From an uncultured Fimbriimonadaceae bacterium (GTDB taxonomy: Bacteria; Armatimonadota; Fimbriimonadia; Fimbriimonadales; Fimbriimonadaceae), in assembly GCA_937961665.1 (NCBI GenBank), contig CALGMO010000047.1:1-45641 (forward strand): a stretch of DNA of 45,641 nucleotides, in the 5' to 3' direction. Made by a program: the position numbers and the translations under genes. The notes beneath the pieces were generated by a model. That model did not search any database, was not told the origin of the DNA, and was given only the letters and a program-made list of their open reading frames with translations. Shown here piece by piece: positions 1 through 45,641 of the stretch (position 1 is the first letter of the stretch; each line of letters begins with the position of its first letter).

Positions 1-608
1 CGATGGAGCGGGCGGCCGACGCGTGCGCGGGGATCGTGCCGGGGGCGCTGGAGGGCGGCGGGCCGGCGGGGGAGACGGCGGTGGTGTTGCCCACGGACCT
101 CGGTCCGGCGTTCCCGGGCAGGAGGGCGACGCTGAGGGACGGGGGACCGAGGCGGCGCGCGCCGGCCACGCCTCGGACGAGTTCGCGACGGCGTGCGGGC
201 CGATGGGCGCGGGGGCGCCGGAGCGGCTGGAGGGGAGGCCGCCGGCGCCGATCCCGCGGGGGTTCGGAGGAGCCGTTGCGCGGCGCGCTGGTCGCGGAGG
301 GCGCGCACCACGCTGCCTGCGAGCCGATGCGCCGCATCCGGACGGAGCGGTGGAAGCCGATCCGCAGGTTCGGCGGGCACCCGACCGCCCCAATGCCGAA
401 CATCGGCGACGGGCCGGGCTGGCGGAGCGGCCGTCGGGTCCGGGGGAGGGGCTGCACGACCTGGCCTCCGATCCGACGGAAGGGCGGAATCCGGCCGGGG
501 ATGCGGCCTGGGCGGGCGTGCCGGAGGGCCGTCCGGCGGCGCCGGTGGGGGCGCGGGCGAACCCGCCGCGGCTGCCCGGCCCGAGCGGGACGGACTCCGA
601 GGAAGGCG
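1..608 (+). pseudogene. Decayed C-terminal half of a sulfatase (5' end outside window)
   Basis: No single frame is a believable protein, but pieces of a sulfatase C-terminal region can be followed in order by switching frames. Frame 3 (about 3-147) gives TAVVLPTDLGPAFPGRRATL, which resembles the TTDHG-GxAFPR-KxTLYD region. Frame 2 (about 152-260) gives APERLEGRPPAPIPRG. Frame 3 (about 261-420) gives EPMRRIRTERWKPIRRF and then PNIGDGP. Frame 2 (about 422-604) gives GEGLHDLASDPTEGRNPAGD and a tail like GARANPPRL. At least three frame changes are therefore needed. The conserved metal-site His of the TDHG motif reads as Leu (99-101), and the usual RYKYI reads as RWKPI, so the damage is not only indels. 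In life such enzymes remove sulfate esters from glycans, which suits the glycosidase neighbours. It ends about 12 bases from the convergent GH4 gene. Sequencing error could explain some indels but not the substitutions. Confidence 0.8.
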
Positions 609-620
609 CCGTCGGGCGGC

Positions 621-2120
621 TCAGACGCCGTGGGTGTCCTTGGCCTTGTCGGCCTCGGCGGCCATTCGGCGGGCGGCCTCGCGGTCGGCCTCCATCTCTC
701 CGACGGTCTTGGCGGGCACGCGGACGCCCTTGTAGTCGCGCGGGGGGATGCGGGGCTCGGTCTGCCATCGGCGTTTGGCCTCGGCGATGGCGGGTCCGTA
801 CTGGGGCAGCCAGCGCTCTTGGGCGATGAGCATCTCGTCGGCCATCTGCCAGACCTCGGGCGGGGTGCAGACGGCTCCGGTGAGGGGGTCGAGGAGCATG
901 GCCTGGCGGAGCCAGAGGTCGTTGCCGTGGACGGCGGCCTCCATGCCGAGGCGCTGGACGGAGACGCTGGCGTTGCAGACGGCGGCGCACCCCATGGGGA
1001 GGTCTCCGACGACCGGCATGGAGATGCCGTTGCGGTCGACGTAGCCGGGTGCCTCGATCACGCAGTCGGGCGGGAGGTTGGCGATGCAGCCGCGGTTGAC
1101 GACGTTGAAGTGTCCGCGGTAGACGCGTCCGGTCTCGAGGGCCTCGATGATGTAGGATCCGTGCTCGGTGCCCCGGGAGGCGGGGTCGAAGCTGAGCGGG
1201 GGCTCCTGCATCCAGTTGGGGAAGTCGTGCTCGAACCAGTTGCGGCTCTCGGTGCAGACGCGGAGGTATCCGCCGGTCTCGCCGTTGATCCAGCTGGAGA
1301 GGGAGATCCAGTTGGGCAGCTCCTCGGGGCGCTTGCGGTACCAGGGGACGTACTCGCTGAGGTGGCCGTTGGACTCGGTGCTGTAGTAGCCGAAGCGGCG
1401 CATCATGTCGATGCGGACCTTCTCGTCCCTGCTGAACTGGGGGTGCCGCTCGAAGGCCTCGAGGAGCTCGGGCAGGAGGTCTCGGCCCTTGTGGCGGACC
1501 TGGATGTACCAGGTTTGGTGGTTGATTCCGGCGCAGACGATGTCGACCTCGTGGTGGGGCAGGCCCAGGGCGGCGGCGATCTGGCGGTGGCCGCCCTCGA
1601 CGCCGTGGCAGAGGCCGACGACGTTCACCCCGTGGCCGTACTTGCTGCAGGCCCAGACGTTCATGGCCATGGGGTTGCTGTAGTTGAGGAAGAGGGCGTC
1701 CTTGGCGCCGACCTCGGCGATGTCCTTGCAGAGGTTCAGGAGGACGGGGATGGTGCGCTGGGCGTACATGAGGCCGCCTGGGCCGAGGGTGTCGCCGACG
1801 CACTGGTCCACGCCGTACCGGAGGGGGATGTCGACGTCGGTCTGGAAGGCCTCGAGGCCGCCGACGCGGACGAAGCTGAGGATGTACTTGGCGCCGTCGA
1901 CGGCCTCGCGCTGGTCGAGGGTCTTGTCGACCTTGGCGGGGAGGCCGGCGGACTCGATGTCTCGGCGGACGAGGCGGCAGGTCATGTCCAGGTTCCGCTC
2001 GCTGATGTCCATGAAGCTGAAGCGGGTGTCCTGGAGCTCGGGGACGGTGAGGATGTCCCGCACCATGGTCCGGGTGAAGCCCACGCTGCCGGCGCCGATG
2101 ATCGCGATCTTCAAGGCCAT
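621..2120 (-). CDS. GH4 family NAD- and metal-dependent glycosidase (alpha-galactosidase/alpha-glucuronidase type)
   Basis: A 499-residue protein with an N-terminal Rossmann motif (IAIIGAGSVGFT) and the GH4 layout: LNYSNPM, CHGVEGGH with Cys171, and GINHQTW with Asn200-His201. Cys171 and His201 are the expected Mn-binding residues. GH4 enzymes hydrolyse glycosides by transient NAD-dependent oxidation at C3 followed by elimination, so they act on alpha or beta bonds depending on subgroup. The CHGV signature is closer to the alpha-glucuronidase subgroup (CHGx) than to the classic MelA CHSV, so the substrate is open. No signal peptide is visible, so it should be cytoplasmic. A GGTAACGT box on the minus strand ends 9 bases before the ATG and no Shine-Dalgarno is seen, which suggests a near-leaderless mRNA. 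Confidence 0.9.
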   Translation of the reverse strand: MALKIAIIGAGSVGFTRTMVRDILTVPELQDTRFSFMDISERNLDMTCRLVRRDIESAGLPAKVDKTLDQREAVDGAKYILSFVRVGGLEAFQTDVDIPLRYGVDQCVGDTLGPGGLMYAQRTIPVLLNLCKDIAEVGAKDALFLNYSNPMAMNVWACSKYGHGVNVVGLCHGVEGGHRQIAAALGLPHHEVDIVCAGINHQTWYIQVRHKGRDLLPELLEAFERHPQFSRDEKVRIDMMRRFGYYSTESNGHLSEYVPWYRKRPEELPNWISLSSWINGETGGYLRVCTESRNWFEHDFPNWMQEPPLSFDPASRGTEHGSYIIEALETGRVYRGHFNVVNRGCIANLPPDCVIEAPGYVDRNGISMPVVGDLPMGCAAVCNASVSVQRLGMEAAVHGNDLWLRQAMLLDPLTGAVCTPPEVWQMADEMLIAQERWLPQYGPAIAEAKRRWQTEPRIPPRDYKGVRVPAKTVGEMEADREAARRMAAEADKAKDTHGV

Positions 2121-2129
2121 GACGGAGGA

Positions 2130-2137
2130 ACGTTACC
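2130..2137 (-). promoter_or_regulatory. Minus-10 box GGTAACGT for the GH4 gene
   Basis: TAACGT (2130-2135 on the minus strand), preceded by GG, lies 9 bases upstream of the GH4 ATG. It fits the GGTANNNT pattern repeated upstream of many genes in this window. Any transcript from it would start at or a few bases before the start codon. Confidence 0.45.
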
Positions 2138-2177
2138 CGACCCTGCGGAGCGGCGCGCGGCGAGCCGATCATTCCGA

Positions 2178-2366
2178 ATGGCGATGAACGTGTCCAACGT
2201 GCAGGCCACGCAGCGGGCGGTCGAGGCGGCGACGGGCGCCGACGCCAAGCGCGCCCAGCTTCAGATGCAGCTGCTGAAGAAGACGCTGGAGACCCAGCAG
2301 CAGCAGGCCGCGGAGCTTCTGAAGCTGCTGGAGGGCAAGGGGCAGGTTCTGGACATCCGCGCGTGA
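2178..2366 (+). CDS. YjfB-like small putative motility protein
   Basis: A 62-residue protein starting at ATG 2178 (a second in-frame ATG is at 2184). It is almost entirely alpha-helical by composition, with a Gln-rich stretch (TQQQQ) near residue 40 and the C-terminal signature KGQVLDIRA. That ending resembles the GxNIDxRA ending of the YjfB family (putative motility protein, first named in Bacillus), whose biochemical role is not established. No signal peptide or membrane segment. It sits between the divergently read GH4 gene and the GH26 gene, 33 bases before the latter. The longer open frame running into it from upstream is only the antisense shadow of GH4. Family assignment rests on the tail motif and size. 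Confidence 0.6.
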   Translation: MAMNVSNVQATQRAVEAATGADAKRAQLQMQLLKKTLETQQQQAAELLKLLEGKGQVLDIRA

Positions 2367-2381
2367 GGCGCCCCGCCGGCC

Positions 2382-2389
2382 GGTAGACT
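2382..2389 (+). promoter_or_regulatory. Minus-10 box GGTAGACT for the GH26 gene
   Basis: GGTAGACT ends 10 bases before the ATG at 2400, with no ribosome-binding site in between. It is one of the clearest examples of the short-leader promoter pattern in this window. Confidence 0.55.
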
Positions 2390-2399
2390 GCCGCCCATC

Positions 2400-3803
2400 A
2401 TGGTGTGTTGGTTGGCGGCGCTGGCGCTCTCGTCCCCGCAGGCGGTGTTGGTGGAGCCGGAGAACGGGGCTCTACGGGGCGTGGAGGTGGGCACCTCTCG
2501 GCAGGGGTTCTCGGGCAGGGGCTACCTGACGGGCCTGGACCAGGACGGCGACGGGGCGGACGCGAGCTTCTCGGCGCGGAAGGGCGTGTACGAGGCGGCG
2601 GTGCGCTACTGCTCGCCGGGGCAGCCCAAGGGGTTCGACCTGAGGGTGAACGGAGTCGGGCTGTCGGGCATGCTGCCTGCCACCGGTCCGACCTGGCAGA
2701 CGCGCACGGTGGGGCGCGTCGAGCTGGCGGAGGGGCGGAACGTACTCCGCGTGGAGAAGGGCTGGGGCTGGTACGAGCTGGACCGGGTGGAGTTCCGTCC
2801 GGCGCCCGCTCCCAAGCCGCCCCGGCGGGTGGCGCCGAAGCCGTGCGACCCGAAGGCGACGCCCGAGGCCCGGGCGCTGCTGGCGTTTCTGGCCGGGCAG
2901 TACGGCAGGCGCACGCTGACCGGTCAGGTGGGCGACGACGACGAGCGGTTCGTGCGCGACGCGTCGGGGAGGTCGTCGGCGGTGCGGGCGGGCGACTTCA
3001 TGGACTATTCGCCCAGCCGGCGGGAGCGGGGGGCGAACCCGGGCCGGCACACCGAGGCGATGATCGCGCGGGCCAAGGCGGGGGCGATCGTGACCATGCT
3101 GTGGCACTGGAACGCCCCGTCGGGACTGCTGGACCGGGAGGAGACGCGGCCGGACGGGGGTCGGCGCGACCTGAGGTGGTACCGGGGCTTCTACACCGAG
3201 GCGACCACGTTCGACGTGGCCCGGGCGATGGCCGACCCGGCGTCGGAGGAGAGGAGGCTGCTGCTGAGGGACATCGACGCGATCGCCCAGGAGCTGAAGA
3301 AGTTCGAGCGGGCGAGGGTGCCGGTTCTGTGGCGGCCTCTGCACGAGGCGGACGGCGGGTGGTTCTGGTGGGGCGCCAAGGGTCCGGAGCCGTTCAAGAG
3401 GCTCTGGAGGCTACTCCACCAGCGCCTGACCCGGACGCACGGCCTGCACAACCTGCTGTGGGTGCTGACGGTCTCGGACCCGGCGTGGTACCCGGGGGAC
3501 GACACGGTGGATCTGATCGGCGTGGACGCCTATCCGCCGGACCCGGGCGACGCGCTGACGGGGCAGTGGGACCAGCTGATCCGGCGCTTCGACGGGCGGA
3601 AGATGCTGGCGCTGACGGAGTTCGGCGGCGTGCCGGACCTGGAGCGGATGCACCGGCTGGGGGTCCGGTGGGCGTACTTCGTGTCGTGGCAGGGCGACCT
3701 GGGGCCGCGCAAATCCGGCGCGGAGACGGTGCGTCGGGTCTACGGGTCGCCGGTCGCCCTGAACCTGGAGGACCTGCCGAAGGCCGGTCGCAGGGGCTTC
3801 TAG
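2400..3803 (+). CDS. Secreted GH26-type endo-beta-mannanase-like hydrolase with N-terminal carbohydrate-binding-like domain
   Basis: 467 residues. A short hydrophobic N-terminus (MVCWLAALALSSPQA) looks like a signal peptide. Residues of about 20-140 have a CBM35/CBM6-like beta-sandwich pattern (GRGYLTG, RVEFRPA). The catalytic region begins near ALLAFLAGQYGRR and has the GH26 landmarks MLWHWNAP, RPLHEADGGWFWW with the likely acid/base Glu316, and ALTEFGGVPD with the likely nucleophile Glu407. GH26 members cleave beta-mannans, and some cleave beta-1,3-xylan or mixed-linkage glucan, so the exact substrate is uncertain. The stop codon overlaps the stop of the convergent SDR gene through a shared CTAG. 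It belongs with the nearby GH4 gene and sulfatase remnant in a glycan-degradation group. Confidence 0.88.
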   Translation: MVCWLAALALSSPQAVLVEPENGALRGVEVGTSRQGFSGRGYLTGLDQDGDGADASFSARKGVYEAAVRYCSPGQPKGFDLRVNGVGLSGMLPATGPTWQTRTVGRVELAEGRNVLRVEKGWGWYELDRVEFRPAPAPKPPRRVAPKPCDPKATPEARALLAFLAGQYGRRTLTGQVGDDDERFVRDASGRSSAVRAGDFMDYSPSRRERGANPGRHTEAMIARAKAGAIVTMLWHWNAPSGLLDREETRPDGGRRDLRWYRGFYTEATTFDVARAMADPASEERRLLLRDIDAIAQELKKFERARVPVLWRPLHEADGGWFWWGAKGPEPFKRLWRLLHQRLTRTHGLHNLLWVLTVSDPAWYPGDDTVDLIGVDAYPPDPGDALTGQWDQLIRRFDGRKMLALTEFGGVPDLERMHRLGVRWAYFVSWQGDLGPRKSGAETVRRVYGSPVALNLEDLPKAGRRGF

Positions 3804-4552
3804 AACCCGATGCTGAACCCGCCGTCGACGGGCAGGACGACTCCGGTGACGAACCGGGCGGCGTCGGAGGCCAGGTACACGGCGGCCCATCCGATGTCCT
3901 CGGCCTCGCCGAGGCGGCCCATGGGGGTTCGGCCCAGCACCTTGGCCTTGCGTTCGGGGTCCTGGCCCAGCGCGCGCTCGGTGATGGCGCTGCGGATGAA
4001 CCCGGGCGCGATGGCGTTGACGCGGACGTTGCGCGGGGCGAACTCGACGGCCAGCGTGCGGACCATTCCCACGTAGGCGGATTTGGCCGCGGAGTAGGCG
4101 ACGACCAGCGGCAGGCCCATCAGGGAGGTCATGGAGGCGGTGAACAAGATGGAGCCCTGGCCCCTCTCGAGCATGCCGCGGGCTGCGGCGCGGGTGAGGG
4201 CGAAGGCGCCGGTCACGTGCGTGTGGAGGACGGAGAGGAACTCCTCCTCGGTGGTGTCCACCGCGGGCTTCTTGAGGTGGTTGCCGGCGTTGTTGACCAG
4301 GATGTCGATCGGTCCGTGCTCGCTCTCGATGGCGGCAACGTGCGCGGGAAGGGACTCGAAGTCCCGCACGTCCATCGCGCGCCAAGCCCCGCCCAGCTCC
4401 TCGGCCGCGGCACGGAGCGTGTCCTCGGTTCGGCCCGCGACGACCACCTTGGCTCCGGCCCGGGCCAGGCAACGGGAGACGCCGAGGCCGATGCCGGTGG
4501 CGCCCCCGGTGACGAGCGCGGTGCGGCCGGAGAGGTCGAACGGCTGGTCCAT
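3800..4552 (-). CDS. Short-chain dehydrogenase/reductase (SDR)
   Basis: 250 residues with every classical SDR element: cofactor motif TGGATGIG (15-22), NNAG (87-90), and the catalytic triad Ser140, Tyr153 and Lys157 (YSAAK). The C-terminal VNAIAPGFI and LPVDGGFSIGF segments are also standard. Such enzymes reduce or oxidise sugar or acyl carbonyls with NAD(P)H. The closest general resemblance is to gluconate/2-keto-gluconate-type oxidoreductases, which would match the sugar-catabolism neighbours, but FabG-like function cannot be excluded. The minus-strand box GGTAAGGT ends only 6 bases before the ATG, so the mRNA is probably leaderless. Confidence 0.9.
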   Translation of the reverse strand: MDQPFDLSGRTALVTGGATGIGLGVSRCLARAGAKVVVAGRTEDTLRAAAEELGGAWRAMDVRDFESLPAHVAAIESEHGPIDILVNNAGNHLKKPAVDTTEEEFLSVLHTHVTGAFALTRAAARGMLERGQGSILFTASMTSLMGLPLVVAYSAAKSAYVGMVRTLAVEFAPRNVRVNAIAPGFIRSAITERALGQDPERKAKVLGRTPMGRLGEAEDIGWAAVYLASDAARFVTGVVLPVDGGFSIGF

Positions 4553-4558
4553 GGGTCC

Positions 4559-4566
4559 ACCTTACC
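4559..4566 (-). promoter_or_regulatory. Minus-10 box GGTAAGGT for the SDR gene
   Basis: TAAGGT (4559-4564 on the minus strand) with GG in front, 6 bases before the start codon at 4552. It is the shortest spacing among the GGTANNNT boxes in the window. Confidence 0.45.
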
Positions 4567-4673
4567 CGCTCCCCGGGGCATGGGACTTTGGGCCGATGGT
4601 ACTGCGTCGGGACCCGGTCACCAAGGGATTTTGCGGTGATTTTCAAATCCCTCGGCCGAAAACCAGGACTTCC

Positions 4674-4682
4674 TGATACAAT
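4674..4682 (+). promoter_or_regulatory. Extended minus-10 promoter (TGATACAAT) for the PEP-CTERM gene
   Basis: TG-N-TACAAT is a good extended minus-10. No convincing minus-35 lies 17 bases upstream. It predicts a leader of about 55 bases before the ATG at 4745. Confidence 0.6.
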
Positions 4683-4691
4683 GGGAACTGG

Positions 4692-4735
4692 GAACGAAGG
4701 GAAATGGTTGGGTTTCCTTCCCCGTTCAAAGGAGG
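4692..4735 (+). other. 5'-leader stem-loop followed by a strong Shine-Dalgarno
   Basis: GAACG (4692-4696) pairs with CGTTC (4723-4727). Inside it AAGGGAAA can pair, with a small bulge, with TTTCCTT. The stem closes directly before AAAGGAGG (4728-4735), the strongest ribosome-binding site in the window, 9 bases from the ATG. It could be an mRNA-stabilising hairpin for a highly expressed surface protein. Function is inferred. Confidence 0.45.
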
Positions 4736-4744
4736 CATGTTGGT

Positions 4745-5452
4745 ATGAAGAAACTCTTCGCAACCGCGCTCGCGGCCGTCGTGGTGGCGGCGCAGAGCCA
4801 GGCGGTGTGGGTGTACTGGGGCGGAAGCTCGGATCCGGGCAGCTACCTCAGCGGCACCTACAAGGTGACGTACTCCAGCCAGACGGTGACGGTCACCTCG
4901 GGCCTGCTGGGCGTCTACCTCGGGCTGACTCCGTCCCAGGCGCAGAGCAAGGTCTTCTCTTGGTGGGCGTACTGCCTGTCGCCGCTCGAGGTGGTCGGCA
5001 CTCCGCAGAACCCTTGGGAGGCCAACACGGCGAACCTCGGCTCGCTGCTGGGCGGCGACGCCAACAAGGGGGCGTGGCTGGCGAACATTCTGTTCGACTC
5101 GACGATCTTCCCCCAGCAGTACAAGTACCCCTTCGCCGCGCAGCACGCCAAGGTGCAGCTGGCTCTGTGGGACCTGATGGGCGCGACGATCACCGACACG
5201 TCGAACAACCCGGTGGCGATCTGGGACGACGTCGCGAAGACGCAGATCACGCTCGGCTCGACGACCTACACCTACGACCCGTCGCAGACCTACGGCTACG
5301 TCTATCTCGACCCGGTGAACCGGGGTCAGGGACAGCGTCTGCTGCAGGGCGGTGGCGGCGGCGGCCAGAACTATCCGGTTCCCGAGCCGGTGACGATGGG
5401 CTTCGCGGCCCTCGGCCTGGCGGCGGCGCTGCGCAAGCGACGCAACCGGTGA
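4745..5452 (+). CDS. PEP-CTERM sorting-domain surface protein
   Basis: 235 residues. It has an N-terminal signal peptide (MKKLFATALAAVVVAAQSQA). The mature region is rich in Ser, Thr, Tyr, Trp and Gly, and then comes a short Gly run (QGGGGGGQ). The C-terminus (212-235) is a textbook PEP-CTERM signal: VPEP, a hydrophobic segment (MGFAALGLAAAL) and a basic tail (RKRRNR). Proteins of this class are exported by Sec and processed at the PEP motif by an exosortase, often in exopolysaccharide-producing bacteria. No exosortase is in the window. The central region is not a family I recognise. Transcription from its own promoter, a structured leader and a strong ribosome-binding site suggest high expression. 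Confidence 0.88.
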   Translation: MKKLFATALAAVVVAAQSQAVWVYWGGSSDPGSYLSGTYKVTYSSQTVTVTSGLLGVYLGLTPSQAQSKVFSWWAYCLSPLEVVGTPQNPWEANTANLGSLLGGDANKGAWLANILFDSTIFPQQYKYPFAAQHAKVQLALWDLMGATITDTSNNPVAIWDDVAKTQITLGSTTYTYDPSQTYGYVYLDPVNRGQGQRLLQGGGGGGQNYPVPEPVTMGFAALGLAAALRKRRNR

Positions 5453-5539
5453 CCTGATTCCGGCCTCCGGGCCGCCGGCCCAACCCGACGGACCCCGGAA
5501 CGGGTGGTCGGGAGCCGGCTGGAACCCAGCCAATACGAC

Positions 5540-5577
5540 GAACCCCCAGGGCGCTCGGCCCCGGGGGTTCCGTCTTT
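5540..5577 (+). terminator. Rho-independent terminator after the PEP-CTERM gene
   Basis: GAACCCCC (5540-5547) pairs perfectly with GGGGGTTC (5563-5570) around a GC-rich inner loop, and CGTCTTT follows. It lies 88 bases after the stop and 24 bases before the next promoter. Confidence 0.75.
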
Positions 5578-5598
5578 CCGGGGGAGGCCGGGCCGAAA

Positions 5599-5606
5599 GG
5601 TACACT
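5599..5606 (+). promoter_or_regulatory. Minus-10 box GGTACACT for the hisN-ruvX-mltG operon
   Basis: GGTACACT ends 7 bases before the ATG at 5614. With the terminator just upstream, this marks the start of the long operon that runs to at least 10607. Confidence 0.6.
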
Positions 5607-5613
5607 CCCGCCG

Positions 5614-6366
5614 ATGTCTCCGAGGCTCGAGTTCGCCATGGACGCCGCGTGGAGGGCCGGACGCTTCACGCTGGGGCTGTTCGGCACCGGCGCGCCGATC
5701 CAGCTGAAGCCGGACCAGACGCCCGTGACCGAGGCCGACCGCGGCGCCGAGCGGCTGATCCGCGAGGCGATCCGCCGGGCCTACCCCGGCGAGGCGATCT
5801 ACGGCGAGGAGGAGGGCGGCGACCCCGCGGGCGGAACGAGGTGGGTGATCGACCCGATCGACGGCACCAAGTCGTTCGTGTGCGGGGTGCCGCTGTACGC
5901 GACCCTGCTGAGCTTCGAGGAGGCCGGCGTACCGATCTTGGGAGTGGCCTGCTTCCCCGCGCTCGGGGAGATCCTGTACGCCGAGCGGGGAGGCGGCGCG
6001 TTCTGGAACGGTCGGCCGGCGCGGGTCAGCGAGCGCGGCAGCCTGGATGGGGCGGTCGTTTCGGTGGGCAGCCACAAGGGGCTGGTGCGCACCGGCCGGC
6101 TCGATGGGTTTCTGCGCGTCGCGGAGCGGGCGATGGCCACGCGGACCTGGTGCGACGCCTTCGGGCACGCCCTGGTGGCCACCGGTCGCGTCGAGGCGAT
6201 GGTGGATCCGATCGTCGAGCGGTACGACGTTTCGTCGGTGCAGGTGATCGTCGAGGAGGCTGGAGGGAGGTTCACCGACTTCGCGGGCGCCCCGAACCCC
6301 TCGGCCGAGGCGATCGCCAGCAACGGGCTGGTGCACGACGAGCTGATCGGGGCGTTCCGAAGTTGA
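5614..6366 (+). CDS. hisN: Inositol-monophosphatase-family phosphatase, histidinol-phosphatase (HisN) type
   Basis: 250 residues. The Mg-dependent phosphatase motifs are all present: GEEEGG with Glu65-Glu66, DPIDGT with Asp80 and Asp83, and the C-terminal WCDAFGHALVATGRVEAMVDP. That last stretch matches the HisN-like branch, which removes phosphate from histidinol phosphate in histidine synthesis, better than the generic SuhB/IMPase branch. No other his genes are nearby, so the substrate remains an inference. The gene starts the operon right behind a GGTACACT box and ends in an AGTTGA junction, where the next gene's TTG start overlaps its TGA stop. Confidence 0.85.
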   Translation: MSPRLEFAMDAAWRAGRFTLGLFGTGAPIQLKPDQTPVTEADRGAERLIREAIRRAYPGEAIYGEEEGGDPAGGTRWVIDPIDGTKSFVCGVPLYATLLSFEEAGVPILGVACFPALGEILYAERGGGAFWNGRPARVSERGSLDGAVVSVGSHKGLVRTGRLDGFLRVAERAMATRTWCDAFGHALVATGRVEAMVDPIVERYDVSSVQVIVEEAGGRFTDFAGAPNPSAEAIASNGLVHDELIGAFRS

Positions 6367-6782
6367 GGCTGCTCGGCGTGGACTTCGGGTCGAAGCGGAT
6401 CGGGCTCGCGGTGGGCGAGTCGGGCTTCGGGGTCGCCTCTCCCAAGCCGTCTCTGGCGGCCTCGGGAGCCTTGGCGGCGGACGCGAGGGCGATCGCCGCG
6501 GAGGCGGAGCGACACGGCGCCGAGGCGATCGTGGTGGGCCTTCCGCTGGCCGAGGACGGGTCCGACACCAAGATGGCGAGGGTCTGTCGGCAGCTGGCCG
6601 AGCGGCTCCGGGAGCTGGGCTGGAGCGTGCATCTGGCCGACGAGCGGATGACGAGCGTGGAGGCCGAGAGCACGATGAGGGGAGCCGGGCTCAAGGGCGC
6701 CGAGACGAGGAAGAGGAAGGACGGCGAGGCCGCGGCGCGCATCCTGGACCGGTTCTTCGCGGAGGGCGGCGGTGCGGCGTAG
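6363..6782 (+). CDS. ruvX: YqgF/RuvX family RNase H-fold nuclease (putative pre-16S rRNA processing / Holliday junction resolvase)
   Basis: 139 residues from a TTG start at 6363 that overlaps the preceding stop (TTGA). It opens with LLGVDFGSKRIGLAVG carrying the first catalytic Asp (Asp7). It continues with EAIVVGLPLAEDGS and DERMTSVEAE, and ends with an AAARILDRFF helix, all standard for YqgF. E. coli YqgF (RuvX) processes the 5' end of 16S rRNA; the older proposed role is Holliday junction resolution. It overlaps mltG by 11 bases. The ruvX-mltG adjacency is also seen in Bacillus (yrrK-yrrL), which supports both calls. Confidence 0.93.
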   Translation: MRLLGVDFGSKRIGLAVGESGFGVASPKPSLAASGALAADARAIAAEAERHGAEAIVVGLPLAEDGSDTKMARVCRQLAERLRELGWSVHLADERMTSVEAESTMRGAGLKGAETRKRKDGEAAARILDRFFAEGGGAA

Positions 6783-7767
6783 GCTCTTCTGGCTCGCGGT
6801 CGGCTTGGCCGTCGCCGCCGGGGGGTGCGTGCTGGCGTTCCGGTGGCTCCTGACCCCCACGCCCCCGGGCCGAGAGTGGCTGGTGCGCTTCGAGCGGGGC
6901 GCGCCGCTCCAGAGCGCGCTGAACGAGCTGGGCAGGCGGGGCATCGTGCGCAGCCCGGTGGCGATGCGGCTGTATCTCGCTCTGCGCGGCGACTCGCGCC
7001 CGCTGGCGAGCGGCACCTACCGCTTCCGGTCGGGCCGCGACGCCGAGCAGATCCGCAGGGACCTGCGGGAGCCGATCCGCCAAATGGTGCGCATTCCGGA
7101 AGGCTGGTGGATCGCCCGCACGGCGCGGCTGCTGGAGGAGAGGCAGGTCTGTTCGGCCGAGGAGTACGAGCGCCTGTGCGCGCAGCCGTCCGAGTTCCGG
7201 CGGTCCGTTTCGTTCCCGCTGCCGAGCGGCTCGCTCGAGGGCTATCTGTACCCGGACACCTACGACCTTCCTCCGCTGCTCGGGGCTCGCGCCGTGATCG
7301 AGCGCCAGCTGAAGACGTTCGAGAAGCGGTTTCTGGAGGGGCGCAAGCCTCCGGCGAACCTGCACCAGATCGTGATCGTGGCCTCGATGGTGCAGCTGGA
7401 GGGGGCGGTGGACGCGGAGAGGCCACGGATCGCGGGCGTCATCTGGAACCGGCTTCGCCTCGGGATGCCGCTGCAGATCGACGCGACGATCAACTACGCT
7501 CTGCAGGAGTGGCGGCCGCTCGCGCGCTCCGAGTACCGCTCGGTGCGGCACCCGTACAACACCTATCTGGGGGTGGGCCTGCCACCGGGGCCGATCGGCA
7601 ACCCGAGCCTCGCGAGCCTGAAGGCCGCCGAGAACCCCGAGCGGCACGACTATCTTTTCTACGTGGCGCGCCCGGAGGGCGGGACGCACTTCTTCGCGCG
7701 CACCTTCGACGAGCACCGACGGAACATCGCCCGGCGCCGCGCCGGGCTGCAGGGGGCGGCTCCGTGA
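6772..7767 (+). CDS. mltG: Endolytic murein transglycosylase MltG
   Basis: 331 residues from GTG 6772. It has an N-terminal membrane anchor (LFWLAVGLAVAAGGCVLAF) followed by a periplasmic LysM-like and catalytic YceG domain. Diagnostic segments are SLEGYLYPDTYDLP, ASMVQLEG with the catalytic Glu210, GVIWNRL, MPLQIDATINY, and PYNTYLGVGLPPGPIGNPS. MltG cleaves nascent glycan strands in the membrane and limits peptidoglycan strand length. Its start overlaps ruvX by 11 bases, and its stop overlaps the yqeG GTG start, indicating translational coupling. Confidence 0.95.
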   Translation: MRRRLFWLAVGLAVAAGGCVLAFRWLLTPTPPGREWLVRFERGAPLQSALNELGRRGIVRSPVAMRLYLALRGDSRPLASGTYRFRSGRDAEQIRRDLREPIRQMVRIPEGWWIARTARLLEERQVCSAEEYERLCAQPSEFRRSVSFPLPSGSLEGYLYPDTYDLPPLLGARAVIERQLKTFEKRFLEGRKPPANLHQIVIVASMVQLEGAVDAERPRIAGVIWNRLRLGMPLQIDATINYALQEWRPLARSEYRSVRHPYNTYLGVGLPPGPIGNPSLASLKAAENPERHDYLFYVARPEGGTHFFARTFDEHRRNIARRRAGLQGAAP

Positions 7768-8324
7768 CCGAATTCCGCACCGGGCGGTACAACCCGCAGC
7801 GACTGCCCCGGCTGCTGAGGGCCGTGTGCCCCACGGCCGCGGTGGACTCGGTGCTGCGCCTGGACCCGTGCGGCCTGTTCCGGCGCGGCAAGAGGCTGCT
7901 GCTTCTGGACGTGGACAACACGCTGCTGGCTTGGAAGGGGAGGCAGGTGCCGCCGGACGTGGCCGCCTGGGTGGGGGCGGTGCTGGAGGCCGGGCTGAGG
8001 GTCTGCGTGGTGAGCAACACGAAGCGTCCCAAGCGGCTGCGGGCTCTGTGCGAGGCGCTGGGGGTGCCGTTCGTGCGGGATCGGTTCAAGCCGAGCAGGC
8101 GAATGTTCCAGCTGGCGATGGAGCGGTACGGCGCGTCGCCGGAGGAGACGATCATGGTGGGGGACCAGCTGTTCACCGACGTTCTGGGCGCCCGGCGGGC
8201 TGGAATCGAGGCGATCTGGGTGCGGCCGGTGTCGGGGCGGGAGTTCGTGGGGACCAAGATCAGCCGCTTGGGCGAGACGATCCTGCGCCACTGGCTGGAT
8301 CGCGCGCTGGAGGAGGAGAGTTGA
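7764..8324 (+). CDS. yqeG: YqeG-family HAD phosphatase
   Basis: 186 residues from GTG 7764, which overlaps the mltG stop (GTGA). HAD motif I is LLLLDVDNTLLAW, motif II is VVSNTK, and motif III/IV is FKPSRRMF ... IMVGDQLFTDVLGARRAG. This is the type IIIA HAD phosphatase family of Bacillus YqeG; PgsA-linked phosphatidylglycerophosphate phosphatases are related. An N-terminal segment (CPTAAVDSVLRLDPCGLFRRGKR) is typical of YqeG. In Firmicutes yqeG lies near yqeH and aroE. Here aroE is kept and a gtrA gene occupies the intervening position. Confidence 0.92.
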   Translation: MTEFRTGRYNPQRLPRLLRAVCPTAAVDSVLRLDPCGLFRRGKRLLLLDVDNTLLAWKGRQVPPDVAAWVGAVLEAGLRVCVVSNTKRPKRLRALCEALGVPFVRDRFKPSRRMFQLAMERYGASPEETIMVGDQLFTDVLGARRAGIEAIWVRPVSGREFVGTKISRLGETILRHWLDRALEEES

Positions 8325-8845
8325 GCGTCGTCGCGGGGCTTCTGGCGAGGAGGATCGTCCGGCAGTTCATCAAGTTCTGCCTGGTCGGGGCGCTGTCCAC
8401 CGTGATCGACGTCGGCCTGCACTACGTGCTGATGTTCCACGTGCCTTGGGGCGACTCGACGTTGAGCCAGGCGCTCGGAAGGTGGGTTCTGGAGACGTTC
8501 CGCCCCGGCGCGGCGATGAACGGCAAGGCCTACTACGAGGCGAGCTTCCCGCTTCTGAAGGTCCCGACCACCGTGCTGGCGATCCTGAACAGCTACTACT
8601 GGAACCGGAGATGGACCTTCCGGGCCTTGGGGTTGGAGGCTCTGCACCGGCAGATCGCCAAGTTCTTCATCGTGGCCCTGACGGGCATGGGCCTGAACGT
8701 TCTGATCTCCTCCGCGCTGATGGCCGCCGTGCCGGGGCACCCGAAGCTCAGCTGGGCGCTGGCGACGGCTGTGGCCACGGTCGCGGTGGCGGTGTGGAAC
8801 TTCAACGGGCAGAGGCTGTGGACGTTCCGAAAGGACATGGCGTGA
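8321..8845 (+). CDS. GtrA-family small membrane protein
   Basis: 174 residues from TTG 8321, which overlaps the yqeG stop (TTGA) behind GAGGAGGAGAG. It has about four membrane segments and the GtrA signatures RQFIKFCLVGALSTVIDVGLHY near the start, YYWNRRWTF in the middle and a WNFNGQRLWTF-type ending. GtrA-like proteins are thought to move polyprenyl-linked glucose or other lipid-linked sugars across the membrane. An insert of about 40 residues between the first and second membrane segments (residues near 45-85) is longer than in typical 120-140 residue members. Its place between yqeG and aroE is unusual and may link it to cell-wall lipid carriers. Confidence 0.85.
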   Translation: MSVVAGLLARRIVRQFIKFCLVGALSTVIDVGLHYVLMFHVPWGDSTLSQALGRWVLETFRPGAAMNGKAYYEASFPLLKVPTTVLAILNSYYWNRRWTFRALGLEALHRQIAKFFIVALTGMGLNVLISSALMAAVPGHPKLSWALATAVATVAVAVWNFNGQRLWTFRKDMA

Positions 8846-9672
8846 CGCCCTTCTTCGAGTGGCGCGAGGCTCCCCCGGCGGACTTCGCCGTGATCGGCGA
8901 CCCGGTGGGCCACAGCCTGTCGCCGCGGATGCACGCGGCGGCGCTGCGCGCGCTCGGCCTGGACCGGACGTACCTCGCGATCCGCGTGCCTCCCGGCGAG
9001 GTGGCGGCCTGTCTGGCGCGCCTTGCGGAGCTGGGCTATGCGGGGGTGAACTGCACGGTGCCGCACAAGGCGGAGGCCCTGGCCGCGTGCGCCCTCGCGG
9101 ACGGCTTCGCCCGGCGCGTGGGTGCGGTCAACACGGTCCGCCTGCCGGGCAGGGAGGGGACCAACACGGACGGACCCGGGTTCTTGGACACGCTCCGTCC
9201 CCTCGGCATCCCCGACGGCAGCTTGGCGCTGGTGCTGGGTGCGGGAGGCTCGGCGCGCGCGGTGGCGGCGGCGCTGCAGGAGGCCGGGTTCCGCCTCAGG
9301 CTGTGGAACCGGACCCCCGAGCGGGCCGAGGCGCTCGCCCGGGAGGTTGGGTTGGACGCGGAGCTTTCTGCCGACCCGGACCCCGCCGGCTGCGCGCTGA
9401 TCGTGAACACCACTTCGGCGGGGCTGCAGGGCGCGTCGGTGGGCGTGGACTGGGGGAGGGCTCCGGCGGATGCGGTAGCCTATGACCTGATGTACGGCGA
9501 CGGACCGACGCCCTTCCTGCGCGACGCGTCCTCCTTCGGGCTGAGGACGGTCGACGGTCGGCCCCTGCTCGCCGCCCAGGGCGCCCGATCGCTGGAGTGG
9601 TGGCTCGGATGCCGCGCGCCGCGGCGCGAGATGCTGCTCAGCATCGGTTGCACCGGGGAGGAGCTGGGTTGA
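8842..9672 (+). CDS. aroE: Shikimate 5-dehydrogenase
   Basis: 276 residues from GTG 8842 (GTGA overlap with gtrA). The shikimate-binding segment IGDPVGHSLSPRMHAAAL, the catalytic Lys76 (NCTVPHKAEAL), Asp110 (NTDGPGF), the NADP-binding GAGGSARAV and the C-terminal GLRTVDGRPLLAAQGARSLEWW are all present. It reduces 3-dehydroshikimate to shikimate with NADPH in aromatic amino-acid synthesis. The C-terminus runs to EELG and its TGA overlaps the TTG start of the next gene. Confidence 0.95.
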   Translation: MTPFFEWREAPPADFAVIGDPVGHSLSPRMHAAALRALGLDRTYLAIRVPPGEVAACLARLAELGYAGVNCTVPHKAEALAACALADGFARRVGAVNTVRLPGREGTNTDGPGFLDTLRPLGIPDGSLALVLGAGGSARAVAAALQEAGFRLRLWNRTPERAEALAREVGLDAELSADPDPAGCALIVNTTSAGLQGASVGVDWGRAPADAVAYDLMYGDGPTPFLRDASSFGLRTVDGRPLLAAQGARSLEWWLGCRAPRREMLLSIGCTGEELG

Positions 9673-10607
9673 GGGCCCTGGAGCCGACCCTGGAGAACAT
9701 GGCCATGGCGGCGGCGCTGCTGGCCAAGGGCGGCTTGGTCGTCGTGCCGACGGAAACAGTGTACGGGGTGGCGGCCGACGCCACGAACCCGAAGGCCGTC
9801 GAACGCCTCTACGAGGCCAAGGGTCGGCCGCGGGAGAACCCGCTGATCGTGCACATCGCCTGCCTGGACGATCTGGAGCGGGTCGCCTCGCACGTTTCGC
9901 CGGACGCGCGCCGGCTCGCCGAGCGGTTCTGGCCCGGCCCGCTCACGATGGTGCTGCCGAAGTCCGACCTGATTCCGGACGTCGTCACGGCCGGCCTGCC
10001 GACGGTGGCGGTTCGGTATCCCAAGCACCCGGTGGCGGCCTCGCTGATCACGCTGACGGGCAAGCCGCTGGCCATGCCGAGCGCCAACCCGTTCCAGCGG
10101 CTGTCTCCGACGAGGGTGGAGCACCTCGATCCGGAGCTGCTGGCCAAGACCGACCTGGTGCTGGACGGAGGGCCGTGCGTGGTCGGCTTGGAGTCGACGG
10201 TCGTGGACCTGGTGGAGGACCCTCCCAAGGTGCTTCGGCCCGGCGCGGTGACGCGGGGCGAGATCCAGGCGGCCATCGGTCGGCCGCTCGGCACCTTGCC
10301 ACCGGGCGGCGCCAAGGGTCCGAGGCGCTCGCCCGGGATGTACCCGCGGCACTACGCGCCGCACGCTCGGCTGCTTTTGGTGGACCGCGCCCCGGAGGGC
10401 TCGTTCGCGCTGGTGTTCGGCCAACCGAGCGGCCCGAACCAGATCCGGATGCCCAAGGACCCGGGGCCGTACGGGGCCGCGCTCTACGCGGCGCTGCACA
10501 CGCTGGACTCGCGCAAGCCGGAGGCGATCTACGTGGAGCGGCCGCCCGCGACGGCGCTCTGGGACGCCGTCCGCGACCGGCTGGAGCGCGCCGCCGAGCC
10601 GGAGTGA
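9669..10607 (+). CDS. L-threonylcarbamoyladenylate synthase (Sua5 type)
   Basis: 312 residues from TTG 9669, overlapping the aroE stop (TTGA). The YrdC domain includes GGLVVVPTETVYGVAADA, YEAKGRPRENPLIVHI, WPGPLTMVLP and PSAN. The C-terminal extension (SPGMYPRHYAPHARL and beyond) is the Sua5 domain, which separates it from short TsaC/YrdC proteins. It makes threonylcarbamoyl-AMP from threonine, bicarbonate and ATP, the first step of t6A37 modification of ANN-decoding tRNAs. It is the last gene of the tightly overlapped operon before metG, which has its own promoter. Confidence 0.94.
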   Translation: MRALEPTLENMAMAAALLAKGGLVVVPTETVYGVAADATNPKAVERLYEAKGRPRENPLIVHIACLDDLERVASHVSPDARRLAERFWPGPLTMVLPKSDLIPDVVTAGLPTVAVRYPKHPVAASLITLTGKPLAMPSANPFQRLSPTRVEHLDPELLAKTDLVLDGGPCVVGLESTVVDLVEDPPKVLRPGAVTRGEIQAAIGRPLGTLPPGGAKGPRRSPGMYPRHYAPHARLLLVDRAPEGSFALVFGQPSGPNQIRMPKDPGPYGAALYAALHTLDSRKPEAIYVERPPATALWDAVRDRLERAAEPE

Positions 10608-10625
10608 GGGGTTCCCGGAGGCTCC

Positions 10626-10633
10626 GGTAAACT
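10626..10633 (+). promoter_or_regulatory. Minus-10 box GGTAAACT for metG
   Basis: GGTAAACT ends 7 bases before the ATG at 10641, 18 bases after the sua5 stop. No Shine-Dalgarno is present, and the implied transcript would be leaderless or nearly so. Confidence 0.55.
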
Positions 10634-10640
10634 GGCCACC

Positions 10641-12575
10641 ATGGCCAAGCGCTTCTGCATCGTCACCGCCATCCCGTACGTCAACGCCGTTCCGCACATC
10701 GGCAACACGCTCACGAACCTGGCGGGCGACGTGGTGGCGCGCTACCGCAGGCTGCGCGGCGACGACGTGTGGTACGTGGTGGGCACCGACGAGAACGGCC
10801 TGAAGATCAAGGAGGCGGCCGAGAAGGCGGGCCGGGATCCCCGGGAGTTCGTGGCGGAGATCGCCGGACGGTTCGAGGCGATCTACCGCGGTCTCGGAAT
10901 GTCGTACGACGACTTCGTGCGCACCACCAGCGAGCGGCACGCGCGGACCACGCAGGCGCTGTTCCTCAAGCTGCAGGAGAACGGCCACATCACCAAGGGC
11001 ACGTACGAAGGCTGGTACGACGTCTCGACGGAGACCTTCTACCGCGAGGAGGACCTGGTCGACGGCAAGAGCCCGGACGGCAACGAGGTGCGCTGGGTGC
11101 AGGAGGAGAACTACTTCTTCCGGTTGAGCGCCTTCGAGGAGCCGCTGCTGAAGCTGATCGAAAGCGGCGAGATGCGGATCATCCCGGAGACGAGGCGCAA
11201 CGAGGTGGTGTCCTTCATTCGGCAGGGCCTTCGCGACATGTGCATCTCTCGTCGCAACCCCGGGTGGGGCATCCCGGTGCCCGGCGACGAGTCGAAGGTC
11301 ATCTACGTGTGGTTCGACGCTCTGATCAACTATCTGACGACCAGCGGATGGCCCGACAACCCGGACTGGGCCGAGATCTGGCCGGCCGACGTGCAGTGGC
11401 TGGGCAAGGACATCCTGACGCGGTTCCACGCTACGCTGTGGCCCGCCATGCTGATGGGCGCGGGCCTGCCGACCCCGAAGGCGCTCGTCGCGCACGGGTG
11501 GATCCTGCTCAGCGGTGAGAAGATCAGCAAGTCCAAGGGCAACGTCGTGCCGCCACTCGAGCTGGCTCAGGAGCTGGCCGAGCGCTCGGGCTGCGCCCCG
11601 GAGATCGCGATCGACGCGGTCCGCTACCAGCTGCTCAGCACGATGCCGTACGAGAACGACGGCAACTTCAGCTACGAGGAGTTCGACCGCCGCTACAACA
11701 GCGATCTGGCCAACGACCTGGGCAACGCGCTCAACCGCAGCCTGGCGATGGCGCACCGCTTCGTCGGAGGCGTCGTGCCGGACGCGCCGCTGGAGGCCGA
11801 GGCCCGCGAGGCGATCGGCCAGGCTCTGGACGCCTACGAGGCCGCGATGGACGACTACCGCCTGGAGCGCGCGGCGGAGGCCGCCTGGGGGCTGGTGCGG
11901 TTCCTGAACAAGTACATCGACACCCGCGCGCCGTGGAGCCTGGCGAAGAACCAGGATCCCGCGCTGGGCCCGGTGGTGCGCTCGATGCTCGAGAGCCTGG
12001 CGGTCGCGTCGGCGATGGTCGCTCCCTATATGCCGAACACGGCCCAGGCGATCGCCGAGCAGCTGGGGCTGGGCGGCGCGCCCGCGTGGGGCGCCCTGCG
12101 CGGCGGCGCGCTGGCCCCCGGCGGAGCTCTGAACCAGCCCAAACCGATCTTCCCGCGCCTGGACGCCCGCAAGGCCGCGCCGGCACCCGCGCCCCAGGAG
12201 CAGCCGGCGGCCAAGCCGAAACCCCAGAAGAAGGAGGAAGGCCCGTTGCCGGAGATCACGATCGAGGAGTTTCTGAAGGCCGAGCTGAGGGTGGCCCGCG
12301 TGCTGGAGGCCGAGCCGCTGGAGGGCAGCGACAAGCTGCTCAAGCTGCAGGTGATGGTCGGCGACGAGAGGCGCCAGATCGTGGCGGGCATCCGGAAGAA
12401 CTACAACCCGCTGGACCTGATCGGCCGGCAGGTGGTGGTGGTGTTCAACCTGAAGCCGGCGACCCTGCGCGGAACCGAGAGCCAGGGCATGCTGCTGGCC
12501 GCCGTGGACGAGGACGGCGGGGCGATCCTGCTGCAGCCCGACCGCGAGGCGCCCGAGGGGGCCAGGGTCCGGTAG
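10641..12575 (+). CDS. metG: Methionyl-tRNA synthetase with C-terminal tRNA-binding domain
   Basis: 644 residues. Class I signature HIGN (19-22) sits in IPYVNAVPHIGNTL, and the KISKS loop is at 294-298. The catalytic core ends near residue 390 and an anticodon-binding helical domain follows. A Pro/Ala/Lys-rich linker (about 510-535) leads to a C-terminal OB-fold tRNA-binding domain (about 536-643: ELRVARVLEAEPLEGSDKL, GTESQGMLLAA). The connective peptide has no CxxC zinc knuckle; GWYDVSTETFY occupies the position of the usual Cys-containing segment. Zinc-free MetRS forms are known, so this is a subtype feature rather than a defect. The end lies 7 bases from the convergent GH140-like gene. Confidence 0.97.
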   Translation: MAKRFCIVTAIPYVNAVPHIGNTLTNLAGDVVARYRRLRGDDVWYVVGTDENGLKIKEAAEKAGRDPREFVAEIAGRFEAIYRGLGMSYDDFVRTTSERHARTTQALFLKLQENGHITKGTYEGWYDVSTETFYREEDLVDGKSPDGNEVRWVQEENYFFRLSAFEEPLLKLIESGEMRIIPETRRNEVVSFIRQGLRDMCISRRNPGWGIPVPGDESKVIYVWFDALINYLTTSGWPDNPDWAEIWPADVQWLGKDILTRFHATLWPAMLMGAGLPTPKALVAHGWILLSGEKISKSKGNVVPPLELAQELAERSGCAPEIAIDAVRYQLLSTMPYENDGNFSYEEFDRRYNSDLANDLGNALNRSLAMAHRFVGGVVPDAPLEAEAREAIGQALDAYEAAMDDYRLERAAEAAWGLVRFLNKYIDTRAPWSLAKNQDPALGPVVRSMLESLAVASAMVAPYMPNTAQAIAEQLGLGGAPAWGALRGGALAPGGALNQPKPIFPRLDARKAAPAPAPQEQPAAKPKPQKKEEGPLPEITIEEFLKAELRVARVLEAEPLEGSDKLLKLQVMVGDERRQIVAGIRKNYNPLDLIGRQVVVVFNLKPATLRGTESQGMLLAAVDEDGGAILLQPDREAPEGARVR

Positions 12576-12582
12576 TTCCGGC

Positions 12583-13845
12583 TCAGGCGTCCACGCACAG
12601 CACCCAGTCGCGTCCGTCGGGGGCTTGCGTTCGCAGGCGCCGAGGCGATGGGCCGGTGTTGTCGGCGGGCAGAAGCTCGCCGGTCTGAGGATCGTGCCAC
12701 TCCAGGCTCGCGGGGTCGAAGCGGACGGTCAGGCGGACCTCCCCGCCGAACGGCACCCACACGAGCGTCCATGGTTTGGGTTCGTCTCCGTGCAGGGCCA
12801 GGCGCCCGCCGATCAGCGCCTCGGGGCGGCGCCCGATCAGGCTTCGGCTCTCGAACAGGCCCTTGAGGTGCCGGACTTGCCCCGCTCCCGGCAGGCGCAG
12901 GGCGTCGAGCCAGGGACGGTCGGCGCCGAGGAACGGCGGAGGAACGATCTTTGAGATGGGCTCCCACTTGGGGTCCCAGAGCATCCACACGTTGTTGCAG
13001 CCGTAGGTGATGCCCGCCGAGCCGGCGAACACGGCGGCGTGCCAGTGGCGGCGCACGTCGGTGTCGTCCAGACGCTCGTTGCGGGGGTCCAGGCGGTCGG
13101 GGATGTTCTCGTAGGCGGGCTCGCCGTCGAGTACCGGCTTGGGAGGTTCCAGGCTCCAGTCGCGGCGGACCCAATCGGCGGGGTCGAGCTCACGCACGTG
13201 GCCGGTCTGGACCATGTTGAAGTCGAGCCAGTCATCCGCGTGGAACGGGTCGGAGGAGGTGCAGGGGCCGTAGGGGTGGTAGGTGATGAGGCAGCGGCGA
13301 CCGACCACGGAGCGGATGCCCCGTGCCATGGCGCGCCACACCTCGGGCGCGAGCCTGGGATCTCGGTCCCCGCCCAGCACGTACACGACGTTGGGACGGT
13401 CGCCGACGGCCTCGGCCAGCCGACGGGCGAAGGCCTCCGCGTTCCCCTCGTGGAAGATGCGGCGGTTCCGGAACAGGGGGTGGTTCTCCTCGTGCGCCCA
13501 GGAGCCCCACGTGGGCAGCAGCGCGATGCGGATGCCGCGGGCCTCGGCCTCGCCGAGGAGGAAGCGCAGCAGGTCCAGGTAGCCGGAGCTGGGCGCGGGG
13601 TCGTCCAGGTCGTCGAGGGGGAGGTTGCCCTCCGCATTGGGCACGAACGGCCCCTCGAGCTCGGAGACGAACACGGTCTGGACGACGTTGAATCCCTGCT
13701 CGGCGCGGACGTCGAGGTACCGCAGCATCTCGGGCCGGGTGGCATGGTGGAGCAGCTCCCAGGCGGTGTCGGCCTGCCAGAAGAAGGGTGAGCCGTCCTC
13801 CAGCGCGAGGGTGCGGCGGTCCGGGGCGATCTGGAGCCTCTGCAT
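12583..13845 (-). CDS. GH140-like (DUF4038) glycoside hydrolase, apiosidase-type
   Basis: 420 residues with no obvious signal peptide. The N-terminal DGSPFFWQADTAWELLHHATRPE and YLDVRAEQGFNVVQTVFV match the DUF4038 TIM barrel, followed by VYVLGGDRDP, ITYHPYG, DFNMVQTGH, PVLDGEPAYENI and AAVFAGSAGITYGCNNVW. The acidic residues in the GGDRD and DGEPAYE segments are the expected catalytic pair. The last roughly 90 residues form the DUF5060/collagen-binding-like beta domain common to the family. Characterised GH140 members release apiose from rhamnogalacturonan II. The substrate here is unknown, but a plant-polymer target fits the GH26 and GH4 genes further left. Confidence 0.88.
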   Translation of the reverse strand: MQRLQIAPDRRTLALEDGSPFFWQADTAWELLHHATRPEMLRYLDVRAEQGFNVVQTVFVSELEGPFVPNAEGNLPLDDLDDPAPSSGYLDLLRFLLGEAEARGIRIALLPTWGSWAHEENHPLFRNRRIFHEGNAEAFARRLAEAVGDRPNVVYVLGGDRDPRLAPEVWRAMARGIRSVVGRRCLITYHPYGPCTSSDPFHADDWLDFNMVQTGHVRELDPADWVRRDWSLEPPKPVLDGEPAYENIPDRLDPRNERLDDTDVRRHWHAAVFAGSAGITYGCNNVWMLWDPKWEPISKIVPPPFLGADRPWLDALRLPGAGQVRHLKGLFESRSLIGRRPEALIGGRLALHGDEPKPWTLVWVPFGGEVRLTVRFDPASLEWHDPQTGELLPADNTGPSPRRLRTQAPDGRDWVLCVDA

Positions 13846-13929
13846 GGCCCATTCTGGAGCGGAGGTCCCGCTCGGTGGGAACGGTTTGGGCCCGGATCGT
13901 CCGAGGATCCCGGCAGGAGTAAGCCGAAA

Positions 13930-14019
13930 TGGCGGAGGGGGTGGGATTCGAACCCACGGAGGCCGTGAGACCTCACCGCATTTCGAGTGCGGCGCACTAG
14001 ACCACTATGCGACCCCTCC
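13930..14019 (-). tRNA. tRNA-Ser(CGA)
   Basis: 90 bases. The 7-bp acceptor (GGAGGGG/CCCCTCC), a T-arm with GGTTCGAATCCC, a long variable arm and the anticodon loop CTCGAAA (anticodon CGA) are all clear. Discriminator G is followed by an encoded CCA. A minus-strand GGTACAAC box ends 10 bases upstream of the 5' end (14030-14035) and is a likely promoter. It lies between the GH140-like gene and the divergent NADH dehydrogenase. Confidence 0.95.
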
Positions 14020-14062
14020 GGTCCGACGTGTTGTACCCGAACCTCCACCGGACCCGCCACAG

Positions 14063-15397
14063 ATGCCCGCCGGCTGCGTAGAAGCAGACGTGGGAAAGAA
14101 GCGCGCGATCGTGGTGGGCGCCGGATTCGGCGGCAGCTCGGCGGCCGCCAGGCTGGCGCGCCTGCTGCCCCCGAGGGAGTGGGAGGTGGTGCTGGTCGAC
14201 CGGAACAACTACCTCCTGTTCTACCCGTTGCTCCCGGAGGTCGCCGCCGGCACGCTGGAGCCGCGGCACGTCGTCGTTCCGGCGAGAAGCTTCCTGCCGC
14301 GAGGGAGGTTCGTGTGCGCCGAGGTCACCGGTCTGGACCTTCGCCGGCGGCGCATCCACCTGGCCACGGAGGACGAGCCCGCATGGTCGATGCCCTACGA
14401 CCACCTGGTTCTGGCGCTGGGCTCGGTGACCCGCATGCCCCCTGTGCCCGGGCTTCGCGAGCACGGCTTCGAGCTGAAGACGATCGCGGACGCGGCCAGC
14501 CTGCGGGACCACGGCATCTCGCTGCTCGAGCGGGCCTCCATCGCCAAGGATCCCGAGCTTCGGCGGGAGCTGCTGCGCGTGGTGGTCGTCGGGGCGAACT
14601 TCACCGGCGTGGAGCTGGCGGGGGAGTATCAGGACTTTCTGAGGGACGCCTGCCGCGCCTACCCCGAGCTGGACCCGGACGAGGTGGACGTGGTGGTGGT
14701 GGAGGCTCGGTCGCGCATCCTTCCCGCGCTGCCGGAGTCGCTGGCCGACTACGCCAAGGCTCACCTGGAGCGCCGGGGCCTGCGCTTCGCGACCGAGAGG
14801 ACCGTGGTTCGCGTGGGCCGGCGCGGAGCGGAGCTGTCCGACGGAACCTGGCTCGCCTCGCGGACCGTGGCCTGGTGCGCGGGCATCGCGCCCAACCCGC
14901 TGATCGGCGGCTGCGACGACCTTCCCACGAACGAGATGGGATACATCCGGACTCACCCGGACCTTCGCGTCGAGGGCTACGACGACGTGTGGGCGATCGG
15001 CGATTCGGCGTTCGTGCCCGGTGAGGACGGCCAAGGGTATCCCGCCACGGCGCAGGTGGCGTCGCGGCAGGGTGAGCACGTCGCCCGCAACATCGCCCGA
15101 GCCGTGACGGGGCGGAGCCTCGCGCCGTTCTCGTTCCGATCCCGCGGCGCGCTGGCGGCGCTCGGTTGCCGCACGGCCGTGGCGGAGGTCTTCGGACTCC
15201 GGATCGCGGGCTTCCCCGCATGGTTCCTGTACCGCACCGTGTATCTGCTGAAGGTGCCGACGCTCGGTCGCAAGCTCTCGATCGTCACCGACTGGACGGT
15301 GGATCTGTTCGCCAAGCAGATGCCGGTCCAGCTGGGCCTGCACCGCCGGTCGTCGGAGCAGAACGGAGCGGTGCGTCAGGACGAGGTCAGGCTCTGA
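14063..15397 (+). CDS. ndh: Type II NADH:quinone oxidoreductase
   Basis: 444 residues from ATG 14063; GTG 14090 is an alternative that starts just before the FAD motif. The FAD-binding IVVGAGFGGSSAA, the second nucleotide motif VVVGANFTGVELAGEY, AWCAGIAPNPL and DDVWAIGDSAFVP are typical of NDH-2. It oxidises NADH at the inner face of the membrane and passes electrons to quinone without pumping protons. A C-terminal amphipathic/hydrophobic stretch (AWFLYRTVYLLKVPTLGRKL) is the usual membrane anchor. The second motif reads GANFTG where many homologues have GGGPTG. It overlaps the convergent glycosyltransferase by 11 bases. Confidence 0.92.
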   Translation: MPAGCVEADVGKKRAIVVGAGFGGSSAAARLARLLPPREWEVVLVDRNNYLLFYPLLPEVAAGTLEPRHVVVPARSFLPRGRFVCAEVTGLDLRRRRIHLATEDEPAWSMPYDHLVLALGSVTRMPPVPGLREHGFELKTIADAASLRDHGISLLERASIAKDPELRRELLRVVVVGANFTGVELAGEYQDFLRDACRAYPELDPDEVDVVVVEARSRILPALPESLADYAKAHLERRGLRFATERTVVRVGRRGAELSDGTWLASRTVAWCAGIAPNPLIGGCDDLPTNEMGYIRTHPDLRVEGYDDVWAIGDSAFVPGEDGQGYPATAQVASRQGEHVARNIARAVTGRSLAPFSFRSRGALAALGCRTAVAEVFGLRIAGFPAWFLYRTVYLLKVPTLGRKLSIVTDWTVDLFAKQMPVQLGLHRRSSEQNGAVRQDEVRL

Positions 15398-16619
15398 GCG
15401 AGGAGCCTTCCACGGCCTGACGGATCATCCTCTCGACCTTGGCGATCTGCGCCCGGCGGTCGAAGCGGCGGAGGGCCGCGTCTCTTCCCCGCGCGCCCAA
15501 GGCGCGACGGTCGGCATCGGCCATGTCGGCGAGCCTCCGGATGGCCTCGGCCATGGCCGCGGGGTCCTCCGGAGGGCAGGCGAGGCCCGCGCCGGCCTCC
15601 TCCACCACGCGCCTAGGGTCTCCCTCGAGGGCGCAGACGATCGGCTTGCCGACCGCCAGGTAGGACTGGACCTTGTGCGGGATGGTGATCGCCGCCAGCG
15701 GGTCCCGCCGCAGGTGCACCAGCAGGGCGTCGGCCAGCGCGTAGATCGGCGTCATCTCGCTGGTCGGGAAGCTGCCGAGGAAGCGGACGTTCGACAGCCC
15801 CTCCTGCTCGGCGCGGCGCTGGAGGGTCTCGCGCTCGACGCCGTCCCCCGCCAGGCAGATCTGGATCTCCGGGCGGTCGCGCAGCAGGGCGGCGGCGTCC
15901 AGCAGCGTGCCGAGGTTCTGCATCAGGCCGATGTTCCCGGCGTACAGCACGTTGAACCGGCCGGCCATCCCCAGGCGCTCGGCCAAAGCGGGGTCGGGCT
16001 CGCACGGGCGGTAGAAGTCGGTGTCCACCCAGTTCTCGATCACCTCGATCTTGTCGGCCGGCACGCCCTTGCCGACGAGGTTCTCGCGGAAGCCCGGCGA
16101 GATCACGCGGATCCGCTCGGCCCAGCGGTAGGTGGCGTCGCACAGGCGGCCTACGGCGCCGAGCGCGCGCGGGGAGGAGACCATGCCCGTGGCGGCGAGC
16201 GTCTCGGGCCACAGGTCCTGAATCTCCAGCGTGTGCGGGACGCGCCACAGGCCGCCGACCCACCGGGCGGAAGCGCACAGCGTCGCCAGCTGCACCACGT
16301 GGATGCAGGCAGGGCGACGGACCAGCCACGGACCGAGCAGGGAGAACGACGAGGCCAGGGAGAACAGGTTCAGCACGCGCCGGAGGCGGGACTTCGAGTG
16401 GTCGGCGAACGTCTTGAGGCGCAGCACGGGCACGCCTTGGTGCTCGTCCCACTGGCGCCAACGGTTGCGGTAGCCCTCGTAGATCCTGCCGGAGGGCCAG
16501 TTCGGGTAGCCGGTGACCACCACCACGTCGTGCCCGAGCTCCTTCAGGCCGACCGCCAGCTCGCCGTACAGCTGCGTCGGCTCCGGGGGGAAGTATTGGG
16601 TGAGCAGGACGATGCGCAA
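15387..16619 (-). CDS. GT4-family glycosyltransferase, WbuB-like (L-FucNAc transferase)
   Basis: 410 residues from a TTG start at 16619, three bases after the fnlC stop. It is a GT-B fold enzyme: N-terminal LLTQYFPPEP, GHDVVVVTGYPNWPSG, LEIQDLWPET, then the donor-binding VLYAGNIGLMQNLGTLLDA, SYLAVGKPIVCALEGD and EEAGAGLACPPEDPAAMAEAI. The overall pattern and gene position match WbuB, which adds L-FucNAc from UDP-L-FucNAc in O-antigen and capsule synthesis. Following the three UDP-L-FucNAc enzymes in one operon, that donor is the natural inference. The acceptor cannot be read from sequence. Confidence 0.85.
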   Translation of the reverse strand: MRIVLLTQYFPPEPTQLYGELAVGLKELGHDVVVVTGYPNWPSGRIYEGYRNRWRQWDEHQGVPVLRLKTFADHSKSRLRRVLNLFSLASSFSLLGPWLVRRPACIHVVQLATLCASARWVGGLWRVPHTLEIQDLWPETLAATGMVSSPRALGAVGRLCDATYRWAERIRVISPGFRENLVGKGVPADKIEVIENWVDTDFYRPCEPDPALAERLGMAGRFNVLYAGNIGLMQNLGTLLDAAALLRDRPEIQICLAGDGVERETLQRRAEQEGLSNVRFLGSFPTSEMTPIYALADALLVHLRRDPLAAITIPHKVQSYLAVGKPIVCALEGDPRRVVEEAGAGLACPPEDPAAMAEAIRRLADMADADRRALGARGRDAALRRFDRRAQIAKVERMIRQAVEGSSLRA

Positions 16620-16622
16620 GCC

Positions 16623-17753
16623 TCAGACCTTGGACCAGACCGTACGGTTCACGTAGTGCACGTAGCTGTGGATGATCCTCACCACCTTCTCGGACACGTT
16701 CGGCACGTCGTAGTCGGCGACGATGCGCAGGTCGCGCTCGGGTCTGCGCTTCTGGCCCATCACCAGCCGAAGGCCGCGCAGCACCGAGTCGGGCTCCAGG
16801 CCGGTGAGCACCACGGCGGCCTCCTCCATGCCCTCGGGGCGCTCGTGCGCCTGGCGGATGTTGACCGCGGGGAAGTTCAGGATCGACGACTCCTCGGTGA
16901 TCGTGCCGCTGTCCGAGAGCACGGCGGCCGCCTCCATCTGGAGCCGCACGTAGTCGGACAGCCCCAGCGGCTTCATCAGCTCGACCTGCGGGGGAAGCTC
17001 GACTCCCTCGGCCTCGATCCGCTTGCGGGTCCGGGGGTGGGTGGAGAAGATCATCCGCAGGCCGAACTCCGAGGCGACGGCGCGCAGGGTGCCCACCAGG
17101 TTGCGGAACTGCTCCGGGGAGTCGATGTTCTCCTCCCGGTGCGCGCTGACTACGAAGTACCGGCGCGGCTCCAGGCCCAGCCGATCCAGAACCGACGAGG
17201 CGAGGATCTTGGGCATGTAGTGGTGCAGCACCTCGCACATCGGGCTGCCGGTCTTGATCACCCGGTCCGGCGGCAGGCCCTCGCGGAGCAGGTACTCGCG
17301 CGAGATGGAGCTGTAGGGGAGGTTCACGTCGCTGATGTGGTCGACGATGCGGCGGTTGATCTCCTCGGGCACGCGCTGGTCGAAGCAGCGGTTGCCGGCC
17401 TCCATGTGGAAGATCGGGATCTTGCGGCGCTTGGCGGGGATGGCGGCCAGACAGCTGTTCGTGTCGCCAAGCACGAGGAACGCGTCGGGCTGGACCTCCG
17501 CCAGGACGGGGTCGATGCGCGCGATCACCTGTCCGATCGTCTCGGCGGCCGTCGCGCCGGCGGCCCCGAGGAAGCGGTCCGGGCGGCGGATCTCCAGGTC
17601 CTCGAAGAAGATTTCGTTGAGCTCGTAGTCGTAGTTCTGCCCGGTGTGGACCAGCGTGTGCTCCGTGTGCCTCTCGAGGGCGGCGATCACGCGCGAGAGC
17701 CGGATGATCTCCGGCCGGGTGCCGACGACGGTCATCACCTTCAGCCGATTCAC
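16623..17753 (-). CDS. fnlC: UDP-N-acetyl-sugar 2-epimerase, FnlC/CapG/WbjD type
   Basis: 376 residues from GTG 17753, which overlaps the fnlB stop (GTGA). [77 protein letters not shown] and [11 protein letters not shown] are the WecB-fold motifs. The specific wording ([38 protein letters not shown] split across two stretches) matches FnlC rather than the ManNAc-forming WecB. It would convert UDP-N-acetyl-L-pneumosamine to UDP-N-acetyl-L-fucosamine, the last step of the cassette. In vivo it works with the fnlA and fnlB products encoded just upstream. Confidence 0.93.
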
Positions 17754-18865
17754 GGGCCGACCTCCTCGAAGATCGTGTCCGGCCGATCGGGGTCGAACGG
17801 TTCGCTGGCCCAGAAGAGGGTCACCAGGTCGCGGTCCCCGACGTTCTCGATGCAGTGGGTGTAGCCGGGCGGGATGTCGACCGGTCGCAGGTCCTCGCCG
17901 GACACCCGGACGTCGATGCGCGCGCCGGTGTCGATGTGGCGGAACCGGACGACCGCCTCCCCCTCGAGCACCAGGAACTTCTCCGTCTTGGTTCGGTGGT
18001 GGTGGTTGCCGCGCACGATGCCCGGTTTGGTGCGCGAGACGAAGATCTGGCCGGCGGAGCGGCTCTTGACGAACTCGGCCAGCACGCCGCGCGGGTCGGT
18101 CCTCTGGGTCAGAGGGTAGGCGAGCTCCTCCTCGGGGAGGTAGGAGAGGTACGTGGCGTAGAGCCGGTGGGTCAGGGGGTCGGAAAGGTCCGGCAGCCAG
18201 AGGCTCGTGCGGAGTTCCCGGAAGGAGCGGATGCGCTCGGCCAGCTCCCCCAGGCGGATTCTGCCGGTGGGAGGAACGGAGCGGAGGTGGAACCCGCGGG
18301 GCCGCTCGCCGGCCGTTTCGAGGAAGGCGTCCACGACGTCGTCGACGTACACCAGTTCCAGCTCGCGGTCCGGGTCGTGCACCTCGACCGGCTCGTCGCG
18401 GGCGATGCGGTGGCAGAACGTGGCCACCACGCTGTTGTAGTTCGGCCGGCTCCACTTGCCGAACAGGTTGCCCAGGCGGAACGCCACGGCGTCCAGGATC
18501 CCTTGTGCCGCCGCGTGCTCCAAGTGGCGCTCGGCCTGGAGCTTGCTGCGGCCGTAGGGGTTGTCCAGCTCGGCCTGGATGCTGGAGCTGAGGATCACCA
18601 GCGGCCGGGTTCCGAGGGCCTCGGCGGCCCGGCAGAGGCGCTCGGTGAGACCCGCGTTGACGGCCTCGAACTCCGCTGGGTCGGGCGGGCGGTTGGCGCC
18701 GGCCAGGTGGAACACGGTGTCGCAACCCTCGAGGGCCGCCTCGAGATCCGCGGGGCCGACCCCGACGTCGAACCGGACGACCTCCAGGTCCGCCACGGTG
18801 CGCAGGGCTGCGCGCAGGTTCCTTCCGACGAACCCCTCGGAGCCGGTGACCAGCACCCGCCTCAT
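17750..18865 (-). CDS. fnlB: Bifunctional reductase/epimerase for UDP-L-FucNAc synthesis, FnlB/CapF type
   Basis: 371 residues. The N-terminal SDR domain has [26 protein letters not shown] and [11 protein letters not shown]; the Tyr and Lys of the YxxxK motif are intact. The C-terminal cupin domain (about 265-371) has [23 protein letters not shown] with its metal-binding histidines and [10 protein letters not shown]. In CapF the cupin epimerises C3 and the SDR domain reduces C4, using the FnlA product. The ATG at 18865 overlaps the fnlA stop (ATGA) and its own stop overlaps fnlC, giving a three-gene coupled unit. Confidence 0.94.
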
Positions 18866-19902
18866 CGACCGGCCCCCTGCAGGGCCTCCTGGACGAACGG
18901 CAGGGAGGCGAGCAGGTCGCGCATCTCCCCGACCGTCAGGCGCTGGGTGTTGTGGGAGTGGTAGTCCTCGAGCTCGTTGATGCGCGGCGATCCCTCGGTG
19001 AAGTACAGCGCGTAGTTCAGGTCGCGGGTGTCGGCCGGAACGCGGTAGTAGCCGCCGTGGTCCTCGGCGCGGGCCATCTCCTCGCGGGTGAGGAGCGTCT
19101 CGTAGAGCTTCTCGCCGTGGCGGGTGCCGATGATCTGGATCGGGTTGTCCGCGCGGAACAACAGCTTGAGCGCCTGCACGACGGTTTCGAGCGTGGCCGC
19201 CGGGGCCTTCTGCACGAAGATGTCTCCCGGCTGGGCGTTGTCGAAGGCGTACAGCACCAGGTCCACGGCGTCGTCGATGGACATCATGAACCGGGTCATC
19301 TGGGGGTCGGTGACGGTGAGGGGCTTGCCGGCGAGGATCTGCTCGATCCAGAGTGGGATGACCGACCCGCGCGATCCCATCACGTTGCCGTAGCGGGTGG
19401 CGCACAGCACCGTGCCCTTCGCCGCCGCGACGCGCGACTTGGCGAGCATCAGCTTCTCCATGAGCGCCTTGCTCAGGCCCATGGCGTTGATGGGCGCGAC
19501 GGCCTTGTCCGTGCTGAGCAGCACGACGGAACGGACTCCCGCGTCGATGGCGGCGTTCATGACGTTCTCCGTTCCGAGGGAGTTGGTGCGGACGGCCTCG
19601 AGCGGATAGAACTCGCACGAGGGGACCTGCTTGAGCGCGGCCGCGTGGAACACGATGTCCACGCCGACCATGGCGTCCTTCAGGCTGTCGGGGTCGCGGA
19701 CGTCGCCGATGTAGAAGCGGAGCTTCGGGTCGCGATAGGCGTTCCGCATGTCCTCCTGCTTCTTCTCGTCGCGGCTGAACACGCGGATCTCGCGGATGTC
19801 CGTCTGGAGGAACCGCCGGAGCACGGCGTTGCCGAAGGTGCCCGTTCCGCCGGTCACCAGGAGGGTCTTGCCATGGAAGGAAGAGGAAGGCGTCGCGCTC
19901 AT
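18862..19902 (-). CDS. fnlA: UDP-GlcNAc 4,6-dehydratase/5-epimerase, FnlA/CapE/WbjB type
   Basis: 346 residues. [20 protein letters not shown] binds the cofactor. [21 protein letters not shown] is the hallmark active site, with Met in the place of the usual SDR catalytic Tyr, as in CapE and PseB. It also has [25 protein letters not shown] and a C-terminal [10 protein letters not shown]. It dehydrates and epimerises UDP-GlcNAc to start UDP-L-FucNAc synthesis. As the first gene of the minus-strand operon it is separated by about 115 bases from the divergent wzz-like gene. A possible minus-10 TATCCT lies at 19926-19931. Confidence 0.95.
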
Positions 19903-19973
19903 CTCGGAATCACCCGACCATGGCGAGGATACCCCCCGCGGGAGGGAGCATCCGGAGCACGAGCCGGGGCAGG

Positions 19974-19981
19974 GGTAGACT
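19974..19981 (+). promoter_or_regulatory. Minus-10 box GGTAGACT for the wzz-flippase-wzy operon
   Basis: GGTAGACT, 34 bases before the chosen start at 20016, in the divergent region shared with fnlA. GGGAGG at 20006-20011 provides a ribosome-binding site for ATG 20016. Confidence 0.5.
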
Positions 19982-20015
19982 GGCCTCCGTTCCTGACACG
20001 GCCATGGGAGGCGGC

Positions 20016-21212
20016 ATGGGTTCGAAGGCTTGGAGGGCGCCGGCGATCGGCGCGGCGCTGGGGGTGGCGGCGATGGCGCTGTACACCTATCTCGTTCCGC
20101 CTCGCTGGGTGGCCAGGGCGGCGCTGCTGATTCCGTACGACGAGAACGCGACCACTCGGCTCGGCCTTCCGGCCATGGTCCAGCAGGCGGACCCGCTCTC
20201 GGTTCTGCGGGGCATCGTGCTGAGCCGGTCGTCGCTGGTGCGCGTGTCGCAGGCGACGGGTCTGCCCGTCCGCGAGCTGGAGGTGCGGTTCGACGTGCAG
20301 GTCAGCCCCGAGGACAACCAGCTGCTGCTGGCCTGCCAGCACACCAACCGCGCTCTGGCCGAGGAGGTCGTGCGACAGGCGATCCGGAGCTTGGCGTACT
20401 TGGCGCGGACCAACACGGTGTCCGTCGGCTCGCGGCAGGCCAAGTACCTGGAGGAGGCGATCGCCCGTCGCAAGGAGGATTTGGACGCCGCCCAGCGGGA
20501 GTTGGCCCAGTACGTGCGCGACTCCCGAACCGTGCTGGATCCCGGCTCGCCGCTGGCCAACGCCGAGTACGTGCGGCGCTATCGGGACGCCCAGCTGGAG
20601 CTGGCGAAGGTCGAGCAGCAGATCTCCGCGATGCGCGACTCCGCCACCCGGCTTGGCGGACCGACCCTCGAGGTGCCCTCGGGCATCCCGGAGATCGAGG
20701 CCTGGCGCGCCAAGACGGCGCAGGCGGAGTACGACCTGAAGGTGGCTCGGTCGCAGTACGGCGAGGAGGCGCCGGCGGTGGTGCGGGCCCGGCAGGCGCT
20801 CGAGGCCGCCCGGCAGTCGCTGCGGCAGGAGGTCAGCCGCTACGTGCAATCGGTGAACCAGGGGGTGACGCAGAAGGTGGCGGACCTGGTGGCCCAGCGC
20901 ACCGTGCTCCAGTGGCAGGTCGACACGCTGCGCAAGCTCGCCGACGCCACCCCGGAAGAGGCGGTGGAGTTCTCGAAGAAGCTCCAGCGGGTGCAGGAGC
21001 TGACGGCCTCTCTGGCGTTCCTGCAGGAGCAGTACGAGCAGGCCAAGGCGAAGGCCGAGGTGGAGCGGGTGCGGTGGAGCCTGCTGACTCCGCCCTACGT
21101 GGAGGAAAAGCCGGTGAACAAGAGCTACAGCCGCAACGGCCTGATCGGGCTGCTGCTGGGCGGACTCGCCGGACTGCTCGCGTCCAACCGGAGGCGGGTC
21201 TCGGAGCCGTGA
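20016..21212 (+). CDS. Wzz-like polysaccharide co-polymerase / chain-length determinant
   Basis: 398 residues from ATG 20016 (GGGAGG five bases upstream); ATG 20004 is a weaker alternative. Topology is TM1 near residues 10-30 (IGAALGVAAMALYTYLVPP), a large periplasmic region with long coiled-coil stretches (about 140-360) and TM2 near the C-terminus (LIGLLLGGLAGLLAS). That is the PCP-1/Wzz arrangement. The typical Pro-rich pre-TM2 segment is present as PPYVEEKPVNKSYS. No cytoplasmic tyrosine kinase domain is fused, so it is not a Wzc. It likely sets chain length together with the Wzy-like gene downstream. Confidence 0.85.
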   Translation: MGSKAWRAPAIGAALGVAAMALYTYLVPPRWVARAALLIPYDENATTRLGLPAMVQQADPLSVLRGIVLSRSSLVRVSQATGLPVRELEVRFDVQVSPEDNQLLLACQHTNRALAEEVVRQAIRSLAYLARTNTVSVGSRQAKYLEEAIARRKEDLDAAQRELAQYVRDSRTVLDPGSPLANAEYVRRYRDAQLELAKVEQQISAMRDSATRLGGPTLEVPSGIPEIEAWRAKTAQAEYDLKVARSQYGEEAPAVVRARQALEAARQSLRQEVSRYVQSVNQGVTQKVADLVAQRTVLQWQVDTLRKLADATPEEAVEFSKKLQRVQELTASLAFLQEQYEQAKAKAEVERVRWSLLTPPYVEEKPVNKSYSRNGLIGLLLGGLAGLLASNRRRVSEP

Positions 21213-22486
21213 CGGCGACCCGGTCGCGTCTGGTCAGGGGCTTGGCGGCGCTCGTGTCGGGCACGGCGGGCGCGCAGGCGGTCACGCTCCTCTCGACGCC
21301 GATCCTCGTTCGCCTGTACGGCATGGAGCGCTGGGGAGAGTTCGGGGCGTTCTCGGCGCTCTACCTGACGCTGCTCACGGTGGCGGCGATGCGCTTCGAT
21401 CAGGCCGTGCCGGTCGCCAAGAGCGACGAGGAGGCGAGGGCGGTTCTCGCACTGGGCCAGCTGGCGGCCGCAGGGCTCGCGGCGGCGGTGTTCGTCTGTT
21501 CTCTGGCCTTCGGTCCCTGGCTGGCGGAGGTCAGCAGGGTGGCCGCTCTGAGGGACCAGCCGTGGCTGCTTCCCCTGGCGCTGGCGGGCGGCGGCCTGTA
21601 CGTGGCGTTCAGCTCGTGGCACCTCCGGCGGGGGTCGTTCCGGGTGGTTGCGGCCACGACGTTCACGCAGTCGCTGGCGATGGCGGCCGTGCAGTTCGCC
21701 GGCTGGTTCGTCGCGCCGATGAGGGCGTTCGCCCTTCCGCTGGGCTTGGCGGCGGGCCGGTCGGTGGGCTTTCTGAACCTGTGGAGGGGCTACCTGCGCG
21801 ACGTGGCCGGCGGCGCGGGCCGGTCGGGCCTGAGGGAGGCATGGAGAGGCTACAGCCGGTTCGCCCTGCTGGGGGTTCCGTCGTCGCTGGCCAACGCCGC
21901 GGGCCTGCAGGCGCCGACCGTTCTGCTGAGCGCGCTGTTCGGGACGTGGGCCGCCGGTCAGTTCTACACCTCGATGCGGGTTCTCGGGCTTCCGATGGTG
22001 TTCCTCGGGGCGGCGGTGTCCCAGGTCTACCTCTCGGAGTTCGGGCGGCTGCTGCGCGAGAACCCGGGGGGCCTGCGACGGTTCTACCGTGGGGCGGTGC
22101 GCCGGCTGCTTGCGGTGTCGCCGTTGCTGGCGGCGATGGGCTGCACGGCCCCCTGGTGGTTTCCAATCGTGTTCGGACCGGAGGCGGCGCGGGCGGGGCT
22201 ATGGAGCCTGTGGCTCACGCCGAGCCTGTGCCTGGGGCTGGTGTGTTCGCCGGTCAGCTCCACGGCGAACTCGCTCGGCCGGCAGGACCTCCAACTGGGC
22301 ATGGATCTGCTGCGCCTGGCGCTGACGGTGGCCTGCTTCGCGATTCCGGCGAGGGGTTGGAGCGCCGACGCCAGGGTGGCGCTGTACGGTGCGATGATGG
22401 CGGCGACCTATCTGGCTTACCTGCTTCTTTACGACAGGCTCGCGGCGCGCGCGAGCTCGCCTGCGGCGGCCGGGGAGGCGGCGTGA
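21209..22486 (+). CDS. Polysaccharide flippase (Wzx/MOP superfamily)
   Basis: 425 residues from GTG 21209 (GTGA overlap with the previous stop). It is highly hydrophobic, with about 12 membrane segments and an N-terminal ALVSGTAGAQAVTLLSTPILVRLYG that matches the polysaccharide biosynthesis protein family. This type exports lipid-linked repeat units across the inner membrane. Its position between the co-polymerase and the polymerase supports a Wzx role, though transporters of this superfamily cannot be told apart with certainty from sequence alone. Its stop overlaps the next gene's GTG. Confidence 0.85.
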   Translation: MTATRSRLVRGLAALVSGTAGAQAVTLLSTPILVRLYGMERWGEFGAFSALYLTLLTVAAMRFDQAVPVAKSDEEARAVLALGQLAAAGLAAAVFVCSLAFGPWLAEVSRVAALRDQPWLLPLALAGGGLYVAFSSWHLRRGSFRVVAATTFTQSLAMAAVQFAGWFVAPMRAFALPLGLAAGRSVGFLNLWRGYLRDVAGGAGRSGLREAWRGYSRFALLGVPSSLANAAGLQAPTVLLSALFGTWAAGQFYTSMRVLGLPMVFLGAAVSQVYLSEFGRLLRENPGGLRRFYRGAVRRLLAVSPLLAAMGCTAPWWFPIVFGPEAARAGLWSLWLTPSLCLGLVCSPVSSTANSLGRQDLQLGMDLLRLALTVACFAIPARGWSADARVALYGAMMAATYLAYLLLYDRLAARASSPAAAGEAA

Positions 22487-23052
22487 AGCGGCTGGCCACG
22501 CGCCTGTTCAATCTGTTCGTGGGCGGCCCGCTGTGGCTGCTCGCGCCGCTGCTCGGCTTCGACCGGCGGTACTTCCGCGGGAGGCACTTCGAGCGCCACA
22601 CCTCCGGCTACCGGATGGTGCTGAGGGCGATCCTCTTTCAGAAGATCCTGGGCTTCAACCGGTCGTGCCGTTTCCCGGTGAGCCACCAGTCCGTGGTCTC
22701 GAACGGCAGGAACTTGCTGTTCGATCCCGACGACTTCAACAACCTGTGGCACTTCGGCTGCTACTTCCAGAACTTCGACGCCACGATCCGGATCGGAAAA
22801 GGGACCTACATCGCTCCGAACGTCGGGATCATCACGGCGGACCACGACCTGGAGGACCTCGACGCCCACCAGCCCGGCAAGCCGGTGGTGATCGGCGAGA
22901 AGTGCTGGATCGGCATGAACGCCGTGATTCTGCCGGGCGTGGTTCTGGGCGACCGCACGGTCGTCGGGGCCGGGGCCGTGGTCACGAAGAGCTTCCCCGA
23001 GGGCCATTGCGTGCTCGGCGGCGTGCCGGCGAGGAAGATCCGGGATCTGTGA
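22483..23052 (+). CDS. Left-handed beta-helix (hexapeptide) acyltransferase
   Basis: 189 residues from GTG 22483 (GTGA overlap). N-terminal hydrophobic/aromatic region of about 80 residues, then a hexapeptide-repeat domain: IRIGKGTYIAPNVGIITADHDLEDLDAH with a catalytic-type His, IGEKCWIGMNAVILPGVVLGDRTVVGAGAVVTKSF split over several turns, and the ending GGVPARKI. It most probably O-acetylates a sugar of the polysaccharide repeat using acetyl-CoA. Acceptor sugar and position are unknown. Confidence 0.85.
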   Translation: MKRLATRLFNLFVGGPLWLLAPLLGFDRRYFRGRHFERHTSGYRMVLRAILFQKILGFNRSCRFPVSHQSVVSNGRNLLFDPDDFNNLWHFGCYFQNFDATIRIGKGTYIAPNVGIITADHDLEDLDAHQPGKPVVIGEKCWIGMNAVILPGVVLGDRTVVGAGAVVTKSFPEGHCVLGGVPARKIRDL

Positions 23053-23059
23053 GGCATCG

Positions 23060-24403
23060 ATGGGCGAGTTGACCGCGCTCGGTTGGGCGTATCTGGCGGC
23101 AGGCGCGGCGGCGATGGCCGGTGCGGCTGCGGCCGCGGGCCGGTCGCTGGTCGGCTTCGTGCGGTCTCCGCTGGCGGTGGCGCTGACGTACTTCGGCTTC
23201 GCGTTCCTGATCGTTCCCGGCCTGAACCTTCTGTTCGGCGTGTCGTTCTGGCAGAGCTCCTACCGTCCGGATTCGGTCGAGCGCGCGCTGTGGCTCTCCC
23301 TCGGCTTCGCGGGGCTGGTCGCGGCCGGGTATCGATGCACCGCCCCCCTGCGGGCCGAGGCGCCCGCCAACCCGCGGCCGGTCGGGGAACCGGGTTGGAC
23401 GATCGCCGCCTTCGCGCTGGCTTTCCTCGGATTCGCCGGCTTGGGGCTGTTGGCCAGGAGCGTTCTGGAGGCCGGCGGTCTGGCGAACTATCTGCTGCTG
23501 CGGAACACTCTGGCGGCCGGCGAGGGCCCGTCGCTGATCCTCATCGCCCTTTGGCAGGCGATTCCGGCGTTGATCCTCGCGGAGGTTCTGGCTCGGCGGG
23601 CGGCCTCGGTGCCGGTCGGCCGGTGGAGGCTGGCGTTCTTCGCGGCTCTGGCGGTCGCTGTCGCCGTGGGCCTGTTCCAAGGGAGCCGAACCAAGGCGCT
23701 GTTTCCCCTGCTGGCCGCCGGCATGGTCTGGGTGGCCCTGCAGCCCGGCGAGCTCCCGCGCAGGTTCAAGCTGGCTCTTCTGGGGTCGGTGGGGGCGCTG
23801 GCGCTCGTGGGAGGCGTGCTCGGCATCGCCCGGGAGTCGGTCGCGGCGGGCCGGGCGGTGCGGTCTGAGGCCTTCGCCGGCCCTAGGCTGGTGACCGAGG
23901 CGTTCCGGGAATACGAGAACCTGTGGTACCTGCTCGACCACGAGGCGCGCCTGAAGCCGCTGGGGGGCTCGACGTTCCTCGCCGGCTTCGTGTTCTGGGT
24001 GCCGCGGAGCATCTGGCCCGACAAGCCGCTGGGCGGGGGGCCGGAGATCGTGAACTTCATCTGGCCCTGGGGCTACGAGCCGGGGCGGAAGGACAACCGA
24101 TCGTCGATCACGCCCGGCTTGATGGCCGAGGGGTTCATGAACTTCGGGGCGCCGGGCGTGCTGCTGGCGGGGGGCTTCTACGGCCTTCTGCTGGGCCTGC
24201 TGGCCAGGGTGTGGGCGCGGACCCGCAGCGCCTGCCTCGCCGGCTTGGCCGTGTGCCTCTCGCTGCGCGGGGCGGAGTTCCTCGGCATGGAGTTCTTCGG
24301 GGGACTGTTCAACCTGCTGGCGGTGGCTCTCCCGTTCCTGGTGGCGTGGGCCGCCGAGGCGCGCCTTGGGGGAAGCCCCGTGCCGGAGGGCGAGGGAGCC
24401 TAG
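23060..24403 (+). CDS. Wzy-like O-antigen/polysaccharide polymerase
   Basis: 447 residues, mostly membrane segments (about 11), starting seven bases after the acyltransferase stop. A large periplasmic loop near residues 280-350 holds WYLLDHEARLKPLGG, a WVPRSIWPDKPLGGGPE segment and FIWPWGYEPG; the Pro-Asp-Lys-Pro motif resembles O-antigen ligase/polymerase loops (oligosaccharide repeat unit polymerase family). It should join repeat units at the outer face of the inner membrane. Proteins of this class are poorly conserved, so topology and location carry the call. The stop lies inside a 16-base repeat that also carries the stop of the convergent gene. Confidence 0.8.
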   Translation: MGELTALGWAYLAAGAAAMAGAAAAAGRSLVGFVRSPLAVALTYFGFAFLIVPGLNLLFGVSFWQSSYRPDSVERALWLSLGFAGLVAAGYRCTAPLRAEAPANPRPVGEPGWTIAAFALAFLGFAGLGLLARSVLEAGGLANYLLLRNTLAAGEGPSLILIALWQAIPALILAEVLARRAASVPVGRWRLAFFAALAVAVAVGLFQGSRTKALFPLLAAGMVWVALQPGELPRRFKLALLGSVGALALVGGVLGIARESVAAGRAVRSEAFAGPRLVTEAFREYENLWYLLDHEARLKPLGGSTFLAGFVFWVPRSIWPDKPLGGGPEIVNFIWPWGYEPGRKDNRSSITPGLMAEGFMNFGAPGVLLAGGFYGLLLGLLARVWARTRSACLAGLAVCLSLRGAEFLGMEFFGGLFNLLAVALPFLVAWAAEARLGGSPVPEGEGA

Positions 24404-24464
24404 TCCTTCCTTCGGTCGCGTGCAGAACCTTCGGAGCGCAGGACCCGGGGGCGAGGGAGCCTAG
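24388..24464. repeat. 16-base direct repeat carrying the stop codons of two convergent genes
   Basis: GGGCGAGGGAGCCTAG occurs at 24388-24403 and again at 24449-24464, 61 bases apart. The first copy ends in the TAG of the wzy-like gene. The CTA of the second copy is the TAG of the minus-strand glycosyltransferase. The spacer has no gene. Confidence 0.9.
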
Positions 24465-25570
24465 GCGAGCCACTCGCGGACCAAGGCCGCCATCGCCTCG
24501 TCCCAAGGGCGGAACGGGAGCCCCGCCAGCCGGGCGCCCATCTCGAGCGGTTCGGCGGGATTCTGCGCCCATCGGGCGAGCAGGTCCGCGAGGGCCCGGG
24601 GGTCGGCGTAGGGCACCGCCGCCGCGCCGCCGATCTCCCGGTAGGGCTGGGCCGTGGCCACCTCCTCGTTCACCAGGATGGCGCACCGCGTGAGCACGCA
24701 GTCGCCCCATTTGTTCGACTCGGCCAGGCGGTTGATCGCCAGCGAGGGGTCGTAGAACGTCAGGCAGGCGTGGGCCCGGTGGTAGAGCGCCAGCGACTCG
24801 GCCGGGGTCACCTCTCCGCGATACTCGGCGAAGGGGTGTTCCATGAGGCGGGCGGCCTGCGGCACCGTGGGGTCGATCCTACCGGCGAGGAGGACCCGGA
24901 ACGGGGGCCCGTCGTAGACGTCCAAGGCTTGGACGAGCGAGTCCAGCCCGCGCGTCGGCGCCAGCCAGCCGTTGACGTACAGCGTGAAGGTCCCGTCGCG
25001 GACGTAGCCCCTCTGTCGCGCGATCTCGTTCGCCTTGGCCAGGTCGTCCGTCAGGGGGTAGTTGGGCACGACCCGCAGGTTGGGGTCGGCGCTGGGCCAC
25101 CTCGCGGAGGACGGCACCAGGTGGATCTTGGCCGCCGCGGCCGCCCGGCGCTCCATGCGGGCGATCACGGGGCGGACGGGCCCCGGCCAAGGGTAGGCCA
25201 GGCTCAGGGTGTCGTTGTCGTCGAAGAACAGGTTGAGGCGCCTGCCGCCCGCCAGCCTCGCGGCCGGGTGCGCCGACCAGAGGCTGAGGGCGTAGACGTC
25301 GGCGCCCGCGGGGAGTTCGCGCAGGGCGCGCCGCAGGGCCGCCATGTAGCGCAGATACCACCGGATCAGCGCGCGGTTCTTGTATCCGCCGCCCGCCAAG
25401 ACCGTGCGGGTGGCGACGGGCGGCTCGTTGTCGGGTTCGGCCGGATCGCGCTTCCAGGCGAGGTGGAGGATGTCCAAGCCCTCGCGCGAGAGGACGGATG
25501 CGATCTTCCGCGTGCGCACCAGCGAGCCGACGTTCGCGACCGGCGCCAGAAGGACGACCCGTCGGCTCAT
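24461..25570 (-). CDS. GT-B family glycosyltransferase of the polysaccharide locus
   Basis: 369 residues from ATG 25570, overlapping the wecC-like stop (ATGA). N-terminal VVLLAPVANVGSLVRTRKIASVLSREGLD-type acceptor domain, NLFFDDNDTLSLAYPWPG, then FTLYVNGWLAPTRGLDSLVQAL, RVLLAGRID and a C-terminal RLAESNKWGDCVLTRCAILVNEE segment in place of the usual EAMA..G.PVV donor motif. The fold looks like GT4-type GT-B, but the donor motifs are divergent, so I cannot name the sugar. Coupled expression with a UDP-ManNAc dehydrogenase-type gene suggests a uronate donor such as UDP-ManNAcA, which is inference. Confidence 0.7.
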   Translation of the reverse strand: MSRRVVLLAPVANVGSLVRTRKIASVLSREGLDILHLAWKRDPAEPDNEPPVATRTVLAGGGYKNRALIRWYLRYMAALRRALRELPAGADVYALSLWSAHPAARLAGGRRLNLFFDDNDTLSLAYPWPGPVRPVIARMERRAAAAAKIHLVPSSARWPSADPNLRVVPNYPLTDDLAKANEIARQRGYVRDGTFTLYVNGWLAPTRGLDSLVQALDVYDGPPFRVLLAGRIDPTVPQAARLMEHPFAEYRGEVTPAESLALYHRAHACLTFYDPSLAINRLAESNKWGDCVLTRCAILVNEEVATAQPYREIGGAAAVPYADPRALADLLARWAQNPAEPLEMGARLAGLPFRPWDEAMAALVREWLA

Positions 25571-26781
25571 GGCTTTCGGGCGATGCCGCAGAAGTCGAGC
25601 AGCTTCTCGCGGGGCAGGTCCGCCTCGCGGAAAGGCGTGTGGGCGACGAGCCCCACCAGAACGTCCGCGGTCTGGATGGCCGTCTGCAGATCGACCAGCC
25701 GGGCGTCGGGCTGGGCGGTTCCGGTTGCGAACGGCTCGACGGCGACCACGCGGAGCCCCTCCGCGGCGAGCGTGCGGTAGATGCGCAGCGCGGGGCTCTC
25801 GCGGAAGTCGTCGATGTCCGGCTTGAACGCCAGGCCGAGGCAGGCGACGAGCGGCTCCCGGCCCTCGTGGCGCAGCTGGGCTACCCGGCGCAGCACCTGC
25901 GCGACGACCCACTCCGGCTTGTTGTCGTTCACGCGGCGGGCCGAGTGGATGAGGCGGGCGAGGTCCGGGTGCGCGTCCACCAGGAACCAGGGGTCGACGG
26001 CGATGCAGTGGCCCCCCACCCCGCAGCCGGGCTGGAGGATGTTCACGCGGGGGTGGCGGTTGGCCAGAGCGATGAGCTCCCACACGTCAATCCCCTCGCG
26101 CTCACAGATCATCGAGAGCTCGTTGGCGAAGGCGATGTTGACGTCGCGGTAGCTGTTCTCGACCAGCTTGGCCATCTCCGCGGTGCGGGCGTCCGTCAGA
26201 TGGATGCCTCCCCGCACGAAGGCGCGATAGATCGATGCGGCGGCCTCGGCGGCCTCCGGCGTCAGGCCCCCGACGATGCGGTCGTTGTGGACCAGCTCGT
26301 GGAGGATCCGGCCGGGGAGCACCCGCTCCGGGCAGTAGGCGGCGTGGAACCGGACGCCCGGCGCGGCCTCCGCGAGAGCGGCGGCGAGCCTCTCAGTGGT
26401 TCCGACGGGGGACGTGGACTCCAGCACCACGACGGCCCCGTCGCGCAGGAACGGCGCGATGGCCCTGCCGGCGGCGAACACGTAGCTCAGGTCGGGCGAG
26501 GGGATGTCCCCGCTGGCTCGGAAGGGGGTCGGCACGCAGAGGAAAAAGGCGTCGGCCTCGGTCGGCTCGGCCTGGGCCGAGAGCCTGCCGGAGGCGACGG
26601 CCTCCCGCAGGGCGGCCTCCAAGTCCGGCTCGACGATGTGGGGGACGGCGGAGTTGACCGCCCGCACCGCCTCCGGGTTGACGTCGACTCCGACCACCCT
26701 CAGGCCCGCCTGGGCCATCACCACGGCGGTCGGCAGGCCGATGTAGCCCAGTCCGACCACACAAACGGTTTGGGAGGGCAT
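25567..26781 (-). CDS. UDP-N-acetyl-D-mannosamine-type nucleotide-sugar dehydrogenase (WecC-like)
   Basis: 404 residues from ATG 26781. VCVVGLGYIGLPTAVVMAQAG binds NAD. CVPTPF, STSPVGTTE, YCPERVLPG and AEMAKLVENSYRDVNIAFANE are family motifs. Catalytic Cys259 lies in GCGVGGHCIAVDPWFL. The set matches WecC/CapL, which oxidise UDP-HexNAc to the uronic acid in two NAD-dependent steps. No ManNAc-forming WecB is present in the window; the only epimerase (fnlC) belongs to the FucNAc branch, so the substrate could be UDP-GlcNAc instead. A minus-strand CATAAT (26791-26796) ends 9 bases before the ATG. Confidence 0.88.
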   Translation of the reverse strand: MPSQTVCVVGLGYIGLPTAVVMAQAGLRVVGVDVNPEAVRAVNSAVPHIVEPDLEAALREAVASGRLSAQAEPTEADAFFLCVPTPFRASGDIPSPDLSYVFAAGRAIAPFLRDGAVVVLESTSPVGTTERLAAALAEAAPGVRFHAAYCPERVLPGRILHELVHNDRIVGGLTPEAAEAAASIYRAFVRGGIHLTDARTAEMAKLVENSYRDVNIAFANELSMICEREGIDVWELIALANRHPRVNILQPGCGVGGHCIAVDPWFLVDAHPDLARLIHSARRVNDNKPEWVVAQVLRRVAQLRHEGREPLVACLGLAFKPDIDDFRESPALRIYRTLAAEGLRVVAVEPFATGTAQPDARLVDLQTAIQTADVLVGLVAHTPFREADLPREKLLDFCGIARKP

Positions 26782-26790
26782 GATGCCGTC

Positions 26791-26843
26791 ATTATGTCCG
26801 CTGCGAGACAGGTTCGGGCGCGCCTCGGGAGCATAGGTAAACT
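26791..26843. promoter_or_regulatory. Divergent promoters of wecC-like (minus) and the Ig-SLBB exporter (plus)
   Basis: CATAAT on the minus strand (26791-26796) serves the wecC-like gene with only 9 bases to its ATG. GGTAAACT on the plus strand (26836-26843) serves the exporter, 24 bases before its ATG, with GAGAGG (26854-26859) as ribosome-binding site. The 86-base region is the only control point for both. Confidence 0.5.
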
Positions 26844-26867
26844 GGCCGGGTTCGAGAGGCGGGTTCG

Positions 26868-29800
26868 ATGCTGAGGCACTCACTGGCACGGTTGGTCCTT
26901 CTCGCGGTCGCGGCCTGCGCGCTGGCGGGCGGTCTCGGGGCCGCTTCCGCGGGCGCCGCGGAGGTTCGCGTGGCGCCGATCGCGGAGCGAACGGTCCGTG
27001 TGGGCGAGACCGTGCGCTTCCGAGCCTCCGCCACGGGCGGGGACGTGGTGTTCGCGCTCTCGGGGGCGCCCCGAGGCGCGGCGATCGGCGACGCCGACGG
27101 CGTGTTCGTGTGGACCCCCGGACAGCGGGGCCTGTTCGTGTTCGAGGTGGTCGCGGTTTCGGCGAGCGACCCGAAGGCCAGGGGATCGACGGTCGTCCGG
27201 ATCCGTGTGGTGGATCCGGACGCGCCGAACTTCCGCGACATTCCCAGCCAGGTCGTCACGCTCGGCTCGGTGGTCCGATTCCAGGCGTTCGCCGAGCCGA
27301 GGCCCGGGACGCTCGGCAAGGTCGTCTACTCGCTGGCGAACCCTCCGGAGGGCGCGTCGATCGACCCCTACAGCGGACGCTTCGTGTGGAGGCCCCAGCG
27401 GCCGGGCACCTACGAGCTGGAGGTGGTCGCCGCCCCCGAGGGCGCGCCCTGGCAGCTGAACGTGCAGAGGGTCACCGTGACCGTCCAAGGGATGGAGAGA
27501 CCGGAGCTGGAGCCGATCCCGCCCCGATCGATCGCGCTGGGCGCGACCTACTCGGTCGTTGCGAGGCAGAAGGCCACCGGCCGCCCGAGCGAGGAGCTGC
27601 TGTTCTCGCTGAAGGGTGCGCCCGAGGGGATGACGATCGACCCACGGAGCGGCCGGGTCCAGTGGACGCCGACCGCGGTAGGATCCTACACGTTCACGGT
27701 GGTCGGCACCGCGGCGAACGACGCCGACGTGCAGACCACGCTCCCGGTCGAGGTGCGCGTGTTCGGGGTGTTCGGCTACAGCTTCTTCGAGGGCGCGCGG
27801 GCGATGCTGGACGGTCGGCTGGCCGCGATGCGCGAGGGCCGGTTCGTGCCGGGCTCGGTGACGGTCCCCGTTCCCACGAAGGACGGCGAGGGGCGCGCCA
27901 GCGAGACCGTGGAGCCGCTCCGCAACTTCGTGGGGCCGGACGCGATGGCCGCGTTCAACGTGGCAACGCCGGACCCGGAGCGGTATCAGCTCGGTCCGGG
28001 CGACGTGCTGAAGGTGCGCGTCTGGAGCCCGGCGTTCGAACCGAAGGAGCAGACCGTGAAGGTCGACGCGAGGGGGGTGCTGTCGCTGCCCGACGCGAAC
28101 GTGCGCCTGGTCGTTCGGGGCCGCACGGTCGGTCAGGCCGAGAGCCTTCTGCGGGCGGAGCTGCGGCGGCTGATCCGCGGAGCGGACGTGCTGGTGCAGC
28201 TGGACGAGGTGCGCACGATGGCCATCACCGTGATGGGCGAGGCGCACCTGCCGGGCCGCTACCAGGTGCCTTCGGTGGCCACGCTGTTCAACGCCGTGTA
28301 CCTGTTCGGCGGGCCCACGGCGGACGGATCGTTCCGCCGCATCGAGCTCCGTCGCTCGGACGGGACGCGGCGCACCCTGGACCTTTACCGCTACCTGCTG
28401 TTCGGGGACGCGAGCCAGGACACGCCCCTGCAGCCCGGAGACGCGATCTTCGTTCCGAGGGCGGAGCGCCGGGTGGTGGTGAGCGGCGAGGTGGTTCGGC
28501 CGGCCGTGTACGAGCTGCTGCCGGGCGAGCGCCTGCAGGACGCCATCCGGCTCGCCGGGGGCCTTCGGGCGTCCGCCGTGGCGTCGTCGGCGGTGCTGGA
28601 GACCGTGGACGAGGGGCGGAACCGGGTGCTGCTGGCGCTGGACGCGCGAACCGCCAACCCGGAGCTGAAGGACAGCGACGTGGTGGAGGTTCCGAGCGTC
28701 GCAAGCGAGATCGCCAACGCCGTGCTGCTGGAGGGCGCCGTGGAGCGTCCGGGCCGGTATCCCGTCGGCCCCGAGACCACGCTGACCGAGCTGATCTCCA
28801 TGGCCGGAGGCCTTCGGCCGGACGCTTGGACCCAGCGGTTCGATCTGTTCCGGCGCAACGGCGACGACACCACCACGCTCGTGGCCGTCGACGGGGCCAA
28901 GGCGCCGCAGACGAGGGTGCAGCCCCGCGACCGGATCGTGGTGTACCGGCTCTCGGACGTCGCCTGGACCGGCGACCGCACCGTGGAGGCCGTCGGCGCC
29001 GTTCGCAAGGCCGGCACGTTCGCCAGGTCCGAAGGGATGCGGGTGCTGGACCTGCTGATCCAGGCGAACGGACTCGCGCCGGATGCCCAGCTCGAGCGGG
29101 CGTTCCTGCAGAGGACGGAGCCCGACGGGACGCCCGGCGAGCTGGTCGCGATCGACCTGCGCAGGGTGCTCGCGGGCGACGAGGAGGCGAACCTGACGCT
29201 GAGGGACCGGGACCGGTTGCTCGTGCAGACCGTCGCGGAGAGCCGCTATCTGCCCGACCAGACCGTGCAGGTGCTGGGAGCGGTCCAGGCTCCGGGGGTC
29301 TACACTAGGGCGAAAAACCTGACGCTCGGCGACCTGCTGCGGCTGGCCGGCGGGCCGACCCCGGACGCCGGCGAGTTCGTGGAGATCGCCAAGGCGCGGG
29401 TGCCGGAGGGCACCCCGGCGGTCCGGCTCAGCCTGAAGGAGGCTTGGGAGGGCGGTCCGGCGGGCTCGACCCCGCTGGAGGACGGCGACTTCGTGACGAT
29501 CGCCTCGAGGCAGGACCTCGTGGTCGTTCCGCGGACGGTCACCATTCTGGGCGAGGTCGCGCATCCCGGGCCCTACACCCTCGGCAGGAAGGGGGAGACG
29601 CTGAGCGAGCTGATCGCGCGGGCCGGCGGCCTCACCGACGCCGCCTTCCCCGAGGGCGCGCAGTTCCTGAGGAACCCGCGCAAGCTGCGGACCGACCCGC
29701 AGCAGGCGGTGGCGCCGAAGGTGCGGGAGATGATCGACCTGGTCAACGAGGCCGAGTACCGACGGGCTCTGGCGCGGGGCGAGCTGGAGCGCGTGCGGAT

Positions 29801-30371
29801 CGCCTCCGGCATCAAGAGCGAGCCGATCGTGCTGGGTCTGCCCGGCGGGGGAGCCGCGGCGCCGCCCGCCTCCGGCCCGATCCCCGAGCTGAAGGGCGAG
29901 ACCGTGACCCCTGCCAGGCCGCTGGGCCTGTCCGAGCTGAGCCCCGCGGGCAACGTCAACGTGAACCTGCCGGGAGCGTTGGCGCGCAAGGGCGGGCCGC
30001 AGGACCTGCCTCTGGAGGACGGCGACGTGCTGGTGATCCCGGCCCGGCCGACCACGGTGGCGGTGACCGGAGCGGTCGTGGCGCCGTCGTCCAGCCTCTA
30101 CGAGAAGGGCCGGAACGTGGAGTGGTACGTCGAGCGCTCCGGCGGGTACACGCTGGACGCGGCCAAGGATGGCATCCTGCTGATCAAGCCCAACGGCCAG
30201 GTGGTGCGGGCCGACCGCAGGACGCAGCCCGGCGTCGGGGATGTGATCTTTGTGCCTACGAAGGTGATGGCGGCCAAACTGGCCGACAAGCAGGCCGAGA
30301 TCGACGCCGTGTCGCGCAACGTGACGAGCGCGGCGATCGTGATCGCGCTGCTGAGGGCCTTGATCCCGTGA
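26868..30371 (+). CDS. Very large polysaccharide exporter: three Ig-like domains, Wza-type poly-export domain and about seven SLBB repeats
   Basis: 1167 residues. The signal sequence contains a possible lipobox VAAC (Cys17) but also an SPI-like site after ASAGA. Three similar Ig/cadherin-like domains follow (about 32-116, 117-208, 209-302), each ending in a G-x-F/V-x-W-x-P ... Y/F-x-x-VV motif. A poly_export (Wza N-terminal) domain begins near 371 (YQLGPGDVLKVRVW). SLBB-like repeats start near 454, 536, 618, 704, 799, 889 and 1063, each with a G-x-V-x-x-P-G-x-Y core and an AGG end. The C-terminus has a hydrophobic stretch (SAAIVIALLRALIP). Wza is about 380 residues with one poly_export domain and two SLBB domains, so this is roughly three times larger. 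It probably forms the outer-envelope export channel of this locus. Confidence 0.88.
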   Translation: MLRHSLARLVLLAVAACALAGGLGAASAGAAEVRVAPIAERTVRVGETVRFRASATGGDVVFALSGAPRGAAIGDADGVFVWTPGQRGLFVFEVVAVSASDPKARGSTVVRIRVVDPDAPNFRDIPSQVVTLGSVVRFQAFAEPRPGTLGKVVYSLANPPEGASIDPYSGRFVWRPQRPGTYELEVVAAPEGAPWQLNVQRVTVTVQGMERPELEPIPPRSIALGATYSVVARQKATGRPSEELLFSLKGAPEGMTIDPRSGRVQWTPTAVGSYTFTVVGTAANDADVQTTLPVEVRVFGVFGYSFFEGARAMLDGRLAAMREGRFVPGSVTVPVPTKDGEGRASETVEPLRNFVGPDAMAAFNVATPDPERYQLGPGDVLKVRVWSPAFEPKEQTVKVDARGVLSLPDANVRLVVRGRTVGQAESLLRAELRRLIRGADVLVQLDEVRTMAITVMGEAHLPGRYQVPSVATLFNAVYLFGGPTADGSFRRIELRRSDGTRRTLDLYRYLLFGDASQDTPLQPGDAIFVPRAERRVVVSGEVVRPAVYELLPGERLQDAIRLAGGLRASAVASSAVLETVDEGRNRVLLALDARTANPELKDSDVVEVPSVASEIANAVLLEGAVERPGRYPVGPETTLTELISMAGGLRPDAWTQRFDLFRRNGDDTTTLVAVDGAKAPQTRVQPRDRIVVYRLSDVAWTGDRTVEAVGAVRKAGTFARSEGMRVLDLLIQANGLAPDAQLERAFLQRTEPDGTPGELVAIDLRRVLAGDEEANLTLRDRDRLLVQTVAESRYLPDQTVQVLGAVQAPGVYTRAKNLTLGDLLRLAGGPTPDAGEFVEIAKARVPEGTPAVRLSLKEAWEGGPAGSTPLEDGDFVTIASRQDLVVVPRTVTILGEVAHPGPYTLGRKGETLSELIARAGGLTDAAFPEGAQFLRNPRKLRTDPQQAVAPKVREMIDLVNEAEYRRALARGELERVRIASGIKSEPIVLGLPGGGAAAPPASGPIPELKGETVTPARPLGLSELSPAGNVNVNLPGALARKGGPQDLPLEDGDVLVIPARPTTVAVTGAVVAPSSSLYEKGRNVEWYVERSGGYTLDAAKDGILLIKPNGQVVRADRRTQPGVGDVIFVPTKVMAAKLADKQAEIDAVSRNVTSAAIVIALLRALIP

Positions 30372-30422
30372 AGGAGCGGGTCCGGAGGGCGTGCGTCGTG
30401 ACGATTGGCGGAATGGTCGCGT

Positions 30423-30428
30423 CATAAT
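30423..30428 (+). promoter_or_regulatory. Possible minus-10 CATAAT for the Met/Gly/Pro-rich protein gene
   Basis: CATAAT 60 bases before ATG 30489; GGAGGA about 8 bases before the ATG is a good ribosome-binding site. No clear minus-35, so the promoter is tentative. Confidence 0.4.
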
Positions 30429-30488
30429 GACCGAGAGGCGAAGCCCGCTGGTCCCGCGGGGCCCGGGCGTTCGCCGGAGGAAACCTGC

Positions 30489-32036
30489 ATGAACCGTTGC
30501 TTGGCGACTTGGATCGGTGTGATCGCGGCGGGCTTGGCCTGGGCTCAGGCCCCGTTCACGATCGTTCGGCCGGCGGACGGCTCGAAGGTGCGCGAGAAGG
30601 TGCGCGTGCTGCTTCCCAAGGACAGCGTGCCGGACGGAGGGTACGTCGGCGTGTTCGTCGGGGGCAAGTTCCTGGAGGCCACGGTGCCGCCGGTGCAGGG
30701 CAAGTACCGGGAGTACGTGCTCGACACGAAGGCCCGGGGCATCCCGGACGGCGAGACGACCATCGAGCTGGTGCTGTTCGTGGACACCAACGACCAGCCG
30801 CGGGTGGTCGATCGCTCCTCGGTGGAGGTGAACGTCGCCAACGCCTCGTCCATCCAGATCCCTGAGGACGGCGTCAAGCTGCGCTACCGCTGGCGGCCCG
30901 GGATGGAGCTGGTCTACAACCTAGAGGTCCGCACGCAGCTCGCCACGCTCACCGAGGCCCAGAACAAGCTCGGCGCGCGGGGCGCGGACCTTCCGATCGA
31001 GGCGGAGCGCATCCGGCTGATGTACGCCGTGGACAACGTCTACCCGAACGGCGACGGCCTGGTGCGCATCCAAGCCATGCCGCTCAAGGGCAAGGACTAC
31101 GCGTGGCTGACGCCCGGAGACGAGACGACGCCCCGCCGGTTCATGGATTACGAGATGCACTCGGTGTACATGAGGCTCACTTCCACCGGAATGGAGGTGT
31201 TCGGCTCGGTGCCGTTCTACGTTCCGATGGAGGGCACGGCCGGCGAGGCCCGGCGCACCGACCTGTTCGCCGTGTATCCGCTGCCCACCCTGCCCAGCAA
31301 GCCGGTGGTGCCGGGCGACATCTGGCAGGCGAGGTTCCTGGACAGCGCGCTCGACCTGGACAAGCTGTACGAGCAGGACAAGCTCACGGACCCGCTGCTG
31401 GCGCGCGGCGAGTTCCTCGGCGTGGAGTGGGAGTCCGGATTCCCGTGCGCGAAGATCAAGCACACGCTGGAGGCAGGCCAGAAGCGCAAGAAGGACGAGG
31501 AGAAGGAGAAGCAGCAGGCCCAGACCCAGGGCCAGTTCGGCAGTGGCTCCTCCTCGGGCATCGAGGATGAGAAGCTGTCGCTGGAGGAGACGATCTGGTT
31601 CGCGCTCGACCGCGGGATCGTGGTGAAGCTGGTCCGCGAGGAGACCATCGACCGCAAGATCACCGCTCCGACCTATGGCGGAGCCGGCATGGGCGGTCCT
31701 CAGATGGGCCCGATGGGTCCGATGGGGGGCCCGCAGATGGGTCCCATGGGCCCGATGGGTCCCGGCGGGATGCCCCCCGGATACTCCGGCGGCCCCGGCT
31801 TCGGCCCTCCCGGAATGGGCCGCAACAACGTGACGGACCTGCGCCAGGTGGTCGGACCGGCTGGCAACAAGGGTGGCGGAGCCCAGGGCGGGGCCATGGG
31901 CGGACCGATGATGGGCCCTCCGGGAGGCATGGGCGGCATGTACGGCGGCAACCGCGGCATGATCGGCGGCGGCACGGCCGCGCAGACCCGCTACTTCCGG
32001 ATCAAGCGCCAGCTCACCTTCACGCTCGAGCAGTAG
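30489..32036 (+). CDS. Secreted protein of unknown function with a Met/Gly/Pro-rich C-terminal repeat region
   Basis: 515 residues from ATG 30489 with GGAGGA upstream. The signal peptide is MNRCLATWIGVIAAGLAWAQA. An Ig-like N-terminal domain (FTIVRPADGSKVREKVRV to about 120) is followed by a beta-rich region (KLRYRWRPGMELVYNLEV, PVVPGDIWQARFL). A Lys/Glu/Gln-rich charged segment lies near 335-350 (KKDEEKEKQQ). A low-complexity stretch (about 397-500) is built from GPMGPM, GGPQMG and GGPMMG units. It ends in a beta strand (YFRIKRQLTFTL). I do not recognise a family. The middle resembles secreted proteins of unknown function from the same phylum that measure overall model quantities in a beta-barrel-like fold, but that is weak. 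It follows the exporter by 117 bases and may be envelope-related. Confidence 0.75.
   Translation: MNRCLATWIGVIAAGLAWAQAPFTIVRPADGSKVREKVRVLLPKDSVPDGGYVGVFVGGKFLEATVPPVQGKYREYVLDTKARGIPDGETTIELVLFVDTNDQPRVVDRSSVEVNVANASSIQIPEDGVKLRYRWRPGMELVYNLEVRTQLATLTEAQNKLGARGADLPIEAERIRLMYAVDNVYPNGDGLVRIQAMPLKGKDYAWLTPGDETTPRRFMDYEMHSVYMRLTSTGMEVFGSVPFYVPMEGTAGEARRTDLFAVYPLPTLPSKPVVPGDIWQARFLDSALDLDKLYEQDKLTDPLLARGEFLGVEWESGFPCAKIKHTLEAGQKRKKDEEKEKQQAQTQGQFGSGSSSGIEDEKLSLEETIWFALDRGIVVKLVREETIDRKITAPTYGGAGMGGPQMGPMGPMGGPQMGPMGPMGPGGMPPGYSGGPGFGPPGMGRNNVTDLRQVVGPAGNKGGGAQGGAMGGPMMGPPGGMGGMYGGNRGMIGGGTAAQTRYFRIKRQLTFTLEQ
31690..31970 (+). repeat. Imperfect tandem repeats encoding Met/Gly/Pro units
   Basis: Short units of the type ATGGGYCCGATGGG and GGCCCGCAGATGGG recur between about 31690 and 31770, with looser copies to about 31970. 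They encode GPMGPM and GGPQMG. Such runs are prone to slippage, so the tail length may vary between strains. Confidence 0.8.
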
Positions 32037-32058
32037 CGTCGGGCCAGGGTCTGCGCAC

Positions 32059-32892
32059 GTGGCCTTCTGGAAGCGCAGAGAGTCAATCAGAGGCTCCTCG
32101 GAGGAATCCGAGGAGCCTCGCATGTCTCTGGGCGACCACCTCGAGGAGCTGCGGACCAGGATCATCCGCAGCCTGCTGTGGCTGACCGTCGGGTGGGTGA
32201 TCGGCTGGCAGATCCAGCCGTGGCTCTACGACCAGCTGAACGCGATGATCGTCGCGAACGTCAAGGGGCCCGGCATCGACTACAAGGAGGTCTTTCGGAA
32301 CGCCACCGAGCCGTTCATGCTGAAGTTCCGGCTGAGCTTCCTGATCGGCCTGATCCTGGCGTTCCCGTTCATCGTGCTCCAGCTGTGGGGCTTCGTGGAG
32401 CCGGGGCTGAGGCCGCACGAGAGCCGGCCGGTGAAGCGGCTGGCGCCAGTCAGCGTGCTGCTGTTCGCGATGGGCGTGTTCTTCTGCTGGGTCATCCTGC
32501 CCAGCGCGTTCCGGTGGTTCGTCAGCTACCTGGCGGAGTTTCCCGGAACCGCGCTGTACCAGGAGCCGGGCACGCTCGTGTTCTTCGTGCTCAAGATGCT
32601 GCTGGCCTTCGGCTTCGGCTTCCAGCTGCCGCTCGTGGTGTTCCTGCTGGGCAAGGTCGGGCTTCTGGAGCCAGGCGTGCTGATGCGCTATTGGCGGCAG
32701 GCCGCGGTGGCGATCTTCACCCTCTCGGCGATCGTGACGCCCAGCAACGACGCGTTCAGCATGCTGATGATGGCGGTCCCGCTCACGATCCTGTTCGCGG
32801 TCAGCGTGTGGGCCATCCGGCTGACCAGCCGCCGCAAGCCTGACGAAGCCGAGCAGGACTCCGAGCCGGAGGCCGCCGCGGAAGGGTCGTGA
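32059..32892 (+). CDS. tatC: Sec-independent protein translocase subunit TatC
   Basis: 277 residues from GTG 32059, or 256 residues from ATG 32122. SLGDHLEELRTRIIRSL is the TatC N-terminal signature, followed by six membrane segments. EPFMLKFRLSFLIGLILAFPFIVLQLWGFVEPGL and FGFGFQLPLVVFLLGKVG are conserved TatC stretches. TatC recognises twin-arginine signal peptides at the inner membrane; no TatA/B gene is visible here. The GTG start would add MAFWKRRESIRGSSEESEEPR, which looks like a TatC N-tail but has no ribosome-binding site and contains rare AGA codons. The ATG start has GAGGAG upstream, but that lies inside a 12-bp hairpin. The stop overlaps the mrfA GTG start (GTGA). Confidence 0.94.
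   Translation: MAFWKRRESIRGSSEESEEPRMSLGDHLEELRTRIIRSLLWLTVGWVIGWQIQPWLYDQLNAMIVANVKGPGIDYKEVFRNATEPFMLKFRLSFLIGLILAFPFIVLQLWGFVEPGLRPHESRPVKRLAPVSVLLFAMGVFFCWVILPSAFRWFVSYLAEFPGTALYQEPGTLVFFVLKMLLAFGFGFQLPLVVFLLGKVGLLEPGVLMRYWRQAAVAIFTLSAIVTPSNDAFSMLMMAVPLTILFAVSVWAIRLTSRRKPDEAEQDSEPEAAAEGS
32090..32119 (+). other. Perfect 12-bp inverted repeat at the tatC start that would mask the ribosome-binding site of ATG 32122
   Basis: GAGGCTCCTCGG (32090-32101) pairs with CCGAGGAGCCTC (32108-32119) around a 6-base loop (AGGAAT). The second arm contains GAGGAG, the Shine-Dalgarno for ATG 32122. It also lies within the coding region if GTG 32059 is used. No T-run follows, so it is not a classical terminator. 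Confidence 0.7.
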
Positions 32893-35156
32893 GCCTGCAG
32901 GCGTTCGTCGACGACGTGCGGGCGCGGGGCATCCTCGGGGTGCCGGCGCAGCGCGTCGTGGAGCTGCCCGCCCGGGAACCGGCCTTCGCCGACCTGAGGA
33001 CACCCCTCCGGGAGTCCACGCGGAGGGCATTGGAGGCCGCGGGCATCCGGCGGTTCTTCCGGCACCAGGCGCAGGCGATCGACTCGGCGCTGTCCGGGCG
33101 GGACGTGGTGCTGGCCACCGGGACGAACAGCGGCAAGTCGCTGGCCTACCAGGTGCCCGCGCTGGAGGCGCTGGCCGCCGAGCCCTCGGCGCGCGTTCTG
33201 ATGCTGTTCCCGACCAAGGCTCTGGCCCAGGATCAGCTGGGCAAGCTGGAGGCGATGCTGCCGCCGGGCGTGCGCTGCGCGACCTACGACGGCGACACGC
33301 CCCCGGCCCAGCGGTCCGCGATCCGGCGCAACGCGCACGTGATCCTCACGAACCCCGACATGCTGCACGTCGGGATCCTGCCCAACCACGACCTGTGGAG
33401 CCGCCTCCTGAAGTCGCTGCGCCTGGTCGTGCTGGACGAGATGCACGTGTACCGGGGCGTGTTCGGCTCGCACGTGGCCTCGGTGCTGTGGCGGCTGCTC
33501 CGCCTGTCCGAGTGGTACGGCTCGCGGCCGCAGATCGTGGCCGCCAGCGCGACCATCGCCAACCCGCTGCGGGCGTTCCGGCTGCTCACGGGCAGGGACG
33601 CGGCGCTCGTGCAGGACGACGCGTCGGCCAAAGGCCGGCGGACGTTCGTGTTCTGGTCTCCGCCGATCGTGGATTCGGAGATGGAGGGCAGCCCGAACTG
33701 GGCCACGGCATGGCTGCTGGCCTCCCTGGCGTCGGCCGGAATCCGGACGCTGGCCTTCTCGCGGGCGCGGAGCTCGGCGGAGGTCGTGCTGAGGCGGGCG
33801 CGCCGAGCCGCGGAGTCCTCGGGCCTGCTGGACCCCTCGAAGCTCGAGTCGTACCGCGCGGGCTATTCGCCGTCGGAGCGGCGCGAGATCGAGCGGGCGC
33901 TGTTCCGGGGCGACGTGCTGGGGCTGTCGTCGACCAACGCCCTGGAGCTGGGCGTGGACGTCGGAGGATTGGACGCGGTGATCCTGAACGGCTACCCGGG
34001 GTCGGTGGCGAGCTTCTGGCAGCAGGCCGGGCGGGCGGGGCGCGGCGCGCGGGACGGTTTGGTGCTGTTCGTGGCGCACGGCGACGCTCTGGACCAGTTC
34101 CTGTGCCGAGAGCCGGAGCGGCTGCTCGAGGCTCGTTCGGAATCCGTGGCCCTGAACCCGGAGAACCCGGTGATTCTGGGACGGCACCTGGCCTGCGCGG
34201 CGCACGAGCGGCCCTTGGCGCCCACGGAGCTGGCGGAGCGCTCCGAGCGCTGCCTGCGGGTGGCCGAGGGCTTGGAGCAGGACGGCTCGCTGCGGTTCTC
34301 GGCCGGGCGGTTCTTCTATCCCCTGCACGAGCCGCCGGCTCAGTCGGTGGACATTCGGGGAACCGGCGGCGACACGTTCGTGCTGACGGTGGACGGCCAG
34401 CCGATCGGCACCATGGAGTCCTGGCGGGCGCTGAGGCAGGCGCACCCCGGGGCGGTGTATCTGCACCGCGACGCCACGTACGAGTGCGTGCAGCTCGATC
34501 TGGCGAGCCGGGTGGCCAGACTCAAGCCGAGCGACACGAACCTGATGACGCAGTCCTTGGTCCAGACGTCGATCGAGATCCTGGCGGAGACTGACTCGGC
34601 CGCCTGGGGGCCGTGGACCGTGCGGTTCGGGGCGCTTCGGGTGACGGACCAGGTCGTGGGCTACCGCTACTACCCGTTCGAGGGGCGCGGACCGCAGGGG
34701 GAGAAGGAGCTGGACCTTCCGCCGACCAGCTACGAGACGATCGGCCTGTGGCTGGAGATGCCTCCGCTGGAGGAGCCCGAGTCCGTCGGGGCGTTGCACG
34801 GCTTGGAGCACGCGCTGATGGCGGTGGGTCCCCTGCTGGCCGGTTGCGACCGCGCCGACCTGGGCAGCTCGTGGTACAGCGTGTTCCCCGACACCCTGCA
34901 GGCGGAGCTGTTCGTGTTCGACCAGATCCCGGGCGGGGTGGGACTCACCACGGAGCTGTTCCACCAGCGGGACGCGTGGGCCTCGGCCGCCGCCCAGCTG
35001 CTCGCCGGCTGCGCGTGCCAGGAGGGCTGCCCGGCCTGCCTGCTGAGCCCGCGGTGCCCCGCCGGAAACGCGGCGTTGGGAAAGGCCGGCGCGCTCAAGC
35101 TTCTTCGGCGTTTGGGGGAGGATGGAGGCGCCGGGCGGATTCGAACCGCCGAATGA
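32889..35156 (+). CDS. mrfA: MrfA/YprA-type DEAD/DEAH-box helicase with DUF1998 zinc domain
   Basis: 755 residues from GTG 32889 (GTGA overlap with tatC). Walker A is TGTNSGKS with Lys83; the DEMH box is at 183-186; SAT motif is ASATI; motif VI is QQAGRAGRGARDG. The C-terminal DUF1998 region carries a Cys cluster (Cys708, 710, 714, 717, 723; CACQEGCPACLLSPRC), which binds zinc in MrfA. Bacillus MrfA is a 3'-5' helicase of a mitomycin-C excision repair pathway; its partner nuclease MrfB is not in the window. The last 11 codons (ending GRIRTAE) run through the opposite-strand tRNA-Cys gene, so the true end of the protein is tied to tRNA sequence. Confidence 0.9.
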   Translation: MSLQAFVDDVRARGILGVPAQRVVELPAREPAFADLRTPLRESTRRALEAAGIRRFFRHQAQAIDSALSGRDVVLATGTNSGKSLAYQVPALEALAAEPSARVLMLFPTKALAQDQLGKLEAMLPPGVRCATYDGDTPPAQRSAIRRNAHVILTNPDMLHVGILPNHDLWSRLLKSLRLVVLDEMHVYRGVFGSHVASVLWRLLRLSEWYGSRPQIVAASATIANPLRAFRLLTGRDAALVQDDASAKGRRTFVFWSPPIVDSEMEGSPNWATAWLLASLASAGIRTLAFSRARSSAEVVLRRARRAAESSGLLDPSKLESYRAGYSPSERREIERALFRGDVLGLSSTNALELGVDVGGLDAVILNGYPGSVASFWQQAGRAGRGARDGLVLFVAHGDALDQFLCREPERLLEARSESVALNPENPVILGRHLACAAHERPLAPTELAERSERCLRVAEGLEQDGSLRFSAGRFFYPLHEPPAQSVDIRGTGGDTFVLTVDGQPIGTMESWRALRQAHPGAVYLHRDATYECVQLDLASRVARLKPSDTNLMTQSLVQTSIEILAETDSAAWGPWTVRFGALRVTDQVVGYRYYPFEGRGPQGEKELDLPPTSYETIGLWLEMPPLEEPESVGALHGLEHALMAVGPLLAGCDRADLGSSWYSVFPDTLQAELFVFDQIPGGVGLTTELFHQRDAWASAAAQLLAGCACQEGCPACLLSPRCPAGNAALGKAGALKLLRRLGEDGGAGRIRTAE

Positions 35157-35198
35157 GGGTTTTGCAGACCCTTCCCTTAACCACTTGGGTACGACGCC
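35123..35198 (-). tRNA. tRNA-Cys(GCA)
   Basis: 76 bases. Acceptor GGCGTCG/CGGCGCC, anticodon loop CTGCAAA (anticodon GCA), T-arm GGCGGTTCGAATCCGCC, discriminator T followed by an encoded CCA. GGTATAAAT on the minus strand (TATAAA at 35210-35215), 11 bases upstream, is a likely own promoter. The 3' 34 bases lie under the mrfA coding region on the other strand. Confidence 0.96.
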
Positions 35199-35228
35199 CC
35201 GCTGGTGGATTTATACCCTGAAACCGCG

Positions 35229-35567
35229 TCAGGGCAGAAGCTCGTCGTGGGCCAGGAAGAAACTCTGCGTCTGCTCGCCGGGCCGGAAGAACACCACGCC
35301 GGGCGGCACTCCCTGAAGGACCCAGGCGGCCACCTCGCGCGCCGCGTCCTCGGGGAACGGCCGCTCGTCCGGCCTCCAGACCATCAGGTGCAACAGGTCG
35401 TCCTCGCCCTCGAACCGGTAGGCGAACGGGCCGACCGACCCGCAGAAGGGGTCGGGTCCTCCGGGGCGGGCCATGGGCACCTTGCGGTCGGACCGCACGC
35501 ACTCGCGGACGGCCTCGAGGATCCGGTCTCGTTCGGCGGTCTCGGCGGGGGTCGGATCGAGGCTCAT
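35229..35567 (-). CDS. Conserved-looking hypothetical protein between two tRNA genes
   Basis: 112 residues, acidic and Pro-rich, with no signal peptide or membrane segment: N-terminal helix (AERDRILEAVRECVRSDRK), then GPDPFCGSVGPFAYRFEGEDDLLHLMVWRPDERPFPEDAAREVAAW and VVFFRPGEQTQSFFLAHDELLP. The alternation of charged helix and strand-rich segments suggests a small folded domain. I do not recognise the family. The gene starts 12 bases after the 3' end of tRNA-Ser(GGA) and stops 30 bases before the 5' end of tRNA-Cys, all on the minus strand, so it is probably read through from the tRNA-Ser promoter. Coding bias (GC-rich third positions) supports it as real. Confidence 0.7.
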   Translation of the reverse strand: MSLDPTPAETAERDRILEAVRECVRSDRKVPMARPGGPDPFCGSVGPFAYRFEGEDDLLHLMVWRPDERPFPEDAAREVAAWVLQGVPPGVVFFRPGEQTQSFFLAHDELLP

Positions 35568-35579
35568 GGGACTGCAGGA

Positions 35580-35671
35580 TGGCGGAGCGGGTGGGATTCG
35601 AACCCACGACCCGGCTTTCGCCGAGTACGCGATTTCCAGTCGCGCTCCTTAGACCACTCGGACACCACTCC
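35580..35671 (-). tRNA. tRNA-Ser(GGA)
   Basis: 92 bases. Acceptor GGAGTGG/CCGCTCC, long variable arm, anticodon loop CTGGAAA (anticodon GGA), T-arm GTGGGTTCGAATCCCAC, discriminator G and encoded CCA. A minus-strand CATAAT (35684-35689) lies 12 bases upstream. With tRNA-Ser(CGA) this gives two of the serine acceptors within about 22 kb. Confidence 0.96.
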
Positions 35672-35723
35672 GCGCCAAGCCCTATTATGGCCGATTCGGA
35701 ACGCTGGGCTTCTTCGAAGCAAA

Positions 35724-35747
35724 GGACCCGGGCTTTCGCCCGGGTCC
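35724..35747 (-). terminator. Perfect 10-bp terminator hairpin for the lipoprotein/pilin operon
   Basis: GGACCCGGGC (35724-35733) pairs with GCCCGGGTCC (35738-35747) over a 4-base loop. On the minus strand TTTGCTT follows the stem, so it most likely ends transcription from the pilin-lipoprotein genes before tRNA-Ser(GGA). Confidence 0.75.
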
Positions 35748-35772
35748 CCGCTCGTCTCGGCTCCGTTCCGGA

Positions 35773-36018
35773 TCACCGGGGTGGCGGCGGTCCAGCCGTC
35801 CCCGCCGACCCTCCACGACCCTTCTGGGCCTCGATGATTCCCCGGACCTTCTCCCGAACATCCGGCGGAACCTTGTTGATGTCGAACTCGCCCTTGCCGG
35901 CCTCGAGGGATTCGCGCATCTTGGCCTCCTCCTCCTTCGGCAGCTGCGTGTCGGACGAGCAACCAGCGGCGACGAGGGCCGCGAGGATCGCCAGCGAGGG
36001 GATCAGGAGTCTCCTCAT
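35773..36018 (-). CDS. Small lipoprotein
   Basis: 81 residues. The N-terminus MRRLLIPSLAILAALVAAGCSS has a clear lipobox (VAAGC), so the mature protein should be lipidated at the Cys. The mature part is charged and helical (EEEAKMRESLEAG, DVREKVRGIIEAQKG) and ends in Gly/Pro (GGSAGTAGPPPPR). It is read 25 bases after the pilin-like gene, probably as one transcript. No known family; a role in pilus or envelope assembly is only suggested by location. Confidence 0.8.
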   Translation of the reverse strand: MRRLLIPSLAILAALVAAGCSSDTQLPKEEEAKMRESLEAGKGEFDINKVPPDVREKVRGIIEAQKGRGGSAGTAGPPPPR

Positions 36019-36043
36019 CCGTGAACCATCCTCAGCCGGACGA

Positions 36044-36886
<843 letters not shown>

Positions 36887-36930
36887 CAATCAAACCTCCA
36901 TTGGTTTGAGGCCTTCTTGCCTCGCCCTCC

Positions 36931-36936
36931 AGTGTA
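36931..36936 (-). promoter_or_regulatory. Minus-10 TACACT for the pilin-like gene
   Basis: TACACT on the minus strand, 44 bases before ATG 36886. The palindrome GAACGCGTTC (36951-36960) covers the position where the minus-35 would be. Confidence 0.5.
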
Positions 36937-36950
36937 CAACACCTCTGAAC

Positions 36951-36960
36951 GAACGCGTTC
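36951..36960. promoter_or_regulatory. Perfect palindrome GAACGCGTTC at the minus-35 position of the pilin promoter
   Basis: A 10-base perfect palindrome centred about 19 bases upstream of TACACT (36931-36936). It could be an operator, since no minus-35 hexamer is readable there. The rest of 36961-37139 shows only GC-rich inverted repeats. Confidence 0.35.
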
Positions 36961-37139
36961 ACCTTTTTTCGGTTCTCCATCCCTCCATACGGGATCGGGC
37001 GGGTCTTCGGTCCGATTGCGCAGGCAAGGGGACAGCCGGACGAGGGGGCGCAGCCCCGGGGCGATCCCGCGGGGCGCCGCGTTCCGACGTCGAGGGCTGC
37101 GCCTCGCCGACGCGGGGCCGTGTGGCCGGATTCGGAGGA

Positions 37140-38105
37140 TCAGCCTCCGACGGGCTCGAGCAGCAGACCGAGGGTGTGGTACCGCCGGGCCACGGCGAAC
37201 CCGTGTCCGCCGTAGTAGCGCTCGAGGGTGGTCCAGTCGATGATCGTCCGCCTCGCGCCACGGTCGCGGAGGCCGACGAGAGCGGCGGAGAGCAGGGCGT
37301 CTCCCAGGCCCCTGCCCCGAAGGCTCTTGGAGACTCCGATCGGTCCCAGCGCTCCCCAGTTCGGTCCCAGGTCCAGGTGCCAGACGGCGCCGCAGACCGG
37401 CAGGCGGTGGGTCCAGTCCTGGGTGTGGGCGAACCCGTTCACGCCGTCCTCGGTCCAGAGCGCGTACACGAAGTCGGACCGGCCCTCCTGCTCGATCTTG
37501 TGCATCACGTCGTGGGTCCAGCGTCCTGGGAACTCGCGGGCGAGGAAGGCCTGAAGGTCCTGGGCCTCGTCCGGCTGGACGGGCCTCACCTCGGCGCCCT
37601 CCCGAGCGAGCGCCTCCAAGGTGCCCGGCTTCGGCTCGTAGTCCGCCAGGTCGCGCTCCAGATCCACCTCGGTGCCTCGCGCCTGGAACCCCTCGACCTC
37701 GAGGAACGAGCGCAGCAGCGGGAAGTCCTCGGGGCAGCCTGGGAAGAAGTGCCTGGAGTCCTGGCCGAACACGACCTTGTACACGCCGCGGTCGCGCAGG
37801 ACGCGCTTGGACTGGGCGAGCAGGTCCACGCCGAGCTGGGGGTCGGTGAAGGCGATCGCCGAGATGTGCGCCTGGTCCGGGTCGGGGCCCGCGTACAGCG
37901 AGGGGTTCGCGGACCGCTTGACGGCCACGAAGCCGAGGACGCCCTCCGGGCCGGTCTCGATGAACGACGCGCCCCAGTCGAACACCGGCGACTCGACGGT
38001 GTTCCTCCGGATCATGGCCGCGTCCACGCGGTAGCGGGCCGGGAAGAAGCGCGACCAGCAGTCGGCGAGAGCGTCGAAGTCGGCACGCAGGAAGTCGATG
38101 CGCAT
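37140..38105 (-). CDS. Tandem GNAT-fold N-acetyltransferase
   Basis: 321 residues from ATG 38105; GTG 38108 is a possible earlier start. Two GNAT-like halves: residues of about 1-150 are degenerate (SAIAFTDPQLGVDLLAQSKRVLRDRG) and about 170-321 carry the acetyl-CoA motif A (LGPIGVSKSLRGRGLGDALLSAALVGLRDRG). RTIIDWTTLERYYGGHGFAVARRY is the typical ending. The product resembles tandem-GNAT proteins that acetylate small molecules or proteins; substrate unknown. The start overlaps the stop of the upstream unknown gene (TGATG), so it forms an operon with that gene and DUF1844. Confidence 0.85.
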   Translation of the reverse strand: MRIDFLRADFDALADCWSRFFPARYRVDAAMIRRNTVESPVFDWGASFIETGPEGVLGFVAVKRSANPSLYAGPDPDQAHISAIAFTDPQLGVDLLAQSKRVLRDRGVYKVVFGQDSRHFFPGCPEDFPLLRSFLEVEGFQARGTEVDLERDLADYEPKPGTLEALAREGAEVRPVQPDEAQDLQAFLAREFPGRWTHDVMHKIEQEGRSDFVYALWTEDGVNGFAHTQDWTHRLPVCGAVWHLDLGPNWGALGPIGVSKSLRGRGLGDALLSAALVGLRDRGARRTIIDWTTLERYYGGHGFAVARRYHTLGLLLEPVGG

Positions 38106-38590
38106 CACGGGTTCCCCATCAGCGCGCGGAGGTGCCGGGCGTAGCCCGCGATGGCCTCGCGCGTCCGCTCTACGGTTTCGCCGAGCGCGCCCTCATGTCC
38201 TGCCAGCACATCGGCGACGGAGGACGGCAGGAACAGCCTTTCGAAGCTGTCCGCCCCTCCTCCGAAGCGACGGGCGGGCGGCTCGGCCGGCAGATAGGCG
38301 CCCAACACCGGGCGGAGCCTCGGATAGACCGCGAGCGCTCTCGCTCGGGCCGCACGATACCGCTCCTCGGCGGAAGGGCCGCAGCCGAACCGAGCGGCTT
38401 CGCGCAGGGTGTCGACGAGCTCCTCGAAGCAGGCCTCGAACTCGGCCAGGTCGCGGAGCCGCTCGGCCGGACCCGGCGAGCGGCGTTCCCCGCCACTCGA
38501 GGCCAGCGCGAGCGCCAAGCCCCGCCCCGCGCGGCGCAGGCGCACCGAGGCCAGGGCCGCGACCACCCCGGCCGAGGCCGGGCGGCTCAA
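38105..38590 (-). CDS. Unknown protein, 161 residues, in the DUF1844-GNAT operon
   Basis: 161 residues from TTG 38590, which overlaps the DUF1844 stop (TTGA). It is Arg/Ala/Glu-rich and helical: a basic N-terminal third (LASVRLRRAGRGLALALASSGG), then ERLRDLAEFEACFEELVDTLREAARFG, RYRAARARALAVYPRLRPVLGAYL, FERLFLPSSVADVLAGHEGALGETVERTREAIAGYARHLRALM. No signal peptide or catalytic motif is visible. Open frame and codon bias continue in the same register up to the overlap, which decides the start. I do not recognise a family. Confidence 0.65.
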   Translation of the reverse strand: MSRPASAGVVAALASVRLRRAGRGLALALASSGGERRSPGPAERLRDLAEFEACFEELVDTLREAARFGCGPSAEERYRAARARALAVYPRLRPVLGAYLPAEPPARRFGGGADSFERLFLPSSVADVLAGHEGALGETVERTREAIAGYARHLRALMGNP

Positions 38591-38892
38591 CGGGAGCCCT
38601 CCTGCGACTTCTGCACGAAGTTCAGCCGCAGGTCCCGGACCAGCGTATGCAGGCGGCGACGGTCCTCGTCGTCGAGCCGGGGCTCGATGAACGAGGAGAG
38701 GTGCGCCACCAGGTCGATGGCCACCTTGGCCTCGGCGAGGTCTCGGTGGAGCCCGCCGGTGATCGGGTCCGGCTGGAGCCCGAGCTTCTGCCAAGCGACG
38801 GCGGCGAGCTGATCCACCATGAGGGTGATCACCGCGTACACGCTGATCGGCTCGCTGGGCATCGTTGCGTCTTCCGTGCGGTCCTGTGCCAT
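38587..38892 (-). CDS. DUF1844 family protein
   Basis: 101 residues starting ATG 38892 behind AAGGAGAG. ISVYAVITLMVDQLAAVAWQKLGLQPDPITGGLHRDLAEAKVAIDLVAHLSSF and RLHTLVRDLRLNFVQKSQ are the DUF1844 pattern: helices with G-L-x-P-D-P and LRLNF. Function of the family is unknown. It heads the three-gene operon with the unknown gene and the tandem GNAT and is divergent from trxB (38988). Confidence 0.9.
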   Translation of the reverse strand: MAQDRTEDATMPSEPISVYAVITLMVDQLAAVAWQKLGLQPDPITGGLHRDLAEAKVAIDLVAHLSSFIEPRLDDEDRRRLHTLVRDLRLNFVQKSQEGSR

Positions 38893-38960
38893 CTCTCCTT
38901 CAGGGAAAGACGCCCGGCGGGGGCCGGATGGATCCCGCCGAGGGGCCGAAACCCGCCGGG

Positions 38961-38968
38961 GGTAATCT
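38961..38968 (+). promoter_or_regulatory. Minus-10 box GGTAATCT for trxB
   Basis: GGTAATCT, 19 bases before the trxB ATG (38988), with AGGAAAG in between as ribosome-binding site. It belongs to the GGTANNNT set. Confidence 0.5.
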
Positions 38969-38987
38969 GCCCCGCTAGGAAAGACTC

Positions 38988-39938
38988 ATGGGAGACACGA
39001 CGAACATCCGCAACGTGGTCATCATCGGTTCGGGGCCCGCGGGATACACCGCCGCGCTGTACGCCGCGCGCGCCAACCTCTCGCCGCTGCTGTTCACGGG
39101 CATGCAGCCGGGCGGCCAGCTGACCATCACCACGGAGGTCGAGAACTACCCCGGCTTCGAGAACGGGATTCAGGGGCCGGAGATGATGGAGGTTTTCCGT
39201 CGGCAGGCGGAGCGGTTCGGGGCCGAGGTGGCGTTCGACCAGGTGGAGCGCGTGGACTTGAGCGAGCGCCCGTTCCGCGTGCGGGCCGCAGGGTCGGGCG
39301 AGGTTCTGGCCCGCACGCTGATCGTGGCGACGGGGGCCTCGGCCAAGTGGCTGGGCCTGGAGTCCGAGAAGACGTTCGGGGGGCACGGCGTGAGCGCCTG
39401 CGCCACGTGCGACGGCTTCTTCTTCCGCGGCAAGGTGGTCGCCGTGGTGGGCGGCGGCGACACGGCCATGGAGGAGGCGAACTATCTGACCCGGCACGCG
39501 AGCAAGGTGTACGTGATCCATCGGCGCGACCAGTTCCGGGCCAGCAAGATCATGCAGCAGCGGGTGCTGAGCAACCCGAAGATCGAGGTGGTCTGGAACG
39601 CGGTGGTGGACGAGATCCTCGGCACCTTGGAGCCGAAGCAGGTGACGGGGCTCCGCCTGAAGAGCACGGTGGACGGCTCGACCCGGGAGCTGCCGGTGGA
39701 CGGGGTGTTCATCGCGATCGGGCACAAGCCCAACAGCGACCTGTTCGTCGGCCAGCTGGACATGGACGAGACCGGGTACCTGATCGTTCAGCCGCACAGC
39801 ACCAAGACCAACGTGCCGGGGGTGTTCGCTGCGGGCGACGTGGCCGACAAGCACTACCGGCAGGCGGTGACGGCCGCCGGAACGGGCTGCATGGCGGCGA
39901 TCGACGCCGAGAGGTTCCTGGAGGCGGAGGGCAGCTGA
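38988..39938 (+). CDS. trxB: Thioredoxin reductase
   Basis: 316 residues. FAD motif [19 protein letters not shown], the redox pair Cys138-Ala-Thr-Cys141 (CATCDG), the NADPH motif [19 protein letters not shown] and the C-terminal [25 protein letters not shown] fit exactly. It transfers electrons from NADPH to thioredoxin in the cytoplasm. It may support the 2-Cys or 1-Cys peroxiredoxin at the right end of the window. The next gene starts six bases after its stop. Confidence 0.97.
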
Positions 39939-39943
39939 CGGCG

Positions 39944-41014
39944 ATGCTGGCCTGGATCGCGTGCGCCGCGGCCCTCGCCCAGCCGGGGTCGTTCGGCACC
40001 ATGACGGAGCTGGCGAGCTTCTCCGGCGAGGAGCGGCGGATCCTCCTCGCGGTTCCCGACGAGAAGCTGGACCCGCCGAAGCCGTCGCCGCGCAACGGCT
40101 GGCTGTTCGAGTGGGTGGTGAACGCCTACGGCCGACAGCCGAACGGCGCGCACGCGCTCCGGTTCCGCGTGTTCTCGCAGGAGCGCAAGGCCGAGGGGGA
40201 CCGCGCGCCGCTCGTGGCGCGCATGCTGATGCGCCTGTGGGACTTCAACGTCCAGCGTCTGAACCTGGAGCACGCCGAGGCGTACAACAACCGGATCGTG
40301 GACGTGTATCTGACGTGGGGCGGCAAAGCCGGCGGGGAGCAGCGGTTCGACGAGGACACGGAAGGCGGCCGCCGCCGGAAGGTGAACACGATCTACATCT
40401 ACGACCTCGCGAGCTTCACGGACCCGGTCGAGATGGCCAGGGAGGTGGCGCACGAGTACGGTCACGCCGTGCTGCCGCCCGTCGGCGGGTTCCGAGAGCC
40501 GGAGGACTGGGGCAACGGCGTGCTGGGCGAGCGGCTGTACCTGCGCTGGCTGAGGGACGAGATGCGCGCCGGCCGGCTCAAGCCGATCGACGCGATGGGG
40601 GCGGAGCTGCCCTCCCTGGACGCCTGGGTCCGGCGGAACTGCGACGCGCTGGCCGAGCAGGCCGCCCGGTCCGGTCCACGGCTGTCGGTTCTGGCGGCGG
40701 GCGGTCCGGCTGCGCTCGACGCCTACGTGGGGGTGGCGCTGCTCGCGGACTCGGTGCTGCCGCGCAAGGCGTTCGGCCGGTCGCTGCGTCTCACCGGCTC
40801 GACCAAGCCGACGGACTATCCGGCGGCCGTGGTGGCGGCGGTGGAGGAGTCGCAGCCGTTCGAAGTGCGGCCTCCGCTGGGTCCCGGCCAGGCGTTCTGG
40901 ATGCCGCTGGGGGAGTCGAAGGTAGCCGGGGCCAAGGTTCTGCAGAGGGCCTCCGGCTGGGCCAAGCTGCAGCCGACGGCGGCGACGGTGCGCGTGGTTC
41001 CGCCGGGGCCCTAG
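39944..41014 (+). CDS. Secreted protein with an HEXXH metalloprotease-like motif
   Basis: 356 residues from ATG 39944. The N-terminus MLAWIACAAALAQP is a short signal peptide. A zinc-type motif H170-E-x-x-H174 (EVAHEYGHAVLPPVGGF) lies in a helix after MAREV, with FREPEDWGNGVLGERLYLRWL following, which could supply a third ligand Glu. A beta-rich C-terminal half (LDAYVGVALLADSVLPRKAFGRSLRL, PPLGPGQAFWMPLG) follows. The arrangement is gluzincin-like (zincin with HEXXH plus downstream Glu), but I do not place it in a named peptidase family. It ends in a CTAG shared with the convergent SufS-like gene. Confidence 0.7.
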   Translation: MLAWIACAAALAQPGSFGTMTELASFSGEERRILLAVPDEKLDPPKPSPRNGWLFEWVVNAYGRQPNGAHALRFRVFSQERKAEGDRAPLVARMLMRLWDFNVQRLNLEHAEAYNNRIVDVYLTWGGKAGGEQRFDEDTEGGRRRKVNTIYIYDLASFTDPVEMAREVAHEYGHAVLPPVGGFREPEDWGNGVLGERLYLRWLRDEMRAGRLKPIDAMGAELPSLDAWVRRNCDALAEQAARSGPRLSVLAAGGPAALDAYVGVALLADSVLPRKAFGRSLRLTGSTKPTDYPAAVVAAVEESQPFEVRPPLGPGQAFWMPLGESKVAGAKVLQRASGWAKLQPTAATVRVVPPGP

Positions 41015-42441
41015 CAGGGCGGCACGCGGTCCCACCGGGGCTGGCGCGCCAGGGAGAAGCTCCTCGAGTAGTCCGGCTCTCCGGCCGTCGGGATGTACTC
41101 GCCGGCCGCCGTGTCCAGGCGGTAGTCGCCCCGGATCTCCCCTCCGGCCACCTTGGCCACGGCCTCGAGCAGGCGCTCGACCTCCTCCTCCTCGTTGTAG
41201 AACCCGAACGAGGCCCGCACGGCCCCCGGCAGCCGGCTGCGGTCGTCGGACATCAGCGCGGCCACCATCTCCCGCTCGGTCTCCTCGCCCACCCGCAGAA
41301 GGGTCTTGACGTAGGGGTGCGCGCAGAAGCAGCCCGTCCGGACCCCGATGCCGTGCTCGTAGGCCAGGACGGCGGCCACCAGCGCGTGCGGCACGCCGTC
41401 GACGTTGAAGGGCACCACCGCCAGCCGGGTCTCGAAGTCGTCGGGATCGTCCTTGCCGTAAACGGTGACTCGCGGAATGCGCCTCAGGCCGCGGAGCAGG
41501 CGCGAGGCGAGGCGGTTCTCGGCCTCCTCGATCGCGCCGAAGCCGACCTCGCGGTAGAAGGCGATCGCTTCGGCGAGGGCGACGGCTCCGACCACGTTCG
41601 GGCTGCCGGCCTCGTCGACCTCCGGGGTGTCGGCCCAGCCGACGTGGTCGTGGGTCACCACGCGCACCGTCCCGCCGCCAGGGTGGTCGGGTCCCCGGTC
41701 TTCGTCCAGGGCGTCGCGCCGGGCGACCAGCACGCCCGTGCCGAACGGCGCGTACATCTTGTGGGCGGAGTAGACGACGAAGTCGATCCGCTCGGGGTCG
41801 TCGGGAGCCAGCATGTCGATCGGGCGGTGCGGGGCCAGCTGGGCGGCGTCCAGGAGGAACCACGCGCCGGCCTCGTGGGCCCATCGCGCCAGGGTTCGGA
41901 TCGGGTTCAGGTTGCCGGTGACGTTGCTCGCTCCGGTTGCGGCGACCAGGGCGAGGCGGCCGGCGTGCTCGGCGATCATCCGGCGGGCGGCCTCCAGGTC
42001 CAGCGTGCCGTCTTCGGGCCGGACGGGCAGGAAGCCGGTCGCGCAGCGGCGTCTCCAGGGGAGGTCGTTGGAGTGGTGCTCCATGCCGGTCGTCAGGACG
42101 AGCGCGCCGGGGCGGATGCGGAGCCGGTGGGCGAGCTTGTTGACGGCCTCGGTGGTGTTCTTGACGAACACGACGACGTGGGCCTCGGGGTGCGCGCCGA
42201 CGAACTCGCCGGCGGCGTCGCGGGCGCGGTCGTAGGCGATCGTGGAGAGGCGCGACTTGTAGCCGGAGCCCCGGTGCACCGAGCTGTACCAGGGCAGGAA
42301 CTCGGAGACCCTCTCCCAGACCCTTCGGAGGCACGGGGTCGAGGCGGCGTTGTCGAAGTTGGCGTACGGAACCGTCCCTCCGCCGAGAAGGGGAACGGGG
42401 GCGTCGGCGCCCAGGACCTCGCACCGGAGCGGGTTGGCCAT
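41011..42441 (-). CDS. SufS-like cysteine desulfurase / selenocysteine lyase family PLP enzyme
   Basis: 476 residues. PLP-binding Lys228 is in VVYSAHKMYAPFG, the catalytic Cys is 373 in RTGCFCAHPY (aligned to the SufS RxGHHCA Cys), and KNTTEAVNKLAH, MEHHSNDLPW, GASNVTGN and DAAQLAPHRPIDM are family motifs. Class V aminotransferases of this type remove sulfur from cysteine. It is about 70 residues longer than SufS (about 406), with an extra N-terminal stretch and a C-terminal YSRSFSLARQPRW tail. No SufE or other Suf genes are nearby, so a different cysteine-handling role is possible. CACAAT ends 9 bases before the ATG on the minus strand. Confidence 0.86.
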   Translation of the reverse strand: MANPLRCEVLGADAPVPLLGGGTVPYANFDNAASTPCLRRVWERVSEFLPWYSSVHRGSGYKSRLSTIAYDRARDAAGEFVGAHPEAHVVVFVKNTTEAVNKLAHRLRIRPGALVLTTGMEHHSNDLPWRRRCATGFLPVRPEDGTLDLEAARRMIAEHAGRLALVAATGASNVTGNLNPIRTLARWAHEAGAWFLLDAAQLAPHRPIDMLAPDDPERIDFVVYSAHKMYAPFGTGVLVARRDALDEDRGPDHPGGGTVRVVTHDHVGWADTPEVDEAGSPNVVGAVALAEAIAFYREVGFGAIEEAENRLASRLLRGLRRIPRVTVYGKDDPDDFETRLAVVPFNVDGVPHALVAAVLAYEHGIGVRTGCFCAHPYVKTLLRVGEETEREMVAALMSDDRSRLPGAVRASFGFYNEEEEVERLLEAVAKVAGGEIRGDYRLDTAAGEYIPTAGEPDYSRSFSLARQPRWDRVPPC

Positions 42442-42518
42442 CTCGCGCGCATTGTGCCCGATGGCGGCCGCGCGGAGGGGTCTTGGCGGATCGGGGTTGC
42501 GCCGCAGGAACCAACTCG

Positions 42519-42527
42519 TGGTACAAT
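42519..42527 (+). promoter_or_regulatory. Extended minus-10 TGGTACAAT of the dnaK promoter
   Basis: TG-N-TACAAT with a possible minus-35 TTGCGC at 42497-42502 (19-base spacing). It also fits the GGTANNNT pattern. The HAIR operator begins 9 bases downstream. Confidence 0.65.
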
Positions 42528-42536
42528 GCGTTAGAA

Positions 42537-42555
42537 TTGAGTGCTATGGACTCAA
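42537..42555 (+). promoter_or_regulatory. HAIR operator (HspR-associated inverted repeat) upstream of dnaK
   Basis: TTGAGT-N7-ACTCAA matches the HAIR core (CTTGAGT-N7-ACTCAAG) in both arms and in the 7-base spacing; only the outermost bases differ. It sits just downstream of the predicted transcription start and is where HspR, a MerR-type repressor, would bind with DnaK as co-repressor. An overlapping perfect 8-bp repeat CTATGGAC (42544-42551) / GTCCATAG (42565-42572) could form an mRNA stem. Confidence 0.8.
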
Positions 42556-42587
42556 ATCTTCTATGTCCATAGCCATAATCAACCTAG

Positions 42588-44510
<1,923 letters not shown>

Positions 44511-44533
44511 CCTCGCGCCGCTTGGCGGCGACA

Positions 44534-44570
44534 GGGGGCGGGGCCGGTGGCCCCGCCCCCTCGTCGTTCC
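44534..44570 (+). terminator. 12-bp GC-rich terminator hairpin after dnaK
   Basis: GGGGGCGGGGCC (44534-44545) pairs perfectly with GGCCCCGCCCCC (44549-44560) across a 3-base loop, followed by TCGTCGTTCC. The stem is strong though the T-run is weak. Confidence 0.75.
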
Positions 44571-44853
44571 AGACTCCTCGCGCAGGCGAGGGGCGGGGTC
44601 GCGGAGCGGCAGGCGCGCCTGCGGCGATGAGAGGCGCGATCGGCCGCCGGTTCCTCCGAGCGTCGCCGCGTGGCGGGTCCGGAGCGGCGGACGTCGCAGC
44701 CCCCTTGGGGGGAGCGGGCCGGATGGGCGCAGGCGCGCCGGCCGGGTGGGAGCTCGCACGCCGGCCCGGCGTGGCCCTTGTTTCTGCCCGCGGTCCGCGG
44801 GGAGGGGATCCTCGCAGGGAACGGCGAATCCTTCCGCCGACCGGGCCGCTCTA
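44571..44853. other. Intergenic region without a supported gene
   Basis: Between the dnaK terminator and the peroxiredoxin promoter I see only GC-rich sequence. Local short inverted repeats such as CCTCGC-GCAG-GCGAGG near 44576 and the palindrome AGGCGCGCCT near 44612 are present. Reading frames across it have Arg/Gly/Pro-rich composition without family resemblance. Confidence 0.5.
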
Positions 44854-44870
44854 TTTAGACAGAATCTAAA
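44854..44870. promoter_or_regulatory. Inverted repeat TTTAGA-N5-TCTAAA, PerR/Irr/Fur-like operator
   Basis: A 17-base inverted repeat in an otherwise GC-rich region, directly before the minus-35 TTGGCC (44872-44877) of the peroxiredoxin promoter. Its layout resembles PerR-type boxes (TTAnAATnATTnTAA) and the Irr-type ICE box. Which regulator binds is inference. Confidence 0.6.
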
Positions 44871-44871
44871 G

Positions 44872-44901
44872 TTGGCCCAGTCGAAGGATTGGGGCCATAC
44901 T
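44872..44901 (+). promoter_or_regulatory. Peroxiredoxin promoter (TTGGCC-18-CATACT)
   Basis: Minus-35 TTGGCC (44872-44877) and minus-10 CATACT (44896-44901) with an 18-base spacer. This is one of the few promoters in the window with both hexamers readable. Confidence 0.6.
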
Positions 44902-44912
44902 GGATTCGAGGG

Positions 44913-44938
44913 TCCGCCGCGCGAGCGGCGGAAAGGAG
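44913..44938 (+). other. Leader hairpin with GCGA tetraloop next to the peroxiredoxin ribosome-binding site
   Basis: TCCGCCGC (44913-44920) and GCGGCGGA (44925-44932) form a perfect 8-bp stem with a GCGA (GNRA-type) loop. AAGGAG (44933-44938) starts immediately after, 8 bases from ATG 44947. It may stabilise the mRNA or keep the site open. Confidence 0.6.
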
Positions 44939-44946
44939 AACGACGC

Positions 44947-45636
44947 ATGCAGGAAGGAACGAATCGACTGCCCCTCATCGGCGAGCCCGCTCCGGCCTTC
45001 AAGGCCGAGACCACGCAGGGCCCCATCACGTTTCCCGACGACTTCCGCGGCAAGTGGGTCGTCTTCTTCAGCCACCCGGCCGACTTCACGCCGGTGTGCA
45101 CGACCGAGTTCATGACGTTCGCGGCGATGCAGCCGGAGTTCGAGAAGCTGAACTGCAAGCTGCTCGGCCTGTCCATCGACAGCACCTACAGCCACATCGC
45201 CTGGCTGCGCACGATCAAGGAGAAGATCGAGTTCAAGGGGATGAAGAACGTCGAGGTGACGTTCCCCGTCATCAGCGACCTGACGATGGAGGTCTCGAAG
45301 CTGTACGGGATGCTCCAGCCCTCGGCGAGCACGACCCAGGCGGTGCGGGCGGTGTTCCTCATCGACCCGACGGGCATCGTGCGCGCGATCCTGTACTACC
45401 CGCTGAGCAACGGGCGGAACATGGAGGAGATCAAGCGGCTGCTGATCGCGATGCAGACCAGCGACGCGCACAAGGTGGCCACTCCGGCCAACTGGCAGCC
45501 CGGCGACGACGTGATCGTTCCGCCGCCCGGCTCTTGCGGGCTGGCCAAGCAGAGGGTGGAGAAGCCGGAGACGGGCGCGAAGGTTCTGGACTGGTTCCTC
45601 ACCTTCAAGCCCGACCCCGCCCACCCCGCGAAGTGA
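44947..45636 (+). CDS. Peroxiredoxin (Prx6/archaeal-type, with an extra C-terminal Cys)
   Basis: 229 residues. The peroxidatic Cys51 is in FTPVCTTEF; the family segment HPADFTPVC, STYSHIAWLRTI, FPVISDLTMEVSKLYGM and VRAVFLIDPTGIVRAI follow. The 1-Cys Prx6-like C-terminal part (LLIAMQTSDAHKVATPANWQPGDDVIVPPP) is complete. Additional Cys70 and Cys197 (GSCGLAKQ) suggest resolving Cys chemistry as in thermophilic archaeal forms. It reduces H2O2 and organic hydroperoxides; trxB in this window is a plausible source of reducing power. The PerR-like box, promoter and leader hairpin upstream suggest peroxide-responsive control. Confidence 0.95.
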   Translation: MQEGTNRLPLIGEPAPAFKAETTQGPITFPDDFRGKWVVFFSHPADFTPVCTTEFMTFAAMQPEFEKLNCKLLGLSIDSTYSHIAWLRTIKEKIEFKGMKNVEVTFPVISDLTMEVSKLYGMLQPSASTTQAVRAVFLIDPTGIVRAILYYPLSNGRNMEEIKRLLIAMQTSDAHKVATPANWQPGDDVIVPPPGSCGLAKQRVEKPETGAKVLDWFLTFKPDPAHPAK

Positions 45637-45641
45637 CCCAC

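Follow-up and report, generated by a model that had tools for sequence, protein, structure and literature searches.

In sulfatases, the TDHG motif and the lysine that follows it take part in metal binding and catalysis. The closest described systems to the locus presented here are the S1_8 sulfatases (PDB 9bb9, 9bbd) and SGSH (PDB 4mhx), the best solved relatives of an intact homologue that aligns with it. Their C-terminal motif order (TDHG, K, EPMR.VRT.RWKYIRRF, L.DL..DP.E..N) is also found at the start of contig C47 of an uncultured Fimbriimonadaceae bacterium, a complete contig of 45,641 nucleotides that constitutes the window analyzed throughout and that belongs to a 2.88 Mb draft genome in 142 contigs. 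Unlike the S1_8 sulfatases and SGSH, however, the remnant on C47 is spread over several reading frames and lacks the TDHG histidine and the lysine, while the CxPxR signature and the N-terminal half are absent from its contig. As judged from sequence, the remnant is probably the 3′ half of an old S1_8/SGSH-like sulfatase pseudogene. Its segments and flanking features are listed in Table 1.

Table 1. Segments of the sulfatase remnant and features that flank it (window coordinates)
Feature	Coordinates	Strand	Remarks
Remnant segment 1	3..161	+	frame 3; TDHG region (reads TDLG) and conserved Lys region (reads Arg)
Remnant segment 2	161..259	+	frame 2; DEFATA...GAPERLEGRPPAPI; several codons lost just before
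Remnant segment 3	261..437	+	frame 3; EPLRGALVAEGAHHAACEPMRRIRTERWKPIRRFGGHPTAPMPNIGDGP
Remnant segment 4	440..520	+	frame 2; GEGLHDLASDPTEGRNPAGDAAWAGV; frame 2 likeness may start at ~410
Weaker end segments	522..583	+	frame 3 (522-554), frame 2 (554-583); reach the family's natural C-terminus
Spurious open frame, 787 codons	3..2366	+	spans the remnant and runs antisense through GH4
GH4 glycosidase, intact, 499 aa	621..2120	-	convergent with the remnant
GH26 with CBM35, intact	2400..3803	+	–

A bait consensus for collecting relatives was written from general knowledge of the S1_8/SGSH-like subfamily, and the real sequences that it retrieved, 110 intact proteins, constitute the homology evidence. 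When these were compared to window positions 1-640 using tblastn, frame 3 was matched with a best E of 2.5e-18 (scaled to 1 Mb), and the bait consensus matched frame 2 also. Bases 1-640 were also aligned, with frameshifts allowed, to a profile built from the 110 proteins, the kind of search that a preliminary description of this DNA had proposed. The alignment covered positions 3-583 and scored 325 half-bits, as compared to 209 half-bits with frameshifts forbidden, 37±4 (maximum 47) for Markov controls (n=100), and 37±5 (maximum 63) for tiles of the remaining window on both strands. By this alignment, bases 3-583 are homologous to the C-terminal half of S1_8/SGSH-like sulfatases. The path runs through frames 3-2-3-2 and then a weaker 3-2 up to the family's natural C-terminus, with five frame changes and no stops, the latter being expected at 80% GC. 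The scores and the path bear out the earlier proposal that four ordered segments in frames 3, 2, 3, and 2 make up the C-terminal half of a sulfatase and that no single frame is sensible. The Pfam and NCBIfam sulfatase models (including PF00884 and PF16347) were unmatched by any single frame or by the joined reading; an intact homologue, cut to the equivalent C-terminal part, does match PF00884 and PF16347. The family match of the remnant is full length only when the frames are combined.

Loss of conserved residues was scored at highly conserved columns, defined as those with the consensus in at least 85% of sequences. The remnant retains the consensus residue at 45 of these 61 columns (0.74), below all 110 intact homologues (minimum 0.817, mean 0.947). 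As the preliminary description had noted, TDHG reads TDLG (H59L, profile column) and RWKPI stands in place of the family sequence, which is RWKYI in the homologues. The conserved lysine behind TDHG reads arginine (K67R), and profile columns Y148 and D177 are also altered. Several whole codons are absent, beyond single-base losses, and substitutions appear to be commoner than indels, with conserved codons affected. The remnant thus combines frameshift interruption with relaxed constraint at conserved sites, as in a pseudogene; of the features of a functional sulfatase it has the C-terminal homology and lacks both a match above the Pfam cut-off and the TDHG histidine and lysine.

GC content at codon positions 1/2/3 is 0.77/0.68/0.94 in the remnant, as compared to 0.70/0.44/0.91 in GC-rich intact homologues (position 2, 0.44±0.03), and position-2 GC in the corresponding region of the 110 intact homologues is at most 0.48. 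Glycine, alanine, arginine, and proline together account for 58% of residues, versus ≤41% in comparison sequences. The GC content of the remnant was unmatched by any 608-bp window in the ~450 kb of genome sampled, with two spacers on contig C89 coming near (77-79% GC). At codon positions 1 and 2 of conserved columns, 10 of the 44 AT sites had changed to GC and none of the 70 GC sites to AT, counts that come from a small sample and carry the bias of a least-change choice of ancestral codon. Together, the residue loss, the missing codons, and the codon-position GC shift indicate that the remnant has lost its reading frame and much of the constraint on its protein sequence.

The 5′ half of the gene, with the C/S-x-P/A-x-R formylglycine signature, falls beyond the contig end, and an orphan sulfatase 5′ half was not found in the genome. 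In G002, a genome of the same genus, the GH4-GH26-SDR order is kept with no sulfatase alongside; beyond GH4 lie a spacer and then an SPFH gene, and sulfatase similarity is at background. The frame of the G002 GH4 gene (L031, G002:C80) is broken in that assembly by ten N in its C-terminal part, at about 13756-13765. The SPFH gene of the genome studied here lies close to the beginning of contig C89, and the left end of C89 was chosen for the 5′-half search because SPFH is the next recognizable gene beyond GH4 in G002. Besides SPFH and a small gene downstream of it, this contig end contains GC-rich spacers and an open frame of 319 aa that is unrelated, and no sulfatase was convincingly recognized in it; the few L084 matches there were weak, occurred on both strands, and were gone after composition correction. 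Also on this contig (L191, G000:C89; 910-1015, minus strand) are two exact copies, 77 bp apart, of the 29-bp sequence ACTCGTGGCCCCGGGGTTTCCCCCGAGAC, for which no copy was found elsewhere in the genome or in G001 or G002. The spacing of the pair faintly resembles a two-repeat CRISPR-like remnant.

A DNA search with window positions 1-620 in 40 relatives returned short matches only, the joined protein reading compared to 17 genomes returned only its self-match, and none of 113 genomes of the class contained an S1_8-like match at E≤1e-40. The last result leaves no close orthologue, from the same genus or class, with which to polarize the changes. The literature was also searched for pseudogenes of sulfatases in this group, and nothing relevant came up.

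Because the remnant begins at base 1 of a draft contig, assembly error was the first thing to rule out. An intact sulfatase gene misread at a low-coverage contig end would fit this position in a draft of 142 contigs, whose ends are often poorly covered, and the one-way AT to GC change could in principle stem from over-calling of G. Such errors, however, are not expected to shift the composition of codon position 2, and they sit poorly with an apparent excess of substitutions over indels that reaches conserved codons and with the loss of whole codons. The damage also halts at a gene boundary, as the degraded stretch ends at the stop codon of GH4, directly adjoining the intact GH4 frame. Nothing comparable was seen at other contig starts of the genome: 40 were compared, one of which was masked, and in 39/39 readable starts the first 600 bp had a GC content of ≤76%, versus 80.5% in the remnant. 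Given the lost residues, the end of the damage at the GH4 stop codon, and the 39 unlike contig starts, decay is likelier than sequencing error, and we regard a misread intact gene as unlikely.

The decayed sulfatase could instead belong to another organism and have been joined to contig C47 by chimera or contamination, which would be in keeping with the GC content of 80% versus 70% for the remaining window, with the empty search of the 113 class genomes, and with the background profile score (38) at the syntenic place in G002. Its position-3 GC (0.94) and its preference for G over C nevertheless resemble those of local genes such as GH26, and its natural 3′ end adjoins that of GH4, as is normal for convergent genes, making a foreign origin very improbable. 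That much of the C-terminal half is recognizable across frames might also suggest a functional gene decoded through programmed frameshifts, but at least three shifts would be required, to our knowledge no recoding occurs in the S1_8/SGSH-like sulfatase family, the conserved metal-site and lysine residues are altered, and no intact homologue has a comparable composition at codon position 2; this reading is scarcely credible. Real gene decay, as the preliminary description had it, remains the best reading, in view of the frame changes, the loss of conserved active-site residues, the limit of the damage at the stop codon of GH4, and the intact GH4 and GH26-CBM35 genes alongside. We infer that this lineage once had a working copy of the gene and that the damage is a property of the cell's DNA as well as of the assembly.

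The intact GH4 and GH26 neighbors had been described correctly, and the further proposal was that the strain may have lost desulfation of a sulfated glycan while keeping the hydrolases. This was not supported, as four other full-length sulfatases, each with a Cys-type signature, remain in the genome, and G002 keeps GH4 and GH26 without a sulfatase. In G001 there are two strong sulfatase matches, and in G002 only one weak PF00884 gene above the cut-off; the sulfatase set is thus variable within the genus. The evidence supports the loss of one sulfatase; that a particular glycan is no longer desulfated is unsupported, and no evidence connects the GH4 and GH26 described here with any sulfated glycan. 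The glycan-degradation island also proposed found no support, as an island around a sulfated substrate, in the neighboring genes (SDR, a PEP-CTERM-like protein, IMPase, MltG, Sua5, and MetG), which are mostly housekeeping. Another glycan-degrading gene, apiosidase-like (PF13204), lies ~10 kb from GH4 and GH26 at window positions 12583-13845. A polysaccharide synthesis and export cluster occupies positions 15387-30371 (glycosyl transferase, Polysacc_synt_2, UDP-sugar dehydrogenase, and SLBB/Poly_export), with weak Wzz and O-antigen polymerase matches.

Like bacterial pseudogenes in general, the remnant lies next to intact genes and shows shifted frames, small deletions, and weakened conservation. 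Mutation is AT-biased in all bacterial clades studied by Hershberg and Petrov (PMC2936535), and M. leprae pseudogenes show an excess of GC-to-AT change according to work cited in PMC2936529; in contrast to the bias toward AT reported in these sources, the remnant is GC-richer than every intact homologue examined. Its composition apparently shifted toward GC as it decayed, given its 80% GC and its position-2 GC of 68% as compared to at most 48% in the 110 intact homologues. That unselected DNA in this high-GC lineage drifts toward GC, whether by GC-biased gene conversion or because mutation itself is biased toward GC, is possible but doubtful, and one 600-bp case of such drift is a lead only. 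Other spacers of the genome are in general no GC-richer than genes, which weakens the idea of genome-wide neutral drift, while, given the GC-rich spacers (two on C89, one in the window), it need not yet be dropped. The C89 spacers and the one in the window (44511-44946) contain no sulfatase, and those on C89 are also without a recognizable family. One C89 spacer (2692-3203; L191, G000), located between SPFH and the gene for an L9-like ribosomal protein, is 512 bp long and 79.5% GC, and measures ~120 bp in G002. Spacers examined for a second decayed gene, as a test of the direction of the GC change, were on C48, on C52, in one further region, and at C46:11105-11608; those on C48 and C52 look like missed intact genes, and the further one looks like a tRNA-bearing region.

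In the proposed course of events, a sulfatase gene originally oriented toward GH4 would have lost its function, after which small deletions, frame-changing indels, and substitutions may have piled up and removed conserved residues. Ordinary annotation would probably have missed the result, since sequence of 80% GC has too few stop codons to break long spurious frames; an antisense-shadow frame over the remnant, as reported in the preliminary description, is indeed present as a 787-aa open frame. In kind, the remnant is most likely an ordinary dead gene, and it serves as an example of pseudogenes hidden in very GC-rich genomes, where stops are rare and long spurious frames lie on top. If decay toward GC is true, such stop-free decay would leave many pseudogenes unannotated, and if it holds in other pseudogenes of the lineage, it would bear on the debated question of why some bacterial genomes stay GC-rich.
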